Source: Sulfitobacter sp. (lineage in GTDB: Bacteria; Pseudomonadota; Alphaproteobacteria; Rhodobacterales; Rhodobacteraceae). From it: 64,000 nt of DNA. The position numbers and the translations under genes are program-made. Positions 1 through 64,000 of the stretch are shown here, piece by piece. The stretch spans positions 1-64,000 of the forward strand of contig JAFMGZ010000013.1 in assembly GCA_017854855.1 (NCBI GenBank), in the 5' to 3' direction. Under the pieces are notes generated by a model. It was not told the origin of the DNA, made no database searches, and was given only the letters and a program-made list of their open reading frames with translations. The first letter of the stretch is position 1. Each line of letters starts with the position of its first letter.

Positions 1-769
1 TTTTCCCGCTGGCGCTCAAATCTCTTCTTCTCACAGGAAAAAGATGGGCTGCCCTCTTAGGGTTAGAGCGCGCCTCAAACAAAGAACGAAAATGAAGCGT
101 TTCCTTGTTTGTTCTGCCCCACCTGGCATCCCAAAGAGGGCGTAATAGATCTGCAATCTGATCCCGCAACCAGACATGCGCCAGACTGGAGGTGGACCTA
201 TGATACCAGAGCTGAACAAGCTGAGCTGGCACCATACGCACTGGCGGATGCAAGATTTCGAAGCTGACGGACGGCGCGATCCGATGCGCGAGTGCGATCA
301 GGAGAAGCGCAAGGTCTACCTCGTATCTCTCTAGTGTATCCAAATGGTTGTCAGGAAAGAGGTCAACTAGGTGCACCCGTATCAAGGGTGCCGCCACCTG
401 CAGCCGATTGGCGAGCCGTGGCAGGAGCATCTCGGCGAAGAAATCGCTACCCGAAATACGGAATCGTTTCTGCGCCTTCGCCGGATCGAAGGTGCATGGA
501 CCCCGAAGTAGGTGTCCGATCCGGAAGCATCGCCTCTCTTCACTAAAGGTTCGTGACGGCGGCGGTGCTCGTGCTGACGCAGGGGATCGTTCTGGCGATT
601 ACCGAAGAGGGCGAAACCCTTTTCAAACTAGGCTACGTGCTCGCGGTTCTGTCCATGACGTTCATTGCCTTCGTGGTGTTGCGACACGGTGTTGGGGCAA
701 CTGACGCGGTGCGTGCCGATTCCGACGCCGAAGAGACCGGACGGCCAAGACCAACCTCGCAGCAAACGC
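1..769. other. Region without a recognisable intact gene
   Basis: No gene that I recognise lies here. Open frames are short, overlap one another on both strands and mostly lack a convincing ribosome binding site. One forward frame from a GTG at 553 encodes a short hydrophobic stretch that could form two membrane segments, followed by a charged tail, but it runs into a different frame with no family signal. With the frameshifted methyltransferase just downstream, the simplest reading is decayed coding sequence next to mobile DNA. Confidence 0.5.
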
Positions 770-1060
770 GGGCGGAAGCGACACGCTGGTGCGGCTGCGG
801 ACTTCTACCTCGCCGTATCGCCCAACGAAGGATGCCTCGTTTGGACCTTCGCCTGCGCGATTAAAGCACGCAGGGTTGTCGAGTTTGGCGCGTCCTTCGG
901 GATAAGCTCGCTCTATCTCGCCGCTACTGCCAAAGGCAAACCGGGTACCTTAATTACGACAGAGGTTCACCTGGCAAAATGCCCGGCGCGAGACCCTTGC
1001 GAAGGCAGAACTACCGGACACAATCATACTGATTGAAGCGAACTGTATGTGGCTCAGCTC
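770..1060 (+). pseudogene. Frameshifted remnant of a class I SAM-dependent O-methyltransferase
   Basis: One forward frame reads through the motif I region of an O-methyltransferase (ARRVVEFGASFGISSLYLAA at about 865-930), followed by the acidic end of the next strand (LITTE). About 30 bases later this frame degenerates and reaches a stop near 1034. The expected continuation (ARRETLAKAELPDTIILIEA) is instead found in another forward frame at about 990-1047. A small indel around 965-985 therefore breaks the gene. The start and the C-terminal part are not recognisable. Seen: motif I and the frame change. Inferred: a nonfunctional remnant. Confidence 0.6.
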
Positions 1061-1204
1061 AATGGGAGGGACTGCAAATCTGGCTATTTTTTCGTTTTGC
1101 CACCGGACCGATAGTTTTGACACAGCCTCCAGAAGGAGCGAACTTCGCACCGTACATTGCTTGTCGTCTTTGAAACGCAAATGGGGGCAAGCCGATTTGG
1201 TTAA

Positions 1205-1630
1205 TCAGCCGACCAATCCCAGCTGACGTGTGATTGTGGCGCTGTCATAATAATCTCGGCCCTCGACAACCTTTCCATCTTTGACGCGCATTACTGAACA
1301 ATATCGGACTTCAGCTCTTTTACCGGTCGCTGGGAAATTTCCGAGGCTGGATCGCAGAACCCCTGTATGAGTGCCAGTGTTCCGAAACTCGACTATCGCC
1401 CACTGTCCATCGTCGCTGACAATGACGTTTTCGACTTTGCATAGCCCGTCTGGGAAGGCCTCGCGCCAGCGATAGTAGTCGGCCTTGTAGGCTTGCTTTC
1501 CTGGAAGCTGTTCGCCGCGGGCAATATCCTCAAAGGCACAGTCTTCAGAGATGACCTCTGCGCCACGATCGGGATCGCGCATATCCCAGGATTCGTGAAA
1601 TTGTCGAACGACCTTTTCGGTAGGGTGCAT
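1205..1630 (-). CDS. SnoaL-like / NTF2-fold protein
   Basis: This 141-residue protein has the size and pattern of the SnoaL-like polyketide cyclase family: a single-domain cone-shaped alpha+beta fold that forms a hydrophobic pocket. The N-terminal helix (EKVVRQFHESWDMRDPDRG) is followed by a predicted pocket strand (EVISEDCAFED), the conserved YRWREAFPDG segment around residues 53-62, and C-terminal strands ending in a GRDYYDS-type motif. Members act as small isomerases, cyclases or hydrolases, or only bind ligands, so the substrate cannot be named. The gene stands alone between decayed sequence and a long intergenic gap. An ATG at 1630 gives the normal family length. Confidence 0.75.
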   Translation of the reverse strand: MHPTEKVVRQFHESWDMRDPDRGAEVISEDCAFEDIARGEQLPGKQAYKADYYRWREAFPDGLCKVENVIVSDDGQWAIVEFRNTGTHTGVLRSSLGNFPATGKRAEVRYCSVMRVKDGKVVEGRDYYDSATITRQLGLVG

Positions 1631-2250
1631 GACCTTGGCCCTTTTGTGAACAGATGAGGGGAGATTAGCAGCTGGCCTTTATTTATGCACCAAAAAGTAC
1701 ATTTCGTGCTCAGCCCCTACATCCCACCAATATTGGGTGGGCGCGGACCCGGGACAGGCAAACGTTTTGATTTCTAGTCGATGGTCGTGATCAAGAACCA
1801 GGCTTTGCTTGTGTTTGATGAGAGCAGGATCATTGTCGGCCAGCGCGAACGCGCGGTTGTTTAGGCCGACAAAATCAGAAGCGTGTCATTTATCGATGTG
1901 GTTGACCACCCAATCGTGCTGCGCAATGCGCCGCCATTTGGTGGATTATCGCAACTCGTTATCGATAGCACGTCCATCGGTCGTGGCATATCAGAGGGCG
2001 CTCAGTGATGAGGTCAAATGTCATTCGGGATGATCCAGTCGTCAAGATGCCATGGTCGATATCCGCCTACCCAATGATATTGGCAACCCGGGCAGGCGTT
2101 CCACATCATGTGTCCACGGACAGGAGTCCAAGAGCAACTCAATCCGACTATGGTCCAATTTACTCAACTTCGAATTTATTGCCGACTAAGCATGGATCAC
2201 TGCGACTCTTTAGCGGGCCGCGCATCCACTTTTCTGGGAGGGAAGTCCAA
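1631..2250. other. Intergenic region, 620 bp, no recognisable gene
   Basis: Both strands carry only short frames interrupted by stops and none resembles a family I know. The frame open into the following gene from about 2005 is an upstream extension of that gene rather than a separate protein. The region contains a near-palindrome at 1723-1741 and ends in a strong ribosome binding site (gggaggga) for the ferredoxin-like gene at 2251. It is expected to hold the promoter of the molybdenum hydroxylase operon, but I could not pick -35/-10 boxes with confidence. Confidence 0.5.
1723..1741. promoter_or_regulatory. Operator-like near-palindrome
   Basis: The 19-base sequence CCCACCAATATTGGGTGGG is almost perfectly two-fold symmetric, with CCCACC and GGTGGG arms around an AT-rich centre. 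It lies about 93 bp upstream of the reverse SnoaL-like gene and 510 bp upstream of the molybdenum hydroxylase genes. Symmetry of this kind suits a dimeric repressor site, but no regulator gene sits beside it. The role is inferred. Confidence 0.25.
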
Positions 2251-2703
2251 ATGACAAAACTGAATATCAATGGAACCGAAATGGACGTCGAGGCAGACGG
2301 CAGCATGCCGCTGCTCTGGGCCGTGCGTGATATCGCAGGCATGACGGGCACAAAATACGGCTGCGGCGTCGGCCTGTGTGGTGCCTGCACAGTCCATATT
2401 GATGGCGTCGCCCAGCGGTCCTGCCAGATAACCGTTGATGAGGTCGTTGGCAAAGCTGTGACCACTATTGAAGGTTTGGACGCGAACGGCGAACACCGGG
2501 TCCAACAAGCATGGCGCGAATTGAACGTCCCGCAATGTGGGTTCTGCCAATCTGGGCAAATCATGCAGGCAGCATCGCTGTTGGCTGAAAACCCCAAGCC
2601 CACGGATGGCGAAATTCTTGAGGCTATGGAAGGCAACGTTTGTCGCTGTGGATGTTATCAACGTATCGTCGCCGCCGTTCGGCTGGCCAGCACGGGAGCA
2701 TAA
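2251..2703 (+). CDS. iorA: (2Fe-2S) subunit of a molybdenum hydroxylase, isoquinoline 1-oxidoreductase alpha type
   Basis: This is the small electron-transfer subunit of a xanthine-oxidase-family enzyme; it passes electrons from the molybdenum centre of the partner subunit to an acceptor. Both cluster motifs are intact in its 150 residues. A plant-ferredoxin-like N-terminal cluster uses C38, C43, C46 and C58. An alpha-helical C-terminal cluster uses C96, C99, C131 and C133 in the CGFCQSGQ and CRCG motifs. The start at 2251 follows gggaggga; a longer upstream frame lacks family similarity. The stop is 3 bp before the large subunit, so the two are co-translated. As in other IorAB-type enzymes there is no separate FAD subunit. 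The true substrate is unknown. Confidence 0.9.
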   Translation: MTKLNINGTEMDVEADGSMPLLWAVRDIAGMTGTKYGCGVGLCGACTVHIDGVAQRSCQITVDEVVGKAVTTIEGLDANGEHRVQQAWRELNVPQCGFCQSGQIMQAASLLAENPKPTDGEILEAMEGNVCRCGCYQRIVAAVRLASTGA

Positions 2704-2706
2704 GAC

Positions 2707-5010
2707 ATGTTGAAATATTTAGACCAGATTCACTCACCCGTTGCCCGCGCCTTGACCGTTCAAAAAGTCAGCCGCCGCGCATTTCTTGGCACCAGTTCAG
2801 CCTTTGCTGTCGCTGTTTTTACAGCGCCCCGCGCTGAAGCCTTCCCTGTCTGGGAGACAGGCGGAAGCGCCATGCCAAACGGCCTGGTCGATGACCCCAT
2901 GGTTTTTGTCTCGATTGACACCGATGGCACCGTTCACCTTGTTGCTCACCGCTCAGAGATGGGCACAGGGTCGCGTACCACACTTCCTATGATCATGGCG
3001 GATGAAATGGAGGCAGACTGGGACCGCGTTAACATTATTCAGGCTGAGGGGGACGAACCGAAGTACGGCAACCAGAACACAGACGGCTCACGCAGCTTGC
3101 GCCACCACATTCAGGCAGCCCGCAAGATTGGTGGGTCGGTCCGCATGATGCTGGCAGGGGCTGCTGCCGAAGAGTGGGGTGTGCCAGTAGGCGAGGTTGT
3201 CGTCTCCAATCACACCGTGAGCCACGGGGGTAAATCGCTTGGCTTCGGCGATCTGGCAGAGAATGCCATGGCGATGCCTGTGCCGGCACACAAGGATATC
3301 GATTATAAGTCCGAGGACGCTTTCCGCTATATTGGCAAGGGTCAGGTGCAGATCACCGACCTGCGTGACATCACAACAGGTGCTGCGGTCTATGGTGCAG
3401 ACGTCACTTTGCCGGGCATGAAAATTGCGATGGTCGCCCGGCCGCCCGTCGTTGGTGGCAAGGCCACGAGCTTTGACGCGGAAGCGGCGATGGCGATCCC
3501 AGGTGTGGTCGCCGTGCACGAATTGCCTTATTCGATCATGCCTGCAGGCTTTGCGCCTTTGGGCGGTGTCGCCGTCGTCGCTGACAACACTTATGCTGCG
3601 ATACAGGGTCGCGAAGCACTGAACATCACATGGGAAGGCGGACCGCACGCAGGCTATACCTCCAAATCCTATATGGCCGAAATGGTCGCTGAGACCAGAA
3701 AAATGGGCACGGTCATGCGTGAACAAGGGGATCCTGATACGGCTTTTGCAAATGCTGCTAAAGTGTTCACCCAGACTTATACTCAGGACCACATGGCGCA
3801 TATTCCAATGGAGCCACCTGTAGCATTGGCCAATTTCACAGGTGATGCGATGGAAATTTGGGCCCCGGTGCAAAGTCCCTATCAAGCGCGTCAGGACGCA
3901 GCAAAAGCTGTCGGGCTGGATGAGGCCAATGTGCGCGTCAATGTTACGCTATTGGGTGGTGGTTTCGGACGCAAGTCAAAGGCCGACTATGTAACCGAAG
4001 CAGCATTGTTGTCGCAACTGGTCAAGGCACCGGTTCGGGTGCAGTGGACGCGTGAAGATGACGTGCATCACTCATTCTATCACACTGCATCTGCCGAGCG
4101 GATCGAGGCGGCACTGGACGGCAGCGGCAAGGTTGTCGGCTGGCGTCACAACTCAACGGCACCCTCAATCTTGTCGATCTTTGCGCCAGATAGTGGCCAT
4201 CAGTTTCCAATTGAAACAGGGATGGGCCATGTTGATGTACCGTTCGATATTCCAAACGTTCGGATGGACAATGGTAAAGCCATGGCGCACACGCGGATCG
4301 GTTGGTTCCGTGCAGTGTCAAATGTGCCTCGCGCTTGGGCGATCGGTTCGTTTGTTGGTGAATTGGCCCACGAGCTGGGCAAGGACCAGCGGGCCATGTG
4401 GCTTGAGTTGATCGGCGCTCCGCGCACGGTGGATACTGTTGCTGAAGGCTATCCTGAAACCTACTGGAACTATGGGGAGCCTGCCAACGGATTTGAAATC
4501 AAGACCGGTAAGCTGATCAATGTGTTAAACATAGCAGCGGATGCAATCGGCTACGGCAAAGACCTGCCCGAAGGTGAGGGGATCGGCCTTGCCGTGCACC
4601 GCAGCTTTGTCAGCTACGTGGCTGTCGCAACGCGTGTCAAAATCATCGACGGTAAGGTGACGGTGCCCGAGATGCACATGGCGATTGATTGCGGCTATGC
4701 GGCCAACCCTGAACGGATTAGTAGCCAGATGGAAGGTGCCTCTGTTATGGGCATGACCATCGCGCAACATTCGGGGATCACATTTGCAGACGGTGCTGTG
4801 GAGCAGTCGAATTTCTATGATTACGACGTCACGCGCTCAACAAACTATCCCAACAACGTCAAGGTGCATATCGTACCGCATGGATTTGACGAACACTCGA
4901 CGGGGGTTGGCGAGCCTGGCGTGCCGCCTGTCGCGCCATCGATAGCGAATGCGGTGTTTGAGGCGCAGGGCAAACGTTTGCGTCACATTCCAATGGGCGA
5001 AATGATCTGA
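2707..5010 (+). CDS. iorB: Molybdopterin-binding subunit of an IorB-type aldehyde/xanthine oxidase family enzyme
   Basis: This 767-residue protein is the catalytic partner of the preceding (2Fe-2S) subunit and would hydroxylate an aldehyde or N-heterocycle using water. A twin-arginine signal (SRRAFLG at residues 22-28, then a hydrophobic run ending in an Ala-rich site) suggests Tat export of the folded complex to the periplasm. The cofactor-binding GGGFGRK motif lies at 417-423. The catalytic base region GVGEPG near the C-terminus places the essential Glu at 736. Length and domain order match IorB and related membrane-associated aldehyde dehydrogenases. No XdhC/MocA-type maturation gene or cytochrome acceptor is adjacent, so maturation factors must be encoded elsewhere. 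Isoquinoline itself is only one possible substrate. Confidence 0.9.
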   Translation: MLKYLDQIHSPVARALTVQKVSRRAFLGTSSAFAVAVFTAPRAEAFPVWETGGSAMPNGLVDDPMVFVSIDTDGTVHLVAHRSEMGTGSRTTLPMIMADEMEADWDRVNIIQAEGDEPKYGNQNTDGSRSLRHHIQAARKIGGSVRMMLAGAAAEEWGVPVGEVVVSNHTVSHGGKSLGFGDLAENAMAMPVPAHKDIDYKSEDAFRYIGKGQVQITDLRDITTGAAVYGADVTLPGMKIAMVARPPVVGGKATSFDAEAAMAIPGVVAVHELPYSIMPAGFAPLGGVAVVADNTYAAIQGREALNITWEGGPHAGYTSKSYMAEMVAETRKMGTVMREQGDPDTAFANAAKVFTQTYTQDHMAHIPMEPPVALANFTGDAMEIWAPVQSPYQARQDAAKAVGLDEANVRVNVTLLGGGFGRKSKADYVTEAALLSQLVKAPVRVQWTREDDVHHSFYHTASAERIEAALDGSGKVVGWRHNSTAPSILSIFAPDSGHQFPIETGMGHVDVPFDIPNVRMDNGKAMAHTRIGWFRAVSNVPRAWAIGSFVGELAHELGKDQRAMWLELIGAPRTVDTVAEGYPETYWNYGEPANGFEIKTGKLINVLNIAADAIGYGKDLPEGEGIGLAVHRSFVSYVAVATRVKIIDGKVTVPEMHMAIDCGYAANPERISSQMEGASVMGMTIAQHSGITFADGAVEQSNFYDYDVTRSTNYPNNVKVHIVPHGFDEHSTGVGEPGVPPVAPSIANAVFEAQGKRLRHIPMGEMI

Positions 5011-5019
5011 CGTGAATCT

Positions 5020-5067
5020 TTAGAAAAGCAACGTGGAGTGGCCCCAATAGGGGCCACGCTTCTCTAA
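5020..5067 (+). terminator. Hairpin after the iorAB-type operon
   Basis: A perfect 8-bp stem (GTGGCCCC / GGGGCCAC, 5038-5045 and 5050-5057) closes an AATA loop. Outer bases TTTAGA..AAGC and GCTT..TCTAAA extend it with a bulge. There is no long T-tract. It begins 10 bp after the iorB stop and probably ends that transcript. Confidence 0.6.
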
Positions 5068-5182
5068 AGGATGCGGTTGTCAATGCCGACATCCGTTGAC
5101 TTCAACTCCGGTTTTTTTCTCCCACTTGGGTTCCGATTTCTCAACGCATTTGTGCCGCCTTTCATCCGAAGGCCTATGTGTT

Positions 5183-5590
5183 GAGCCCAAGTTCGCATCC
5201 CATTCAGACCCGTCGAGCCAATGGACCGCTGCGCGCAAAGGCCCAGCGTTGTTTGCCTATTCAACCAATTTTCTGATCGACACCGATCACAATGTCATCG
5301 TCGACGTTGAGGGAACCAGATCCATCCGCCAGGCCGAAGTCGGATCGGTGCGCACCATGTTGGACAGGATCAAGAATCGGCATAACTTCGACCCTGAACA
5401 GCTCATTGCAGACAGCGCTTATCGATCAGGGCCGATGCTTGGGTGGCTCGTTGATCGCAAAATCAATCCCCACATTCCCGTGCTGGATAAAGCCGGTCGC
5501 ACCGACGGCACTTGGTCTCGCACCGACTTTGAATGGGACGCCGCGAACGACCAATACATCTGTCCTGAAGGCGAAGGTACCTCAAAAGGG
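5183..5590 (+). pseudogene. Truncated IS1182-family DDE transposase
   Basis: The translated frame matches the central-to-C-terminal part of IS1182-family transposases. Recognisable pieces are the WTAARKG..FAYSTNFLID segment, the VEGTRSIRQAEVGSVRTMLD stretch, the ADSAYRSGPMLGWLVD block and the SRTDFEWD..DQYICPEGE segment that precedes the family's conserved C-terminus. The N-terminal half is missing and the frame ends within a few codons of the CPEGE motif, where the IS110/IS1111-type element begins. It was therefore already a fragment, or was cut by that insertion. It cannot encode an active transposase. Confidence 0.75.
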
Positions 5591-5604
5591 CTTTGTTGAT
5601 GGCG

Positions 5605-5615
5605 TGGATACCCCC
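5605..5615 (+). repeat. Left subterminal inverted repeat of the IS110/IS1111-type element
   Basis: TGGATACCCCC is the reverse complement, with one mismatch, of GGGGGCATCCA at 6966-6976 on the other side of the transposase gene. Confidence 0.55.
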
Positions 5616-5680
5616 ACCTACCGGCATCGTAGTGTGCCATTGTGATGTTTCAGAAAGCATCACTCAAAGGGAGAGCATCC

Positions 5681-6706
5681 ATGTCAGAAGTTAGCATAAT
5701 CGGCATAGACCTTGCAAAGCGCGTGTTTCAACGTCACGGGGCTTGCGCAAACGGAGCTGTTATTTTTCGCAAGAAACTGACGCGTGTTCAGCTTCTTGCA
5801 TTTATGAGCGAACAGCCCAAATGCACTGTTGCGATGGAGGCCTGTGCTACAGCTCATTGCTGGGGCCGCGAGATCGAGAAGCTTGGGCACACGGTGCAAC
5901 TGATTGCGCCAAATTATGTGAAGCCGTTTGTAAAACGACAAAAGAATGATGTTGCCGACGCTGAAGCCATCGTTGAGGCGGCCTCGCGGCCAACAATGCG
6001 GTTTGTTGCGTTGAAGTCCGAGGCCCAGCAGGCGCGTGCTATGTTGTTTAGGACACGACAGATGTTCATCGGTCAGCGCACTCAGACGAGCAACGCACTG
6101 CGTGGCCATCTTGCCGAGCACGGCATCGTTGCGCCAAAGGGAGCCATTCACGTCAAATGCTTGGCCGACGCAGTTGCGGATGAGACCGTGGGCTTGCCCG
6201 AAGAAGTCCGAGAACTCGCCCAAGTGTATCTCGCCCAGATCGAAGGTCTCAATGTTCAGATTACGACGCTGGATCAAAAGATGAAGGGGGCTGCTAAAGA
6301 AGCTGAAGCGGCACGGCGGGCCCAGACCATGCCGGGTGTGGGGCCAATTACAGCATTGGCAATTGAGACCTTCGCGCCTGATCTGAACTGCTTTCGCCGA
6401 GGTCGGGATTTTGCGGCATGGCTGGGCTTGGTCCCCAAGCAGAACTCGACAGGCGGCAAACCTCGCCTTGGTAAGACCTCGAAGATGGGCCAACGCGACA
6501 TTCGCCGGTTGCTGATCTCTGGTGCAATGGCTGTTCTTCAAGCTGTTGAGCGATTTGGAACGCCGCATAACACTTGGCTGATAGCCATGCTGGAACGCAA
6601 ACCACGTATGCTTGTTGCCGTGGCACTGGCGAATAAGATGGCCCGCGGTCTGTGGGCCATGGTGACGAAGCAAGTGGACTACCGAACCCCGGCAACGATG
6701 GCATAA
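5681..6706 (+). CDS. IS110-family DEDD transposase
   Basis: This 341-residue protein has the RuvC-like DEDD domain at its N-terminus: D10 in GIDLAK, E53 in AMEAC, and D90/D93 in KNDVADAEAI. The C-terminal transposase_20 region carries PGVGPITA near residue 228 and the RRLLISGA motif with the presumed catalytic serine. IS110 enzymes move a circular intermediate without terminal DDE-type cutting and are guided by a bridge or seeker RNA made from the element's non-coding end. The start at 5681 follows gggagagc; an upstream in-frame ATG at 5642 would add 13 residues outside the family pattern. All catalytic residues are present, so the gene may be active. Confidence 0.92.
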   Translation: MSEVSIIGIDLAKRVFQRHGACANGAVIFRKKLTRVQLLAFMSEQPKCTVAMEACATAHCWGREIEKLGHTVQLIAPNYVKPFVKRQKNDVADAEAIVEAASRPTMRFVALKSEAQQARAMLFRTRQMFIGQRTQTSNALRGHLAEHGIVAPKGAIHVKCLADAVADETVGLPEEVRELAQVYLAQIEGLNVQITTLDQKMKGAAKEAEAARRAQTMPGVGPITALAIETFAPDLNCFRRGRDFAAWLGLVPKQNSTGGKPRLGKTSKMGQRDIRRLLISGAMAVLQAVERFGTPHNTWLIAMLERKPRMLVAVALANKMARGLWAMVTKQVDYRTPATMA

Positions 6707-6965
6707 GCGCAATGCGACAGACATCAAACCCCGGAACTTGGGCGTGTGAGGAGATCGATGAACAGTAAGGGGAAATGATCGGAAAGATCCGGACCAGATA
6801 AAGCAGTCTTTGTGCAGGAGCCTATGAGCTCGATTTGTTGATCTGCCTTTGGTTCGCGCATCGCCATACCGGCCCGCGGCTGTATCAATCGCCGCAACGA
6901 GAGGCCTGATACATGACCGCATCCGATCACACACTCCAAACCGTTCAGAAATCTCTTGCACCAAC
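6707..6965 (+). other. 3' non-coding region of the IS110/IS1111-type element, candidate guide RNA source
   Basis: About 260 bases between the transposase stop and the right inverted repeat hold no supported gene; overlapping frames are antisense shadows. In IS1111-type members the guide RNA is known to come from the non-coding region downstream of the transposase. Position and length fit, but I have not folded the sequence or matched loops to the target. Confidence 0.35.
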
Positions 6966-6976
6966 GGGGGCATCCA
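6966..6976 (+). repeat. Right subterminal inverted repeat of the IS110/IS1111-type element
   Basis: GGGGGCATCCA pairs in reverse complement with 5605-5615 with one mismatch. Confidence 0.55.
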
Positions 6977-7046
6977 TACATGCACAAATCGGGTGAAGGA
7001 CGTTCTTCCCCTTCCCCCAGAGGGACTTAGCCTACAGGCTCAGTGA

Positions 7047-7289
7047 TGGGTACACCCCTATACCGAAGCCCTGTTGTCCGCGATTCCGGTGCCGGATCCA
7101 ACGTTGCGTGGTAAACGCAAACGCATCCTTCTTGAGGGTGATTTGCCAAGCCCGTTGCATCCCCCAAAGGGCTGCCCTTTTGTCACCCGCTGCCCCGTAG
7201 CTCAAGAGACCTGCAAGACCGCAAGACCGCAATTGGTCGAAACCTCGCCGGGGTATCACATCCGGTGTCCCGTCCGCGTGAACACATGA
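7047..7289 (+). pseudogene. 3' fragment of an oligopeptide/dipeptide ABC transporter ATP-binding gene
   Basis: The frame encodes only the C-terminal tail of an OppD/OppF/DppD-type ATPase: [16 protein letters not shown], which normally follows the nucleotide-binding domain, then the Cys-containing oligo_HPY segment with [14 protein letters not shown], ending in a normal stop. The whole ATPase domain with its Walker motifs is missing, and the frame is closed by a TGA at 7044-7046. The break lies within about 60 bp of the IS element end, which suggests deletion linked to that insertion. The remaining piece cannot hydrolyse ATP. Confidence 0.8.
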
Positions 7290-7640
7290 GCGCGTTTTAT
7301 TGCAATACGCGTTTGCGCGCTCTGGCGACACAAAGTGAAAAGCCGTTTAAACAGTCAGTCCGAGCGCTTGGTCTTCATCAGGTATCAATTGCATATGACT
7401 TTTGTCTATCATACTGGTTTTGCCGGTTTTTTAGAGATCTGAATATGCGCAACAAAACCAATTAACGCTGAAAAAGTAGGCGCTGGAACCTTCCGCCATT
7501 CACTCAATAATTGAAGTTTAAAGTAAATTCTTGACAGAACTTTTTTATAAGCCTTAAGCTGAGATGACCAACAGAGTTGCGGCCTGCTAGCCCATTCCAT
7601 TGGCTGGGGGATGTAAAAGTCCATAAATCAGAGAAGAGGC
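7290..7640. other. Intergenic region upstream of the flotillin gene
   Basis: No gene is supported in these 350 bases. The stretch 7480-7560 is AT-rich and contains TTGACA at 7531-7536, a plausible -35 box for the flotillin gene. The -10 position 17 bases on (TTAAGC) is a poor match, so the promoter call is weak. Confidence 0.35.
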
Positions 7641-9269
7641 ATGTCTATGGCGTGGTTTGTCACGATCGTATTGCTGGTTATTGCGGCCATACTCATAATT
7701 CTCTTTTTGAGCCGGTATTACCGCAAGGCAACGCGCGAAATCAGCGTGGTCCGCACCGGGCAAGGTGGCCAGAAAGTTGTGCTGGATGGAGGCTGTCTTG
7801 CCCTGCCCTTCCTGCACAAGGTCGCGGAAGTGAACATGCGCACCTCTAAACTTGATATTGAACGCACGGGCCCGAAATCAATTATCACAAAAGACCGTCT
7901 GCGGGTTGATGTGGCTGCTGAATTCTATGTGCGCGTTCAAGCTAACATTGAGGGTGTGGCCACCGCGGCACAGGCGCTCGCGGGTAAATCCTTTCGCGCG
8001 GTGGATTTAGAAGAAATCCTCGAAGGTAAGCTTGTCGACGCGATGCTTTCGGTCGCGGCGCGCTATACCATGGACGAATTGCAGGACAATCGCGCGGCCT
8101 ATGCCAAGGAAGTGAGCGATATGTTGGGCGATAACCTTGCCCAAAACGGTCTGATGCTGGAATCTATGTCGCTGACGCGGATCGACCAGACCCCGTTTCA
8201 CGCACTGGACGAAAACAACGCCTTTAACGCCTTGGGCATGCGGCGCTTGGCCGAAATCATCGCTGTGAACAAAAAAGAACGGGCTGTGATTGAGGCCGAC
8301 GCCGATGTATCCGTGCGTCAAAGCCAGCTGGATGCGACAAAACGCAAACTGACGATCTCCCGCGAAGAAGAAGAAGCGATGATCACCCAGCAGCGGGAGA
8401 TTGAGATTGCACGTTCCCGCTCTGCTGCGGAAACGGCAGAGGAACAGTCGGTCTCAGAGAAGCGCCGCGAGGCTGCACGCATTGAGCGCGAGCGCGAAGT
8501 GCGCTCGTCAGAGATTGCGCGTGATACTGAATTGCGCCGGCAAACGCTTGAGTCGGAATTGAACTCAGCCCTCAAGAAATCCGAGAACACCGTCACGATG
8601 GCACAAAAACGTGGTGAAGAAGCCAAGGCCGAAGCCGAAGCCATTGCCGCAAAGGGCAATGAGGCCGAAGCCGAAGAGCGCGTGCGTACCATCCGCGAAA
8701 CTGCGGCTGCCGAACGCGACAAGGCCCTCGCTCTGATCCGTGCCGCTGAGCAGGCAGAGGTGGACGACACCCGCGTGAAATCCGAAGCGGATACAATTAC
8801 CTCTATGGCTGAGGCGCATGCGAAGGCCATGATCGACGGTGCCAATGCAGACCGCGACCGCTTACTGTCAGAGGCAAAAGGCCGTGCGGCCATCATCACC
8901 GCCGAAAATACACAGAGCCCCGAGCTGATCGCGATGAAGCTTGATGAGCAACGCATGCGCACCTTGCCGCAGCTGGTTGAGAAGATGATGAAACCCACCG
9001 AAAAGATCGAAAGCATTCGCATCAACCAGATGAACGGCTTCAACGGTGCCAGCGGCGGTGAAGGCGGCGACAAGTCTACCATCAATCAGGTGGTTGATTC
9101 CGTGCTCAACATGGCGCTGCAACTCCCTGCTGTTCAAAAGCTGGGCGAGGAGGTCGGCATGAATATCGGCGACGGCGTGCGCGGGCTTTCAAACTCACTC
9201 AATGGCAAAACCGCCGGGGACGCCCCGGAAATAACGTCGGATGACGTTTCATCCGACAAAAAAGACTGA
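7641..9269 (+). CDS. Flotillin/YqiK-family SPFH membrane scaffold protein
   Basis: This 542-residue protein has one N-terminal transmembrane helix (about 4-24), an SPFH/band-7 domain (about 40-200) and a very long Glu/Ala/Arg-rich coiled coil (about 200-430), followed by a short flexible tail. This is the architecture of bacterial flotillins such as YqiK and FloT, which oligomerise in the inner membrane and organise microdomains. The charged repeats (REEEEAMITQQREIEIARS, EAKAEAEAIAAKGNEAEAEE) are diagnostic. The start at 7641 follows gagaagaggc. Its usual partner, an NfeD/YqiJ-like protein, is not adjacent. The gene lies 42 bp upstream of an ABC importer in the same direction, so the two may share a transcript. 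Confidence 0.88.
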   Translation: MSMAWFVTIVLLVIAAILIILFLSRYYRKATREISVVRTGQGGQKVVLDGGCLALPFLHKVAEVNMRTSKLDIERTGPKSIITKDRLRVDVAAEFYVRVQANIEGVATAAQALAGKSFRAVDLEEILEGKLVDAMLSVAARYTMDELQDNRAAYAKEVSDMLGDNLAQNGLMLESMSLTRIDQTPFHALDENNAFNALGMRRLAEIIAVNKKERAVIEADADVSVRQSQLDATKRKLTISREEEEAMITQQREIEIARSRSAAETAEEQSVSEKRREAARIEREREVRSSEIARDTELRRQTLESELNSALKKSENTVTMAQKRGEEAKAEAEAIAAKGNEAEAEERVRTIRETAAAERDKALALIRAAEQAEVDDTRVKSEADTITSMAEAHAKAMIDGANADRDRLLSEAKGRAAIITAENTQSPELIAMKLDEQRMRTLPQLVEKMMKPTEKIESIRINQMNGFNGASGGEGGDKSTINQVVDSVLNMALQLPAVQKLGEEVGMNIGDGVRGLSNSLNGKTAGDAPEITSDDVSSDKKD

Positions 9270-9311
9270 CCTGCGTCCGCGTTCGTCACTCACCGACAGG
9301 AGACAACACCA

Positions 9312-10556
9312 ATGAAACTTTCCCGCAGACATTTTGTGATGGGCACTTCCGCTCTGGCCCTCGCCGCTCCGGCTACCATTGCCCGGGCACAATCGGATAA
9401 CATCAAGTTCGCTTCAATCCTCGACCTTTCAGGCGGCCTCGATATCTATGGCGCGCCCATGGCCGAGACCACTAAGCTGGCGATCGAGGACATCAACGCG
9501 GCCGGTGGCCTGCTGGGCCGCGAGGTCGAGCTGAAGATGTATGATGCGCAGTCCACGATCCAATTCTACACCCAATTTGCAACACAGGCCGCCGCCGGTG
9601 ACAAGGCCGCGACGGTCCACGCTGGCATCACCTCCGCCTCGCGCGAGGCCATCCGGCCCACGCTGGCGCGGTTCAAGACACTCTACTTCTACAACACTCA
9701 GTACGAAGGTGGGGTTTGCGACTACAACAACTTCTGCACCGGCTCCACGCCAGCGCAGACGGTTGCCAAGGTTGTGCCTTACGCCATGAACAAATGGGGC
9801 AAGAAGGTTTATATCGTTGCGGCTGACTACAACTACGGTCAGATCACCGCACAGTGGATGCAGAAGTTCGTAGCAGAAAACGGCGGCGAAACGCTGGATG
9901 TTGAATTCTTCCCGTTGGACGTCACCAACTTTGGTCCTACCATCAACAAAATCCAGACAGCCAAGCCTGATATGGTGATCTCTGCCCTTGTGGGCGGCGC
10001 GCATGTGTCGTTCTACCGCCAATATGCGGCGGCGGGAATGCTCAAAGAAATCCCCATCGCGTCTACTACTTTCGGTGTAGGCAACGAGCAAAAGCTGATC
10101 TCGGCCGAAGAAGGCAATGGCATCATAGCCTCTTACGGCTACTTCGAAGGCATCGATAGCGGGGCGAACAAAGACTTCCTCACGCGGTTGGAGGCCAAGC
10201 TAGGCGCAGGCCGTCCGGTGATGAACGAGCTGGCGATCCGGTCTTACGAGGGTGCGATGCTTTGGGCTGAGGCGGTTAAGGCTGCAGGCACCATCGACCG
10301 CGAGCCGGTGATCGAGGCGCTGCGTTCTGGCCTCAGCTATGACGGGCCGTCGGGCAAGGTGACCATTGATTCTCAGACCAACCACTGTTCCATGAACGTC
10401 TATATCGGCGAATTGGCCAATCAGGAATGGAACATTGTGGAATCCTTCGAAAACCAACCCCCTGCGGACACCCAGCTGGTCTGTGATCTGAACGAGAACC
10501 CCAACCAGTCCACCTTCTTGTTTGAGAACGGTCTGGAAGCGGCCGGTATCAAGTAA
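9312..10556 (+). CDS. Urea/amide-type ABC transporter substrate-binding protein
   Basis: This 414-residue periplasmic protein starts with a twin-arginine-like signal (SRRHFVMG, then an Ala-rich segment ending near ARAQ). It continues as a class I periplasmic binding protein of the UrtA/AmiC/FmdD group, recognised by ASILDLSGGLDIYGAPMAE, TSASREAIRPTLAR and AADYNYGQITAQW. These proteins bind urea, short amides or branched-chain amino acids. Because the downstream genes encode a UrtBCDE-like importer and three amide hydrolases, an amide or urea-like ligand is the likeliest substrate. The ribosome binding site is caggagac. A strong hairpin follows the stop, as is common where the binding protein must outnumber the membrane parts. 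Confidence 0.87.
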   Translation: MKLSRRHFVMGTSALALAAPATIARAQSDNIKFASILDLSGGLDIYGAPMAETTKLAIEDINAAGGLLGREVELKMYDAQSTIQFYTQFATQAAAGDKAATVHAGITSASREAIRPTLARFKTLYFYNTQYEGGVCDYNNFCTGSTPAQTVAKVVPYAMNKWGKKVYIVAADYNYGQITAQWMQKFVAENGGETLDVEFFPLDVTNFGPTINKIQTAKPDMVISALVGGAHVSFYRQYAAAGMLKEIPIASTTFGVGNEQKLISAEEGNGIIASYGYFEGIDSGANKDFLTRLEAKLGAGRPVMNELAIRSYEGAMLWAEAVKAAGTIDREPVIEALRSGLSYDGPSGKVTIDSQTNHCSMNVYIGELANQEWNIVESFENQPPADTQLVCDLNENPNQSTFLFENGLEAAGIK

Positions 10557-10562
10557 ACTCCT

Positions 10563-10586
10563 TTGGCCCGGCACACGCCGGGCCAA
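10563..10586 (+). terminator. Intercistronic hairpin after the binding-protein gene
   Basis: A perfect 10-bp stem, TTGGCCCGGC / GCCGGGCCAA, closes an ACAC loop 7 bp after the stop codon. There is no immediate T-run, so it is better seen as an mRNA-stabilising or attenuating hairpin within the operon than as a complete terminator. The permease gene starts 34 bp later. Confidence 0.7.
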
Positions 10587-10620
10587 CCCTCCTATTCTTT
10601 TCCCCCCGCAGGAGATCGCC

Positions 10621-11490
10621 TTGGATCTGGTCGTCGCAGTTCTTTTTCAGCTTGTTTACGGCATCGCAAACCTTGCGCTGATCAGCCTCGGGCTGGCGAT
10701 TATCTTTGGCATGATGCGGGTGATCAATCTGGCGCATGGCGAGTTTCTCATGCTGGGAGGCTATACTGTTGTGGTGGCCACCAACGCCGGCGTGAACATC
10801 TGGATCGCGATGCTGATCCTTGCGCCGCTGGTGGTCGGCCTGATCGGGGTGATTGTGGAACGTCTGCTGATAAGATGGCTTTACGGGCGTATGGTGGATA
10901 CGTTGCTGGCCACATGGGGGCTGTCGCTGTTGTTGATCGGGCTGGTCACGTCGATCTTTGGGGCCTCTACTGGTACGACGATTTCGCCACCGCTCGGGAT
11001 CATCCGCATCGGCGATTATTCCGCCTCGGGCTACGAGCTGTTCTTGATCGGTGTGACAGTCGTGCTCTTTATTGCGGTCTGGGCCACGCTAAAGCTGACC
11101 AAGTTGGGGCTGGTCGCACGTGGCACCATGCAGAACCCCGAAATGTCTGCCGCTTTGGGCGTGTCTAATACGCGCATCTACATGATTACTTTCGGCTTGG
11201 GTGCCGCTGTCACCGGTCTGGCCGGAGGGCTGCTGGCACCGGTAACAGGCGTGCTGCCGACCATCGGAGCTACCTATATTGCCAAGGCGTTCATTACTGT
11301 CATCTCGGGTGGTGCCTCGATCCTTGCAGGCACAGCGGCAGGCTCGATCCTGCTGGGCGGGGTCAACGGGATCTTTGCCTTTATCACAGGCCCGACCATT
11401 GGTGAGGTCGCCCTGCTTGTCTCAGCCATCATTCTGCTGCGGCTTTTGCCACGCGGGATCACTGGGCGGTTCTTCCGCAAATCCCTATGA
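10621..11490 (+). CDS. Urea/amide-type ABC transporter permease (UrtB/LivH-like)
   Basis: This 289-residue integral membrane protein has about eight hydrophobic helices and the family motif RVINLAHGEFLMLGGY near residue 35. It forms half of the inner-membrane channel, paired with the next gene. I place the start at the TTG at 10621 because it follows caggagatc at the right distance and begins exactly at the conserved N-terminal helix; the longer frame from 10522 would run through the intercistronic hairpin. The stop overlaps the next start as ATGA, which indicates coupled translation. Confidence 0.87.
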   Translation: MDLVVAVLFQLVYGIANLALISLGLAIIFGMMRVINLAHGEFLMLGGYTVVVATNAGVNIWIAMLILAPLVVGLIGVIVERLLIRWLYGRMVDTLLATWGLSLLLIGLVTSIFGASTGTTISPPLGIIRIGDYSASGYELFLIGVTVVLFIAVWATLKLTKLGLVARGTMQNPEMSAALGVSNTRIYMITFGLGAAVTGLAGGLLAPVTGVLPTIGATYIAKAFITVISGGASILAGTAAGSILLGGVNGIFAFITGPTIGEVALLVSAIILLRLLPRGITGRFFRKSL

Positions 11491-12524
11491 ACGGTAACGA
11501 TACATTGCGCGCAATGAAGCCTGTGTTCGTCTTTGCGCTGATCGGGGTCGTGTTCATGTTTGCGGCCCCCTACGTGCTGCAGCTGTTCACTATCATCAAC
11601 CTGACCACAGCAATTGCGCTGGCGGTCCTCGCGCTCAGCCTTGCACTGGTGTGGGGTTATGGCGGCATCTTGTGTTTCGGGCAGGTCGCGTTTTTTGGTC
11701 TTGGGGCTTACGCCTATACCATTGCCGCAATTAACTTTGGCGGATCGACCTGGGCCATTCTGGTGGCGGTCATGGTCGCCTCTGCCTTCGCGGCCATACT
11801 GGGGTATTTTGTCTTCTTTGGACGAGTCTCGGATGTATATCTGGGTGTCATCACCTTGACGGTCACACTGATCTTCTTTTCGCTGATCCGCCGCACCTCT
11901 GGGCCTGATTACAAGATCGGCAATGCGCTGATTGGCGGCTTTAACGGGGTCACATCACCGCCGCTGAACCTGCCTTGGGATACCTCGTCCTTCCTGTTCC
12001 CGGAACATGTGTTCTATGTCGCCATGGCAGCTCTCATTCTTTGCTATGTCTTTTGCGGCTGGCTGGTGAACACACGCTTTGGCCGGGTCTGCGCGGGCAT
12101 CCGCGAGAACGAGCTGCGCAGTGAATTGCTGGGATACGACTCACGTCTTTACAAGCTTGGTATCTTCACCATCTCAGCCGGAATCGCGGCGATTGGGGGG
12201 GTGTTGTTCTGCAATGGCGTGGGGCGGATCACGCCGGATGTGTTCAACCTCTATAACGCGGCCCTTACGATCATCTGGGTGATCGTCGGCGGGCGCGGCA
12301 CGCTCATTGGGCCTATCGCCGCGACATTTGGGCTGTTCTATCTGACTTCCGCGCTCGGCGGGCAATCAGTACTGAACAACAATCTTGTGCTGGGCGTCAT
12401 CCTGATCTTCTTTGTTCTGCTGGTGCCCAAGGGTGTGGCCCCCACCATCACAGATTGGTTCACCAAACGCCGCAAGCCCGCGCGCAACAGCCGCCGTCGG
12501 CGCAAGCAGGGGCGCAGCACATGA
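11487..12524 (+). CDS. Urea/amide-type ABC transporter permease (UrtC/LivM-like)
   Basis: This 345-residue polytopic membrane protein has the LivM/UrtC pattern: IALAVLALSLALVWGYGGILCFGQVAFFGLGAYAY in the second and third helices and the cytoplasmic FGRVCAGIRENELRSELLGYD loop that contacts the ATPases. It pairs with the preceding permease. The C-terminus ends in an Arg/Lys-rich tail (about residues 325-345) rather than a helix. It overlaps both neighbours by 4 bp (ATGA), placing it firmly in the operon. Confidence 0.88.
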   Translation: MNGNDTLRAMKPVFVFALIGVVFMFAAPYVLQLFTIINLTTAIALAVLALSLALVWGYGGILCFGQVAFFGLGAYAYTIAAINFGGSTWAILVAVMVASAFAAILGYFVFFGRVSDVYLGVITLTVTLIFFSLIRRTSGPDYKIGNALIGGFNGVTSPPLNLPWDTSSFLFPEHVFYVAMAALILCYVFCGWLVNTRFGRVCAGIRENELRSELLGYDSRLYKLGIFTISAGIAAIGGVLFCNGVGRITPDVFNLYNAALTIIWVIVGGRGTLIGPIAATFGLFYLTSALGGQSVLNNNLVLGVILIFFVLLVPKGVAPTITDWFTKRRKPARNSRRRRKQGRST

Positions 12525-13255
12525 GCCGCAAACGCGACAAGCGCGAGGTTATCGTTGAGACCCGCAATCTGGCGATGCATTTCGGCGGCGTGCGCGCCGT
12601 GGATCAGGTGGACTTCACCCTCTACGATAAAGAATTGCGCTGTTTGATCGGTCCCAATGGTGCGGGAAAATCTACGTTTTTCAAGTGTCTCACCGGTCAG
12701 CTTTCCCCAACAGCAGGTGAAGTGATCATCCGCGGGCAGGACACAACCCGTGCAGAAACGCATGAGATTGCCAGCCTTGGCGTTGGCATCAAAACGCAGG
12801 TTCCCAACCTTTTTGACGGGCTGAGCGTTGATGAAAACATCTGGATGTCCGCCCGCCGCTGGCACAACGCCAAGCGCGCCCGCAGCCTGACCTCGGAAAC
12901 GATCGAGCGGATGAACCTTGGCGATATTCGGCGCGAGATCGTGGGCCAGCTTGCCCATGGTCAGCGCCAATGGGTGGAGCTGGGCATGGTTGTTGCAGCT
13001 GAACCGTGGCTCGTTCTGCTAGACGAACCAGCTGCCGGCATGACCCACGAAGAAACCGCGCGCACCGCCGATTTGATCAAAGAGATTAACACGCAGGCCG
13101 CATTGATTGTGGTCGAACATGACATGCAGTTTATCCGCATGATCTCGCAACAAGTCACCGTTTTCCACGAAGGGCAGATATTGATGGAAGACACCATGGA
13201 GGCAATATCTAACGACAAGCGCGCCCGCGAAGTCTATCTGGGGAACCGCGCATGA
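12521..13255 (+). CDS. Urea/amide-type ABC transporter ATP-binding protein (UrtD-like)
   Basis: This 244-residue nucleotide-binding domain has Walker A GPNGAGKST at 44-52, a family-specific signature LAHGQRQWVELGM in place of LSGGQ, Walker B VLLDEP and the H-loop VVEHD. The HGQ.QW..G.. form is what I recall for UrtD urea-transport ATPases and supports urea or amide over amino-acid transport. The ATG at 12521 overlaps the previous stop (ATGA); the longer frame from 12455 would overlap the permease tail. It presumably heterodimerises with the ATPase half of the next product. Confidence 0.88.
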   Translation: MSRKRDKREVIVETRNLAMHFGGVRAVDQVDFTLYDKELRCLIGPNGAGKSTFFKCLTGQLSPTAGEVIIRGQDTTRAETHEIASLGVGIKTQVPNLFDGLSVDENIWMSARRWHNAKRARSLTSETIERMNLGDIRREIVGQLAHGQRQWVELGMVVAAEPWLVLLDEPAAGMTHEETARTADLIKEINTQAALIVVEHDMQFIRMISQQVTVFHEGQILMEDTMEAISNDKRAREVYLGNRA

Positions 13256-15627
13256 GTGCCTTGCTGAAAGTCAAAGGCCTGATGGCAGGCTATGGCAAGG
13301 TGCCGGTCTTACATGGCATCAGCCTGGAGGTCGGCGCGGGTGAAATTCTGGGCGTGTTGGGGCACAACGGCATGGGTAAAACCACGCTGCTGAAAACGCT
13401 GATGGGGATCGTACCCGCGACCGGCGGTCAGGTTGTGTTTGACGGCGAAGACCTAAGCGGGATGAAGTCTTCGGGCCGCGCACGAATGGGATTAGGCTAT
13501 GTCCCGCAAGGGCGCGGCATCTTTCCAAACCTGAGTGTGCAGGACAATCTGCGCATGGGGGTAGCCGCCCATGATATGGACGAAGGGGACGCGATTGAAC
13601 GCGTGCTCGCCGATTTTCCGCGCCTTGAACGGTTGCTGGACCGCGATGGTGGCGCATTATCTGGCGGAGAGCAGCAGCTGTTGGCGCTGGCGCGTTGTCT
13701 GATATCCGAACCAGACCTGATCTTTCTGGATGAACCGACCGAAGGCATTCAGCCCTCCATCATCGATGAGATTATTGAGTTGTTGCAGTCGCTCAACAAG
13801 CGCACCGGCATCGCCATTGTTCTGGTAGAGCAGAGCCTTGATTTTATCACTGCCTTGTCCGAGCGTGTGCTGTTGATCCAGAAAGGCACAATCACCGGTG
13901 AGATATCTGGCTCAGAAGCCTCCGACCCGGCCCTGATTGAAGAGTTTACCGGATTTGGTGCTTCGGGCGGCTTGGCAAAACCTGCGCTCGGCTCTGAGAC
14001 AGGGGCGCTCAACAAAGCTCCCACCTCCCAAATGCGCAGCACTTCGATCCCTTCTCAGACTGCGCCGCCTTCGCCTGCCAATACGCCCTCCCTTATGGAA
14101 AGGATGTCTTACATGACCGTCCAACGCCCCACCCTCTCCCAGATGAAAGACGTGGTCACTGAACTGGGGATGAGCATGTCAGATGCCCGCGTGCAGGAGT
14201 TCCTGGACGTGATGCAAGGCACGCTGGATGCCTATGACATTGTCGACGGGTTGCCCGATTATTTGCCGCCGGTGCTTTATCCGCGCACCTCGGGGTATCG
14301 CCCTACTGCAGAAGAAAACCCGATGAATGCGTGGTATGTTAAGACCGAGATCAAAGGCGCACCACGTGGTCCGCTGCTGGGACGCAGTGTTGCCCTTAAG
14401 GACAATGTTTGCCTTGCCGGTGTGCCAATGATGAACGGTGCCTCGACGCTCAAGGGCTATACGCCTGATCTGGACGCCACCATTGTGACCCGTTTGCTGG
14501 ACGCCGGTGCCACCATCGCGGGCAAAGCCCACTGCGAATATTTCTGCCTGTCGGGCGGCTCGCACACCAATGCAACAGGTCCGGTGCATAATCCGCACAA
14601 GCATGGGTATTCCGCAGGCGGGTCGTCTTCCGGCTCGGGTGCTTTGGTGGGCGGAGGCTTGATCGACATGGCCATCGGTGGCGACCAAGGTGGTTCGATC
14701 CGCATGCCTGCGTCCTTTTGTGGTTGCTACGGGATGAAACCGACCCATGGTCTTGTCCCCTATTCTGGTATCATGCCGATTGAGAACACCATCGACCATA
14801 CCGGCCCAATGACGCAAAACGTCATGGACAATGCGCTGATGCTGGAAGTGATCGCAGGGGCCGACGGCCTTGATCCGCGACAGTATGACGTCAAAACGGA
14901 CCGCTATACTGCTGCCGTTGGGCGTGGTGTTTCTGGCCTGCGCATTGGCGTGATCAAGGAAGGTTACGAGCAGCCCGGGGCAGAGGCAGACGTCAACGAG
15001 AAGGTGCGTGCCGCCGCTGAAACCCTGCGCGGCTTGGGCGCGACCGTGGACGAGATTTCTGTACCTTGGCACCTGAACGGCGTCGCGATCTGGACACCCA
15101 TTGCGCTAGAGGGGTTGACCCAGCAGATGATGCTGGGCAACGGCATGGGCACAGGCTGGGAGGGGCTTTATACGACCTCATTGCTGGAGCATCATTCCAA
15201 CTGGCGCACCCGCGCGGATGAGCTGAGCGATACGCTCAAGATCTCCATGCTGATCGGCCAATATCACCTTAAGCATACGCGCGGACGCTATTACGCCAAA
15301 GCGCAGAACCTGTCGCGGCAGCTGCGCGATGAGTTCAACAAGGTGTTTGCCTCCTACGATCTGCTGCTAACACCAACAACCGCGATGAAAGCCCCGCCTC
15401 TCCCGTCCAGCGACGCCACGCTGGAAGAGTGGTGCCAACGTGCGTTCGAGAATATCACCAACACCGCAACATTCGACGTCACGGGCCATCCGGCAATGTC
15501 GGTGCCTTGCGGCATGTCGGACGGGTTGCCCGTTGGTCTGCAAATCATCGGGCGGCGTTATGATGAAAGCACGATCTACCGCGCCGCCTCGGCCTTTGAA
15601 CAGGCGGGCGACTGGCGCGAGATGTAG
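13252..15627 (+). CDS. UrtE/LivF-like ATPase fused in frame to an amidase-signature hydrolase
   Basis: One 791-residue frame encodes two complete proteins. Residues 1-236 are an ABC ATPase of the UrtE/LivF type: Walker A GHNGMGKTT at 37-45, LSGGE at 136-140, Walker B with D160-E161, and the usual VEQ in place of the H-loop. Residues 237-285 form a Ser/Pro/Thr-rich linker. From about 288 on there is a full amidase-signature enzyme very like Rhodococcus-type enantioselective amidases, with triad K383, S458 (GGSSSGSG) and S482 (GGDQGGSIRMP). The fusion would tether amide hydrolysis to the cytoplasmic face of its own importer. An internal ATG at 14113 (residue 288) is preceded by GGAAAGG, so a free amidase could also be made. 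A sequencing error joining two genes is possible but needs a lost stop. Confidence 0.88.
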   Translation: MSALLKVKGLMAGYGKVPVLHGISLEVGAGEILGVLGHNGMGKTTLLKTLMGIVPATGGQVVFDGEDLSGMKSSGRARMGLGYVPQGRGIFPNLSVQDNLRMGVAAHDMDEGDAIERVLADFPRLERLLDRDGGALSGGEQQLLALARCLISEPDLIFLDEPTEGIQPSIIDEIIELLQSLNKRTGIAIVLVEQSLDFITALSERVLLIQKGTITGEISGSEASDPALIEEFTGFGASGGLAKPALGSETGALNKAPTSQMRSTSIPSQTAPPSPANTPSLMERMSYMTVQRPTLSQMKDVVTELGMSMSDARVQEFLDVMQGTLDAYDIVDGLPDYLPPVLYPRTSGYRPTAEENPMNAWYVKTEIKGAPRGPLLGRSVALKDNVCLAGVPMMNGASTLKGYTPDLDATIVTRLLDAGATIAGKAHCEYFCLSGGSHTNATGPVHNPHKHGYSAGGSSSGSGALVGGGLIDMAIGGDQGGSIRMPASFCGCYGMKPTHGLVPYSGIMPIENTIDHTGPMTQNVMDNALMLEVIAGADGLDPRQYDVKTDRYTAAVGRGVSGLRIGVIKEGYEQPGAEADVNEKVRAAAETLRGLGATVDEISVPWHLNGVAIWTPIALEGLTQQMMLGNGMGTGWEGLYTTSLLEHHSNWRTRADELSDTLKISMLIGQYHLKHTRGRYYAKAQNLSRQLRDEFNKVFASYDLLLTPTTAMKAPPLPSSDATLEEWCQRAFENITNTATFDVTGHPAMSVPCGMSDGLPVGLQIIGRRYDESTIYRAASAFEQAGDWREM
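14097..14115 (+). promoter_or_regulatory. Possible internal translation start for a free amidase
   Basis: GGAAAGG at 14097-14103 lies 9 bp before an in-frame ATG at 14113, exactly where the linker ends and the amidase domain begins. This is good Shine-Dalgarno spacing. It could be a relic of a once separate gene or an active second start. Confidence 0.4.
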
Positions 15628-15639
15628 GCTGGGGCTGTT

Positions 15640-17331
15640 ATGACACGTCCAATCAACGGTCTTTCACATGTCAAAGGCAGCACCACGCGCCCCTTGATCC
15701 ATGCGACGATCCCCAGTTTCATTGCCGAAGTGCGCAAACGCCACGGGCACCGCATGGCTGCCGTTTTCAGCCAGACCGGAGAACGCTGGACCTATGACGA
15801 CCTGATGCGCCGGGCGGACCGGTTGGCGGCGGGGCTGTTGTCGCTCGGAGTCTACAAGGGCGACCGTGTGGGGATCTGGTCCCCCAACAGACCAGAATGG
15901 GTGCTGACGCAATTCGCCACAGCGCGGATCGGCGCGATCTTGGTGAACATCAACCCCGCTTACCAGACGCCCGAGCTGGAATATGCCCTGCGCCATGCCG
16001 GGGTCAGCACGCTAATCACCGCACCACAATTTCGGGAATCGGATTATCTGGGCAAGCTGCGGGATCTTGCGCCCGAACTTGCCACCGCCCGGCCCGGTCA
16101 CCTGCACAGCAAAAAGCTGCCCGACTTGCGCCGTATCGTCCAGCTTGGGCCCAACCCTATGGCGGGTGCGATGTCCTTTGACGAGGTCATGACGCGGGGC
16201 AATGCCGCGCCCAAAGCCCGCCTTGATGGCATCAGCGCGGCACTGAAACCGGGTGACGCGATCAACATCCAGTTCACCTCCGGCACCACAGGCCGCCCCA
16301 AAGGTGCGACCCTGACCCACGAAAGCATCATCAACAACGCCATCTCAACAGCGCGCACCATGCAGCTGACACCGGATGATGCGCTGTGCATTCCGGTGCC
16401 GCTGTATCATTGCTTTGGCATGGTTTTGGGCAATCTTGCGGCGGTGTCTTATGGCGTCAAAATGGTCTTTCCGGGTGAAGGGTTTGACCCACTTGCCACC
16501 TTAAAGGCCGTGGAAGCTGAAGGTTGCACCGCGCTGCACGGCGTGCCCACCATGTTCGCCGCGATGCTGGATCATCCCGAGTTTGCGCGCTTTGATCTGC
16601 GCCGCCTGCGGACTGGGGTGATGGCCGGATCGCTCTGCCCTGCCCCGCTGATGGCCCGCGTGATGAAGGACATGCATTGCAGCGGCATTACCATCGGCTA
16701 TGGCATGACCGAAACCAGCCCGATCTCGTTTCAGTCTGACCCCGACGATCCGCCTGCGCGGCGCGTATCAACTGTGGGCCGTATTCAACCTCATGTGGAA
16801 TGCCGCGTCGTTGATGATGCGGGGCGGACCCTGCCGGTGGGGCAGCAAGGCCAACTGCTGACCCGTGGCTATCTGGTGATGAAGGGCTATTGGAATGATC
16901 CCGGATTTACCGCCGACGCCATCCGTGATGGCTGGATGCATACGGGCGATCTCGCGACCATCGACGCCGATGGCTATTGCCAGATCACCGGACGTGCGGG
17001 CGATATGCTGATCCGGGGCGGCGAAAATGTCTATCCGGCCGAGGTCGAAGAACTGCTGCTGACCCATCCCGATATTGCGCAGGCACAGGTCTTTGGCCTG
17101 CCTGACGCGCGGCTGGGCGAAGAGGTGGCCGCGTGGGTCATCCTGCGCCCCAATGCCGCTCTGACATCACCCGCGCTGCAAGACTGGTGCCGCAAAAAGA
17201 TCGCCCGTTTCAAAGTACCGCGCCACATCAGGTTTGCGGGGGACATGCCGCTGACGGCCACGGGCAAACCGCAGAAGTTCAAGATGCAGGAGGCGATGTG
17301 CGCAGAGCTTGGCATTGCCCTGCCCACCTGA
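15640..17331 (+). CDS. Acyl-CoA synthetase (AMP-dependent, class I adenylate-forming)
   Basis: This 563-residue enzyme activates a carboxylic acid to its CoA thioester through an acyl-adenylate. The P-loop-like motif FTSGTTGRPKGATLTH lies near residue 212, GYGMTETSPIS near 351 and the hinge/A8 region GDLATIDADGY..GRAGDMLIRGGENVYP around 437-467. The C-terminal catalytic lysine region is TATGKPQK. It resembles the fatty-acyl-CoA synthase group, but chain preference cannot be read. It follows the ATPase-amidase gene by 12 bp, so it could activate the acid released by amide hydrolysis. That link is an inference from order. Confidence 0.88.
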   Translation: MTRPINGLSHVKGSTTRPLIHATIPSFIAEVRKRHGHRMAAVFSQTGERWTYDDLMRRADRLAAGLLSLGVYKGDRVGIWSPNRPEWVLTQFATARIGAILVNINPAYQTPELEYALRHAGVSTLITAPQFRESDYLGKLRDLAPELATARPGHLHSKKLPDLRRIVQLGPNPMAGAMSFDEVMTRGNAAPKARLDGISAALKPGDAINIQFTSGTTGRPKGATLTHESIINNAISTARTMQLTPDDALCIPVPLYHCFGMVLGNLAAVSYGVKMVFPGEGFDPLATLKAVEAEGCTALHGVPTMFAAMLDHPEFARFDLRRLRTGVMAGSLCPAPLMARVMKDMHCSGITIGYGMTETSPISFQSDPDDPPARRVSTVGRIQPHVECRVVDDAGRTLPVGQQGQLLTRGYLVMKGYWNDPGFTADAIRDGWMHTGDLATIDADGYCQITGRAGDMLIRGGENVYPAEVEELLLTHPDIAQAQVFGLPDARLGEEVAAWVILRPNAALTSPALQDWCRKKIARFKVPRHIRFAGDMPLTATGKPQKFKMQEAMCAELGIALPT

Positions 17332-17350
17332 TTTTAGGAGGAAACCGCCC

Positions 17351-17644
17351 ATGCATACCCTGACCGCCATCATCCGCGCCCAAAAGGGCCGGGAGGATAT
17401 TGTACGCGCCGAACTGCTGAAGGTTGGCGTCTTTGCCCGCGACAATGAGCCCGACACCATCGGCTTTCATGTCGCGCAAGACCCTGACGATGCCTGCGTT
17501 TTCACAACATACGAGAGGTTCACCGATAAGGCGGCCATGGACCGGCACAACAACGGTGCCGGCTCCCAAGGTTTCTTTGCTGCGGCAGGCGATCTGCTGG
17601 ATGGCGACGTGACCGTGGTGACAGCCGAAGAAATCTGGCCCTAA
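17351..17644 (+). CDS. ABM-superfamily (antibiotic biosynthesis monooxygenase-like) small protein
   Basis: This 97-residue protein fits the dimeric alpha+beta barrel ABM fold: LTAIIRAQKGREDIVRAELLKV at the N-terminus, then GFHVAQDPDDACVFTTYERFTDKAAMDRHNN. Members include YgiN-type quinol monooxygenases and many uncharacterised small enzymes. Its ATG at 17351 follows aggaggaaaccgccc, 19 bp after the CoA ligase, so it closes this operon. Its stop overlaps the stop of the convergent SDR gene by 4 bp. The substrate is unknown. Confidence 0.75.
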   Translation: MHTLTAIIRAQKGREDIVRAELLKVGVFARDNEPDTIGFHVAQDPDDACVFTTYERFTDKAAMDRHNNGAGSQGFFAAAGDLLDGDVTVVTAEEIWP

Positions 17645-18402
17645 AGCTGCACGCCCTTCGTCAGCGCCCCGTCAATCACCAGATTGGTGCCTGTGGTAAA
17701 GCTCGACGCTGGGCTGGCCAGAAACACAACGCCCCGCGCGATCTCTTGCGGGCTGGCCATGCGGCCCATTGGGTTCATCCCCATCGCTTCGTCGAACAGT
17801 GCTTTGTTGTTCTGTTCGATGTTTTGCCAGATCCCGCCTTCGAAATAGGTATTGCCCGGTGACACGGTGTTGGCGCGAATGCCCTTAGGTGCCAGTTTCA
17901 TCGCCTGTCCCTGAGCGTAGTGCACCAAGGCGGCCTTGAAGGCACCGTAAGCCGGGCCGGTAAAGTCAATCTCGCGCCCCGAAACGGAGGAGATCAGCGT
18001 GATCGATGCGGCCTTGGATTTCTCCAGAAACGGCATTGCGGCGTTCACCAGTCGTACCGAGTGCATCATATCAACGCCAAAGCCGGCTTCCCACGCGGCC
18101 TCATCATCCGCCACAGCAAGGGCCGAGACATTGGCCACAACAATGTCGATGCCCCCCAAAGCGGAGGCGGAATCTGTGACCCATGATTTCAGCGCATGTT
18201 TGTCCGCCACATCCACGCCGCGTCCAATGGCGGTGACCCCTTTGGCCTTGAGCGCCTCAATCGTGTCGGTCACCCCTGCACTGTCACGCGCACAGATGGC
18301 GACATTTGCGCCTTCAGCGGCAAAAATCTCAGCGCATTGACGGCCAATCCCCTTGGTGCCGCCGGTTATCAGCACGTTCAGTCCTTTTAGTCCCAGATCC
18401 AT
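17641..18402 (-). CDS. Short-chain dehydrogenase/reductase
   Basis: This 253-residue classical SDR has the cofactor motif TGGTKGIG at the N-terminus, the NVSALAV segment (normally NNAG) at the structural site and the catalytic YGAFK (YxxxK). An Arg/Lys choice after the glycine motif cannot settle NAD versus NADP. The atypical NNAG replacement is notable but tolerated in some SDRs. It is convergent with the importer operon, with stops overlapping by 4 bp, and heads toward the formamidase and amidase genes with which it is probably co-transcribed. The substrate is unknown. Confidence 0.85.
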   Translation of the reverse strand: MDLGLKGLNVLITGGTKGIGRQCAEIFAAEGANVAICARDSAGVTDTIEALKAKGVTAIGRGVDVADKHALKSWVTDSASALGGIDIVVANVSALAVADDEAAWEAGFGVDMMHSVRLVNAAMPFLEKSKAASITLISSVSGREIDFTGPAYGAFKAALVHYAQGQAMKLAPKGIRANTVSPGNTYFEGGIWQNIEQNNKALFDEAMGMNPMGRMASPQEIARGVVFLASPASSFTTGTNLVIDGALTKGVQL

Positions 18403-18413
18403 TTTACGACCCC

Positions 18414-19403
18414 CTATTGTTCAATGTATTCTTTGAGCATGGACGCGCCCAATGTGTATTTCGGATCGACCATATTCCCGACCCGCATTTTCCCCGCCTG
18501 CGTAGCAAGGAAATAGGCCTCTGATTCCTCAAAATCATAGTCCTCTACCAACCAGCGGATCAGATCGCGGTAGGCCATGCGGGCGGCGTCCTCCATCGGG
18601 CGGGCACTGCCGAGCGACATGATGAAATCTTCGGTCTCAATGCGCACACCGGGGATCGACCAGCCTTTGATGAGGTCGATCTGCACCGTCACTGTGGCCG
18701 GAATCTCGACCGCCACACCACACAGTTCACCGTCCCCCTGACGGCCATGACAATCCCCGATAAAGAAATGCGCGCCTGTCCGTTGCACCGGAAAATAGAT
18801 GATCGCGCCGGGCGCCACATCAGGACAATCCATATTCCCGCCCCAATAATCGGGTTGCAGCGAGCTGACCGCTTCAATCTCGGGGCTGACGCCCATGGTG
18901 CCGACAAAAGGTTCATAAGGCAGTGTGACACGGTCTGAGAATTTGACGCCGCCCTCGGGTGTCACTTCCATTTTCTTGACCCGTTCGACGATCGGCGCGT
19001 TCAGCATTTGATTGCCATCCGCCACCAGCGCGCCAAAGCTGGGGATCAGCGCAGTTGTTCCAACGGGCTGTGGCCCCCGCGGCAGAAGCGAGTGGATATG
19101 TACGGCCAGTACATCGCCTTTCTCGGCCCCTTCCACGGCTATGGGCCCGTTTTGCGGATTGACGAAAGGCATGTTCAACACCTGAGACGGCAAATCATCC
19201 TCTGTCTTGATCGCACCGCCGAAAGCGTCGAGCGTTTCAACCTCTACCACATCACCGGGTGCGATGCGCATGACCGGTTCTGCATAGGGACCATAGACAT
19301 AGTGAAACGTGCCTTGGGCCTCTTCGCTCAGGCGGTGTTTGGCACCGGCTTGCCCCTTGGCGACCGCGTTGCGGCCCATGATCGAGCTGTCTGTCCATCC
19401 CAT
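18414..19403 (-). CDS. fmdA: Acetamidase/formamidase family hydrolase
   Basis: This 329-residue protein belongs to the FmdA/AmdA family of zinc-dependent amidases that release ammonia and a short acid from formamide or acetamide. Diagnostic segments are APGDVVEVETLDA, GPIAVEGAEKGDVLAVHI, GAHFFIGDCHGRQGDGELCG and GWSIPGVRIETED. The length is shorter than long FmdA forms (about 400) but matches the AmdA-like subgroup. The start at 19403 follows agggaga. It sits between an SDR and an amidase, all reverse, and faces the urea/amide-type importer operon. A role in using imported amides as nitrogen source is the natural inference. Strict formamide specificity is not shown, so the symbol denotes the family. 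Confidence 0.82.
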   Translation of the reverse strand: MGWTDSSIMGRNAVAKGQAGAKHRLSEEAQGTFHYVYGPYAEPVMRIAPGDVVEVETLDAFGGAIKTEDDLPSQVLNMPFVNPQNGPIAVEGAEKGDVLAVHIHSLLPRGPQPVGTTALIPSFGALVADGNQMLNAPIVERVKKMEVTPEGGVKFSDRVTLPYEPFVGTMGVSPEIEAVSSLQPDYWGGNMDCPDVAPGAIIYFPVQRTGAHFFIGDCHGRQGDGELCGVAVEIPATVTVQIDLIKGWSIPGVRIETEDFIMSLGSARPMEDAARMAYRDLIRWLVEDYDFEESEAYFLATQAGKMRVGNMVDPKYTLGASMLKEYIEQ

Positions 19404-19441
19404 GCTGTTCTCCCTGTTTCTAATGCGTTTTCGTTAATCTT

Positions 19442-20848
19442 CTATGCGCCCATGTTTGGGTGGCGCGCGTGCCAGTCTGTGGCGCTTTGATAGGCATGTG
19501 CGGCGCGTATGATCGCCGCCTCGCCCAGCTTTGGCCCGACGATCTGCATGCTCAACGGCATGCCCGCGCTGTCAAATCCGCTGGGCAACGTCACCGTCGG
19601 GCTGCCACTAAAATCAAAGGGGGCAGTAAACCGCATGATAGCGCCCAGAACATCCGGATCAGCGCCGTAATCCGCCATATCGGCAAGGCTCGGCGTCGGC
19701 GTGGGCATTGTTGGGCAAAGCATGCAATCCATATCGCCGAACATTGTCTCAAAGGCGGCGGAGAATGCAATCCGCAGATGGTGGCCCTCTGCCGCCTGCA
19801 TGCCGGTGGTTGCGCGCCCCTCATCAATCAGCTGTGCAAGGTCACGGCCATAGTCATCAGCGCGTGCAGGATATGTGTCTCTATGCGCAACAGCAGTTTC
19901 AATCGCGCACATCCTGACCCATGCGTTCACAAGGGCATCGTACTCCGGCAGCGTCACCTCAACCACGCGTGCGCCAAGCTTGATGAATACTTCCAAGGCA
20001 CCTTCCAACGCGTCGACCACCTGAGGATCAATGCCATCAAACGCAAAGCTGCGATCAATGCCAATGCGCATATCGCGCACGCTTTTGCCGATCTCTGCCA
20101 TGTAATCTGGCACCGGCACATCTAAAGAGGTTGGATCTTGGGCATCCCATCCGGCAATCACTTGCAGCACCGCCGCACAATCCGCAGCCGACCGCGCCAT
20201 CGGTCCCATGTGATCAAGCGAATCCGCCAGCGCAAAGACGCCATGGCGGCTGACGCGACCCCAAGTTGGCTTGATCCCCGTTAACCCGCATGTGGCACAA
20301 GGATAGCGGATCGATCCCCCCGTATCACTGCCCAATGACGCAAAGCACAAACCGGCTGACGGCGCGACGCCCGAGCCGCTGGACGAGGTGCCGACCCAGT
20401 ACTCCCGGTTCCAAGGATTGACGGGGACAGGAATAGTCGGGTGATGGCCGGTATAGGCACCTTCGGTCATCGAAAGCTTGCCCAGGATCACTGCGCCCGC
20501 GGTTTCGAGCCTATCAACGACTGTCGCATTATAAGTCGGCACGAAATCCTTGTAGATCGTCGTCCCCGCACGGGTCGGCGCATAGGTCGTATAGCACAGG
20601 TCCTTGACGGCAATGGGCACGCCGTGCAGCGGTCCTTTATAGATGCCAGCCGCAATCTCGGCATCTGCCGTTCCCGCCTGCGCCAGCGCGCGATCTGCGC
20701 AAAGATGGATGTAGCTTTTTAGACCCCCATCCATGCCCGCGATCAGGTCCAGCATGACTTGCGTGACGCCAGCGGATGTCGCCTCCCCTTGGCGGATCAT
20801 CTGGCCAACCTCAACAAGGCTTTTGAATTGCAGTGGTTTTGGTGTCAT
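19442..20848 (-). CDS. Amidase-signature family hydrolase
   Basis: This 468-residue serine hydrolase has the Ser-cisSer-Lys triad: K82 (AVKDL), S155 (GTSSSGSG) and S179 (GSDTGGSIRYP). Sequence around the triad is closer to Glu-tRNA amidotransferase-like and general amide hydrolases than to the fused amidase upstream, so the two are not recent duplicates. I start at 20848 (MTPKPLQ) because ggag lies 8 bp upstream; the in-frame ATG five codons earlier has no such site. No gatB or gatC is near, so a free-standing catabolic amidase is more likely than GatA. It is the third amide hydrolase of the locus. Confidence 0.87.
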   Translation of the reverse strand: MTPKPLQFKSLVEVGQMIRQGEATSAGVTQVMLDLIAGMDGGLKSYIHLCADRALAQAGTADAEIAAGIYKGPLHGVPIAVKDLCYTTYAPTRAGTTIYKDFVPTYNATVVDRLETAGAVILGKLSMTEGAYTGHHPTIPVPVNPWNREYWVGTSSSGSGVAPSAGLCFASLGSDTGGSIRYPCATCGLTGIKPTWGRVSRHGVFALADSLDHMGPMARSAADCAAVLQVIAGWDAQDPTSLDVPVPDYMAEIGKSVRDMRIGIDRSFAFDGIDPQVVDALEGALEVFIKLGARVVEVTLPEYDALVNAWVRMCAIETAVAHRDTYPARADDYGRDLAQLIDEGRATTGMQAAEGHHLRIAFSAAFETMFGDMDCMLCPTMPTPTPSLADMADYGADPDVLGAIMRFTAPFDFSGSPTVTLPSGFDSAGMPLSMQIVGPKLGEAAIIRAAHAYQSATDWHARHPNMGA

Positions 20849-21099
20849 GGTGGCACTCCACATCAGTGTGTTCCGTGACCCAAGTGTTGGCGGAAATGGA
20901 CCGCACGACCAGACCTAATCTTCCAAAACCCGCATCTTTTTGACCTCATTGACCCCAAAGGACATCCGTTAGGCGAAATGGCGCTCAGGCTAGAACTTCA
21001 CCAATTCGTCTGTATCGCAGAACTCTTGCCTAGGCGCGATATTGTGCGATTTCGCATTGCACATATCCTGCAGATGAATTGGGGCAATCTAAACTTGAA

Positions 21100-21642
21100 G
21101 TTGGCGCGTGAGTAAAGGTGGCGTTCCTGGTTGAAGTGGTTGTGGACCGAGGCGTGGGCTGAGACGAACTTTTGCATACTTCGCGTTCGGCGGAAGCGCA
21201 GCATGGCTCGCTCTCTTCGTCGAAACGGCAAGTGAGAATTCTCGGGGCGATTGTTTTTCCAGCGACCTGTCTCCTGGCGATTTGCATTGCCAATAACCTT
21301 CATGGCAGCGCCGTAAGACCGAAGTAGATCGGTCACGATGACATGTGGTTGGCCAAAGCGTTTCATTGCTTTCCTAAGGAATTTCATCGCTGCCTTGCGG
21401 TCGCGGCGCTTCGTGACATAGCTTTCCAGCACTTCGCCTTCGTGATCTACGGCGCGCTACAAGTAGTGCGTTTCACCGTTGATCTTCACAAACACCTCAT
21501 CCAGATGCCATTGCCAATTCGAATGAGCACGAAGTTGCTGACTCCGTTTCTTTCGGATTTCAGCTGCAAACAATGGGCCGAACCGGTTCCACCAGAAGTG
21601 AACCGCCTCATGGAGCTGCAGGACATCTTGACAGCGCAGAGA
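21100..21642 (-). pseudogene. Decayed IS6-family transposase
   Basis: The reverse strand carries the DDE transposase of an IS6-family element: HFWWNRFGPLFAAEIRKKR, NWQWHLDEVFVKINGETHYL, then VLESYVTKRRDRKAAMKFL and ENSHLPFRRRERAMLRFR. Three kinds of damage are visible. The N-terminal part before HFWW is largely missing. A TAG stop at about 21457 interrupts the frame where a Trp is expected (HYL*RAVDHEGE). The C-terminus leaves the family pattern after YSRANFK near 21100. A 29-base piece at its upstream edge (21614-21642) also occurs, with three mismatches, beside the IS256 fragment at 30594. It is inactive. Confidence 0.75.
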
Positions 21643-21754
21643 GCAAACGGTTCAAATCCGTGTTTCGGAACACCCGTGATATTCGCACCCAACTTTTTGA
21701 AATCTAAGGGCTGAAGGTGAAATTGGTTTGGAAAGTCTCGTTCCAGGCTTTTGC

Positions 21755-22897
21755 CTAACTTGCAGCCTGCAAAATTCTCATCAGGTCATCTTGGGATAGC
21801 TCAAAGGGATTGCCCTTCATGGAAGACGCCTGGTTTGCAAAGGTTGCGACCTCAAAATGATCATGGAAGGAGAGTCCTAAATCAGTGAGACTGCGCAAAC
21901 CCATCTGTGTCGACCATTCTCTCAAGGCGATGATACCGCCTCCTTGTTGGCCTTGGGCAAAACTTCTGTCGATCTGCGTTGTCACCCAACATAGCCTGAC
22001 ATAGATATTGGTGTTGGCCTGCGCTTTTTCAACGTGGCTATTTAGAACAGCCGGTAGTAGGACACCGCAGATTTCCCCATGGGGTGCGTTGGTCTTCCCG
22101 CCAATCACACCGGCAAAACCGTGCACCGCACCAAGCCCTGCATTTGCCAATGCCAAGCCGCCACAGGTGCTGACCCAAGCCATTTCATCCCAAGAATCAG
22201 AGGAGCTATTTTCAACGACATCGCGCAACGCCCGAAGGCCCACTGGGATCGCGGCGCGGCAAATCGCATCTGTCATTGAGTTTGCCTTTACCGATAAATA
22301 GGGCTCAATAACTTGCGTAACGGCATCCAAACCAGCGCTCAGGGCCACCCGTTTAGGGGCATCTTGCATTAATGACGCATCAACGATGGCGACTTTTGGG
22401 ATCATCCGTGGATCGCGCAAACTAACTTTCAGGTTCTGTTCCGGCAACGAAATAACGGCATTTTTGGTTACTTCCGCGCCAGTACCGGCAGTGGTTGGCA
22501 GGGCAATCATCGGGACTGGTGGATGTTCTAGAGTGCTGCCATCCCCAACTACTTCAAGGTAGCGAATAGCAGGCCCGTCGCATGGAATAAGAGCGGCCAA
22601 TGCCTTACCGAAGTCGATTACAGAACCACCCCCAAGGGCAATCACAACAGCAGGATGAAAGCCGTTCATGGCAAACAGAGCACGTTCAATCTCATGCAAC
22701 GATGGCTCATTTTTGCAAGCAATCTCTTTTGTCACAAGTCCTGCAGCATGGCATGACATGATCAGCCAAGCCGCCCGTTCTGCATTAGCGCCGTGAACGA
22801 TCAAAACGTTACCGCCAAACTCCTTGGCTAAACGGGCCGTTTCTTGGCTTTGCCCGCGCCCAAAGAGAATGGTTTGAGGGCTGGAAAATGAAAACAT
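21755..22897 (-). CDS. Iron-containing alcohol dehydrogenase family protein with altered metal site
   Basis: This 380-residue protein has the group III alcohol dehydrogenase fold: the GGGSVIDFGKA nucleotide-binding motif at 89-99, PTTAGTGAEVTKNAV at 134-148 and a helical C-terminal half. Of the four metal ligands known for this family, D191, H259 (AVHGFAG) and H273 (APHGE) are present. The second position, usually His in DALTH, is Gln195 (DAVTQ). The enzyme could use a different metal geometry or be a specialised reductase. It lies upstream of and divergent from the PhnDCEE locus; a role in the organophosphonate or aldehyde metabolism of that locus is only a guess. Confidence 0.82.
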   Translation of the reverse strand: MFSFSSPQTILFGRGQSQETARLAKEFGGNVLIVHGANAERAAWLIMSCHAAGLVTKEIACKNEPSLHEIERALFAMNGFHPAVVIALGGGSVIDFGKALAALIPCDGPAIRYLEVVGDGSTLEHPPVPMIALPTTAGTGAEVTKNAVISLPEQNLKVSLRDPRMIPKVAIVDASLMQDAPKRVALSAGLDAVTQVIEPYLSVKANSMTDAICRAAIPVGLRALRDVVENSSSDSWDEMAWVSTCGGLALANAGLGAVHGFAGVIGGKTNAPHGEICGVLLPAVLNSHVEKAQANTNIYVRLCWVTTQIDRSFAQGQQGGGIIALREWSTQMGLRSLTDLGLSFHDHFEVATFANQASSMKGNPFELSQDDLMRILQAAS

Positions 22898-23233
22898 CTG
22901 GCATCCTTAAATGCTGAACATGGCATGGGTTTCGCTGTTCCAAGACGTGAATGGATCGTGCAATCGCATCTTTCCACATATCGGTTTTATACGCCCCCTA
23001 AACGACGACAGCCGACTTTTCCGGAGTAAATTATACTTCCACTCACGAAAAGGCGATCCAATCTTTCGGTTCGCGCATTTTGGTTAGGCCAGCGAAGCCC
23101 AAATATTATCTGAGTTAACCCTCATATAACAGGTTCAAAACGCGACTGCCCTTACCTGCCCCGAACCATAGACCTATCTCCCATACAACGTTTTGGGTTT
23201 GTATAACGACAATCGAAGCGATAGAATATTTTA
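22898..23233. other. Divergent intergenic region between the Fe-ADH-like gene and the phosphatase/Phn operon
   Basis: No gene is supported. The 336 bases must hold promoters for both directions and the part next to the phosphatase gene is AT-rich. I looked for a PHO box (tandem CTGTCAT-like half-sites) and found no convincing one; gactgcccttacctgcccc at about 23142-23160 is only loosely similar. Confidence 0.4.
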
Positions 23234-23887
23234 ATGGAAACCCCCAAAGCAATAATATTCGATCTAGACGGCACCTTGATACACAGCGCGCCGGATCTGC
23301 ACGCAGCTGCAAACGTCACGCTTGATGGCCTTGGCCGTGACGCGCTTGATCTGCCCACCATTATCTCCTTCATCGGAAACGGCGTGGATAAACTGGTTGA
23401 GCGGACACTTGATGCAACAGGTGGTTACGACCCAGCGCTCAAACAAGCTGCGTTGGAATCGTTTTTGGACAACTACAGTCAGAACATAACCACCCTGACA
23501 CGACCGTACCCCGGCGTCCTGGCTGCACTTGAGGCATTTCAGGGTGCCGGCATTCCGCTGGGTATTTGCACGAACAAACCAAGGAAACCTGCTCAGGAAA
23601 TCTGTGACCGACTCGATTTGACCCGCTTTTTCAAAGTGATCACGGGAGCGGAAGACGGGCAACCCAAAAAGCCAGACCCATCACCGTTGTTGACCTGTAT
23701 CCACAATTTGGGCGTCCATCCTAATCATGCGCTTTATGTTGGGGATAGCACAATCGACTTTGATACGTCACGTAATGCAAGCGTCAACTTCAGGCTTTTC
23801 TCTCAAGGCTACCTTAATGGATCCTTGGCAGGCTTCGCCACAAAGGATATTTTTGACGACTGGGCGGACCACGGCATCCTTTTTTAA
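23234..23887 (+). CDS. HAD-superfamily phosphatase, phosphoglycolate phosphatase-like
   Basis: This 217-residue haloacid-dehalogenase hydrolase has motif I FDLDGTL at 9-15 (nucleophile and acid/base Asp), motif II CTNKP, a Lys in the GQPKKPDPSPL segment and motif III VGDSTIDF. A small helical cap lies between motifs I and II. This is the Gph/PGP pattern, though such enzymes are promiscuous on small phosphate esters. It precedes the PhnD-type binding-protein gene by 74 bp in the same direction, which suggests it removes phosphate from an imported ester rather than acting in housekeeping. The start ATG at 23234 lies in an AT-rich leader with a poor ribosome binding site. Confidence 0.85.
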   Translation: METPKAIIFDLDGTLIHSAPDLHAAANVTLDGLGRDALDLPTIISFIGNGVDKLVERTLDATGGYDPALKQAALESFLDNYSQNITTLTRPYPGVLAALEAFQGAGIPLGICTNKPRKPAQEICDRLDLTRFFKVITGAEDGQPKKPDPSPLLTCIHNLGVHPNHALYVGDSTIDFDTSRNASVNFRLFSQGYLNGSLAGFATKDIFDDWADHGILF

Positions 23888-23961
23888 GAACGCAGCAGGT
23901 ACAAACAAGCTTGCAATGTCACGCGTTCTAGTTAGCCTCCTTGATCTGGGAGGAGACTACT

Positions 23962-24936
23962 ATGAAAATAATGAACACTTTGCTGTCAGGAGCCGCCGTG
24001 GCATTGGCACTATCATTGGCCAGCCCGGCCTTAGCCCAAGACTGCCCACGCGGCGATCTGGATAAACGCTTTTGCGATGTGGATGGTGACCTTATTGCCG
24101 ACACACCAACGGATCCAGCGCAATTGGCAGATCCTGACACTTTGATCTTTGCCTACACACCCGTGGAAGATCCGGCAGTCTACAAAGAGGCTTGGTCTGA
24201 TTTTCTGACACATTTGGAGGCGGAAACAGGCAAGAAGGTCATTTTCTTCCCTGTTCAAAGCAACGCCGCACAGATTGAGGCGATGCGCTCGGGCCGCTTG
24301 CATATTGCGGGCTTTAATACCGGTTCTAACCCTTTGGCGGTGAATTGCGCGGGCTTTAACCCCTTCACAATCATGGCTTCCAAAGATGGAAATTTCGGCT
24401 ACGAGATGGAAATTATCACCTATCCCGGCTCTGGCATCGAAAAGGTCGAAGATATCAAAGGCAAACAACTGGCATTTACCTCGCCCACTTCGAACTCAGG
24501 CTTCAAAGCACCAAGCGCCATTTTGAAAGGTGATTTCGACATGCTGCCTGACCGCGACTTTGAACCGGTCTATTCTGGCAAACATGACAACTCGATTCTT
24601 GGTGTAGCAAACAAAGACTATGCTGCGGCCTCGATCGCAAATTCAGTCAAGGCGCGGATGCTCAGCCGTGATGTGATTACCGAAGATCAAGTTGTGACCA
24701 TCTACAAGTCGCAGACCTTTCCAACGACAGGGTTTGGCACTGCCCATAACCTGACGCCCGAGTTGAAAGATAAAATCCGCAATGCGTTTTTTAACTTTGA
24801 ATGGGAAGGCACCTCGCTGCAGGCTGAGTTTGAGAAATCGAACGAAGGTCAGTTCCTGCCGATGACCTACAAAGAATTTTGGGAAGTCATACGCAAAATC
24901 GACACTGCAAATGGTGTCAGCTACGCCTGTGAGTAG
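23962..24936 (+). CDS. phnD: Phosphonate/organophosphate ABC transporter substrate-binding protein (PhnD family)
   Basis: This 324-residue periplasmic binding protein begins with a Sec signal (KIMNTLLSGAAVALALSL, cleavage near SPALAQ). The mature part contains the PhnD-type segments LIFAYTPVEDPAVYKEAW, VQSNAAQIEAMRSGRLHIAGFNTGS and LAFTSPTSNSGFKAPSAIL. The last is the Ser/Thr-rich loop that in this family binds the phosphonate or phosphate head. The start at 23962 follows gggaggagact; the frame from 23941 would place that site inside the gene. Binding of phosphate esters, phosphite or aminoethylphosphonate are all known for relatives, so the ligand is open. A TTCG-loop hairpin follows directly. 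Confidence 0.9.
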   Translation: MKIMNTLLSGAAVALALSLASPALAQDCPRGDLDKRFCDVDGDLIADTPTDPAQLADPDTLIFAYTPVEDPAVYKEAWSDFLTHLEAETGKKVIFFPVQSNAAQIEAMRSGRLHIAGFNTGSNPLAVNCAGFNPFTIMASKDGNFGYEMEIITYPGSGIEKVEDIKGKQLAFTSPTSNSGFKAPSAILKGDFDMLPDRDFEPVYSGKHDNSILGVANKDYAAASIANSVKARMLSRDVITEDQVVTIYKSQTFPTTGFGTAHNLTPELKDKIRNAFFNFEWEGTSLQAEFEKSNEGQFLPMTYKEFWEVIRKIDTANGVSYACE

Positions 24937-24946
24937 CAACTGATTT

Positions 24947-24970
24947 GGCGGGTCTTCGGACCCGCCTTTT
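24947..24970 (+). terminator. UUCG-loop hairpin between phnD and phnC
   Basis: GGCGGGTC / GACCCGCC form a perfect 8-bp stem around TTCG, followed by TTTT. It lies 10 bp after the phnD stop and 30 bp before phnC. It has the form of an intrinsic terminator and probably attenuates expression of the membrane components relative to PhnD. Confidence 0.8.
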
Positions 24971-24999
24971 CCAAAAACATTTCGGGTGGGGGTGCTTTC

Positions 25000-25794
25000 A
25001 TGCTGAGGCTTGAGAAGCTTGTAAAGACATATAAAACGGGCGATCAGGCTCTGAAGGCGGTTGATCTTGCCGTGCCCGAAGGTCAGGTATTGGCTTTGAT
25101 TGGCCCATCAGGTGCTGGAAAATCAACGCTTATTCGCTGTATCAATCGGCTGGTTGAGCCGACTTCTGGCAAGGTAAATTTGGGCGATGTGGAGCTGACG
25201 GGACTGTCCTCAAGCAATCTGCGCCGCGAACGCCGCCGCATGGGAATGATCTTTCAGGAATACGCATTGGTCGAACGCCTGAGCGTGATGGAAAACGTTC
25301 TGTCAGGTCGTTTAGGCTATGTAGGGTTTTGGCGCAGCTTTTTGCGGCGCTTCCCACAATCTGACGTGGACGAAGCTTTTCGTCTGCTGGACAGGGTCGG
25401 CCTTGCACATATGGCTGATAAGCGCGCGGATGAATTGTCGGGCGGGCAGCGCCAGCGGGTTGGAATCTGCCGCGCATTGATCCAAAATCCCGCGCTATTG
25501 TTGGTCGATGAGCCGACAGCATCCCTTGACCCCAAGACATCGCGTCAGATTATGCGCCTTATCTGTGAGCTGTGCAAAGAACGCGGCTTGGCCGCAATCA
25601 TCAACATCCATGACGTTGCTCTGGCGCAGATGTTCGTGCAGCGCGTCATTGGTCTGCGGTTTGGTGCGGTCGAATTTGATGGTCCACCCGAAGGGCTTAC
25701 CCCCGAGGTTCTGACCACGATTTACGGCGAGGAAGATTGGGAAGCAACCATCGAAACGGTAGATAACGAAGAGATCGACGAGGCGGCAGAATGA
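25000..25794 (+). CDS. phnC: Phosphonate-type ABC transporter ATP-binding protein
   Basis: This 264-residue ATPase has Walker [10 protein letters not shown] at 35-43, Q-loop [23 protein letters not shown] (the PhnC-specific continuation), signature LSGGQRQR, Walker [14 protein letters not shown] and the H-loop region NIHDVALA. It powers uptake through the two following permeases. An acidic C-terminal tail of about 25 residues extends past the normal PhnC end. The ATG at 25000 is preceded by gggtgggggtg. Its stop overlaps phnE as ATGA. Confidence 0.9.
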
Positions 25795-26600
25795 CTGAAG
25801 TCCACGCGTTGATCGGCAAACCTTGGCGGAAGCCGTCTTTCATCAAACGGCCTTTGCTCAGATGGGCCATTATAATGGGTTTCTTCGTCTATTTGATCGC
25901 CGCTTATCTGACGATCGAGGTAAACTGGTCCCGTGTGTATGAAGGTCTGGAGCGCGGCAAGAAATTTGTGCTCGCCTTTACCAACCCAGATTTCACCACG
26001 CGTTCAGGCGATATTATTGAGGGCATGACGGAAAGCATCATTATGACCATAGCCGCGTCGGTTGTAGGAATTGCGATTTCTGTCCCGATTGCATTGGGCG
26101 CTGCACGCAACATAGCGCCCCTGCCCGTTTATCTGATCTGCCGCTCTATCATCGCTGTCAGCCGCGCATTGCAAGAAATCATTGTGGCAATACTTCTGGT
26201 CGCGATTTTTGGATTTGGCCCGTTGGCCGGATTCCTTACGCTCAGTTTTGCGACCATCGGGTTTCTGTCCAAACTCTTGGCCGAAGATATCGAAAGCATG
26301 GACAAAGTGCAGGCCGAAGCCATCAAGGCCTCCGGTGCCAAGTGGACACAGTGGATCAATTATGGTGTGCAACCTCAGGTGATGCCACGTCTTATTGGTC
26401 TCAGTATCTACCGCCTCGACATCAACTTTCGCGAAAGTGCAATTCTTGGGCTGGTGGGCGCAGGCGGCATCGGTGCAACTCTAAACACCGCCTTTGACCG
26501 TTATGAATACGACACGGCGGCAGCAATTCTATTGATCATCATCGTGATCGTCATGGCGCTGGAATATCTATCCGGTGTGATCCGTGCGAGGGTTCAGTAA
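25791..26600 (+). CDS. phnE: Phosphonate-type ABC transporter permease 1
   Basis: This 269-residue inner-membrane protein has an N-terminal helix at about 22-42, then a PhnE-type core. The permease EAA-like loop that docks on the ATPase is visible as [17 protein letters not shown], followed by the PhnE hallmark [19 protein letters not shown] near residue 203. It starts within the phnC stop (ATGA) and ends directly against the next permease start. The tandem permeases are similar but clearly diverged, suggesting a heterodimeric channel. Confidence 0.9.
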
Positions 26601-27416
26601 ATGCCAATGCAAGACGTTAAGGGCCAGAAAATCTGGCAGCGCCGTACAGGCCGTGAAAGCCTTGGTCACTGGGTCATTTGGCTGATCGGTGTGGCTATCT
26701 TTGCCTATTGTTGGCAGCAGATATCGAGTGCAACCACATGGTTTTTTGTCTGGGACGCACCGCGCATCGCCGACGACATCTGGACCCGTGCCACGCCACC
26801 GCGTTGGGAATACATTAGCCAATTGGGAAAACCGATTTGGGACACGCTGAATATCGCGACACTGGGAACGATCTTTTCGCTGATACTTGCCGTGCCAGTT
26901 GCCTTTCTGGCAGCGCGCAATACCACGCCGTCATTGCTGTTGATCCGCCCAATTGCGCTGCTTATCATTGTCTCAACCCGGTCGATCAACTCGTTGATCT
27001 GGGCGCTGCTGCTGATTGCGATTATCGGCCCCGGCGTTTTCGCAGGGGTAATCGCGATTGCAATCCGCTCCATCGGGTTTTGCGCCAAGCTGTTGTATGA
27101 GGCCATCGAAGAGATCGACCAAACGCAGGTTGAGGCGATTATTGCAACAGGGGCGTCGCGCTGGCAGGTTATGGCCTATGGGATCGTCCCACAGATCCTG
27201 CCCGCCTTTGCTGGGATCGCTGTTTTCCGCTGGGACATCAATATCCGTGAATCAACCGTGCTGGGTTTGGTTGGAGCAGGCGGGATTGGCCTGCAGCTAT
27301 CCTCTTCGCTGAACGTCCTGGCATGGCCCCAGGTATCGTTGATCTTGCTGGTGATCCTTGCTGCGGTTGTCATCTCAGAGTGGGTCTCTGCCAAAGTTAG
27401 AGGTGCTATCATTTGA
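26601..27416 (+). CDS. phnE: Phosphonate-type ABC transporter permease 2
   Basis: This 271-residue paralogue of the preceding permease has the same architecture and motifs: EAIIATGASRWQVMAYGIVP and [20 protein letters not shown] near residue 213. Its ATG follows the phnE1 stop without a gap. Two-permease PhnCDEE systems are known in several proteobacteria. The ending TTGA overlaps the start of the next phosphatase gene, tying the phosphatase to the transporter. Confidence 0.9.
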   Translation: MPMQDVKGQKIWQRRTGRESLGHWVIWLIGVAIFAYCWQQISSATTWFFVWDAPRIADDIWTRATPPRWEYISQLGKPIWDTLNIATLGTIFSLILAVPVAFLAARNTTPSLLLIRPIALLIIVSTRSINSLIWALLLIAIIGPGVFAGVIAIAIRSIGFCAKLLYEAIEEIDQTQVEAIIATGASRWQVMAYGIVPQILPAFAGIAVFRWDINIRESTVLGLVGAGGIGLQLSSSLNVLAWPQVSLILLVILAAVVISEWVSAKVRGAII

Positions 27417-28306
27417 ACGTTACAGAAGCCTTTGCAAGTTATGAACGCGTGCGCCACCGCCTGCCGAGACCAACGTCAGGCGGGTCATGTAAAAGACTGC
27501 CAAACCTTGATGCACTTGCTGATGAGATGGACGTCTTTTTGCTGGATGCTTTTGGTGTACTAAACATCGGCGACACTGCAATTGCAGGCGTGCCAGAACG
27601 TGTTGCAACCCTGCAAAAGGCGGGCAAGCGGGTGATGATTGTTTCAAACGCAGCCGGGTTTCCCCATGCTAACTTGATGGAAAAATACAAACGTCTTGGT
27701 TACAATTTTGCGCCCGAGGACGTTATCACCAGTCGAAAAGCGACGCTGCATGCCCTGCACCATGCACCACCTGTGAAATGGGGATTAATGGCCACCGAAA
27801 GTCTGGGACGTGGCGACATCGAACCCTTTGACATGACCTATCTGGCCGAGGATGCCGCCGCTTACGCCGCCGCCGAGGCATTTGTTCTGTTAGGCAGCGC
27901 TGTATGGACCGAGACGCGCCAGACGCTGCTTGAAGCCTCGCTCAAGGCGCACCCTCGACCTGTATATGTCGGCAACCCCGATATAGTGGCCCCGCGCGAG
28001 GGCGGATTTTCAATTGAGCCGGGATATTTTGCCCACCGCCTGGCTGACCAGACTGATGTAGAGTTGCAGTTCTTTGGCAAACCTTTTGGCAACATCTTTG
28101 ATCTTGCTTTCTCGCAGCTGGGCTTAGTTGAGCGTAACCGCGTGGTTATGGTTGGAGACAGCCTTCATACCGATATTCTAGGGGGACAATCAGCAGGGCT
28201 AAAGACCGCGCTGATTGCTGATTACGGCTTCTTTTCGGGCCATGATCTTCAAGGCCCTATTGAGACATCTGGCATTCAGCCAGACTATATCTTGCAGCAA
28301 CCCTGA
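27413..28306 (+). CDS. HAD-superfamily class IIA hydrolase
   Basis: This 297-residue hydrolase belongs to the HAD-IIA group with a large C2 cap. Motif I reads LLDAFGVLNIG, so the second Asp of DxD is replaced by Phe, as in the subgroup of HAD-IIA proteins that carry DxWGV or DxFGV. Motif II is VSNAAGFP and motif III MVGDSLHTDILGG. The change at motif I raises the possibility of a reduced or unusual phosphotransfer activity. Translation begins at a TTG that overlaps the phnE2 stop (TTGA), so it is coupled to the transporter. It is the second phosphatase-like protein of the operon; the substrate is unknown. Confidence 0.83.
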   Translation: MNVTEAFASYERVRHRLPRPTSGGSCKRLPNLDALADEMDVFLLDAFGVLNIGDTAIAGVPERVATLQKAGKRVMIVSNAAGFPHANLMEKYKRLGYNFAPEDVITSRKATLHALHHAPPVKWGLMATESLGRGDIEPFDMTYLAEDAAAYAAAEAFVLLGSAVWTETRQTLLEASLKAHPRPVYVGNPDIVAPREGGFSIEPGYFAHRLADQTDVELQFFGKPFGNIFDLAFSQLGLVERNRVVMVGDSLHTDILGGQSAGLKTALIADYGFFSGHDLQGPIETSGIQPDYILQQP

Positions 28307-28337
28307 AGGCTGTTGAACGCAGTATTTCAACAGCTTC
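28305..28337. terminator. Bidirectional hairpin between the Phn operon and the Na/Pi cotransporter
   Basis: CTGTTGAA (28310-28317) pairs with TTCAACAG (28326-28333), extended outward by GAAG / CTTC across a one-base bulge. It lies between two converging stops and can serve both. Confidence 0.65.
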
Positions 28338-28370
28338 ATCATCAACGCCTTGTGTTATGTCAATCCAGAC

Positions 28371-30032
28371 TCAGGTCTCGGCCAGACGGCTTTCCAATAG
28401 ATCCCCTGATTTTAGAAGGATCGGATAACCAACCATCGAAAAAGCAGTGTTTATCTGCTTAAGTGCCCTTAGGGTTTCTTGGTGGATGTTGCTTGTGTCG
28501 ATGCTCTCGGACAAGCCATCACGCAATCGGCCGATGTGATTGCGTTGCAACTTCTGTTCGACCTGACGCACCTTTTCTTTTGCGGCAACCAGTTCGCGGG
28601 CTTCGGCGGGGTTCTGGTTCATCATAACATTCAGCGCGAGTTGCACGTTGCTTTGCACCCGATCAGCGAAGTCGCTTATCTCTTTGCGACCCTGTGATGA
28701 AAATTTCAACTTTTGCATATCCAGCCTCTTGGCAAGTTCCAACATGATCCGCGCAATCGCATCAGAGGCTGAGTCTAAGCTCGAAGAGATTGACGCAAGT
28801 TCCATCGAGCGGCGGCTGAGATCTTCTTCCAGACCTTTCTTGCCCAACTTAGCCAAATATAGCTTAACATTCAGATGCATCATTTTTATCTCCGCATCCT
28901 GATCGCGGATCAATTTGCCAGCGGCTGTGTCCCATTGATCATAAAGCGGTTCAACTGCGCTCAACATCTGTTCGATTTTCTGCCCCATGCCAAGCAGTTC
29001 CCGCGCGGCACAATCCAAACCACGCTGCGGGCGGTCCAAAACTGACGGATCCAACGCGGAGACAGATACCATTGGTTTGTTGTCAGCGGTCTTGTCCACC
29101 ATGATACGATTCAACACAGCCATCAGCGGGCCAACGAAAGGCAATGCGACAATCGCAAGTACTAGGTTGAAAGCCAGGTGCAGGTTAATACTTTGCCGTG
29201 CCGGCGTTGAACCCAGTTGCTCCAAAAGATCAGGCCTAGCGGAGATGAGCAGAGTAATCAGGATGGCACCACCACCCCGCAACGCGACATTGGCTACAAT
29301 CATCCGGCGCGCGACACTTGGCGCGGTTAATGTAAAGACATAGGCGATTAAAGCACCGCCCAGGTTCGCACCAAGGATCATCCCAGCAGCCGCAGTCGTA
29401 GGTAACACAGTCTGGCCTGCCAGCGTGACGAACAGCAAAACAGCGGCAACGCTGGAGTGTACAATCCATGCAAACCCTGCCCCCAAAATAAAGGCCGTTA
29501 GCAAGTCACTCGCTAAATAGGCCATGACCGCTTGTGTACCAGGGTTACCAACCAGTGGGCTAGTCGCTTCGCGTATCATGTCGAGTGAAACAAAAATAAG
29601 AGCGAGCCCGATTAGAATACGGCCAATTTGGCGCATGTTGCCTGCTCCACGCAGGAAGATTCCTACGCCGATAAGTAGCAGTAGTGGGATCAGAAATGCT
29701 TGTCGCACCATCAACAGCTGTGTGACCAAAGCTGATCCTACATCGGCACCAAGCAGAATGACCAAGCCGGCTGAGGCTGCAAGCCCACCTTTTGAAACAA
29801 AGTTCGAAACAAAAACAGCCACTGCAGTCGAGCTCTGCAGCAACACAGCGGCCCCCATACCCGTCGCTGCAGCGAGAAACCTGTTTCTTGCAGAATGTCG
29901 CAGCCAGATCCGCAGAGGCGTTGCAAAGCCGCGTTCCACTCCCGTACGCACTAGTCTTACCGCCCAGATCAAAAGAGCCGCAGCCCCAGCGATACTGAGC
30001 AAGAATTGAATGAAATGCGGTTCGTCGGCCAT
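28371..30032 (-). CDS. Na+/phosphate cotransporter family protein with PhoU-like domain
   Basis: This 553-residue membrane protein has the inverted NptA/PNaS repeats in its N-terminal 300 residues: AAVLLQSSTAVAVFVSNF and GADVGSALVTQLL in the first, and WIVHSSVAAVLLFVTLAG and GANLGGALIAYVF in the second. The second repeat has HSS where QSS is usual. The C-terminal 200 residues form a PhoU-like helical bundle, common in bacterial versions and thought to sense or regulate phosphate. It is convergent with the PhnDCEE operon and its two phosphatases. Together they would take up phosphorus both as organic compounds and as free phosphate. Confidence 0.87.
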   Translation of the reverse strand: MADEPHFIQFLLSIAGAAALLIWAVRLVRTGVERGFATPLRIWLRHSARNRFLAAATGMGAAVLLQSSTAVAVFVSNFVSKGGLAASAGLVILLGADVGSALVTQLLMVRQAFLIPLLLLIGVGIFLRGAGNMRQIGRILIGLALIFVSLDMIREATSPLVGNPGTQAVMAYLASDLLTAFILGAGFAWIVHSSVAAVLLFVTLAGQTVLPTTAAAGMILGANLGGALIAYVFTLTAPSVARRMIVANVALRGGGAILITLLISARPDLLEQLGSTPARQSINLHLAFNLVLAIVALPFVGPLMAVLNRIMVDKTADNKPMVSVSALDPSVLDRPQRGLDCAARELLGMGQKIEQMLSAVEPLYDQWDTAAGKLIRDQDAEIKMMHLNVKLYLAKLGKKGLEEDLSRRSMELASISSSLDSASDAIARIMLELAKRLDMQKLKFSSQGRKEISDFADRVQSNVQLALNVMMNQNPAEARELVAAKEKVRQVEQKLQRNHIGRLRDGLSESIDTSNIHQETLRALKQINTAFSMVGYPILLKSGDLLESRLAET

Positions 30033-30560
30033 GCACGTTATCTTTCAAACTACAGCATTAGAAAGGGAAAATTTCCTTTCCCTGAGGTTGGCCCAATCCG
30101 AATAGAATGAAAACCCGCGATCCAGACGAGGCCACCTCGGCCTAGATCATTTCCGAAAGTGATGCATTCGTGATACTGAAAGCCGGCGGGACGAAGATGC
30201 CCAACGACTTTTCTCCGACAGGATCGGATTGGCAAACAATCTTGCCGAACACTGCTGCGGAACGGCGATGGAGCGTGAAACGCCCAAAATCCCTTATGCT
30301 GTTTATTAACTTGAGGTGCGCTTTAGTCAGGGCAATAAACCGCATGGCGCACCAATTGTGCGTAGGCCGACAGGGTCTGACATTATCCAAAGCCTTGCTG
30401 AAAGGTCTGTGCCGCGGTTGTAACGGACCTGTTTTCCACTGGTTTCCTTTTTGACATGCATTATCAACGGCTTCATCAATTATGTAACAGGGAAAAATTC
30501 TTGACTTGTCGTTGCTGTGGTGCGGTTTCCGCTGATCGGAATTTTGTTCTCACTGGGGTC
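30033..30560. other. Intergenic region, about 530 bp, no gene recognised
   Basis: The frames here are short and lack starts with ribosome binding sites. The sequence next to 30033 should hold the Na/Pi cotransporter promoter (reverse). The rest borders the IS256 remnant and may be derived from insertion and deletion events, but nothing specific can be named. Confidence 0.45.
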
Positions 30561-30884
30561 TTACGAAATTAGGCGACGTCGTAGGCTGGCAACAGCTGCA
30601 GGACATTCAGACAGCGCAGAGAACATGTTCCGGCCCGAGTTTCCCATCCCACTGCCCGACAGTCGCTGCTTGCAGCGATGAGAGGGGCGCTCACGATATC
30701 CATTCCGATGATTTACGCGTTCGATGCTGCGCTCATGCGTTCCAGCACCGCATCGCTGGTCCACATCCAGCGCCGTCAGGCGATCGACGACAAACCCAAG
30801 CATCTCGGCCAGTATTTGATGGTCCGCGGTGTCCGAAAGAAGCGCCTTCAGCGCGACGGTTTCTGCTATCATGTCTTTGGTCAT
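30561..30884 (-). pseudogene. N-terminal fragment of an IS256-family transposase
   Basis: The reverse frame begins like IS256-family transposases (MTKDMIAETVALKALL, then the ERVNHRNGYRER segment near residue 55), so the natural start is preserved. It then departs from the pattern at about residue 65, where the expected WDTRAGT-like continuation is found in another frame, and no catalytic DDE region remains. A 29-base stretch (30594-30622) resembles one beside the IS6 remnant at 21614-21642. The gene is dead. Confidence 0.7.
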
Positions 30885-31221
30885 GGGAGATCTCCTTGAT
30901 CGGTAGGTCAGTTTTGCAACTCAACCCTACCGGAGAACGTCCATGACCACCCAGAAAGCCGCACGGGCTTCGCCTGAGCTACGCAGGGCTCAACTCAGCC
31001 CGCGATAACGCTGGAATTAAACCACGCCCCGAGGCACTACCGAAGACACCAGCGGAAGTCTTCCAAGAACGCATGTTGAAGGGAATGGGCCAGGAACCCT
31101 ACCCTCAAAGACAATAGGACCCGCGGTGCAGGTATCGCTCAGACGGGCATCATCTTGATTAAGATCAACAACAGTTCTGATCTGTACTGCAATACTCCCG
31201 CATAGATCAGGAGAATCCCCT
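30885..31221. other. Intergenic region upstream of the SpoIIAA-like gene
   Basis: No gene is supported in this 337-bp stretch. It ends with a good ribosome binding site (tcaggaga) for the next gene. No clear promoter boxes were found. Confidence 0.4.
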
Positions 31222-31596
31222 ATGTTGAAGATTACAAAGCCGTCAGCCAACCGTTTGAACATTAACTTAACTGGGAGTGTTGATGCACAGATCATGCGCG
31301 AGGCCTTAGATGAGTTGATCGCAAAGTCCGAAGGCATAAGCAAAGGCAGGATGCTCTATAAGATCACGGATTTCTCCATGCCGACCCTTGGGGCGATCGG
31401 CGTGGAAATGTCGCGATTGCCAAAGCTTTTTGGCCTCTTGGGCAAGTTCGACAAATGCGCGGTGCTGAGCGACGCCAATTGGATCAGGAAAGCCGCCGAG
31501 GTAGAGGGCCTATTGTTCCCCGGCATAGAGATCAAAAGCTTTGAGCCTGCTCAACATGCAGCCGCCGAAGCATGGCTGGGCCCTGACCCCGCCTGA
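31222..31596 (+). CDS. SpoIIAA-like (STAS-related) protein
   Basis: This 124-residue protein matches the SpoIIAA-like family: a short alternating alpha/beta domain with the pattern NRLNINLTGSVDAQIMREALDELI, GRMLYKITDFSMPTLGAIGVEM, and a C-terminal AVLSDANWIRKAAEVEGLLFPG..IKSFE segment. The family is related in fold to anti-sigma antagonists and CRAL-TRIO-like lipid binders, but its job in Gram-negative bacteria is not established. It stands alone, with a ribosome binding site 10 bp upstream. A link to the downstream catabolic operon is not evident. Confidence 0.75.
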   Translation: MLKITKPSANRLNINLTGSVDAQIMREALDELIAKSEGISKGRMLYKITDFSMPTLGAIGVEMSRLPKLFGLLGKFDKCAVLSDANWIRKAAEVEGLLFPGIEIKSFEPAQHAAAEAWLGPDPA

Positions 31597-31685
31597 GCTG
31601 CACCACAGCCAATCAGCCGCATCGCTTTGTGGCTCAGGAATTACTTACCGTCACACTTGCCAGCCTGCCAAAAGACTGGAACGCT

Positions 31686-31701
31686 GCGTCAAGACGCAGA
31701 C
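31686..31701 (+). repeat. Left arm of a 16-bp inverted repeat upstream of the catabolic operon
   Basis: GCGTCAAGACGCAGAC pairs with GTCTGCGTCTTGATGC at 31803-31818 with one mismatch. The arms flank about 100 bp and end 42 bp before the CoA ligase start. Confidence 0.5.
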
Positions 31702-31802
31702 TGCGGTCATTTGCGGAATGACGTTCCGTACTGCGGTATTGGCAGCGGTGAATTAACTGCCTAGTCTGCATCCAACAGAGTCGTGGACCGCCGGGGAGGG
31801 CT

Positions 31803-31818
31803 GTCTGCGTCTTGATGC
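31803..31818 (+). repeat. Right arm of the 16-bp inverted repeat
   Basis: Pairs with 31686-31701 with one mismatch. The spacing is too long for one dimeric operator; a tiny non-autonomous insertion or a looping site are possible. Confidence 0.5.
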
Positions 31819-31859
31819 CTTGGGAGGGGGGGATACATGCAGACCAAAGAGGGCGGCCT

Positions 31860-33566
31860 ATGACCGCCATGACACCGGAAGACGCCGTCAATCATGTGAT
31901 CACCACCAACCCGACATTCGAAGTGCACAAGGTTGATGTGCGCGGCGTTACCGTCAAAGCGTTCAAGAATATCCCACCAACCGTGCCTGCCCTGATGGCC
32001 GCAGGCTGGGCCCAGCACGGCGAGGGGCAATTGCCCTATCTCGCCTATGAAGACGAAACCCTAAGCTATGCTGATTTTACCAGCAGCGTGAACCGCATGG
32101 CCCATGCGATGCGCGATGAACTGGGCCTGGGGCAAGGCGACCGTATTGCGTTGGCGATGCGCAATTATCCAGAACTTTTGATCATGGTGCTGGCGATTTC
32201 CTCGATCGGGGGGGTCGTCGTCTTTGTGAATGCCTGGTGGACCACCCAGGAACTGGACTATGCCCTGCGCGACAGTGAGGCCAAGGTCATCTTTGCCGAC
32301 AGTCCCCGCATGGCACGGCTGCAACCGCTGCAGGACGATCTGGGCCTGACCTTGATCGGCGTGCGTGACGCCGAGGGTCAGGGCACATATGATTTCACCC
32401 CCCTGCGCGACGGGGCCGCCGCCGATACCGCCCCCGATGTTGCCATCGACACCGATGATGATTTCGCGGTGATGTATTCATCCGGCACGACCGGTCATCC
32501 CAAGGGCGTGGTTCAAACCCATCGCGGCGCTGTGAATTCGGTGTTTAGCTGGCTTCTGCAATCGGTGATCGCCCCCCTTGTCACACCGCCCGAACCAGAC
32601 GCAGCAGAGGCACCCCGCCCCTCTGACTTGGTGGTCACTCCACTGTTTCATGTCACGGCCACACATCCTTTGTTCTTGCTCAGCCTGCCTGCGGGGGCCA
32701 AGATCACCTTGATGCACAAATGGGACGCCGAAGAGGCGGTGCGCCTGATCCGTGATAACCAGATCACGCGTTTTTTGGGCGTGCCGACGCAATCCGCTGA
32801 ATTGATGGAGGCCGCCAAACGCATGGGCGAGCCGCTCTCGACCATGGATTACCTCGGCTCTGGCGGGGCCAAACGCCCCGCAGCACAGGTGGCGCAACTG
32901 GCTGAAGCCTTTCCAAACGCAGGCATCGCCACCGGCTGGGGCATGACAGAAACGAATGCCCTTGGCATCGGCATGATCGGCGATGATTACAAGGCGCGGC
33001 CCGAAAGCGCGGGCAAACTGCACCCGCCGGTTCAGGAATTGCGGATGCTGGATGATGACTGCAATGACGTGCCCAACGGCACGATCGGCGAAATCGCGGT
33101 CAAAGGGCCCCAGATCATGCGCTGCTATCTCAACAAACCCGAAGCCACCGCAGAAACGGTACAAGACGGCTGGCTGCGCACCGGTGATCTGGGGGTTCTG
33201 GATGATGACGGTTACGTCACCATTCTGGATCGCAAAAAGAACATCATCATCCGCGGCGGCGAAAACATCGCCTGTCTGGATGTCGAAGGCGCGCTGCACC
33301 GCCATCCGGACGTGCTTGAGGCGGCGGCATTTTCCGTGCCCGACGACCGTCTGGGCGAAATTGTAGGCGCAGCCGTGCAACTGCGCCAGGGCACCACCAT
33401 GACCCGCGACCAGATGGCCACCTTTCTGGAACAGCATACCGCGAAATTCAAAATCCCCGTGCATCTGTGGGTCCAGTATGACGTGCTGACCCGTGGTGCC
33501 ACTGACAAGATTGACCGACGTGCAATCCGCACCGCCTGTCTGGACAACCAAGAGGCTCAAGTATGA
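31860..33566 (+). CDS. Acyl-CoA synthetase opening the forward catabolic operon
   Basis: This 568-residue AMP-forming CoA ligase has AVMYSSGTTGHPKGVVQTHRG near residue 203, GWGMTETNALG near 360, GDLGVLDDDGY and DRKKNIIIRGGENI around 442-470. The C-terminal lysine lies in GATDKIDRR, where most relatives have TATGKI-like sequence. It would activate the substrate acid to a CoA thioester for the enzymes encoded next. I start at 31860 because it lies just after gagggcgg and gives the normal N-terminus; the upstream frame from 31812 adds 16 unlikely residues. Its stop overlaps the next gene as ATGA. Chain specificity is unknown. Confidence 0.88.
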   Translation: MTAMTPEDAVNHVITTNPTFEVHKVDVRGVTVKAFKNIPPTVPALMAAGWAQHGEGQLPYLAYEDETLSYADFTSSVNRMAHAMRDELGLGQGDRIALAMRNYPELLIMVLAISSIGGVVVFVNAWWTTQELDYALRDSEAKVIFADSPRMARLQPLQDDLGLTLIGVRDAEGQGTYDFTPLRDGAAADTAPDVAIDTDDDFAVMYSSGTTGHPKGVVQTHRGAVNSVFSWLLQSVIAPLVTPPEPDAAEAPRPSDLVVTPLFHVTATHPLFLLSLPAGAKITLMHKWDAEEAVRLIRDNQITRFLGVPTQSAELMEAAKRMGEPLSTMDYLGSGGAKRPAAQVAQLAEAFPNAGIATGWGMTETNALGIGMIGDDYKARPESAGKLHPPVQELRMLDDDCNDVPNGTIGEIAVKGPQIMRCYLNKPEATAETVQDGWLRTGDLGVLDDDGYVTILDRKKNIIIRGGENIACLDVEGALHRHPDVLEAAAFSVPDDRLGEIVGAAVQLRQGTTMTRDQMATFLEQHTAKFKIPVHLWVQYDVLTRGATDKIDRRAIRTACLDNQEAQV

Positions 33567-34855
33567 ATACCCCCACAGAAGAAGAAATCGGTGCCTATAT
33601 CGCCGCCGCAGGCCAGGCCGCATGGCAGGTGCCGGGACTACCCGAAAACGCGCCCAAACGACCTGTAAAAACCGTTGGCATCATCGGTGCAGGCACCATG
33701 GGCGGCGGCATCGCGATGAACTTTGCCACTGCGGGCATCAACGTGAAAATCGTGGAGACAACACAAGAGGCGCTGGACCGGGGCCTAAGCGTCGTGCGCG
33801 GCAACTACCAACGCTCCTCTGACAAGGGCCGCTTCCCGCAGGATGAGGTAGAGGCGCGGATGGGGCGTTTTGACGGACGTCTGGCGATTGCCGATCTGGC
33901 CGATTGCGACCTGGTGATCGAAGCCGTGTTCGAGAACATGGAGCTGAAGCGCAAGATTTTCACCGAGCTGGATGCCGTGATGAAACCGGGTGCGATACTG
34001 GCCACCAACACATCAGCGCTGGACATCAACGAAATCGCGAGCATGACCAAACGGCCCCAGGATGTGATCGGTCTGCATTTCTTTTCGCCCGCCAATGTCA
34101 TGAAACTGCTTGAGATCGTGCGCGCCAAACATACCGCTGATGATGTGGTCGCCACCTGCATGGCGCTGGCCCGCGACATCAACAAGATCGCGACGCTGGT
34201 GGGCGTCTGCCCCGGTTTCGTCGGCAACCGCATCCTGTTCGCCCGCCAGATCCAAGCCAACAAACTGGTCTACCGGGGTGTTATGCCCTGGGATGTGGAT
34301 GCCGCGCTGAACCAGTTCGGCTTTAAAATGGGACCGTTCCAGATGTCTGATCTGGCGGGGCTTGATATCGGCTGGTCCAAGGGGGCCAAGACCGACAATC
34401 CGATCCGGGATGCCCTGTGCGAAATGGACCGGCGCGGCCAGAAAACCAAGGCGGGGTTCTATGACTACGACGAAAACCGCCGCCCCATCCCCTCTGACGT
34501 GACCGCAGGCATCATCCGTGACATAACCGGGGCAGAACCTTCCAGCATGAGCGCCGAAGAGATCATTGAGATTTGCATCTACCCCATGATCAACGAGGCC
34601 GTAAAGATCCTCGAAGAGAACAAGGCACAGCGCCCCTCGGACGTCGATGTGGTCTGGCTGAACGGCTATGGCTGGCCCGCCGACAAGGGCGGCCCGATGT
34701 TCTTTGGCGATATGGTCGGCGCACAGGCGGTGCTGGACCGCATGGAAAAACTGGGGGCCGAAGACGACGCATTTGCACCGGCGGAAACCCTGCGCAAACT
34801 GGCCGCCGAGGGCGGCAAATTCACTGACATCGATACCGGAGGGCTGAAAGTATGA
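33563..34855 (+). CDS. 3-hydroxyacyl-CoA dehydrogenase
   Basis: This 430-residue NAD-dependent enzyme oxidises 3-hydroxyacyl-CoA to 3-ketoacyl-CoA. The Rossmann motif [13 protein letters not shown] lies at 39-51, after an N-terminal extension of about 35 residues. TNTSALDI holds S151, and the catalytic His172 is in [17 protein letters not shown]. Two C-terminal helical domains follow ([10 protein letters not shown], and [17 protein letters not shown]), as in the dehydrogenase half of FadB/FadJ, but no crotonase domain is attached. The separate enoyl-CoA hydratase encoded next supplies that step. Start and stop both overlap neighbours as ATGA. Confidence 0.92.
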
Positions 34856-35631
34856 GCTACGAATTCATCAAAACCGAAGTGCAGGGCAATGTCCTGATCG
34901 TCACCATGAACCGGCCCGAGGTCTACAACGCCGTTCATGCCGAAATGCATCAGGAGATGAGCGATTGCTGGGATGATTTTGCCGCCAACCCGGATCTGTG
35001 GGTTGCCGTTCTGACCGGTGCGGGCGACAAGGCCTTTACTGCGGGCAATGACCTCAAGGCGACGGCCAAGGGCGGGTCGAAAAAGACACTGGCCGCAACA
35101 GGTTTCGCCGGTCTGTCCTCGCGTTTTGATCTGGAAAAGCCGATCATTGCCGCCGTCAACGGCTTTGCCATGGGCGGTGGTTTTGAAACCGCCCTGTCTT
35201 GCGACATCATCATCGCGGCGGATGTGGCCAAATTCGCCCTGCCCGAAGTGAAGGTCGGATTTTTCGCTTCGGCCTCAGGCGTGCAGCGCCTGTCGCGCTA
35301 CATCGGACGTCTGGCCGCCCAGGAACTGATGCTGTCCGGGCGCACCATTGATGCCGCCGAAGCGCTGCGTCTGGGCTGCGTCAACGAAGTCGTGCCCGCC
35401 GATCAACTGATGGCACGGGCCATGGAAAAGGCACAGGAGTTGGCCAGCGTTTCACCATCCTCCATCAAAGCGACCAAGCGTATCCTGAACAGCATGGCCG
35501 TCGCCGAAGGGCTGCCCGAAAGCCTGAACTACTCTCGCGAGGTCCAGATGGATCTGGCCCAGACCGAGGATTTCAAAGAGGGCGTGCAAGCCTTTGTCGA
35601 GAAACGCAAACCCAATTGGGTAAACAGATAA
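34852..35631 (+). CDS. Enoyl-CoA hydratase/isomerase (crotonase family)
   Basis: This 259-residue crotonase-fold enzyme hydrates trans-2-enoyl-CoA. Both acid/base glutamates of the hydratase mechanism are present: E112 in GGGFETALSCD and E132 in ALPEVKVG. The oxyanion-hole segment is AGNDL near residue 65. The downstream loop FASASGVQRLSRYIG replaces the common PGAGGTQRL, which may alter the substrate pocket. It overlaps the dehydrogenase gene (ATGA), so the two probably work as a hydratase/dehydrogenase pair. Confidence 0.9.
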   Translation: MSYEFIKTEVQGNVLIVTMNRPEVYNAVHAEMHQEMSDCWDDFAANPDLWVAVLTGAGDKAFTAGNDLKATAKGGSKKTLAATGFAGLSSRFDLEKPIIAAVNGFAMGGGFETALSCDIIIAADVAKFALPEVKVGFFASASGVQRLSRYIGRLAAQELMLSGRTIDAAEALRLGCVNEVVPADQLMARAMEKAQELASVSPSSIKATKRILNSMAVAEGLPESLNYSREVQMDLAQTEDFKEGVQAFVEKRKPNWVNR

Positions 35632-35698
35632 CGCCCGTTCCGGGTGACGAAAACATGCTCTAAACAGGGCAAAACACAGATAAACAGGGAGGCACCAA

Positions 35699-37015
35699 AT
35701 GCCTGATACAAGCAAGACACCAATGGAAATGAACAACCTGGCCATGTCCGACAAGGCCAAGCCGCTGCTTGATGCCGTGATCGCGCACATCCGCGACAAC
35801 GTTGATCCGATTGCCGAAGAATTCTATGCCTTGGGCGAGGGCCGCGAAAACCGCTGGTCCTATGCACCCGGCCAGCTGGAGTTGCTGGAAAGCGTCAAGC
35901 AAAAGGCCCGCGATGCCGGTCTTTGGAACTTCTTTCTGCCCAATGCCGAAACCGGCGAGGGCCTGTCCAACCTCGATTACGCCTATATCGCTGCTGAACT
36001 GGGCAAAAGCCCGCTGGCATCCGAGACGCTGAACTGTTCGGCCCCTGACACCGGCAATATGGAAGTGCTGGAACGTATCGGCACGCCCGAGCAAAAAGAA
36101 CAATGGCTCAAGCCGCTGCTCGCGGGCAAGATCCGTTCCGCTTTTGCCATGACTGAGCCTGATATGGCCTCGTCTGACGCGAAAAACATCTCGACCTCGG
36201 CGGTGCTGGAAAACGGCGAATGGGTCATCAACGGCGAGAAATATTATATCTCGGGCGCCGGTGATCCGCGCTGCAAGATCATGATCACCATGGTCAAGAC
36301 ATCCCCCGACGCAGAGCCATTCCGCCAGCAATCACAGATCCTTGTGCCCATCGACACCCCCGGTGTCGAAATCGTAGGCCCGATGCATGTCTTTGGCCAT
36401 GACGACGCCCCCCATGGTCACATGCACATCAAGTTCAACAATGTCCGCGTCCCCGAAAGCAACATCCTCTGGGGAGAGGGCCGTGGTTTTGAGATCAGCC
36501 AGGTGCGCCTTGGACCTGGCCGCATCCACCATTGCATGCGGTCTATCGGATCTGCCGAAAAGGCGTTGGATCTGATGATCGAACGTGGTCTCAGCCGTGT
36601 GGCATTCGGCAAGAAAATCCTCGACCTTGGCAAGAACATGGAAACCATCTCGCGCGCCAAGATCGAGATTGAATCGATGCGCCTGCTGGTTCTGAAAGCG
36701 GCCAAGGCGATGGACGTTCTGGGCAACAAGGAAGCCCGCATCTGGGTCTCGATGATCAAGGCCAAAGTGCCAGAGCAGGTCTGCGACATCATTGACCAGG
36801 CGATGCAGGTGCATGGTGCCACGGGTATTTCCCAGTGGTCGCCATTGTCAGGCATGTATACGGCACAGCGCACCCTGCGCTATGCAGATGGCCCGGATGA
36901 AGTGCACCACCACGTCATCGCCCGCAACGAAGTGCAAGACTACCAAAGCTCCAACGCCCGCACCTCCCGCGCACGTGGTGAAATCGCGACAGGCCGCACA
37001 AGAGGCGGCGTATGA
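35699..37015 (+). CDS. Acyl-CoA dehydrogenase of the ACAD10/ACAD11 (LvaC-like) type
   Basis: This 438-residue flavoprotein is strikingly like the dehydrogenase half of animal ACAD10/11. Shared stretches include CSAPDTGNMEVL, FAMTEPDMASSDA, GAGDPRCKI, GEGRGFEISQVRLGPGRIHH and LRYADGPDEVHHHVIA. In that group the protein works with an aminoglycoside-phosphotransferase-like kinase: the kinase phosphorylates a 4-hydroxyacyl-CoA, and the flavoprotein helps remove phosphate and move the functional group to C3. The matching kinase gene is in this cluster at 49348-50379. The start at 35699 follows cagggaggc; the C-terminus ends in an Arg/Gly-rich tail and overlaps the next SDR (ATGA). Confidence 0.9.
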   Translation: MPDTSKTPMEMNNLAMSDKAKPLLDAVIAHIRDNVDPIAEEFYALGEGRENRWSYAPGQLELLESVKQKARDAGLWNFFLPNAETGEGLSNLDYAYIAAELGKSPLASETLNCSAPDTGNMEVLERIGTPEQKEQWLKPLLAGKIRSAFAMTEPDMASSDAKNISTSAVLENGEWVINGEKYYISGAGDPRCKIMITMVKTSPDAEPFRQQSQILVPIDTPGVEIVGPMHVFGHDDAPHGHMHIKFNNVRVPESNILWGEGRGFEISQVRLGPGRIHHCMRSIGSAEKALDLMIERGLSRVAFGKKILDLGKNMETISRAKIEIESMRLLVLKAAKAMDVLGNKEARIWVSMIKAKVPEQVCDIIDQAMQVHGATGISQWSPLSGMYTAQRTLRYADGPDEVHHHVIARNEVQDYQSSNARTSRARGEIATGRTRGGV

Positions 37016-37782
37016 GCGCCCTGTTTGATCTGACCGGAAAGGTGGCGCTGTTGACCGGCGCCTCCAAGGGCATGGGGCTGGCCATGGCCACCGCCCTGGC
37101 CGAACATGGCGCCACCGTCGTCATCTCTGCCCGCAAACAAGATCAGCTGGACGCAGCGGCCGAGGGCATCAATGCCCTGGGCCGTGGCAAGGCCTATGGG
37201 GTGTCCTGCAACGTTGGCTACAAGGAACAGCTGCAGGCCCTGGTTGATAAGACACATGAACTGGCCGGACCGATTGATGTGGTCATCGGAAATGCCGGGG
37301 TGAACCCATACTACGGCAAGACATCTGAAATTCCCGATGATGCCTATCAGAAAACCATGAACGCCAATGTGCAATCCAACCTCTGGCTGGCACAGATGGT
37401 CGCTCCTGATATGGTGGCAAAGGGGGCGGGTTCCATGGCCTTCACCTCGTCCATCGGGGCGTTCAAACCTTCGGTCATGCTGGGCACTTACGGCATGTCA
37501 AAGCTGGCGTTGATCGGCCTTGTTCGCAACCTTGCCGCTGAATTCGGGCCCAAGGGTCTGCGGTTCAATGCGATCTGTCCGGGCCTTGTGAAAACCGAAT
37601 TCGCCCGCGAACTCTGGGACAATCCAGAAGTCGCCAAGCGGATCGAGAATGAAATCCCCCTGCGCCGACTGGGAGAGCCTGAGGATTTTGCAGGGCTGGC
37701 GGTCTATCTTGCCTCAGATGCCAGTAAATACATTACCGGACAGGCGCTGACCGTCTGTGGCGGTTCAAACATGTGGACCTGA
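37012..37782 (+). CDS. Short-chain dehydrogenase/reductase
   Basis: This 256-residue classical SDR has TGASKGMG at residues 15-22 for the dinucleotide, GNAGVNP at the NNAG position, the SSIGA catalytic Ser region and YGMSK (YxxxK). The segment SARKQDQL after the second strand, with an Arg, suggests NADP(H) preference, as in 3-ketoacyl reductases. It is translationally coupled to the ACAD11-like gene. In the levulinate pathway a comparable SDR follows the dehydrogenase, so a 3-hydroxyacyl-CoA reductase/dehydrogenase role is plausible but unproven. Confidence 0.87.
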   Translation: MSALFDLTGKVALLTGASKGMGLAMATALAEHGATVVISARKQDQLDAAAEGINALGRGKAYGVSCNVGYKEQLQALVDKTHELAGPIDVVIGNAGVNPYYGKTSEIPDDAYQKTMNANVQSNLWLAQMVAPDMVAKGAGSMAFTSSIGAFKPSVMLGTYGMSKLALIGLVRNLAAEFGPKGLRFNAICPGLVKTEFARELWDNPEVAKRIENEIPLRRLGEPEDFAGLAVYLASDASKYITGQALTVCGGSNMWT

Positions 37783-37785
37783 ATC

Positions 37786-38559
37786 ATGGAACTAAAAGAT
37801 AAAATCTGCGTCGTGACCGGTGCCGCCAGCGGTATCGGCAAGGCACTCTGCCTTGCTTTTGCGGATGCCGGTGCCAAAGAAGTCATCTGCGTAGACCTCA
37901 ACGGTGCAGGTGCCGCCGAAACAGCTGAGGCCGTAGGCGGGGCTGCCTATACGGTCGATGTCTCAAACGAGGCTGAGATCACCAAAATGATCGACAGTGT
38001 CGAAAAGGACATCGGCCCAATTGATCTGTATTGGTCAAACGCCGGCATCGCCGTCGGCGGCGGGATGGACACGCCCAACGACCAATGGCAGCGCACATGG
38101 GAGATCAACGTGATGGCCCACGTCTGGGCCGCACGCCATCTGGTGCCGCTGATGAAGGCGCGCGGCGGTGGCTATCTGCTCAACACCGCATCCGCTGCGG
38201 GACTGCTGAACCAGATCGGCTCGGCCTCTTACGGGGTCACGAAACATGCCGCTGTTGGTCTGGCGGAATGGATCGCCCTGACCCACGGCGACGACGGCAT
38301 CAAGGTATCGGTGCTTTGCCCACAAGCGGTACGCACCGAAATGACCCGTGGCCACGAAGACCACGTCGCCGCCATCAATGGCATGATGGAGCCCGAACCG
38401 GTGGCGGAAATCTGTATCGAAGCGATCCGCGACGAAACCTTCCTGATCCTACCGCACGAAGAAGTGCGCGAGTATATGAAGAACAAGACCAATGATTACG
38501 ATCGCTGGATAGGCGGCATGCGCAAGCTGAACCGCAAGTTTGGCGACAAGAAAATGTAA
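37786..38559 (+). CDS. Short-chain dehydrogenase/reductase
   Basis: This 257-residue SDR begins 3 bp after the preceding one and is not its recent copy. The cofactor motif is TGAASGIG; an Asp after the second strand (VIDLN-like CVDLNGAG) points to NAD(H). SNAGIA stands for NNAG and YGVTK holds the YxxxK pair. The C-terminus is longer and lysine-rich. With NAD preference it would suit an oxidative step. A stem-loop follows its stop. Confidence 0.87.
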   Translation: MELKDKICVVTGAASGIGKALCLAFADAGAKEVICVDLNGAGAAETAEAVGGAAYTVDVSNEAEITKMIDSVEKDIGPIDLYWSNAGIAVGGGMDTPNDQWQRTWEINVMAHVWAARHLVPLMKARGGGYLLNTASAAGLLNQIGSASYGVTKHAAVGLAEWIALTHGDDGIKVSVLCPQAVRTEMTRGHEDHVAAINGMMEPEPVAEICIEAIRDETFLILPHEEVREYMKNKTNDYDRWIGGMRKLNRKFGDKKM

Positions 38560-38565
38560 TCACCC

Positions 38566-38594
38566 CGCAGGTCAGACAGCACGTTTGACCTGCG
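38566..38594 (+). terminator. Hairpin after the second SDR
   Basis: CGCAGGTCA (38566-38574) pairs perfectly with TGACCTGCG (38586-38594) across an 11-base loop, followed by CTTATT. It could end or attenuate the transcript before the VOC gene. Confidence 0.6.
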
Positions 38595-38622
38595 CTTATT
38601 CCCCCATGAAAGGGTATTCTAA

Positions 38623-38994
38623 ATGATCGGCTATACCACCCTCGGCGTTTCTGACATGGAACGCGCCAAGACATTTTATGCAGCCCTCTTTGCCGACAAG
38701 GGCGCAAAGGTGGTGATTGATACAGGCCGCATCGCCTTTATCGGAACAGAGCGGGGCGCGCCCATGCTGGCGGTCTGCGAACCATACGACAAAAACGATC
38801 CAACGCCGGGCAATGGCGTTATGGTGGCCTTTCCTGCCAGCGATAAAGATGACGTTGTCAAACTTTATGATCGCGCGATCGAACTGGGTGCCACCGATGA
38901 CGGCGCACCGGGCCAGCGGATTCCAGACCGCTTTTTCGGGGCCTATGTGCATGACCCTGACGGCAACAAACTGTGCTTTTACGTGTTTGGCTGA
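38623..38994 (+). CDS. VOC-superfamily (glyoxalase/dioxygenase fold) protein
   Basis: This 123-residue protein has the paired beta-alpha-beta-beta-beta units of the vicinal oxygen chelate fold: MIGYTTLGVSDMERAKTFYAALF at the N-terminus and YVHDPDGNKLCFYVFG at the end. Family members are glyoxalases, epimerases, ring-cleavage dioxygenases or metal-free binding proteins. The first metal-ligand position, usually His or Glu in strand 1, is Thr here, while the final HDPDGN..F segment is conventional but the last ligand is not obvious, so metal binding is uncertain. It is the last forward gene of this block. Confidence 0.78.
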   Translation: MIGYTTLGVSDMERAKTFYAALFADKGAKVVIDTGRIAFIGTERGAPMLAVCEPYDKNDPTPGNGVMVAFPASDKDDVVKLYDRAIELGATDDGAPGQRIPDRFFGAYVHDPDGNKLCFYVFG

Positions 38995-39003
38995 TTCAAT
39001 GAA

Positions 39004-39028
39004 GGGGCGCGCGCCTGGCGCGTGCCCC
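39004..39028. terminator. Strong hairpin between converging operons
   Basis: GGGGCGCGCG (39004-39013) and CGCGTGCCCC (39019-39028) form a 10-bp stem with one G-T pair and a CCTGG loop. It lies between the VOC gene and the convergent thioesterase gene. No T-tract is present. Confidence 0.6.
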
Positions 39029-39048
39029 CTATGGTTACTGCGCGGGCT

Positions 39049-39912
39049 TCATAATTTTTTCAAGGGTCGCATCAGCCCCTCTTGGGCCACGCTGGCAACC
39101 AGCATGCCGTCTTGACTGTAAATCGCACCGCGGTTGAAACCGCGCGCGCCGCCTGTCCAGGGCGCATCCAGATCATACAAATGCCAATTGGCAAATTCGA
39201 TCGGCGCATGAAACCACATCGCGTGATCCAGACTGGCTGTCATGACCTTGCCCTGATACCAGGTCAGCCCGTGAGGCCGCAGCGATGAGCCCAGCAAATT
39301 CATGTCAGAGGCATAGGCCAGCAGGCAATGCTGCATTTGGGGCCCCTGCCCTGATGCAGCCTCCATTCTGAACCACAACTGGTTGGAATCGGATGCCTTT
39401 TCCGGCTTGAAGAAATCCCTTGGTGCGACCTCTCGCAACTCAATGGGGCGTTCGCGCATGAAATCAGCGCGGTATTTTTCCGGCAGCTTGTCCACCACAG
39501 TGGCACGCAGTTCATCGCGGTTCGGCCATTCCTCGGGCTTGCCGACCTGCGGCATCGGATGTTGGTAATCCCAGCCTTCCTCACTGACATGAAAGGAAGC
39601 TGACATGTTGAAAATCTGCTTGCCGTGCTGGATCGCGACAACACGGCGGGTCGTGAAACTGCCGCCGTCGCGGGCGCGGTCAACCTGGTAGATCACCGGG
39701 ATCTCTGGGTCGCCGGGCCGGATGAAATAGGCATGCAGCGAATGGCAAATACGATCCGGTACCGTGCGATAGGCCGCCATCAACGCCTGTGCAATCACAT
39801 GACCGCCAAAGATCCGCGTTGTCGTCTCGCCGCCGCCACCGACACCGCGAAAAAGATCAACCTCAAGCTGTTCAATATTCAGCAGGCGCAAGAGTTCTTC
39901 GGCAGGGGTCAT
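39049..39912 (-). CDS. tesB: Acyl-CoA thioesterase II
   Basis: This 287-residue protein has the double hot-dog TesB architecture: LLNIEQLEVDLFRGVGGGG..RIFGGHVIAQAL at the N-terminus, and DHAMWFHAP..FANWHLYDLDAPWTGGARGFNRG with the conserved Asp of the second domain. It hydrolyses acyl-CoA to free acid and CoA. It would release CoA from dead-end intermediates of the cluster. The start at 39912 is chosen by alignment with the TesB N-terminus; the frame open to 39993 would overlap the upstream synthetase gene. It is last in the reverse run, 10 bp after that gene. Confidence 0.88.
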   Translation of the reverse strand: MTPAEELLRLLNIEQLEVDLFRGVGGGGETTTRIFGGHVIAQALMAAYRTVPDRICHSLHAYFIRPGDPEIPVIYQVDRARDGGSFTTRRVVAIQHGKQIFNMSASFHVSEEGWDYQHPMPQVGKPEEWPNRDELRATVVDKLPEKYRADFMRERPIELREVAPRDFFKPEKASDSNQLWFRMEAASGQGPQMQHCLLAYASDMNLLGSSLRPHGLTWYQGKVMTASLDHAMWFHAPIEFANWHLYDLDAPWTGGARGFNRGAIYSQDGMLVASVAQEGLMRPLKKL

Positions 39913-39922
39913 GTCAGGGCTT

Positions 39923-41878
39923 TCAGGCAGTGGCCCGTGCATTTGCATAGGCGATAAAGAAATCAAAACAGTCGGGGTTGGCCATGCTGTCACGGTTCAC
40001 CACACGCGCGGGATCACCGCCAAGCAACAGCTTTTTCACCGGAACTTCAAGCTTCTTACCCGACAGCGTGCGCGGCACCTCTTTGATTTCAACGATTTCA
40101 TTGGGAACAAAGCGGGCAGACACCTGCGCGCGGATCGCGGCGTTAATCTGCTCTTTAAGGGCATCATCCACCGCGACGCCCTGCGCGGGAACAACGAACA
40201 GCGGCATAAAACTTTCGCGCCCCAGAAACTCCAGATCGACCACAAGGCTGTCCATGATCGTATCCAGCCCTTCCACTGCCTGATAGATCTCTGCACTGCC
40301 CAGACGCAAACCCTTGCGGTTGATCGTGGCATCCGAGCGGCCATAGATCACGCTGGCGCCGTTTTCATCAATAGAGATCCAGTCGCCGTGGCGCCAAACA
40401 CCCGGATAGGTATCAAAATAGCTGTCATGCAGGCGCGACCCGTCATCATCGCCCCAGAAATACAGCGGCATGGAGGGCAGCGGCTCGGTGCAGACCAATT
40501 CGCCCACTTCGCCGACCAATTCGTTTCCATCAGGGTCAAAGGCCCGGGTGGCATTGCCCAAGGCCCGGCATTGCATTTCGCCCGCCCGCACCGGCATCCC
40601 CGGATGGCCCAGCACAAAAGCCCCGGCCAGGTCTGTCCCGCCAGAGATCGGTGCCAACCATTGATCCGCCTTCACGTCGCGGTAGATCCAGTCATAGGCA
40701 TCCGCAGACAGCGGCGAACCCGTCGATCCCAGGGACCGCAGCGCGCTCAGGTCAACGTCGGTGCGCGGCGTGATGCCCGCCTTCATCGACCCGGCATAAT
40801 AGGCCGCCCCTGCCCCAAAGAAGGTCAGTTTTTCATCCGCGATGAAACGCCAGATGACACCCATGTCAGGATAATTCGGTGGCCCGTCAAAGATCGCCAC
40901 TGTGGCCCCCTGACCCAAGGCGGACCATTGGTTGTTCCACATGATCCAGCCCGATGAGGTCAGCCAGCAATAGCGGTCAGCGGGGGACAGATCGGCATGC
41001 AGCGATTGCTTGCAGGCCTCAAGGATGATGCCGCCATGGCCATGCACGATCGGTTTCGGGTTACCCGTGGTGCCCGAAGAATAGACAATCCAGACCGGAT
41101 GCTCAAACGGGACCTGTGTACTTTGATAAGGCACGTCATCGCCGGTCAGATCGTCCCAGGCCACATGGCCTTGCGGCAGATCTCCGATCACCGGCAGGGT
41201 CACGAATTGCGCGACCGAAAGCAGGCCCGCGCCAATCTCGGCCAATATCTCGCGGCGGTCCACGGGTTTTCCGGCATAGAGATAGCCATCTTGGGCAATC
41301 AGCACTTTGGGTTCAATCTGCTTGAACCGGTCCAGGATCGCCACATGCCCCATATCGGGCGCACAAAGCGACCAGATCCCGCCGATACTGACAGTCGCCA
41401 AAAAGGCAATCAGCGCGGTTTCGGTATTCGGCAAGATCGCGACCACACGGTCACCCTGCCCCACCCCCATGCCGCGCAGACGTCCGGCCACGCTGGCAAC
41501 CCGGCGCTGCAATTCGCCCCATGACATTTCCGAGCGGCCAAAGGTTTCGGACTGAACAATGACCGCCGGATGATCCTCGCGCCCCTGGGCATGTTTGAAG
41601 ATATTGTCGGCGTAGTTCAGCATCCCGCCAGTGCCCCATTCCATGTCAGGCATCTGGCGTTTGACCAACAGCTTTTCAGGACGCACAGAGGCGCGGATGT
41701 CAAAGAAATCCCAGATCGCGTTCCAGAACCCGTCCAGATCATCAATGCTCCAACGCCACATGGCGTTGTAATCCGAAAAGGTCAGCCCTTTGGTGCGGGC
41801 CACGAACTGTTCGAACTGCGCCATGGTCGAGGCGTTATAGCGCTCGGCCGTTGGTGTCCAAAGGACCTTGCCACTCAT
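39923..41878 (-). CDS. aacS: Acetoacetyl-CoA synthetase
   Basis: This 651-residue AMP-forming ligase matches acetoacetate-CoA ligases rather than acetyl-CoA synthetases: the N-terminal MWRWSIDDLDGFWNAIWDFF region, IVYSSGTTGNPKPIVHGHGG near residue 262, TSSGWIMWNNQWSALG, and PISGGTDLAGAFVLG. The catalytic lysine is in PRTLSGKKLEVPVKK. It converts acetoacetate to acetoacetyl-CoA for thiolytic cleavage. Acetoacetate is an end product of leucine and isoprenoid-type breakdown, so its presence hints that the substrate yields a ketone body or related 3-oxoacid. The start overlaps the upstream hydrolase stop (ATGA). Confidence 0.9.
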   Translation of the reverse strand: MSGKVLWTPTAERYNASTMAQFEQFVARTKGLTFSDYNAMWRWSIDDLDGFWNAIWDFFDIRASVRPEKLLVKRQMPDMEWGTGGMLNYADNIFKHAQGREDHPAVIVQSETFGRSEMSWGELQRRVASVAGRLRGMGVGQGDRVVAILPNTETALIAFLATVSIGGIWSLCAPDMGHVAILDRFKQIEPKVLIAQDGYLYAGKPVDRREILAEIGAGLLSVAQFVTLPVIGDLPQGHVAWDDLTGDDVPYQSTQVPFEHPVWIVYSSGTTGNPKPIVHGHGGIILEACKQSLHADLSPADRYCWLTSSGWIMWNNQWSALGQGATVAIFDGPPNYPDMGVIWRFIADEKLTFFGAGAAYYAGSMKAGITPRTDVDLSALRSLGSTGSPLSADAYDWIYRDVKADQWLAPISGGTDLAGAFVLGHPGMPVRAGEMQCRALGNATRAFDPDGNELVGEVGELVCTEPLPSMPLYFWGDDDGSRLHDSYFDTYPGVWRHGDWISIDENGASVIYGRSDATINRKGLRLGSAEIYQAVEGLDTIMDSLVVDLEFLGRESFMPLFVVPAQGVAVDDALKEQINAAIRAQVSARFVPNEIVEIKEVPRTLSGKKLEVPVKKLLLGGDPARVVNRDSMANPDCFDFFIAYANARATA

Positions 41879-43080
41879 GTCAATGCACCATGGATCAACG
41901 CCTTGAGCTGGGGCCGCGCGGGATAAGAGCTGCTGGGGGCCAGCTGCGTAAAGAACACCACGCTGAGCTCATGCACCGGATCCACCCAGAAAAAGGTTGA
42001 GGCCATGCCACCCCAGCTGAAATCACCCACAGAACTGGGTACGCGCACCCGCCCCGGATCCAGCACCACAGCGCCGCCCAGGCCAAAGCCCATCCCCTCC
42101 ATCGGTTGTTCAGCAAAGCTGGCTGGCCCCATTGAGGCAATGTCACCGGGCAAATGGTTGCGCATCATAAAGGACAAGGTATGCGGGGAAAGCAGCCCTT
42201 TGCCCCCGGTGCGCAGCATCTCGGTGAACTTCATATATTCGTCAATGGTGCCAACCAATCCGCCGCCGCCCGAATGCATGGTCGTGTCGTGATAGGCAGA
42301 CCCATCAGCCCCATCCGACAGGCGCAGGGTTTCCCCGCCTTTTTCGGCTGCATTCAGATCAAAGGAATTACCTGCAAGCGGCGTATATAGCGCGGCAAAC
42401 CGGTCTCCGGTGCCCGTGCGCACCGTAAACCGCGTCTGCTCCATGCCAAGAGGTCCGAGTATTTCATCAATGAAAAACGCCTCAAGGCTCTTGCCCGAGA
42501 TGACCTCGATCACCCGGCCGATAATGTCGATACCCACTGAATATTCCCAGCGGGTGCCGGGGCGAAAGGACAACGGCAATGCCGCAACCTGATCGCACAT
42601 GTCAGCCAAGCTTGGATGCGCCGGGCCGAACACAAGATCCTGTTCGTGCATCGCTGCTGGCAAAACACCAGGATTGAACGGATAGCTCAGACCCGAGGTA
42701 TGGGTCAGCAAGTGATGCAAGGTGGGCACCGCGCAGGCCTCAACCTGCGAGATGTCCGTGGCACCTGGCACCAGACACAGTGCATCCGCAAAACCGGGGA
42801 TAAAGGCGGACACAGGCGTGTCCAAATGCACCAGCCCGCGTTCCACCAGCATCATCAGCGCCACGGATGTGATCGGCTTGGTCATCGAATAAATCCGGGC
42901 CATGGTATCGCGCTGCCACGGCAGGCCGCTGGCCAGATCACGCAGGCCGCAATCGGCATAGAACACCTCTTGGCCGCCCTGCGCCACCAACGTGGCACAT
43001 CCTGCAAAGCGTCGCGCGTCGACATAGCCCTGCATCCAATCGGTTATGCGGTCCAACCGACCCTTGTCAAAGCTGCCCAT
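41875..43080 (-). CDS. Beta-lactamase/esterase-fold serine hydrolase
   Basis: This 401-residue protein is a class C beta-lactamase-like hydrolase of the EstB/transpeptidase group. The SxxK motif is SMTK (S65, K68), the YxN position is YSV near residue 180 and the C-terminal region has WGGMASTFFWVDP near 350. No signal peptide is visible, so a cytoplasmic esterase or lactonase is more likely than an antibiotic-resistance enzyme. In this cluster it may open a lactone or ester precursor before CoA activation. That role is inferred only from context. It is coupled to the acetoacetyl-CoA synthetase gene. Confidence 0.83.
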   Translation of the reverse strand: MGSFDKGRLDRITDWMQGYVDARRFAGCATLVAQGGQEVFYADCGLRDLASGLPWQRDTMARIYSMTKPITSVALMMLVERGLVHLDTPVSAFIPGFADALCLVPGATDISQVEACAVPTLHHLLTHTSGLSYPFNPGVLPAAMHEQDLVFGPAHPSLADMCDQVAALPLSFRPGTRWEYSVGIDIIGRVIEVISGKSLEAFFIDEILGPLGMEQTRFTVRTGTGDRFAALYTPLAGNSFDLNAAEKGGETLRLSDGADGSAYHDTTMHSGGGGLVGTIDEYMKFTEMLRTGGKGLLSPHTLSFMMRNHLPGDIASMGPASFAEQPMEGMGFGLGGAVVLDPGRVRVPSSVGDFSWGGMASTFFWVDPVHELSVVFFTQLAPSSSYPARPQLKALIHGALT

Positions 43081-43104
43081 CCGGACCTCCGATGTTTCAG
43101 TCGT

Positions 43105-43806
43105 TTAAACTTCCAGCCATTCCTTGCGGACATCTTCCCGCTCTTTCAGCTCAGCCGGGGTGCCCTCGAACACCACCTGACCATGGCCCATGACATAGAC
43201 TCTATGCGCGATGTCCATGGCGATCGACAGCTTTTGCTCCACCAGCAAGGTCGAAATACCGCGATTGGCGATTTCCTTGAGAACCTCCGCAACCTTTTGC
43301 ACCATCTGCGGTGACAAGCCTTCGGTCGGTTCGTCGATCATGACAAAGTCGGGATCCCCCATCAGCGTCCGACACATGGTCAACATCTGCTGTTCACCAC
43401 CCGACAGCACCGATGCCTCAACATCCGCGCGTTCGTTGAGGTTGGAGAACATATCAAACATCATCTGCATCGACCAACGCCCCGCGCCATCCTTTTGCCC
43501 GGGCTTGAGCCCCAGCGTCAGGTTCTGCCGGGTCGTCAGTCCCGGAAAGATATCGCGGTTTTCCGGCACATAACCAATGCCCATGTTAGCGATCTCATAG
43601 GCTTTCTTGCCCGCGATTTCCTGGCCTTTGAACTTGACCGAGCCCTGCGGTTCCACCTCGCCCATGATGGCCTTGCAGGTGGTGGAACGGCCCACGCCGT
43701 TGCGCCCCAAAAGGGCAACAATCTCGCCCTCTTGCACATTCATGGTCACACCCTGAAGGATGTGGGATTTGCCGTAATAGGCGTGCATGTCAGTGACTTC
43801 GATCAT
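43105..43806 (-). CDS. livF: LIV-type ABC transporter ATP-binding protein (LivF)
   Basis: This 233-residue ATPase has GRNGVGRSTT at the Walker A site (about 34-43), where the usual Lys is replaced by Arg (GVGRST rather than GxGKST). The signature is LSGGEQQM and Walker B is VMIDEPTEGLSP, with VEQ in place of the H-loop. The R-for-K change at the phosphate-binding residue is unusual and could weaken hydrolysis; the partner ATPase keeps the Lys. It is last in the importer part of the operon, and its start overlaps livG by one base. Confidence 0.88.
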   Translation of the reverse strand: MIEVTDMHAYYGKSHILQGVTMNVQEGEIVALLGRNGVGRSTTCKAIMGEVEPQGSVKFKGQEIAGKKAYEIANMGIGYVPENRDIFPGLTTRQNLTLGLKPGQKDGAGRWSMQMMFDMFSNLNERADVEASVLSGGEQQMLTMCRTLMGDPDFVMIDEPTEGLSPQMVQKVAEVLKEIANRGISTLLVEQKLSIAMDIAHRVYVMGHGQVVFEGTPAELKEREDVRKEWLEV

Positions 43807-44567
43807 CAGTGTTCTGCCTCCAATGCAGCACCCAGATAGGCTTCTTGTACCTTGGGGTCTCCGCGCACGTCTTCGGGTTTGCCCGTCGCAATGATTTCGC
43901 CGTAGACCAGCACGCTGATCCGGTCCGCCAAACCAAAGACCACGCCCATGTCATGTTCAACCATGATCAGGGTCTTGCCCTCGGTGACCTTGAGGATCAG
44001 GTCGGTGATATAGTCGGTCTCTGAATGGCTCATCCCGGCTGTTGGTTCGTCCAGCATGATGACATCCGCACCGCCGGCAATGGTGATCCCGATCTCAAGC
44101 GCGCGCTGTTCGGCATAAGACAACATGCCCGCAGGCATGTCGCGCCGTTCCAGCAGGTTGATCTGATCCAGGATCGCCTCGGCCCCTTCGGTCAACCGCC
44201 GTGACCGGGCCACCAGATTCCAAAAGGAGTATTTATATCCCTGCGACCACAGCAGCGCGCAGCGGACATTTTCAAACACGCTCATCTTGGGAAAGATGTT
44301 GGTGATCTGAAATGACCGCGACAGGCCCATCCGGTTGATCTGGAAGGGCTGCAAACCTGTTAGGTCCTGACCATGCAGTTTCACATGTCCCTCGGTGGGG
44401 GCAAAACGCGCGGTGATCAGGTTGAACAGGGTGGATTTGCCCGCCCCGTTCGGCCCGATGATCGCATGACGCTCGGCCTTGCCGATGGACAGATCGATGC
44501 CGCGGATGATCTCGGCCTTGCCAAAGCTCTTCTTGAGGCCCGTCAGTTCAAGTGCGGGTGTGCTCAT
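43806..44567 (-). CDS. livG: LIV-type ABC transporter ATP-binding protein (LivG)
   Basis: This 253-residue ATPase has Walker A GPNGAGKST at about 36-44, the LivG-type signature segment LSYAEQRALEIG in place of LSGGQ, Walker B VIMLDEPTAGMS and H-loop VEHDMG. I start at 44567 because aggaggcaaatc precedes that ATG and the protein then begins at the conserved strand; the frame from 44675 lies inside livM. The start overlaps the livM stop (ATGA). It pairs with the Walker-variant LivF. Confidence 0.88.
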   Translation of the reverse strand: MSTPALELTGLKKSFGKAEIIRGIDLSIGKAERHAIIGPNGAGKSTLFNLITARFAPTEGHVKLHGQDLTGLQPFQINRMGLSRSFQITNIFPKMSVFENVRCALLWSQGYKYSFWNLVARSRRLTEGAEAILDQINLLERRDMPAGMLSYAEQRALEIGITIAGGADVIMLDEPTAGMSHSETDYITDLILKVTEGKTLIMVEHDMGVVFGLADRISVLVYGEIIATGKPEDVRGDPKVQEAYLGAALEAEH

Positions 44568-45859
44568 GATTTGCCTCCTGCTGTATTTGCTGCGTTCCAG
44601 GCTTCCTTCATGGCCGGTGCTGTCATCCGCATGATGCCAAAGCCTACGGCCGTCACGACAACTGCGATGATCCATGGCATGATGGTGTGACTGTCAAAAG
44701 TCATCCAGAACACCGTCATCTCATCATCCCCCGTCGCCGCATGGCGGAAATGAAAGACCATCTCGACCAGCGCACACAGACCAAAGACACCGATAGCCGC
44801 CGGGATCAGCGTCTTGATATAGGGCACCACCAGCAGATTGGCCTTGCCCAGTTTGAACGCCGGCACATGCATCATCAGCAATCCTGCCAGTCCCCCCGGA
44901 AAGAACATCACCGTGGCCACAAACAAGGTGCCCGCATAAAACGCCCATAGCTCTGTCTGAAGACTGAGCACTGTTTGCAGCAGGGTGAATGCAATCGCCC
45001 CGATGATCGGCCCAAAGAAGAAACCGACACCGCCCAGGAAAGTCACCAGCAGGATCACACCGGATGAGGCTGTGTTCAGGTTCTCTTCGGTCAGGATTTC
45101 ATAGTTGATCGCGAACAAACCGCCCGCGACACCGGCAAAAAAGCCCGAGGCGACAAAGCTGTAGAAACGTACCCAACGTGCGGAATAGCCCAGAAACTCT
45201 GCCCGTTCGGGGTTGTCACGTACCGCATTGGCCATCCGGCCCACCGGCGTGCGCGACCACAGATACATCAGAACGGCAGACACCAGCACCCAGAAGGATG
45301 TCAGGTAATAAACGTCGATCTGCTGCAGGAATTCGTTGCCGAAAAACGGCATCGCATAGGTCCGGTCCCCCGAGATCCCCTCTTCGCCACCAAAGAAGGC
45401 GACGATGATCACCGAACAAGCGGCAATCAATTCGCCCACACCCAGCGAGATCATGGCGAAAACCGTGCCCGCGCTGCGGGTTGAAAACGCGCCCACAATC
45501 ATCGCAAGCCCCATGCCAAACAGCCCGCCAAAGATCGGCAGCACCGGCAGCGGCATCGCGGCAAACAGATCGGACATGTTCATGATGTGCATACAGGCGA
45601 AACCGCCCACACCGGCATAAACCGCATGGCCAAAGGACAGCATGCCCCCCTGCCCCAGCAACATGTTATAGGCCAGCGCAAAAACGACGGTGATCCACAT
45701 CTGGTTCATGATCGTCAGCGCCGAATTCGACGTAAAGATATAAGGCATCGCCATCAGCGCAATCGCCGCAACGATCCAAGGCCCAATGGTGATTGTCATG
45801 GAACCTGCACGCATCCGCTGTGCCGGTTTGGTCGGGTCTGTTGTGATCTGATCAGTCAT
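44564..45859 (-). CDS. livM: LIV-type ABC transporter permease (LivM), long form
   Basis: This 431-residue inner-membrane protein has the LivM core: FALAYNMLLGQGGMLSFGHAVYAGVGGF near residue 60 and the cytoplasmic RTPVGRMANAVRDNPERAEFLGYS loop near 210. It is longer than the usual 300-360 residues because of about 90 extra C-terminal residues with two more hydrophobic segments (VPYIKTLIPAAIGVFGLCALV and IMPWIIAVVVTAVGFGIM). The extra helices are seen in some alphaproteobacterial importers near catabolic genes. Overlaps with livH and livG are by ATGA. Confidence 0.88.
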   Translation of the reverse strand: MTDQITTDPTKPAQRMRAGSMTITIGPWIVAAIALMAMPYIFTSNSALTIMNQMWITVVFALAYNMLLGQGGMLSFGHAVYAGVGGFACMHIMNMSDLFAAMPLPVLPIFGGLFGMGLAMIVGAFSTRSAGTVFAMISLGVGELIAACSVIIVAFFGGEEGISGDRTYAMPFFGNEFLQQIDVYYLTSFWVLVSAVLMYLWSRTPVGRMANAVRDNPERAEFLGYSARWVRFYSFVASGFFAGVAGGLFAINYEILTEENLNTASSGVILLVTFLGGVGFFFGPIIGAIAFTLLQTVLSLQTELWAFYAGTLFVATVMFFPGGLAGLLMMHVPAFKLGKANLLVVPYIKTLIPAAIGVFGLCALVEMVFHFRHAATGDDEMTVFWMTFDSHTIMPWIIAVVVTAVGFGIMRMTAPAMKEAWNAANTAGGKS

Positions 45860-46812
45860 GATTCACGCTTTCCGAAAAGGCCTGCTGGGCGGAAGATCAG
45901 GATCAGCACCATCAGGATATAGGGCAGAATGTCTGCAATCTGTGGGCTGGTCACCGTCCACAAATCCCGCAGGGCACTATCGCCCAGGTTTTCAGGCGTC
46001 GCGATCCCGATCCCGTTCAGGATGTCAGACATCGCGATGTTATAGGATTTGGCAAAGGTCGTGATCCAGCCGATCAACAGCGAGGCCACCAAAGCCCCCC
46101 ACAAGGACCCAAGCCCCCCGATCACGATGGTCACAAACACGATGGAGCCAAGAACAAAGGCCATGCCGGGGAAGGTACCCAGCACCGGCCCGGCAATCAC
46201 ACCGGCAACACCGGCCAGCGCCGTGCCTACGCCAAAGACCCCCATAAAGATCAGCGGCACATTATGCCCCAGCGCCTCAACCGTGCGCGGATAGCTCAGG
46301 GCGGCCTGAATGATCATACCGACCCGCGTCTTGGTCAGGATAAACAGCAACCCGATAAAGATCGCGATCGAGATGAAGATCATGAAAATCTTGAATGCCG
46401 GAATGGAATTCCCGGCGATGGAAAAGGCGGTGAAATCCAGCACCTCTGGCACCGAATAGGGCATCTGGTTCTTGCCCCAGATGAACTGCACCAGTTCTTC
46501 GATCAGCAGCGCCAAACCAAAAGTAAAGATCAGCTCGGGGACATGCCCATATTGGTGGACCCGTCTCAACCCATATCTCTCTACGCCTGCGCCAATCACC
46601 CCGACGATCAGGGGTGCCAGTAAAAGGCCCATCCAGAACCCCAGCGCGATGCTGATCTGATAGGCGAAATACGCCCCAAGCATGTAAAAGCTCGCGTGCG
46701 CAAAGTTGAGCACGCCCATCATAGAGAAAATAAGCGTCAGGCCGGCCGAAAGCATGAACAACAGCAATCCGGTCACAAGCCCGTCGATCAAATTGACGAG
46801 GATGAGTTCCAT
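45856..46812 (-). CDS. livH: LIV-type ABC transporter permease (LivH)
   Basis: This 318-residue membrane protein has the LivH hallmark GVLNFAHASFYMLGAYFAYQ near residue 35 and later ALAGVAGVIAGPVLGTFPGMAF and VTIVIGGLGSLWGALVAS. With LivM it forms the import channel. Such importers in catabolic clusters often carry aromatic or alicyclic acids rather than amino acids. It follows the binding-protein gene after a hairpin. Confidence 0.89.
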   Translation of the reverse strand: MELILVNLIDGLVTGLLLFMLSAGLTLIFSMMGVLNFAHASFYMLGAYFAYQISIALGFWMGLLLAPLIVGVIGAGVERYGLRRVHQYGHVPELIFTFGLALLIEELVQFIWGKNQMPYSVPEVLDFTAFSIAGNSIPAFKIFMIFISIAIFIGLLFILTKTRVGMIIQAALSYPRTVEALGHNVPLIFMGVFGVGTALAGVAGVIAGPVLGTFPGMAFVLGSIVFVTIVIGGLGSLWGALVASLLIGWITTFAKSYNIAMSDILNGIGIATPENLGDSALRDLWTVTSPQIADILPYILMVLILIFRPAGLFGKRES

Positions 46813-46852
46813 CGGTCCCCCCAGAGGGTTAAGGTGTAGTCGGGAAAAATGA

Positions 46853-46876
46853 CCCGCCGCGCGATTGCGCAGCGGG
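46853..46876 (-). terminator. Hairpin between the binding-protein gene and livH
   Basis: On the reverse strand CCCGC and GCGC arms pair with GCGC and GCGGG, with single mismatched bases, around an AATC loop, followed by TCATTTTT. It lies 14 bp after the binding-protein stop, in the same place as the hairpins after the other two importer binding-protein genes of the window. Confidence 0.65.
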
Positions 46877-46890
46877 CCTGATAAATCGCC

Positions 46891-48135
46891 TTAAGGGCGC
46901 TTCATCTCACAGGTTGTCGGGCTGTCCATCGACGCCATCTTGACAGTCGATTCCACAACCATTCCGTAGTCGGAGTTGTCAAAGGTAAAGGTCACACCTT
47001 CATTGGTATGCGCCTGAATGTGCATATCCTGGATCAACTGGTGATCCTGTGGACGCATAAACAGTTTGGAACCCCACATGCTGTCGAACTCCATATTCTC
47101 CAGCGCATTGGCCACGGCGACAACATCATCCGCTGTGCCCGCTGTATTGATGGCCTGTGCCAGCATGCCTATCACGTTGGAAATCCGGGTTTGATCCACG
47201 TTGCCGTCAGGATATTTTTCCTTATAGGCCGTGTAAAAGGCCGCTGCTTCCGGCGTTGGGGGCGGGTTGACCTGGCCTTCGCCAATCAGACGGATCACGC
47301 CCTTGCCGCTTTCGCCGAATGCACCGGTGATACCGGAGCCCGCCGCATAATATGTGTAGATCGGACCGGTAAAGCCGTTGTCGATGATCGACTTGCCCAG
47401 ACCCAGCATGTCCGCACCCCAGTTACCCGTGATGACAGCATCCGCACCAGAGGCCACAATTTTGCGGGCATAAGGTGTGAAATCTTTAACCTTGCCGATC
47501 GGGTGCAGCTCGTTGCCGACGATCTCTACATCAGGGCGCTTGGCCGTCAGGTTGGCAACCGCAGCTGCAGCCACAGCCTTGCCGAACGAATAGTCCTGAC
47601 CGATGATGTAGACCTTCTTCATGTCCTCGTTCTGGACCATGACATCTGTCAGCGCGTCCATCTTGATGTCGGCGTTGGCGTCAAAACGGAAGTGCCAGAA
47701 ATTACACTTGTCGTTGGTCAATGCCGGATCAACGGCCGCATAGTTCAGGAACAGAACGCGGCTGTCTGGGTTACGCTTGTTGTGCTTGTCGATCGCCTCT
47801 GTCAGGGCGTTCGCAACACCCGAAGAGTTACCCTGAGCGATAAAGCGGATGCCCTGGTCAATCGCGACCTGCAGCTGGATCAGCGATTCCTTGGGGCTGA
47901 TCTTGTTGTCAAAGCCGACAACTTCGAACATCTGACCGTCCAGAACGCCACCGTTCTGGTTGACCATGTAATCAGCGGAAAATTCAAACTGATGCAGACC
48001 ATTGGTACCCGTGCTGGCAAATGGACCGGACAGCGGGTCAATAAAGGCAATTTTGATATTCTCGGCAAAGGCAGCGCTTGCGCCAATGACAAGTGACAAT
48101 GCGGAAACCGCACCAATCTTGGTGATATTCTTCAT
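46891..48135 (-). CDS. LIV-type ABC transporter substrate-binding protein
   Basis: This 414-residue periplasmic protein has a Sec signal (NITKIGAVSALSLVIGASAA, cleavage near FAEN) and a class I binding fold: IKIAFIDPLSGPFASTGTNG at the mature N-terminus, AQGNSSGVANALTEAIDKHN, VYIIGQDYSFGKAVAAA and ITGNWGADMLGLGKSIIDNG. It is not typical LivJ; the Ser/Thr and acidic residues at the amino-acid contacts are not recognisable, so a non-amino-acid ligand is likely. The ribosome binding site gggaggaat is strong. A 414-bp intergenic region upstream should carry the importer promoter. Confidence 0.86.
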   Translation of the reverse strand: MKNITKIGAVSALSLVIGASAAFAENIKIAFIDPLSGPFASTGTNGLHQFEFSADYMVNQNGGVLDGQMFEVVGFDNKISPKESLIQLQVAIDQGIRFIAQGNSSGVANALTEAIDKHNKRNPDSRVLFLNYAAVDPALTNDKCNFWHFRFDANADIKMDALTDVMVQNEDMKKVYIIGQDYSFGKAVAAAAVANLTAKRPDVEIVGNELHPIGKVKDFTPYARKIVASGADAVITGNWGADMLGLGKSIIDNGFTGPIYTYYAAGSGITGAFGESGKGVIRLIGEGQVNPPPTPEAAAFYTAYKEKYPDGNVDQTRISNVIGMLAQAINTAGTADDVVAVANALENMEFDSMWGSKLFMRPQDHQLIQDMHIQAHTNEGVTFTFDNSDYGMVVESTVKMASMDSPTTCEMKRP

Positions 48136-48549
48136 ATATTCCTCCCTAAGCTGACCACTTTGACGTTTCTTTTTATGTCTCGGGTCATGCCAAAGAGTTG
48201 CATACCCCCATTTAAAGTCAAGGCTTCTGAGGGGTTGTTTCCCAGCGTCACTTTATCAGGTTTTTCAAGGGTTTCCCCGCCTTTGGGATCAGCTGAAACA
48301 GCCCCGTTAAGGCATGAAAAAACATGTTAATCCATTGTTAATATTCATAAAAAATGACCTTTAGGGCCTAGGTCACCGCATAGATTTTAGGCGCAACCAA
48401 CACCTAACGTCCAATTTTAAGGCGGCTTTTTTCACAAAACCCTGCAAAGATTTTCTTGAAAAAAATAGTCACTGAAATTTTCGATGTTCCGCTCTGCGAA
48501 ACCAGCGTCCGTCGCACCCGCGATCCCTCTGGATGGAATCGCATCCACG
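48136..48549. other. Intergenic region upstream of the LIV-type importer
   Basis: No gene is supported in these 414 bases, which are clearly more AT-rich than the flanks, especially 48310-48480. On the reverse strand TTGACT lies about 85 bp before the binding-protein start (48215-48223 region), but no good -10 stands at 17 bp. Both flanking genes are reverse, so this is a promoter region for the importer and the likely end of the IclR operon. Confidence 0.4.
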
Positions 48550-49341
48550 TCAGGCGTTGGCGCTCATCATCTTGGCCGCCTTGATCAAAAGCGGCCCATA
48601 GACCGTCTCAAGCTGCTTTTTCTTGACCCGAAACGACGGCCCGCCGACGTTCAATCCATAGACCCGGCCACCGCCCAATGAATAGACTGGCACCGCGATC
48701 CCGTTCACATCGCTCAGCCATGTGCCATAGCCGGTGCAAAAGCCCTTATCGTCAAATTCTGCCAACGCATCTGCCAGTTGTGCGCGCCCATCTGCCTCGA
48801 CTTGACCGCCCTGCTTGCGCGCAATGGCAAAGACGCTTTCGCGTTCATCCTCTTGCATCCCCACCAGAATGGCGCGGCCGATGGCGGAATGAAAGATCGG
48901 CAGCCGCGATCCGATCCGGATCGCCAATGTCACCCCTTCGCGGGAATTTGACGTCGCCAGATAGACCGCATCCAGCTGATGCTGCTCTGCCAATGCGACC
49001 GTGATGTATGAATTCGGCCCGTCGCGCAGCGCGCGCATTTCCTGTTTCACCCGGTCGCCGATATCCATTGACGCCAGCACACTAAAGCCAAGGTTCAGCA
49101 CCCCGGCACTCAGCCGGTAGGTGCCAGCACGGTTGTCGGTGGCCAGGTAATCCAGCTCGCATAATGTATGTGTCAGCCGTGAAACCGTTGCCTTAGGCAG
49201 GCCGGTACGCGCGGCAATATCGCTGTTGGTCAGGTTCGGCTCATTCGCCTCGAAACACCGCAAGATCTCAAGCCCCCGCGCCAGCGCGGTGACAAAATTG
49301 CGGTCCTTGTCTTCGGTTCCGTCCGTGGCGAAATCATCCAT
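48550..49341 (-). CDS. IclR-family transcriptional regulator
   Basis: This 263-residue protein has an N-terminal winged helix-turn-helix (ALARGLEILRCFEANEPNLTNSDIAARTGLPKATVSRLTHTL, about 18-60) and a C-terminal effector domain with GSRLPIFHSAIGRAILVGM and VNGIAVPVYS. IclR proteins control catabolic genes in response to pathway acids. It is the last gene of the reverse operon that starts at 57364, and it lies beside the importer promoter region, so it probably senses the substrate or an intermediate and controls one or both operons. Confidence 0.9.
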   Translation of the reverse strand: MDDFATDGTEDKDRNFVTALARGLEILRCFEANEPNLTNSDIAARTGLPKATVSRLTHTLCELDYLATDNRAGTYRLSAGVLNLGFSVLASMDIGDRVKQEMRALRDGPNSYITVALAEQHQLDAVYLATSNSREGVTLAIRIGSRLPIFHSAIGRAILVGMQEDERESVFAIARKQGGQVEADGRAQLADALAEFDDKGFCTGYGTWLSDVNGIAVPVYSLGGGRVYGLNVGGPSFRVKKKQLETVYGPLLIKAAKMMSANA

Positions 49342-49347
49342 ACTGCG

Positions 49348-50379
49348 TCACCCCCGGCGCAGGGCATCAAGCCCGTGCTGCGCAAAGACCGGCACGAATT
49401 CACCCAGTTTCAGGGCACGTTCAGGATTTGACGCATTGCCATCCAGACCACGTTTCAGCACGCCCTGAATGATCCCCGCCATGCGGAAGAAACAGAAACC
49501 CAGGTAATATCCAAAGTTATCAATCCCGCTCAGCCCCCGCCGCTCGCAATATTTCGCGATGAATTCCTCATCCGACGGCAGGCCCAGTGCCGCACGGTCC
49601 AATCCGCCCATGCCGCGCCCTTCGGTGCCTGCGGGCAATTGCCACTGCATGATCACCGCCGCCAAATCCGCAAAGGGATGGCCGATGGTCGACAGCTCCC
49701 AATCCAGCACCGCGCGACAGTCAGTGGTCACCGCGTCAAAGATCATATTGTCCAGACGGTAATCGCCATGCACCAAGGTGCGCTGCCCATCATCGGCGGG
49801 CTGTGCCTCGACCAGTTCAACCATCAGCGCATCCATCGCCGGATTGCTCTGCGTCTCAGAGGCGCGGTACTGCTTGGACCAGCGCGCGACCTGACGTTCA
49901 AAATAGTTGCCCGGCGGGCCGTAATCGCTTAGCCCGACGGCATCAATATCCACCTCATGCAATGCGGCCAGCACGCGGTTCATGTCGTCAATCACGCCCG
50001 CACGGTCCGCCTTGGTCAGGTCCGGCATCGCAGGTTCGTTGAAATTGCGCCCCGGCACATGGTCCATAATGTAAAACATCGACCCGATGACAGCATCATC
50101 TTCGCATAGCAAATGCATCTTGCTGACCGGCACGTCCGTGCCCGCCAGCGCCTTTTGCACGCGGTATTCGCGGTCCACCGCATGGGCTGATTTCAACAAC
50201 ACCCCCGGCGGTTTACGCCGCAGCACATAGTTGTGCGCGGGCGTTTTCAACAGAAAGGTCGGGTTTGACTGTCCGGTCTGGAACTTTGAAACTTCCAGCG
50301 GTCCCTCAAACCCAGGCAGGTGATCTTTCAGATAGCTGCTGACGGCCGCTTCATCGAGTGTTTGTGTATCCGCGCTCAT
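49348..50379 (-). CDS. APH-fold kinase of the ACAD10/11 (LvaA-like) type
   Basis: This 343-residue protein has the aminoglycoside-phosphotransferase fold and resembles the kinase half of animal ACAD10/11: FQTGQSNPTFLL, YVLRRKPPGVLLKSAHAVDREYRVQKAL, LVHGDYRLDNMIFD with catalytic D206, and AVLDWELSTIGHP with the metal-binding D226. Known relatives (ACAD10/11 and bacterial LvaA) phosphorylate the hydroxyl of 4-hydroxyacyl-CoA. The matching flavoprotein is encoded at 35699-37015. It lies 9 bp downstream of a histidine-phosphatase-fold gene and 6 bp before the IclR gene. Antibiotic resistance is not a sensible reading. Confidence 0.88.
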   Translation of the reverse strand: MSADTQTLDEAAVSSYLKDHLPGFEGPLEVSKFQTGQSNPTFLLKTPAHNYVLRRKPPGVLLKSAHAVDREYRVQKALAGTDVPVSKMHLLCEDDAVIGSMFYIMDHVPGRNFNEPAMPDLTKADRAGVIDDMNRVLAALHEVDIDAVGLSDYGPPGNYFERQVARWSKQYRASETQSNPAMDALMVELVEAQPADDGQRTLVHGDYRLDNMIFDAVTTDCRAVLDWELSTIGHPFADLAAVIMQWQLPAGTEGRGMGGLDRAALGLPSDEEFIAKYCERRGLSGIDNFGYYLGFCFFRMAGIIQGVLKRGLDGNASNPERALKLGEFVPVFAQHGLDALRRG

Positions 50380-50388
50380 GATATCTCC

Positions 50389-51039
50389 TCAGCTATAGCT
50401 TAACAGTCTGGCACCCTCAGGTGTGGAAAAATGCGGTGTTGCGTTGAATTCATTCAGCGAAAACGACGCCCCCGAGAACATGAAACGCGTCATGGCCGTG
50501 TTCTTGATCTGCAGGTTCAGGTTCATCATCTGCCGGTTCGGTGCCCCCAGCGCCATGGCTGTCATCTGGCCGATGACCCCGCCGGATGACACCACCAGCA
50601 CCCGCTTGGCTTCGGTCTTTACGGCAAAGGCCCGCGCTGCCTCAACCCGTGCGGCAAACTCTTCATAGGTCTCAGACGCGCCGTCAAATGCGGCGTCTTG
50701 CCAGTCAAACACCGTCTCGCGCAGGGTGCGGAAATGCACCTTGCGGTCACCTTTGACCAGTTCGGGCACCCTGCCCTTGAACCGCGCATGCAGCAGATCG
50801 CCAAAGTCATATTCATTGAACCCTGCGTGTTCCTCACCGCCCTGTTCAAATCCCATGGACGTCAGCGTTTCCTTTTGCCGCTGCAATGTGCCGGTGACCA
50901 GACGGTCCGGCACCCAATCCATCTGCCGCAGCAAGGCACCGACAGTCCGTGCCTGGGCATGGCCCAGATCGGACAGAACATCGTAATTGTCCTGCCCAAA
51001 AGACGCCTGCCCATGGCGTATGACCAGAAGTTCGGCCAC
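50389..51039 (-). CDS. Histidine phosphatase-fold protein lacking the second catalytic His
   Basis: This 216-residue phosphoglycerate-mutase-like protein has the nucleophile motif RHG with H9, directly after the N-terminal strand. The second active-site His, normally in a VSHGG motif, is replaced by Ser152 (VVSSGGVIG). The start is the GTG at 51039, which puts the RHG motif at the normal distance; the longer frame runs through the upstream gene. It is 1 bp downstream of the nitronate-monooxygenase-like gene. Its position before the ACAD11-type kinase suggests a role in the same phosphoryl chemistry, but the missing His leaves phosphatase activity in doubt. Confidence 0.82.
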   Translation of the reverse strand: MAELLVIRHGQASFGQDNYDVLSDLGHAQARTVGALLRQMDWVPDRLVTGTLQRQKETLTSMGFEQGGEEHAGFNEYDFGDLLHARFKGRVPELVKGDRKVHFRTLRETVFDWQDAAFDGASETYEEFAARVEAARAFAVKTEAKRVLVVSSGGVIGQMTAMALGAPNRQMMNLNLQIKNTAMTRFMFSGASFSLNEFNATPHFSTPEGARLLSYS

Positions 51040-51040
51040 C

Positions 51041-52033
51041 TTACAGGAACTCGGCTGCCAGCTTCTTGCCAGCTGCCAGATATTCCCGTTCCATCCGGTC
51101 GACAATCGCACCCGCAGGCCCGACCGATTTGATCGCGCCGATGCCCTGACCAGAGCCCCAGATGGTTTTCCACGCTTTTGGCTTTTCGCGGTCGGTGCCA
51201 AAGTCCATGGATGACGCATCTGCCGTCGGCAGATTGTCAGGGTCCATTCCCGCCGCCTTGACAGACCCCTTGAGGTAATTCCCCCAGACCCCGGTAAAGA
51301 GCGACGAATAAACGATGTCCTCCGCACCGGACTCTACGATCATGTCCTTGTAACCCTGATCGGCATTCGCCTCATCCGTGGCGATAAACGGCGATCCGGT
51401 ATAGCCCAGATCCGCGCCCATGGCCCGCGCACCCAACAGGCTTTCGCCCGTGGCAATGGAGCCGGACAGGGCCACCGGCCCGTCAAACCACTCGCGGATT
51501 TCGCGCATCAGGGCAAAGGGCGATTGTTGGCCCGCATGGCCACCGGCACCTGCCGCCACGGCGACCAGACCATCGGCACCCTTTTCAATGGCTTTCTTGG
51601 CAAACCGGTTGTTGATGATGTCATGCATCACGACCCCGCCGCACGAATGCGCCGCCTCGTTCACCTCAACCCTTGCGCCCAGGCTGGTGATCCAGATCGG
51701 TACCTCGTGTTTGACACAGATTTCCAGATCACGCTCCAGCCGCGCGTTTGAACGGTGCACAATCTGATTTACCGCATAGGGTGCGGCGGGCCTGTCGGGG
51801 TTGGCCTGATTGTGGCGGTCCAGTTCTTCCTTGATGCGGGTCAGCCAGGTGTCCAGCATCGGATGTTCGCCTTCGCCCTCACGGGCATTCAGCGCCGGAA
51901 AGGACCCGACGATCCCCGCCTTGCATTGCGCAATCACCAGTTCGGGAACCGAAATGATGAACAAAGGAGAAGCAATCAAAGGAATGCGCAAACCTTGCAG
52001 CGCGCTTGGCAGATGTGAATCGTCGCGGGGCAT
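51041..52033 (-). CDS. Nitronate monooxygenase / 2-nitropropane dioxygenase-like flavoprotein
   Basis: This 330-residue FMN-dependent TIM-barrel protein has IPLIASPLFIISVPELVIAQCKAGIVG at the N-terminus, VAVAAGAGGHAGQQSPFALM near 170 and GSIATGESLLGARAMGADLGYTGSPF at the FMN phosphate site. Such proteins oxidise alkyl nitronates, but many relatives in CoA-catabolic clusters probably act as enoyl-CoA reductases or on unknown substrates. The start at 52033 follows ggagggtat. It lies between the thiolase and histidine-phosphatase genes. Confidence 0.84.
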   Translation of the reverse strand: MPRDDSHLPSALQGLRIPLIASPLFIISVPELVIAQCKAGIVGSFPALNAREGEGEHPMLDTWLTRIKEELDRHNQANPDRPAAPYAVNQIVHRSNARLERDLEICVKHEVPIWITSLGARVEVNEAAHSCGGVVMHDIINNRFAKKAIEKGADGLVAVAAGAGGHAGQQSPFALMREIREWFDGPVALSGSIATGESLLGARAMGADLGYTGSPFIATDEANADQGYKDMIVESGAEDIVYSSLFTGVWGNYLKGSVKAAGMDPDNLPTADASSMDFGTDREKPKAWKTIWGSGQGIGAIKSVGPAGAIVDRMEREYLAAGKKLAAEFL

Positions 52034-52108
52034 ATACCCTCCAAAGTGGTTCATGTTGACAGTCAGGGGGCGGCTGAACCCGCCCCTCTTGTTCGCAAAT
52101 CGCAAGGC

Positions 52109-53305
52109 TCAGAGAACCTCGAACAGGCCCGCAGCGCCCATGCCGCCGCCCACACACATCGTGCAGACCACGTATTTCGCACCGCGCCGCTTGCCCTCAA
52201 TCAGCGCATGACCAACCATGCGCGCACCTGACATGCCGTAGGGATGACCGATGGAAATCGCACCGCCATTCACATTCAACAGCTCATCAGGAATACCCAG
52301 AACATCGCGTGACTGGATCACCTGCACGGCAAAGGCTTCGTTCAATTCCCACAGGCCGATGTCATCCATCGTCAGCCCATGCGCCTTGAGCAAGGCAGGC
52401 ACCGCATAGATCGGGCCGATGCCCATCTCGTCGGGTTCGCACCCTGCGGCCATCACACCGACATAGCGGCCCAGCGGCTGCAGGCCCAATTGCTCGGCCT
52501 TCTTGGCCTCCATGACCACCGACGCCGATGCACCATCCGACAATTGCGAGGCATTGCCGGCAGTAATGAACTTGCCTTCCTCGATGTGGATACCGTCCTT
52601 ATGCACCGGCTGCAGCCCGGCAAGGCTTTCTGCAGATGTGCCGGGGCGGTTGCCCTCATCCTTTTCCAGCGTGACCTCATGTTCGCTGATTTCCTTGGTC
52701 TCACGGTTCTGCACCATCATCTTGGAGGTCAGCGGCACGATCTCGTCGTCAAACTTGCCCGCTTCTTGCGCCAGATGCGTCAGTTCCTGCGAGCGTGCGG
52801 CATATTCATCCTGACGTTCGCGGCTGACGCTATAGCGCTCGGCGACGGTCTCTGCTGTTTCCAGCATCGACATGTAGATTTCGGGCTTGTTCTGCATCAG
52901 CCATGGATCGGCCTTGACCCGCATCTCTGGCGTTTGCACCATTGAGATGCTTTCGACGCCGCCGCCGATGGCCACGTCCATTCCGTCCATGACAACCTGC
53001 TTGGCCGCCGTCGCAATCGCCATCATGCCAGAGGCACATTGACGGTCCAGCGACATGCCCGCCACGCTGACCGGCAGGCCCGCGCGGATCGCGGCCTGAC
53101 GGGCAATATTACCGCCCGAATGGCCCTGCTGCAAAGCGGCACCCAGAATGACATCCTGCACCATGGCCGGATCAATCCCCGCCCGTGCCACGGCATGCTC
53201 TATCGCATGAGCCGCCAGCGCCTGTGGCGTGGTGTTGTTAAAAGCGCCGCGATAGGCTTTGCCGATAGGCGTCCGGGCGGTCGATACGATGACTGCGTCA
53301 CGCAT
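52109..53305 (-). CDS. Acetyl-CoA acyltransferase (degradative thiolase)
   Basis: This 398-residue thiolase has all three catalytic positions: the nucleophile C90 (DRQCASG), H354 ([10 protein letters not shown]) and C384 ([12 protein letters not shown]). It cleaves 3-ketoacyl-CoA with CoA to shorten the chain by two carbons, or more for branched substrates. The usual GHPLG is GHPYG here, a difference seen in thiolases from steroid and alicyclic acid clusters. It is the fifth gene of the reverse operon and provides the last step of a beta-oxidation-like cycle. Confidence 0.92.
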
Positions 53306-53327
53306 ATGTCTTCTCCTTTGAATTTGA

Positions 53328-54254
53328 TTACCAATCCAGCTTCAGGCCACGGGCCGATGCTGCATTGAGGGCGTATTTCTTGGTCTGGCTAAAGGCGTCT
53401 TGCAATTCTTGCTGTCCCGAAGGATCGCTCATTTCCGCAAATCGGGCGGCCACGGCTTCGGGTGTGTTGTCATCATCCAACAGGGTGATGCCTTGGGTCT
53501 CATAGACCCGCGTCTGGGCAAAACTGCCTGCCCCTGCACCCAGAATGAACCGGCTCGGCGCATCCTCCGACACCAGATAAAGCAGGCCGGGCGTGATTGT
53601 TTCGGGTGCCAGCAGTGCCGCAGCTTCGGCGGGCAGCAGCTCTTCGGTCATGCGGGTCGCGGCCGTCGGGGCCAGGGTATTGACGCGGATATTGTCACGC
53701 GCGCCTTCCATGTGCAGCACATTCATCAGCCCCATCATCGCCGCCTTGGCCGCCCCATAGTTGGACTGGCCAAAGTTGCCATAAAGACCGGAGCCCGAGG
53801 AGGTGAACACGATCCGCCCGTATTTCTGTTCGCGCATGATCGGCCAGCAGGCATGGGCCACATTGGCTGACCCGATCAGATGCACATCCACAACTTTGCG
53901 AAAATCGGCCATGTCCATCTTGGCGAATGTCTTGTCGCGCAGGATACCGGCGTTATTCACCACGATATCCACGCGGCCCCATGCGGTCATGGCCTGTGCG
54001 ACCATATCAATCACACCGTCCTCATCAGAGACATCGCAGCCATGTGCCATGGCGTCGCCGCCCATGGCGATGATCTCTGCCACCACGGCATCTGCCGCCT
54101 CTGACGATGATCCCGTGCCGTCGCGTGACACGCCAAGGTCGTTGACAACGACCTTGGCCCCGCGCGCCGCCAGTCCCAATGCATGGCTGCGTCCCAAACC
54201 CGTTCCCGCGCCGGTTACAATGGCGACGCGCCCATCAAATCTTATCTCAGCCAT
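53328..54254 (-). CDS. SDR related to the 17beta-HSD4 / multifunctional-enzyme dehydrogenase domain
   Basis: This 308-residue SDR has the pattern of the dehydrogenase domain of peroxisomal multifunctional enzyme type 2: [46 protein letters not shown] and [11 protein letters not shown]. In that group it oxidises (R)-3-hydroxyacyl-CoA of branched or bulky acyl chains. It is extended by about 45 C-terminal residues over classical SDRs. It overlaps the next SDR by one base. Together with the MaoC hydratase at 60333 it would form a D-specific beta-oxidation branch. Confidence 0.87.
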
Positions 54255-55075
54255 CAGTGCAGCGCCTGTTCAAAAATGTTAGGTCCCGACATCACATTGA
54301 TGCCACCGCTCACCGGAATGATCGCGCCGGTCACATAGGCACCACCGCGCCCGCAGAGAAACAGCATACAGCCCGCAATGTCTTCGTCACGGCCCACGCG
54401 CCCGACCGGAACATCCTTGCCCACCTTCTCGCGCATATCTTCGTCATGGGTGGCAAAGGCGGTCATCTTGGACACAAACGGCCCCGGTGCCAGCGCGTTC
54501 ACAGTCACATGTTTACCAGCCAGCTCTTTACCCAGGATCCGCGTCATATGGTGCACAGCTGCCTTGGACATGGAATAGGAATAGGCCCCGTCGCCCATTT
54601 CCCGCTCGCCCATGACAGAGCCCACGTTGATCACCCGCGCCGGGTCATCGACCGTGCCAGAGGCGGTCAACATCGGCAGCAGTTTCTGCGTCAGATCAAA
54701 CATGCCCGCCACATTCACGTTCATCACCTTTTCCCACGCCTTGTGCGGGAATTCGCCCAGGGGCGCGCCCCAAGTGATGCCGGCATTGTTCATCAGGATA
54801 TCAAGTTTGTCGGTCCGCTCTTTCACGGCCGCCACCAATGCATCGACACCCGCCTCGCTGCCCACATCACCGGCAAAACCGATCGCCTTGCCGCTGGTGC
54901 CAAGCGCGTTCAAATCTGCCGCGACTGCTTCGCAGGCATCGCCTTTGCGGCTGGCCATCAAAACAGTCGCCCCCGCCCGCACCAGCGCCTCGCAGGCCAT
55001 ACGCCCAATGCCCGTCGCCCCGCCGGTGACCAGGGCGACCTTGCCGTCCAACCCAAATAACGTCTGGATATCCAT
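54254..55075 (-). CDS. Short-chain dehydrogenase/reductase
   Basis: This 273-residue SDR has TGGATGIGRM at the cofactor site, MNNAGITWG, and YSMSK as the YxxxK motif. The segment ASRKGDA after the second strand, with Arg and Lys, suggests NADP(H). The start at 55075 follows gaggggg and overlaps the upstream acyl-CoA dehydrogenase stop (ATGA). The substrate is unknown; its place between the acyl-CoA dehydrogenases and the 17beta-HSD4-like SDR suggests an acyl-CoA or alcohol intermediate. Confidence 0.86.
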   Translation of the reverse strand: MDIQTLFGLDGKVALVTGGATGIGRMACEALVRAGATVLMASRKGDACEAVAADLNALGTSGKAIGFAGDVGSEAGVDALVAAVKERTDKLDILMNNAGITWGAPLGEFPHKAWEKVMNVNVAGMFDLTQKLLPMLTASGTVDDPARVINVGSVMGEREMGDGAYSYSMSKAAVHHMTRILGKELAGKHVTVNALAPGPFVSKMTAFATHDEDMREKVGKDVPVGRVGRDEDIAGCMLFLCGRGGAYVTGAIIPVSGGINVMSGPNIFEQALH

Positions 55076-56190
55076 CAAAACCCCCTCGCTGCTGCGATTT
55101 TTTCGGCGTGGTAGGAATAATCCCCCAGCCATTCTGCGCCCACACGGGCGCGTTTCATGTAAAAGCCCATGTCATAGGCATCGGTCATCCCGATGCCGCC
55201 ATGCATTTGCACACCTTCGATCACCGCCAGTTTCGCGGTATCGATCGCGCGCGCCTTGGCCAGCGATACCGCCAGTTCGGCACCCTCGGGATCACTGTCC
55301 AGCATCCGGCCCGCATTCAGGATGGCACTTGCCGTCACCTCGATCTCGCACCACAGATGCGCGGCGCGGTGTTGCAGCGCCTGAAAGCGGCCAATCTCGA
55401 CCCCGAATTGCTTGCGCTCTTTCAGATAGCCGACGGTCATGTCAAAGGCACCCGCCGACAGCCCGGTCATTTCAGCGGCCAGCGCCGCCTGCCCCGCCTG
55501 CAAGGCCGGTTTCAAAACCTGCATCGCATTGTCGACGGCACCCAGAACGTCTTCGCCCGTTGCCTCAACATCATCGAATGTGATCCGCGCCGCATCGCGG
55601 GCGTCAATCATATTGGAGGCGTCGCGCTGCACGCCCGCACGATCCGCCGGAATATCAAACAGGGTCAGCCCGTTTTCTGTGCGTGCCAGCACCAGCAAAC
55701 GATCCGCCAAAGCGCCATCCACCACGAACTGCTTTTTGCCGTTCAGACGGAAACCATTGCCATCTGCCTTGGCCTGCAAGGCCGTCGCTTCGGGGTCAAA
55801 CTTGATCCCCTCATCCACCGCCAAAGCGTAAGTGGCCTCGCCCGAGGCAATCCGGCCCAATGCCTCCACTGCCCGCGCATCTGACACCTGACGCAGCGCG
55901 GTCGCCGCGATCACCGCGCTTGAGATAAACGGCGAGACCGCCAGCGTCTTGCCCATTTCCTGCGCAATCACATTGGCCGCCGCATAGCCCATATCTGAGC
56001 CGCCTGCGTCTTCGGGGACCAGTACACCGGCCCAGCCCATATCGGCCATCTCTTGCCACAAGGCCCGGTCAAAGGTCTGCCCCACATCGCGCATTTCGCG
56101 GAACTTGGACACCGGGGCCGCACCATCCAGAAACCCACGCGCCATATCGGCCAGCATGGTTTCTTCTTCTGTCATTACCAGTTTTGTCAT
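55075..56190 (-). CDS. Acyl-CoA dehydrogenase family subunit without the usual catalytic Glu
   Basis: This 371-residue protein has the acyl-CoA dehydrogenase fold: MTEEETMLADMARGFLDG at the start, LQAGQAALAAEMTGLSAGAFDMTVGYLKERKQFGVEIGRFQALQH near 230, and QMHGGIGMTDAYDMGFYMKR near 330. The C-terminal YEGT-type segment that holds the catalytic base is absent; the end reads EWLGDYSYHAEK. In steroid-type alpha2beta2 dehydrogenases one subunit lacks the base and the partner supplies it. The gene upstream encodes such a partner 10 bp away. I start at 56190. Confidence 0.86.
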   Translation of the reverse strand: MTKLVMTEEETMLADMARGFLDGAAPVSKFREMRDVGQTFDRALWQEMADMGWAGVLVPEDAGGSDMGYAAANVIAQEMGKTLAVSPFISSAVIAATALRQVSDARAVEALGRIASGEATYALAVDEGIKFDPEATALQAKADGNGFRLNGKKQFVVDGALADRLLVLARTENGLTLFDIPADRAGVQRDASNMIDARDAARITFDDVEATGEDVLGAVDNAMQVLKPALQAGQAALAAEMTGLSAGAFDMTVGYLKERKQFGVEIGRFQALQHRAAHLWCEIEVTASAILNAGRMLDSDPEGAELAVSLAKARAIDTAKLAVIEGVQMHGGIGMTDAYDMGFYMKRARVGAEWLGDYSYHAEKIAAARGF

Positions 56191-56200
56191 CTGTATGATC

Positions 56201-57364
56201 CTACGCCGGAAGCCCAAGCACACGCCGCGACACGATGCTCAGCATCACCTCGCTCGTGCCGCCTTCGATTGAGTTTGCCTTGGTGCGCAGCCAGTCGCCC
56301 GCGCGGTTGCCCAAGGGCCCGTCCCATTCCAGGGCATCCGAACCACCCGCTGACATCATCAGCTCGTGACGCTGTTTGTTCAGCTCTGTGCCCATGTATT
56401 TCAGCATGGCCGATGCATCACCGGCCCCCTGCCCCGCCTCGGACTGATCCTTGTAGCGTTCCAGCGTCAGACCGATCGCAAGGCTGTCAATCTCGCAGCG
56501 CAGCGCATCGGCGCGCAAGGTGGCACCCATTTCTTCCATCGTATCCGACAGCACCGCGCCCAGGGCACGACCACCGCCCAGACCCTGACCACCGCCAGAG
56601 ATCATCTCGCGCTCATGGGTCAACAGGTATTTGGCCACATCCCAGCCTTTGTTTTCTTCCCCCACGATCTGTTCCTTGGGAATGACCGCATCGGTGAAAA
56701 ACGTCTCGCAGAACGGGGAAATACCGCTGATCATCTTGATCGGGCGCGTCTCTACTCCGGGCTGTTCCATATCACACAGCAGAAACGAGATGCCCTTGTG
56801 CTTGGGTGCCTCGCGGTCCGTGCGCACCAGTGCGAAAATCCAATCGGCCTTGTCCGCATAAGAGGTCCAGATCTTCTGACCGTTGATCAACCAGTGATCG
56901 CCCTTGTCCTCACCGCGCGTCTGCACATTGGCCAGGTCCGATCCGGCACCCGGCTCTGAATAGCCCTGACACCAGCGTATTTCACCCCGCGCAATCGGGG
57001 GCAGATAATGCAGCTTTTGTTCATGTGATCCGAAATGCAACAAGGCGGGCCCCAGCATCCAGATGCCAAAGCTCTGCAAAGGTGTGCGCGCATTGATGCG
57101 TCCCATTTCCTCGTGGAACACTTTTTCCTGATCGCGGCTCAGGCCCGCGCCGCCATATTCAACCGGCCATGTGGGCACCGTGTATCCCTTGGCCGCGCAG
57201 CGCTCCAGCCACAGCTTTTGTGCGTCGCTGGTGAACACCCAATTCTTGCCGCCCCAGCAAATCCCGTCTTCGGTCATCGCGCCGTCACGCATCTCTTGGG
57301 GGCAGTTCGCCTCTAGCCAGTCGCACAATTCCGCGCGGAATTCATCTGTGGGGTTCACAGTCAT
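56201..57364 (-). CDS. Acyl-CoA dehydrogenase, catalytic partner
   Basis: This 387-residue flavoprotein begins the reverse operon. It has QGYSEPGAGSDLANVQTRGE at the FAD/substrate loop and, at the C-terminus, SIEGGTSEVMLSIVSRRVLG, which carries the Glu expected for alpha-proton abstraction. Pairing with the downstream Glu-less subunit would give a heteromeric dehydrogenase as known for bulky or ring-bearing acyl-CoAs. The ATG at 57364 follows gggaggaaatcg. It is divergent from the quinone oxidoreductase-like gene, so the 138-bp gap holds both promoters. Confidence 0.88.
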   Translation of the reverse strand: MTVNPTDEFRAELCDWLEANCPQEMRDGAMTEDGICWGGKNWVFTSDAQKLWLERCAAKGYTVPTWPVEYGGAGLSRDQEKVFHEEMGRINARTPLQSFGIWMLGPALLHFGSHEQKLHYLPPIARGEIRWCQGYSEPGAGSDLANVQTRGEDKGDHWLINGQKIWTSYADKADWIFALVRTDREAPKHKGISFLLCDMEQPGVETRPIKMISGISPFCETFFTDAVIPKEQIVGEENKGWDVAKYLLTHEREMISGGGQGLGGGRALGAVLSDTMEEMGATLRADALRCEIDSLAIGLTLERYKDQSEAGQGAGDASAMLKYMGTELNKQRHELMMSAGGSDALEWDGPLGNRAGDWLRTKANSIEGGTSEVMLSIVSRRVLGLPA

Positions 57365-57502
57365 TTTCGATTTCCTCCCTAAAGACGTCGCGTCAGTTTG
57401 CGGACATCCTTTCCGCTATGCAGAATGACCGCCCGAAATCCGATTGACAAGACAGGACGCCACGTCTCACCCTTTGGCCAAGCAAAAAGGGAGGGCACGT
57501 CA
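57365..57502. promoter_or_regulatory. Divergent promoter region of the reverse operon and the quinone-oxidoreductase-like gene
   Basis: A 138-bp gap separates two divergent genes, each with a strong ribosome binding site. TTGACA occurs on the forward strand at about 57447-57452 and is a fair -35 box for the rightward gene; the -10 is not clear. An IclR-type operator may be here, but I could not identify one by eye. Confidence 0.35.
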
Positions 57503-58501
57503 ATGAAAGCGATGCTGAGTAAAGAAGTCGGTGGACCGGAAACCCTGGTTCTGGAGGAACTGCCAAACCCCGAACCGGGCAAGAAACAGGTCCGAATCAA
57601 AGTTCACGCCGCTGGTGTCAACTTTCCTGACACATTGATCATCCGGGACATGTACCAGATGAAACCGCCACGCCCCTTTGCGCCGGGCGGCGAGATTGCA
57701 GGCGTGGTTGATGCCCTGGGCGAAGGGGTCACCGGCCTTGCTGTGGGTGACCGCGTTCTGGGCATGTCGGGTTTCGGCGGTTTTGCCAGCCATGTCGTGC
57801 TGGACGCCGCCAAGGTCATCAAGATCCCCGATGTCATGCCCTATGACGAAGCGGCCTGTTTTGTGCTGACCTATGGCACATCGCATCACGCGCTCAAGGA
57901 CCGCGCAGCGATCAAGGCGGGCGAAAGCCTGCTGATCCTTGGGGCTGCGGGCGGCGTGGGTGCGGCGGCGATTGAGCTGGGCAAGGCCGCAGGCGCACGG
58001 GTGATCGCCGCAGTATCTTCAGAGGAAAAGGCGCAGTTCTGCCGCGATCTGGGGGCCGATGAAACATTGATCTATTCCCGCGACATGTCAGACCGGGCCG
58101 TGCAAAAGGAATTCTCCAACCAGATCAAGAAACTGTCAGGCGGCGAAGGTGTCGATGTGGTCTATGATGCGGTGGGCGGTGATTACGCCGAACCTGCCGT
58201 GCGCGCCTTGGCATGGAAGGGCCGTTATCTGGTGGTGGGTTTCCCGGCGGGCATCCCCAAGATTCCGCTGAACCTGACGCTGCTCAAAGGCTGCCAGATC
58301 GTCGGCGTTTTCTGGGGTGCGCATACCATGCGCGAACCGCAAAACCACGCCGAAAACATGGGCGATCTGTTCCGCATGTACGCCGAAGGCAAGGTCAAGC
58401 CGCGCATCTCGGCCAGCTACCCTCTGGCGCAGGCGGGTGAGGCGCTGCAATTGCTCTCAGACCGCAAGGTTTTGGGCAAAGTCGTTGTGACGATCGACTG
58501 A
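57503..58501 (+). CDS. NADPH:quinone oxidoreductase-like MDR protein
   Basis: This 332-residue zinc-free medium-chain dehydrogenase/reductase has the N-terminal GroES-like domain (VHAAGVNFPDTLIIRD) and a Rossmann domain with LGAAGGVGAAAIELGKAAGARVIAAVSS near 150. The missing zinc-ligand Cys and the AAGGVG motif are typical of QOR and of enoyl-CoA/ACP reductases. In a CoA catabolic cluster it may reduce an enoyl-CoA double bond. The start at 57503 follows gggagggcac; upstream in-frame starts lack such sites. Confidence 0.87.
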   Translation: MKAMLSKEVGGPETLVLEELPNPEPGKKQVRIKVHAAGVNFPDTLIIRDMYQMKPPRPFAPGGEIAGVVDALGEGVTGLAVGDRVLGMSGFGGFASHVVLDAAKVIKIPDVMPYDEAACFVLTYGTSHHALKDRAAIKAGESLLILGAAGGVGAAAIELGKAAGARVIAAVSSEEKAQFCRDLGADETLIYSRDMSDRAVQKEFSNQIKKLSGGEGVDVVYDAVGGDYAEPAVRALAWKGRYLVVGFPAGIPKIPLNLTLLKGCQIVGVFWGAHTMREPQNHAENMGDLFRMYAEGKVKPRISASYPLAQAGEALQLLSDRKVLGKVVVTID

Positions 58502-58538
58502 TCTGCACATGCGCGATGCACGGCTGAACCAAGGACAT

Positions 58539-58558
58539 CCCCCGACCGGGGTCGGGGG
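58539..58558. terminator. Hairpin between converging genes
   Basis: CCCCCGAC and GTCGGGGG form a perfect 8-bp stem around CGGG. It lies 38 bp after the quinone-oxidoreductase-like gene and ahead of the convergent histidine phosphatase gene. Confidence 0.6.
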
Positions 58559-58625
58559 TCACGCCCCCGCCCCTGCGGGACCTTGGGCGCTGTCCGACCT
58601 GTATTCAGACCTGCCAGATCAGTCT

Positions 58626-59276
58626 CTACAAATGCGAAACATCGTTAAACCCGCGCATGATCATCTGTTCGCCATGCACCACCAGCCGCGAAATCGACCC
58701 GTTGTCAGCACCGTTGAACGCAAAGGCAGGCGATCCTGTCGCAATCGCCAAAGCCGCCGAAACAACACCGCCATGCACGACCACCGCCACCAGTTCATCC
58801 GCATGGGCCGCTGCGATCCGCAACAGGCCGGCACGCACCCGCGCCTGCAGCTGCGCGGTGGTTTCCGCCCCCGGCAATTCGCCCCATTCATGCCGTTCTC
58901 GGGCGCGCAGAAACGCCGGATCATTCTCTGCCGCGCGAAAGCGGAATTCGCCGCCGTCCCAATCGCCCAGAAACACCTCCCGCAGGTCACGCTCCACCCG
59001 GGGCACCAGCCCCAGATGCTGCGCCAGCGGGGCCGCCGTCTGATGGGTGCGCTGCATCGTCGTGACGTAAATCGCCTTGATAGGCTCTGTTTTCAGCCGC
59101 AGCCCCACCGCATGGGCCTGCGCCTCTCCTTCGGGCCTCAGCGCGGGGTCCCCCTGCCCTTCGACCATCGGAAAACTTTCACCGCGCACCGCCGCTTGCG
59201 TCTCTCCGTGCCGGATCAGCAGCAAATCTGCCGCCCCTTTAGGCGGGGTAAACCGGTGCTGTCTTGCCTCTTTCAT
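58626..59276 (-). CDS. Histidine phosphatase family protein
   Basis: This 216-residue phosphoglycerate-mutase-like protein has the RHGE nucleophile motif (LLLIRHGETQ near residue 20), the phosphate-binding Arg in TTMQRTHQTAAPLA, a Glu-containing LREVFLGDWDGGEF segment and the second His in VVVHGGVV. All catalytic elements are therefore present, unlike the paralogue at 50389. The N-terminal start at 59276 (MKEARQH) gives the usual length; upstream sequence belongs to the divergent gene region. The substrate is unknown. It may handle a phosphorylated intermediate of the pathway, judged only by position. Confidence 0.84.
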   Translation of the reverse strand: MKEARQHRFTPPKGAADLLLIRHGETQAAVRGESFPMVEGQGDPALRPEGEAQAHAVGLRLKTEPIKAIYVTTMQRTHQTAAPLAQHLGLVPRVERDLREVFLGDWDGGEFRFRAAENDPAFLRARERHEWGELPGAETTAQLQARVRAGLLRIAAAHADELVAVVVHGGVVSAALAIATGSPAFAFNGADNGSISRLVVHGEQMIMRGFNDVSHL

Positions 59277-59316
59277 ATCCAACCTTTCACTGTTTGCCAG
59301 CAATAGGACATATCCC

Positions 59317-60321
59317 ATGACAAACCGCCAGATCACTGTTGAAGAACTCCCGGCAGATGCGCTGCTGCCGGAACATTTCAAACTCTCCGATGCCCCCATG
59401 CCGGTGCCGGGCGACGGCGAAGTGCTGCTGCGCGTGATCCTGATGTCGATTGATGCGGCCAACCGGTCCTGGCTGCGCGGGGCGACCTACCGCGCGGCGG
59501 TCAAGAAGGGCGACCCCATGCCCACCTATGCCATCTGCGAAGTGATGGACTCCAACAGCCCCAAACTGGCGCCCGGCGACATTGTCGCAGCCGAAGCCGT
59601 CTGGGCCGACTTCATCACCGCCAAAGCGCATAAAGTGCAAAAACTCCCCAAAGTAGAGACGCTTTCCCACCTTATGTCCGTCTATGGCATCGCCGGAAAA
59701 ACCGCCTATCACGGGCTGATGTCCATCGGACAACCCATGGCGGGCGAAACGGTTCTGGTCTCTGCCGCCGCAGGATCCGTCGGCGGTTATGTGGGCCAGA
59801 TTGCCAAGGCTCTGGGCTGTCGTGTGGTCGGCATCGCGGGCGGTTCGGCCAAATGCAAATGGGTCGTGGACGAGATGGGTTTTGACGCCTGTATCGACTA
59901 CCGCGAAGCAGGGCTGAGCAAGGCGCTGGCCGCCGCCTGCCCCAATGGCGTTGACGTCTATTTCGACAATGTCGGCGGCAAGATCCTCGAATCCTCGCTG
60001 AACTTCATGAATGAAAAAGGCCGCGTCGTCTGCTGTGGCGCGATCAGCCAATATGATACGGACACGCCAACCGGCCCGCGCAACCTGCCCGGTGTGATCG
60101 TGGTCAAACGCCTCAAGATGGAAGGTTTCATCGTGATGGATTTTGCCCATAATGACGCCAAATGCATCCGCGCCATGCAGCATTGGGTCAGCACCGGCCA
60201 GATCAAGGTGACCGAAGACATCGTAGAGGGGCTGGAAAACGCACCCCATGCCCTGATCGGCCTTTTGGCTGGCGACAACAAAGGCAAACGCTTGGTGCGT
60301 GTTGCCGCAGACCCAAGCTAA
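59317..60321 (+). CDS. NADP-dependent MDR oxidoreductase, CurA/leukotriene B4 dehydrogenase-like
   Basis: This 334-residue enzyme belongs to the zinc-free MDR group of double-bond reductases. The N-terminal part has the characteristic MPVPGDGEVLLRVILMSIDAANRSWLRG, and the NADP site is AAAGSVGGYVGQIAKALG near 150. Next come DEMGFDACIDYRE and DVYFDNVGGKILE. These enzymes reduce alpha,beta-unsaturated ketones or acyl derivatives. The start at 59317 is 40 bp from the divergent phosphatase gene. It is followed by the MaoC hydratase gene after 11 bp. Confidence 0.88.
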   Translation: MTNRQITVEELPADALLPEHFKLSDAPMPVPGDGEVLLRVILMSIDAANRSWLRGATYRAAVKKGDPMPTYAICEVMDSNSPKLAPGDIVAAEAVWADFITAKAHKVQKLPKVETLSHLMSVYGIAGKTAYHGLMSIGQPMAGETVLVSAAAGSVGGYVGQIAKALGCRVVGIAGGSAKCKWVVDEMGFDACIDYREAGLSKALAAACPNGVDVYFDNVGGKILESSLNFMNEKGRVVCCGAISQYDTDTPTGPRNLPGVIVVKRLKMEGFIVMDFAHNDAKCIRAMQHWVSTGQIKVTEDIVEGLENAPHALIGLLAGDNKGKRLVRVAADPS

Positions 60322-60332
60322 GGAGACCAGAT

Positions 60333-60803
60333 ATGTCCTCTCTCGCAGACGCCCTGAAACACAGTGAATCCCTTATTGGCACAGAGGTCGGCGTGTCCAA
60401 CTGGATCACCGTGGATCAAAAGATGATCGACGATTTTGCCAAGACCACCTTTGACGAACAATGGATCCACGTTGACCCCGAACGCGCGGCGGCCGAAACG
60501 CCCTTTGGCGGGGCAATTGCGCATGGGTTCCTGACGCTGTCGCTGGCCAGTCGGTTTGCTTATGATTGTTTTGCAATGATGCCCGGACAGGTTATGGGTA
60601 TCAACTACGGTATGAATAAACTACGGTTTCTAAAACCCGTGGTCGCCGGGTCACGCCTGCGCGGCCGCTTTACCTTGCAAGACGTCAAGGCCCGCAGTGC
60701 CAACGACATGCTGCGAACCAATATTCTGACGATAGAGATTGAGGGCAGCGAAACACCCGCTCTTGTCGCAGAATGGCTGGGGCTTGCTATTTTCAAGGAC
60801 TGA
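60333..60803 (+). CDS. MaoC-like (R)-specific enoyl-CoA hydratase
   Basis: This 156-residue hot-dog protein has the hydratase 2 motif with the Asp/His pair in the segment HVDPERAAAETPFGGAIAHGFLTLSL (about 49-74). NodN/MaoC-like relatives hydrate trans-2-enoyl-CoA to (R)-3-hydroxyacyl-CoA. The (R)-product would fit the 17beta-HSD4-like SDR at 53328. The ribosome binding site aaggaga is clear and the ATG at 60333 is the only well-placed start. Confidence 0.88.
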   Translation: MSSLADALKHSESLIGTEVGVSNWITVDQKMIDDFAKTTFDEQWIHVDPERAAAETPFGGAIAHGFLTLSLASRFAYDCFAMMPGQVMGINYGMNKLRFLKPVVAGSRLRGRFTLQDVKARSANDMLRTNILTIEIEGSETPALVAEWLGLAIFKD

Positions 60804-60823
60804 ACCACAAAGGACGACGCCCC

Positions 60824-62218
60824 ATGCAAACCGATTATCTGATTTCTGGTGCCGGGGCGTCGGCCCTTTCATTTCTTGATGTGCTTTTGGCTGAAACGGA
60901 TGCCAATGTCGTCATCGTAGACCGCCGCGATGCGCCGGGTGGCCATTGGAACGATGCCTATCCTTTCGTCCGCCTGCACCAATCAGCCTCCTTTTACGGG
61001 GTGAATTCCAGACCACTGGCCCCGCCCCGCATCCCCGGCCAAAGCTTTGATGCTGGCAGTTTTGAGCTGGCGACCAAAACAGAGATCCTGCACTATTTTC
61101 ATGACCTGATGCAAAAAACCTATCTGGCCTCTGGCCGGGTCACCTACCTGCGCAACTCCGAACATCTGGGTGGGGGCCTTGTGCGCCATCTGGTCACGGG
61201 CAAACAGACCCAGGTTGAGGTCCGCAAAAAGATCGTGAATGCCGGCGTATGGGGTGACTTGGGCAGCATCCCCGCCACCCATAAGCCAAAGTTCGACATT
61301 GACGAAGGTGCCGATTTTGTCCCGATCAACGATCTGCCCCGCCGCGCGCCGGGGCATGACCATTTCACCGTCATCGGTGCCGGCAAGACAGGTATGGATG
61401 CGGTGATCTGGCTGCTGCAACAGGGCGTGGCGCCCGTGCAGATCAGTTGGGTCAGGCCCAATGACTACTGGCTGTTCAAACGCGAACGTATCCTGAACCA
61501 TCCCGATCTGTTCACCACAACCATGAAGGCGTTCCTGGGAGAATTGGAAAGCCTCGCAAACGCCACAACTGTCGATGAATTCTGCACGATGATGGAAGAC
61601 GTCGGCATCTGGCACCGCATTGATCCGGATGTGAAACCCACGAAATTCCACGCCGCCGTCTGCTCCATCGCCGAGCAAGAGAAACTGGCGCAGATCCGCA
61701 ATGTCATCCGCATGGGCCATGTCACGGCGATTGAACCGCGCCGCCTGTTGTTGGAGCAGGGTGGCGTGGATATGCCCGACAATACTCTCTATATTGATTG
61801 CACCGCCCGTGCCGGGATCATCATGGGACAGGACCAGCGCCCCATCTTTGACGGGGACACGATCAACATCTCAATGATCCGCCCGTTCCAGCCGATCATC
61901 AGTGCCGCCCTGATCGCGCTGCTTGAGGCGCGGGTGCCCGATGCGGCCAGCCGCGCCGCCTGTACCCATCTGGTTGATTTCCACGACACGCCGGCCCAAT
62001 ACATCGCACAGCAATTGCCCAGCATGATGAACCAGGCGGCGTGGTCCAAGGTCCCGGCTGTCAAGGACTGGCTTGGCCAATCCCGCCTGCACGCCGGCAA
62101 TCATCTGATGGCGGGATTTGATCCTGCTGATCCGGAAAAGTCGGCGCTGATAGGCCGCATGGGCCCTACCGCTAAACAGGCGTTACAGAACATACCGGCC
62201 TTATTGGCCGCACGTTAG
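60824..62218 (+). CDS. FAD/NAD(P)-binding oxidoreductase with two Rossmann motifs, substrate unknown
   Basis: This 464-residue protein has an N-terminal FAD motif (SGAGASALSFLDVLL, about 7-21), an Arg-rich VIVDRRDAPGGHW segment and a second dinucleotide motif (VIGAGKTGMDAV, about 183-194). The layout recalls flavin monooxygenases and related FAD enzymes, but the FMO fingerprint FxGxxxHxxx(Y/F) is not clear. A predicted helical region at 225-300 is particular to it. It is 20 bp after the MaoC gene, so it is likely part of the same short operon. I cannot name its reaction; hydroxylation or oxidation of the catabolic substrate is possible. Confidence 0.75.
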   Translation: MQTDYLISGAGASALSFLDVLLAETDANVVIVDRRDAPGGHWNDAYPFVRLHQSASFYGVNSRPLAPPRIPGQSFDAGSFELATKTEILHYFHDLMQKTYLASGRVTYLRNSEHLGGGLVRHLVTGKQTQVEVRKKIVNAGVWGDLGSIPATHKPKFDIDEGADFVPINDLPRRAPGHDHFTVIGAGKTGMDAVIWLLQQGVAPVQISWVRPNDYWLFKRERILNHPDLFTTTMKAFLGELESLANATTVDEFCTMMEDVGIWHRIDPDVKPTKFHAAVCSIAEQEKLAQIRNVIRMGHVTAIEPRRLLLEQGGVDMPDNTLYIDCTARAGIIMGQDQRPIFDGDTINISMIRPFQPIISAALIALLEARVPDAASRAACTHLVDFHDTPAQYIAQQLPSMMNQAAWSKVPAVKDWLGQSRLHAGNHLMAGFDPADPEKSALIGRMGPTAKQALQNIPALLAAR

Positions 62219-62248
62219 ACCTGCGTGCAGGTCTGCGTCTGTCGAACC

Positions 62249-62264
62249 GATCCCCGGGGGGATC
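62249..62264. terminator. Hairpin between converging genes
   Basis: GATCCCC / GGGGATC form a 7-bp palindromic stem around two G residues, just inside the end of the reverse small gene and 30 bp after the forward oxidoreductase. A smaller ACCTGC..GCAGGT stem lies just before it. Confidence 0.5.
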
Positions 62265-62451
62265 ACTTCTTCTTTTTGTTCTTGTCGCGCGCGGCTTTTT
62301 CTTCCTTGGTCAGCTTGTTGTTCCAAACGTTGTTGCTCAGGCCCAGTTCGGGCTTCATCGGTTTGGTTTTGCCAACGCTGACTTTGCCGCCCTTGTTCAG
62401 GAATTCCTGAATAAGCGCATCATCTGTGGTATCTTTCGGGACATGTTTCAT
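62263..62451 (-). CDS. Small lysine-rich conserved protein
   Basis: This 62-residue basic protein has a DDALIQEFLNKGGKVSVGKTKP N-terminal half and a NVWNNKLTKEEKAARDKNKKKK C-terminus ending in five lysines. Small lysine-tailed proteins like this recur in Rhodobacterales, where I recall them as hypothetical. The composition suggests nucleic-acid or ribosome binding, but there is no known motif. It is convergent with the oxidoreductase gene. Confidence 0.65.
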   Translation of the reverse strand: MKHVPKDTTDDALIQEFLNKGGKVSVGKTKPMKPELGLSNNVWNNKLTKEEKAARDKNKKKK

Positions 62452-62725
62452 AAGGCCAGCCTATCGGCATCCATGGATACTGGCAACATCGACAGATTGC
62501 CAAAGTCGCATCCTCACCCGCTTTTGACCCCGCAGCAGACAATAGGCATTATTCCTCCTAGGGATGTATCAAAGGCGATATGCTCTCTTTCAAAAAAATA
62601 CCCGTTCCACCTTCAAAATTACACGCTTTGGCCCATAGTTTGCCGACCCTTGGTCAAATTTCGGCCAAAATATCTGGCTAATCGTGGGATATGAGATTCC
62701 GATTTTGTCATGACGAGGTTTACGA
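62452..62725. other. Divergent intergenic region, AT-rich
   Basis: This 274-bp stretch separates the reverse small gene from the forward histidine kinase and holds no gene. It is AT-richer than its surroundings around 62580-62700, as expected for promoters, but no boxes are assigned. Confidence 0.4.
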
Positions 62726-63928
62726 ATGAGAACGTTCCCGGTGCCCTTTAACGAAGAAGCACGCGTTGCCGCCGTACAAAATGTACCTGGCCTGAGCCGC
62801 GATAATAACGCTGTCTTTGACATGATTTGCCACGCCGCCGCCAAACTGCTGGATTGCCCCATCGCCCATATCAGCGTCATCGAAGAAGAGACCCAATGGT
62901 ACAAAAGCGTCATCGGCATGGAATTGCCCGAGATGCCCAAGAACCAGTCCTTCTGCACCCATACCATCATGAGCGAAGGCCCGATGGTGATCCCCGATCT
63001 CAGCAAGGATCCCAAATTCGTAGATCATCCCATGGTCGCCGAAGGCGGACCGCAAGCGCGGTTCTATGCCGGTGTGCCGCTGATCCTGTCCTCTGGCTAT
63101 CGCTTTGGCAGCCTCTGCGCGCTTGACCTTGTCCCGCATGAGGCCCCATCAGAAAAAGTCATGTCCATTCTCGAAGATCTGGGCAAGGCCGTGGTCGCCG
63201 CCCTGGAAAAGGCCCCGGCCAAAGACGCCGCAGAGCTGACGGATCAGGGGCAGAATACCTTTCTGACCTTGGTCAGTCACGAATTGCGGACCCCTTTGAC
63301 AATCGTCCAAGGCGGGCTGCGCATCCTTGATTTCCGGCTCAAGGAAGAGGCAGAAAAGAAACTTGCCGCAAGTTCGATCAAATCCAGCGACCATCTGGCC
63401 AAATTGATCGATTCAATCCTGAAATACAGCAATCTGCAAACCGGCGAGTTGCAGTTGAACCCCAGCAGCGTTTCGCTGGACGAATTTCTTGAGAGCGTCC
63501 TGCAAGAGCATGAGCCGACAGCGCTGGCATCGGAAAAAACACTCAACATCTCTGGCATTGGCGTTGTGGGACCCGTTCTGGCCGACCGCGAACATCTCAA
63601 CATCTGTGTCACATCGCTCTTGTTGAACTCCATCCTGCATGGCGGCAAGACCATCACCGTCAAAACCAACTTTTGCGCGGACGGCCATATCGAGATCCTG
63701 ATCGAAGATGACGGCAACATGGATGATCATGTCGATCTGGCCCAATTGTACAAACCTTTCGTCGTGGGCGGTGATGTTGAAAAACGCGGCACGCAGGGCG
63801 GTTTGGGTCTGGGCCTGCCGTTGACCCGCAAACTGGTCGAACTGCATGGCGGCGAATTCGAAGTGCGCACCTCTGAGACCAGCACAACTGCCTGCATCCG
63901 CCTGCCAAAATGGCGGCTGGTCTGCTGA
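62726..63928 (+). CDS. Soluble GAF-domain sensor histidine kinase
   Basis: This 400-residue protein has a GAF sensor domain at about 20-160 (PIAHISVIEEETQWYKSV, NQSFCTHTIMSEGPMVIPDL), then HisKA with the phosphoacceptor H185 in LVSHELRTPLTIVQGGLRI, and an HATPase domain with the N-box region near 285 and the G-box GGLGLGLPLTRKLVELHGG near 365-385. No transmembrane segment is visible, so it senses an intracellular signal. The GAF part resembles those of bacteriophytochrome-like and LOV-associated kinases, but the chromophore cysteine is not evident. No response regulator gene is adjacent, so its partner is unknown. Confidence 0.88.
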   Translation: MRTFPVPFNEEARVAAVQNVPGLSRDNNAVFDMICHAAAKLLDCPIAHISVIEEETQWYKSVIGMELPEMPKNQSFCTHTIMSEGPMVIPDLSKDPKFVDHPMVAEGGPQARFYAGVPLILSSGYRFGSLCALDLVPHEAPSEKVMSILEDLGKAVVAALEKAPAKDAAELTDQGQNTFLTLVSHELRTPLTIVQGGLRILDFRLKEEAEKKLAASSIKSSDHLAKLIDSILKYSNLQTGELQLNPSSVSLDEFLESVLQEHEPTALASEKTLNISGIGVVGPVLADREHLNICVTSLLLNSILHGGKTITVKTNFCADGHIEILIEDDGNMDDHVDLAQLYKPFVVGGDVEKRGTQGGLGLGLPLTRKLVELHGGEFEVRTSETSTTACIRLPKWRLVC

Positions 63929-63940
63929 ACCCTGCTATGA

Positions 63941-63971
63941 CTTTGAGGGGCTGACCTATAGCCCCTCAAAG
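63941..63971. terminator. Strong bidirectional hairpin after the kinase gene
   Basis: CTTTGAGGGGCT (63941-63952) and AGCCCCTCAAAG (63960-63971) form a perfect 12-bp stem with a 7-base loop. It overlaps the last codons of the reverse gene entering from the right. Confidence 0.75.
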
Positions 63972-64000
63972 GCCTCGGGTGCCAGTTCTTCCCAAAATGC
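63956..64000 (-). CDS. 3' end of a gene entering from the right edge (partial)
   Basis: The reverse strand is open from the window edge to a TAG at 63958-63956 and encodes AFWEELAPEAFEGL. The convergent arrangement and the hairpin spanning its end support a real gene end. Only 14 residues are visible, so no family can be named, and the frame could be open by chance. Confidence 0.4.
   Translation of the reverse strand, partial: AFWEELAPEAFEGL

Follow-up and report, generated by a model that had tools for sequence, protein, structure and literature searches.

The window, the whole stretch of 64,000 nucleotides of Sulfitobacter sp. DNA that was analysed, carries a cassette in which an ATPase of an ABC importer and an amidase occupy one reading frame. 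The cassette and the genes that adjoin it are listed below with their positions, strands and the matches on which the assignments rest.

7641..9269, + strand: flotillin-type SPFH protein of 542 aa, first gene of the cassette (PF15975, 1.2e-32; PF01145, 1e-18)
9312..10556, + strand: periplasmic substrate-binding protein, urea/amide type (Peripla_BP_5, 8.3e-76)
10522..11490, + strand: permease 1, UrtB/LivH type (BPD_transp_2, 3.2e-31; ORF listed from a TTG, the true start probably lying inside it)
11487..12524, + strand: permease 2, UrtC/LivM type (BPD_transp_2, 1.7e-31), overlapping the stop of permease 1
12455..13255, + strand: separate UrtD/LivG-type ATPase (ABC_tran, 8.8e-29; ORF listed from a TTG, with the ATG at 12521 as probable start)
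13252..15627, + strand: ATPase-amidase fusion gene (791 aa), a UrtE/LivF-type ATPase in frame with an amidase-signature enzyme
13252..13959, + strand: ATPase part, residues 1-236 (Pfam ABC_tran, PF00005, residues 20-163, E 1.3e-32)
13960..14112, + strand: linker, residues 237-287, rich in Ala/Pro/Ser/Thr and predicted to be disordered
14097..14103, + strand: internal Shine-Dalgarno-like site GGAAAGG (from the sequence, AGG codon choice and hybridisation energies)
14113..14115, + strand: internal start codon of a predicted unfused amidase of 504 aa
14113..15627, + strand: amidase part, residues 288-791 (Pfam Amidase, PF01425, residues 362-775, E 4.5e-100; PRK07235, above cut-off; PDB 3a1k, 3.2e-142)
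15640..17331, + strand: acyl-CoA ligase, AMP-binding (PF00501, 3.8e-97; PDB kin 8weu/8wev)
17309..17644, + strand: accessory ABM-domain protein (PF03992, 1.6e-9; tblastn match in 3 of 67 named loci)
17641-18402, - strand: convergent accessory SDR (same convergent place at >=50% identity in 21 of the 67 named loci, some of which end before that place)
18414-19403, - strand: convergent FmdA-family acetamidase/formamidase (same place at >=50% identity in 20 of these 67, some ending before it)
19442-20863, - strand: convergent second amidase (same place at >=50% identity in 7 of these 67, some ending before it)

The fusion gene is a single unbroken frame of 791 codons whose start overlaps the stop of the UrtD/LivG-type ATPase (ATGA). 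The original prediction that this frame holds both a complete importer ATPase and a complete amidase was borne out by Pfam, NCBIfam and the motif residues: the Walker A (GHNGMGKTT, residues 37-45), LSGGE (136-140) and Walker B (D160-E161) motifs of an ABC importer ATPase are all present, the Lys-Ser-Ser residues K383/S458/S482 of the amidase are in place, and residues 288-790 score 803.8 bits against the NCBIfam amidase model PRK07235 (cut-off 545). The ATPase half had been described as UrtE/LivF-type, and the type stands; it is not established as UrtE proper, because it scores 261.0 bits against TIGR03410, under the curated cut-off of 285.8. A C-terminal extension was absent in five of the best-scoring LivF-type relatives of the same genome (L002, L004-L007), and a 673-codon open frame of one of these proved not to be such an extension.

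Among the NCBIfam models, those of the urea transporter UrtABCDE fit the window's importer subunits best, but every subunit falls below its curated cut-off (for the binding protein, 234 bits against 492.75 for UrtA TIGR03407), and the window's enzyme is fused. Urea as the cargo is not supported, since the importer subunits score under these urea-specific cut-offs. The binding protein has 8tg1, the urea-binding 7s6e and AmiC 1pea as kin in the PDB, and the FmdA-family and second amidase genes that adjoin the cassette give it an amide context. A related cluster beside amidase genes was argued to carry an amide and not urea (PMC3098086).

A search of other genomes, proposed as a check of the fusion, found the same in-frame architecture at 111 places uncut by contig ends, which include repeats and correspond to 95 distinct genes, the window's own among them. 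As these stand beside 31 split places among the relatives examined, the relatives are not all two-gene and the fusion is not a unique read-through. By record titles, the hosts belong to Alphaproteobacteria, Burkholderiales, several gammaproteobacterial groups and SAR324, with many MAGs, and the fused importer ATPase-amidase is found in many marine and soil bacteria; in the cassettes of two complete plasmid records it is a single CDS. In a quick amidase tree of 98 rows, with 29 of its 95 inner branches left open, the 51 fused rows require 4 changes (shuffled mean, 33.0); they group into what is essentially a single clade, surrounded by relatives that keep the two genes apart. Two distant fused groups had suggested several independent fusions, which this tree led us to set aside as the less likely course; judged from these sequences, the fusion most likely arose once. 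Inside the fused clade, L131 shows no ATPase within its 1.1 kb of upstream sequence, the linker of L125 is broken by a frame shift, and the ATPase of L109 contains unknown bases.

Two further partners of the fusion, the flotillin and the CoA ligase, had been missed by the original prediction. The flotillin, which has both the SPFH/Band_7 and the Flot domain, is the only Flot-domain match in the source genome. Among the fused loci whose upstream sequence spans 7.5 kb or more, 63 of 64 have a flotillin on that side of the fusion, against none of the 24 split loci with enough upstream sequence. An acyl-CoA ligase follows the fusion in 67 of the 71 fused loci that extend 3.6 kb or more downstream and, on the same strand just downstream, is found in 2 of 27 split loci (absent in 25), both of these being damaged members of the fused clade. 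One fused locus (L162) lacks flotillin and ligase alike, and no ligase was detected in the fused loci L110, L145 and L161; in the split locus nearest to the fused clade (L160), a ligase of 55% identity is encoded on the opposite strand some 9 kb upstream. Because the fused loci share ancestry, the association is largely one evolutionary event seen repeatedly.

Flotillin is not exclusive to carriers of the fusion, an idea that was rejected on finding Flot matches in 9 of 36 genomes of the genus, 4 of them carriers and 5 not. Of the flotillins in the latter, three have YqiJ beside them (L261, L262, L263) and two accompany another importer type (L259, L260). A search for YqiJ in 300 loci gave matches in just L261-L264, flotillin loci distinct from the cassette, and none in the cassette loci or the window. 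The cassette flotillin shares its Flot and SPFH domains with the flotillin/YqiK-YqiJ (NfeD2) pairs, but without an adjoining YqiJ it does not belong to the NfeD2/YqiJ-operon type; in a quick tree, the cassette flotillins make up one side of a branch with an SH-aLRT of 100. For the flotillin/YqiK subgroup, PMC2636767 describes NfeD-type operon partners, and the text of that paper contains no words beginning with "transporter" or "amid". The function of bacterial flotillins is disputed, both views being mentioned in PMC8656257.

The joining linker had been described as Ser/Pro/Thr-rich, which agrees with its Ala/Pro/Ser/Thr-rich composition over about residues 237-287, and AlphaFold2 gives a pLDDT below 50 for every residue from 234 to 288. 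As to its conservation, every fused copy has a linker, of 31-120 aa among 51 dereplicated homologues, but the sequence itself is not kept; openness and an Ala/Pro/Ser-rich composition are. The linkers are stop-free in all 51 homologues, where base shuffling expects about 21, and the other two frames hold stops in 26 and 23 of them. In split relatives the ATPase stops at most 3 residues past position 236 of the fusion (24/24), and the spacer to an amidase on the same strand measures 4-377 nt. It could be proposed that the fusion merely couples expression, with reading on from ATPase to amidase, independent parts and no gain from the physical link. Given a linker of variable sequence and an amidase that has retained a start signal of its own, the free amidase could then be the main form of the enzyme. 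On the other hand, the split genes are already so close on one strand that coupling needed no fusion, and both the persistent openness of the linkers and the company of flotillin and ligase argue against it, which makes this explanation rather unlikely.

The internal ATG at 14113 was confirmed to have GGAAAGG upstream of it, and the second, unfused amidase proposed from it gained support from the conservation of the start codon and from the choice of Shine-Dalgarno codons. All 95 distinct fused genes have a start codon as the first codon of the amidase part, ATG in 94 and GTG in 1. The Shine-Dalgarno energy at this position averages -5.5, compared with -3.4 after synonymous shuffling and -2.2 at the remaining in-frame ATGs; as controls, the starts of split amidases give -7.8 (n = 22) and those of the ATPases -4.0 (n = 34). 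The p-values of single genes against synonymous shuffles are modest (below 0.05 in 7 of 51), and the rows share ancestry and are not independent. For the arginine at codon -4, 19 of 21 rows use the rare AGG, compared to 4.6% of 2465 elsewhere, and the purine-rich DNA before the internal start is similar across fused copies while the encoded peptides differ. At the sequence level the gene thus has what a two-product gene should have, a conserved start codon and a ribosome-binding site within its frame, and both look to be under selection. The fused protein might instead be the sole product, with the internal start as a leftover of the separate amidase gene; the signal probably dates from the split state and is weaker than that of the split genes, but a mere leftover is hard to reconcile with the AGG preference, with a start codon that is universal even where it is GTG, or with peptides that diverge over similar DNA, and we consider this distinctly unlikely.

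All 51 dereplicated fused homologues retain residues G37, N39, G40, G42, K43, T45 and Q86, the LSGGEQ motif, D160, E161, K383, S458 and S482; H38 (50), M41 (49) and G87 (49) are less fixed, and residue 44 is T in 28 and S in 23. Regulatory domains carried by other importer ATPases, usually at the C-terminus, throttle the ATPase, and the amidase, being placed likewise, might act mainly as a sensor whose bound substrate or product does the same. Such a role is very doubtful given the invariant catalytic residues, the long linker with its predicted disorder and the CoA ligase for the product that usually comes next. An assembly or annotation artefact, for which it could be said that the contig belongs to a 115-contig assembly, is ruled out by 95 distinct in-frame genes and two complete plasmids.

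We favour, with a probability of about 0.7, an amide importer with tethered and free amidase, set in a flotillin-associated cassette for uptake, hydrolysis and activation. In an importer of the urea/branched-chain-amino-acid class, the second ATPase would bear the amidase, the first catabolic enzyme, on a flexible arm; importers of this class have two different ATPases, and therefore one amidase arm would be expected per transporter. The periplasmic protein would bind an organic amide for import, the tethered amidase would split it beside the membrane into ammonia and an acid, and the ligase of the next gene would convert the acid to its CoA ester, the activation that we expect of 15640..17331. 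As originally predicted, this architecture would place the hydrolase at the inner face of the transporter and couple uptake to hydrolysis. The fusion would have originated through loss of the stop codon of the ATPase gene, which turned the former spacer into the linker; as the ribosome-binding site and start codon survive, two products would be expected, the ATPase-amidase and a free amidase, which may complete a dimer with the arm-borne one or add cytoplasmic capacity. The flotillin, encoded by the leading gene of the operon, probably clusters the importer and the enzymes in the membrane or makes them more stable there. We infer amides as the substrate class, an advantage from tethering the amidase to the ATPase, and a role for the flotillin in the cassette.

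The split urea/amide-type importers of the Aureimonas sp. AU20 and Paracoccus methylovorus plasmids have the same order of binding protein, two permeases, two ATPases and an amidase of the same family, but unlike the fusion they encode ATPase and amidase in two genes, and neither a flotillin nor a CoA ligase is annotated in those plasmid stretches. The closest solved relative of the enzyme half, PDB 3a1k, is a free-standing chain without a transporter part; we take it, like 3a1i, to be the amidase of Rhodococcus sp. N-771. SpaO of Salmonella, whose gene has an in-frame internal start, likewise yields a full-length protein and its C-terminal part from one gene (PMC13059759), but is a secretion scaffold, whereas the window's gene joins a transporter ATPase to a metabolic enzyme. 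Full-text searches of the openly licensed literature found no paper on the fusion or on a flotillin-importer cassette among the matches listed.

In the fusion, nature has linked a transporter ATPase to the enzyme that probably acts on its cargo, and the arrangement is widely retained. Severing the linker would therefore test whether the importer passes its cargo straight to the enzyme, and the cassette is well suited to studying the coupling of uptake and metabolism in bacteria. The codon choice at the internal start clearly predicts that a single gene gives two products, and the tie of a flotillin to one defined transporter operon gives it a nameable, testable client.

In a second importer type, a flotillin accompanies 14 of 14 loci with a long ATPase tail versus 0 of 2 untailed loci, a count that leaves out L259 and L260, which have this type too but were chosen for the presence of flotillin. 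Instead of an enzyme, the tail has a helix-like stretch that is conserved and, in some of the loci, a conserved motif at its end; the next gene encodes an aldehyde dehydrogenase, which the tail may dock rather than being fused to an enzyme. We suggest tentatively, as a possibility short of an even chance, a class of importers with their own flotillin, in which a long disordered arm on the second ATPase would bring the first catabolic enzyme to the transporter, fused as well as free in the amide type, with flotillin as the scaffold of an uptake metabolon; if so, bacterial flotillin would acquire a clear client and job.

An extra gene resembling that of the binding protein (21-28% identity) precedes the flotillin in 20 of the 54 named loci with enough upstream sequence, and in both complete fusion plasmids it adjoins an annotated MarR gene.

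The stretch from 13252 to 15627 on the forward strand is a single open frame of 791 codons, in which a UrtE/LivF-type ABC importer ATPase (residues 1-236; Pfam ABC_tran, 1.3e-32) precedes an amidase-signature enzyme (residues 288-791; Pfam Amidase, 4.5e-100). The amidase part scores 803.8 bits with NCBIfam PRK07235 (cut-off 545) and the ATPase part 261 bits with the UrtE model, under its cut-off of 285.8; their nearest solved sequences are amidase 3a1k and ABC protein 1ji0, respectively. In the best AlphaFold2 model, built from an alignment of 48 fused proteins (mean pLDDT 79.2; pTM 0.61), the linker (234-288) has pLDDT below 50 along its whole length and is flanked by two mostly confident domains; such values also occur in some short amidase stretches, the longest at 629-650, and the remaining four models score lower, with a mean pLDDT of 64-69. 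The locus is more structured than the original prediction had seen. The fusion belongs to a series of genes that share one strand:

from 7641, forward strand: flotillin, first gene of the run
from 9312, forward strand: substrate-binding protein, second gene
between the substrate-binding protein and the UrtD-type ATPase, same strand: two permeases
directly before the fusion, same strand: separate UrtD-type ATPase, its stop overlapping the fusion start
13252 to 15627, forward strand: ATPase-amidase fusion
from 15640, forward strand: acyl-CoA ligase, after the fusion

Upstream of flotillin are an IS110-family transposase gene (5642-6706; PF02371, PF01548), an open frame at 5096-5599 whose translation looks like a further transposase fragment, and, at 2005-5010, [2Fe-2S] and molybdopterin-binding subunits of a xanthine-dehydrogenase-family enzyme; in Sulfitobacter alexandrii, genes of the same annotation are found downstream of its cassette. 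Two LivF/LivG-like ATPase genes are found at 43105-44675 (reverse strand) beside AMP-binding and beta-lactamase-family genes.

Counting as a fusion any match spanning both domains without a stop, we found it in 4 of 60 relatives and, with the two best candidates per genome scored, in 35 of 394 genomes at family level, 14 of 390 at order level, 11 of 385 at class level and 1 of 398 at phylum level, samples that overlap and each include the window's own genome. A scan of named genomes used the amidase half as query, and the best 80 of 181 loci were taken. Sorting all loci of that stage with amidase matches above 350 bits (n = 188) gave 111 fused, 2 fused but truncated by contig ends, 31 split (an ATPase lies immediately upstream, but a stop or a change of frame separates it from the amidase), 12 truncated by a contig end, and 32 without a nearby ATPase of this kind, a weak class as many loci had only 1.5 kb of flank. 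Some genomes being present twice, the 111 places correspond to 95 distinct genes. The single ATPase-amidase frame originally proposed is thus real and also conserved. In two complete Sulfitobacter plasmids it is one 2382-bp CDS annotated "amidase". At two loci, L051 and L161, the stop of the fused amidase is also the point where another amidase of its family starts.

A quick tree was made of 98 dereplicated amidases, of which 51 are fused, 24 are split and 23 have no such ATPase nearby. On it the fused state requires 4 changes (shuffled mean 33.0), and all fused rows fall within one 54-row clade (SH-aLRT 95), suggesting that the fusion arose essentially once. The three odd rows of this clade are L109, with unknown bases in the ATPase, L125, whose linker is frame-shifted, and L131, with no ATPase within the available 1.1 kb upstream. 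In all 24 split loci (L214-L237, analysed with longer flanks) the ATPase ends no more than 3 residues past the equivalent of residue 236, followed by a spacer of 4-377 nt and the amidase, so that the linker most likely derives from the old spacer, opened when a stop codon was lost. Two split loci, L073 and L074 (genomes G105 and G505), in which ATPase and amidase align in the same frame, separated by one TGA, perhaps resemble the pre-fusion state. The linkers of the 51 dereplicated homologues range from 31 to 120 aa (median 55), contain 22% Ala, 16% Pro and 11% Ser, and are all open, whereas about 21 would be expected to be after base-shuffling, and the two other frames of the same DNA contain stops in 26/51 and 23/51, which points to selection for read-through.

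The internal ATG at 14113 had been proposed as a second start yielding an unfused amidase, a proposal that gains sequence-level support. The first amidase codon is ATG at 110 and GTG at 1 of the 111 fused places (94 and 1 of 95 distinct genes). Pairing of the 14-base stretch from -17 to -4 with the 16S tail, computed for 51 dereplicated genes, averaged -5.5 kcal/mol, compared to -3.4 in synonymous shuffles (Wilcoxon 3.5e-9) and -2.2 at other in-frame ATGs of the same genes (Wilcoxon 5e-10), the rows not being independent in either test; taken singly, 7/51 starts reached p < 0.05. Control values were -7.8 for split-gene amidase starts (n = 22; L109 and L125 excluded) and -4.0 for ATPase starts of fused genes (n = 34 with start and flank found). 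The peptide ahead of the start varies by lineage (ERMSY, TVTA, VGTN, REAY, IGNA), yet a G/A-rich DNA core at about -12 to -6 is kept despite these differences. Arg at codon -4 is AGG in 19/21 rows, many of them related although both main parts of the fused clade are represented, versus 4.6% of 2465 other Arg codons in the same genes; Gly at codon -3 is GGG or GGA in 13/14 (30% elsewhere) and Val at codon -3 is GTG in 9/10 (44% elsewhere), with no comparable bias for Glu at codon -5 (GAA 8, GAG 7). Conservation of start codon, pairing energy and codon choice is good evidence that this start would be used.

Where at least 7.5 kb of upstream sequence is available, flotillin precedes the importer in 63/64 fused but 0/24 split loci; where at least 3.6 kb is available downstream, a CoA ligase follows the amidase in 67/71 fused but 2/27 split loci. 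All these loci are distinct, and the two split ones with a ligase, L109 and L125, belong to the fused clade but are damaged. Among fused loci, L162 lacks both partners, and no ligase was detected at L110, L145 and L161. The split L160, beside the fused clade, has no flotillin, and its ligase, 55% identical, lies on the opposite strand some 9 kb upstream. Because the fusion arose essentially once, the association is an inherited package kept across a wide host range and not the product of repeated independent gains. The two Sulfitobacter plasmids keep the gene order of the window, annotated as a divergent MarR regulator, substrate-binding protein, flotillin, importer, "amidase" and AMP-binding protein. 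The split form is annotated in an Aureimonas plasmid and in a Paracoccus plasmid, the latter followed by a binding-domain and an ANTAR-domain gene that recall AmiC/AmiR, a pair of amide regulation. The cassette flotillin is the sole Flot-domain match in the window's genome. Flotillins of this kind usually have YqiJ as partner, but the window and every cassette locus lack a YqiJ match (among 300 loci, only L261-L264 have one). In a quick tree containing few other flotillins (32 versus 6 rows), a branch with SH-aLRT 100 separates those of the cassette from the rest.

Most likely, the cassette would import an organic amide, which would be hydrolysed at the membrane by the fused amidase, with the freed acid made into a CoA ester by the ligase. 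An amide cargo is suggested by the amidase family, by the relatives of the operon's binding protein, named urea-binding or AmiC, by an extra binding-protein-like gene before flotillin (in 20 of the 54 named loci whose upstream sequence is long enough; 21-28% identical to the binding protein of the operon), which on our reading resembles AmiC, and by an adjoining FmdA-family gene and second amidase. The latter two lie with an SDR gene at 17641-20863 (reverse strand), convergent to the cassette; of 67 named loci, 21, 20 and 7 have the SDR, FmdA-family and second amidase gene, respectively, in this position at 50% identity or more. As the nearest solved kin of the ligase are named fatty-acyl-CoA and feruloyl-CoA synthetases, we would guess at a medium-chain or aromatic acid. 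Amidases of this family work as dimers, and two products would fit such an enzyme, with one subunit tethered on the arm and the second product supplying its free partner. Flotillin may gather the importer.

The fusion alone is a novel form of a known importer, and the flotillin link could make the finding broader. Examination of other flotillins of the genus revealed two loci (L259 and L260) in which a LivF-type ATPase, extended at its C-terminus by about 143 residues, is followed by aldehyde dehydrogenase, SDR and flotillin genes. With this tailed ATPase as query, 19 of 198 family genomes matched at E 1e-80 or better, and 17 loci were analysed with flanks, the remaining two running into a contig end downstream. 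Flotillin was present in 14/14 loci that combine an ATPase tail (132-183 aa) with sufficient downstream sequence and in 0/2 untailed loci (L299 and L300); one tailed locus ending at a contig edge was left out. Fused and tailed loci together show that an extended ATPase accompanies flotillin in two importer types. The second operon (L259, L260, L284-L298), found within the bacterial family of the window, comprises the LivF-type ATPase with its tail (111-183 aa), aldehyde dehydrogenase, often SDR, and flotillin. From their make-up the tails may be disordered; they end in a EVYRAPRVEVYRR-like motif at part of the loci and in a DRL..L.EIE.AAARAR-like stretch at others.
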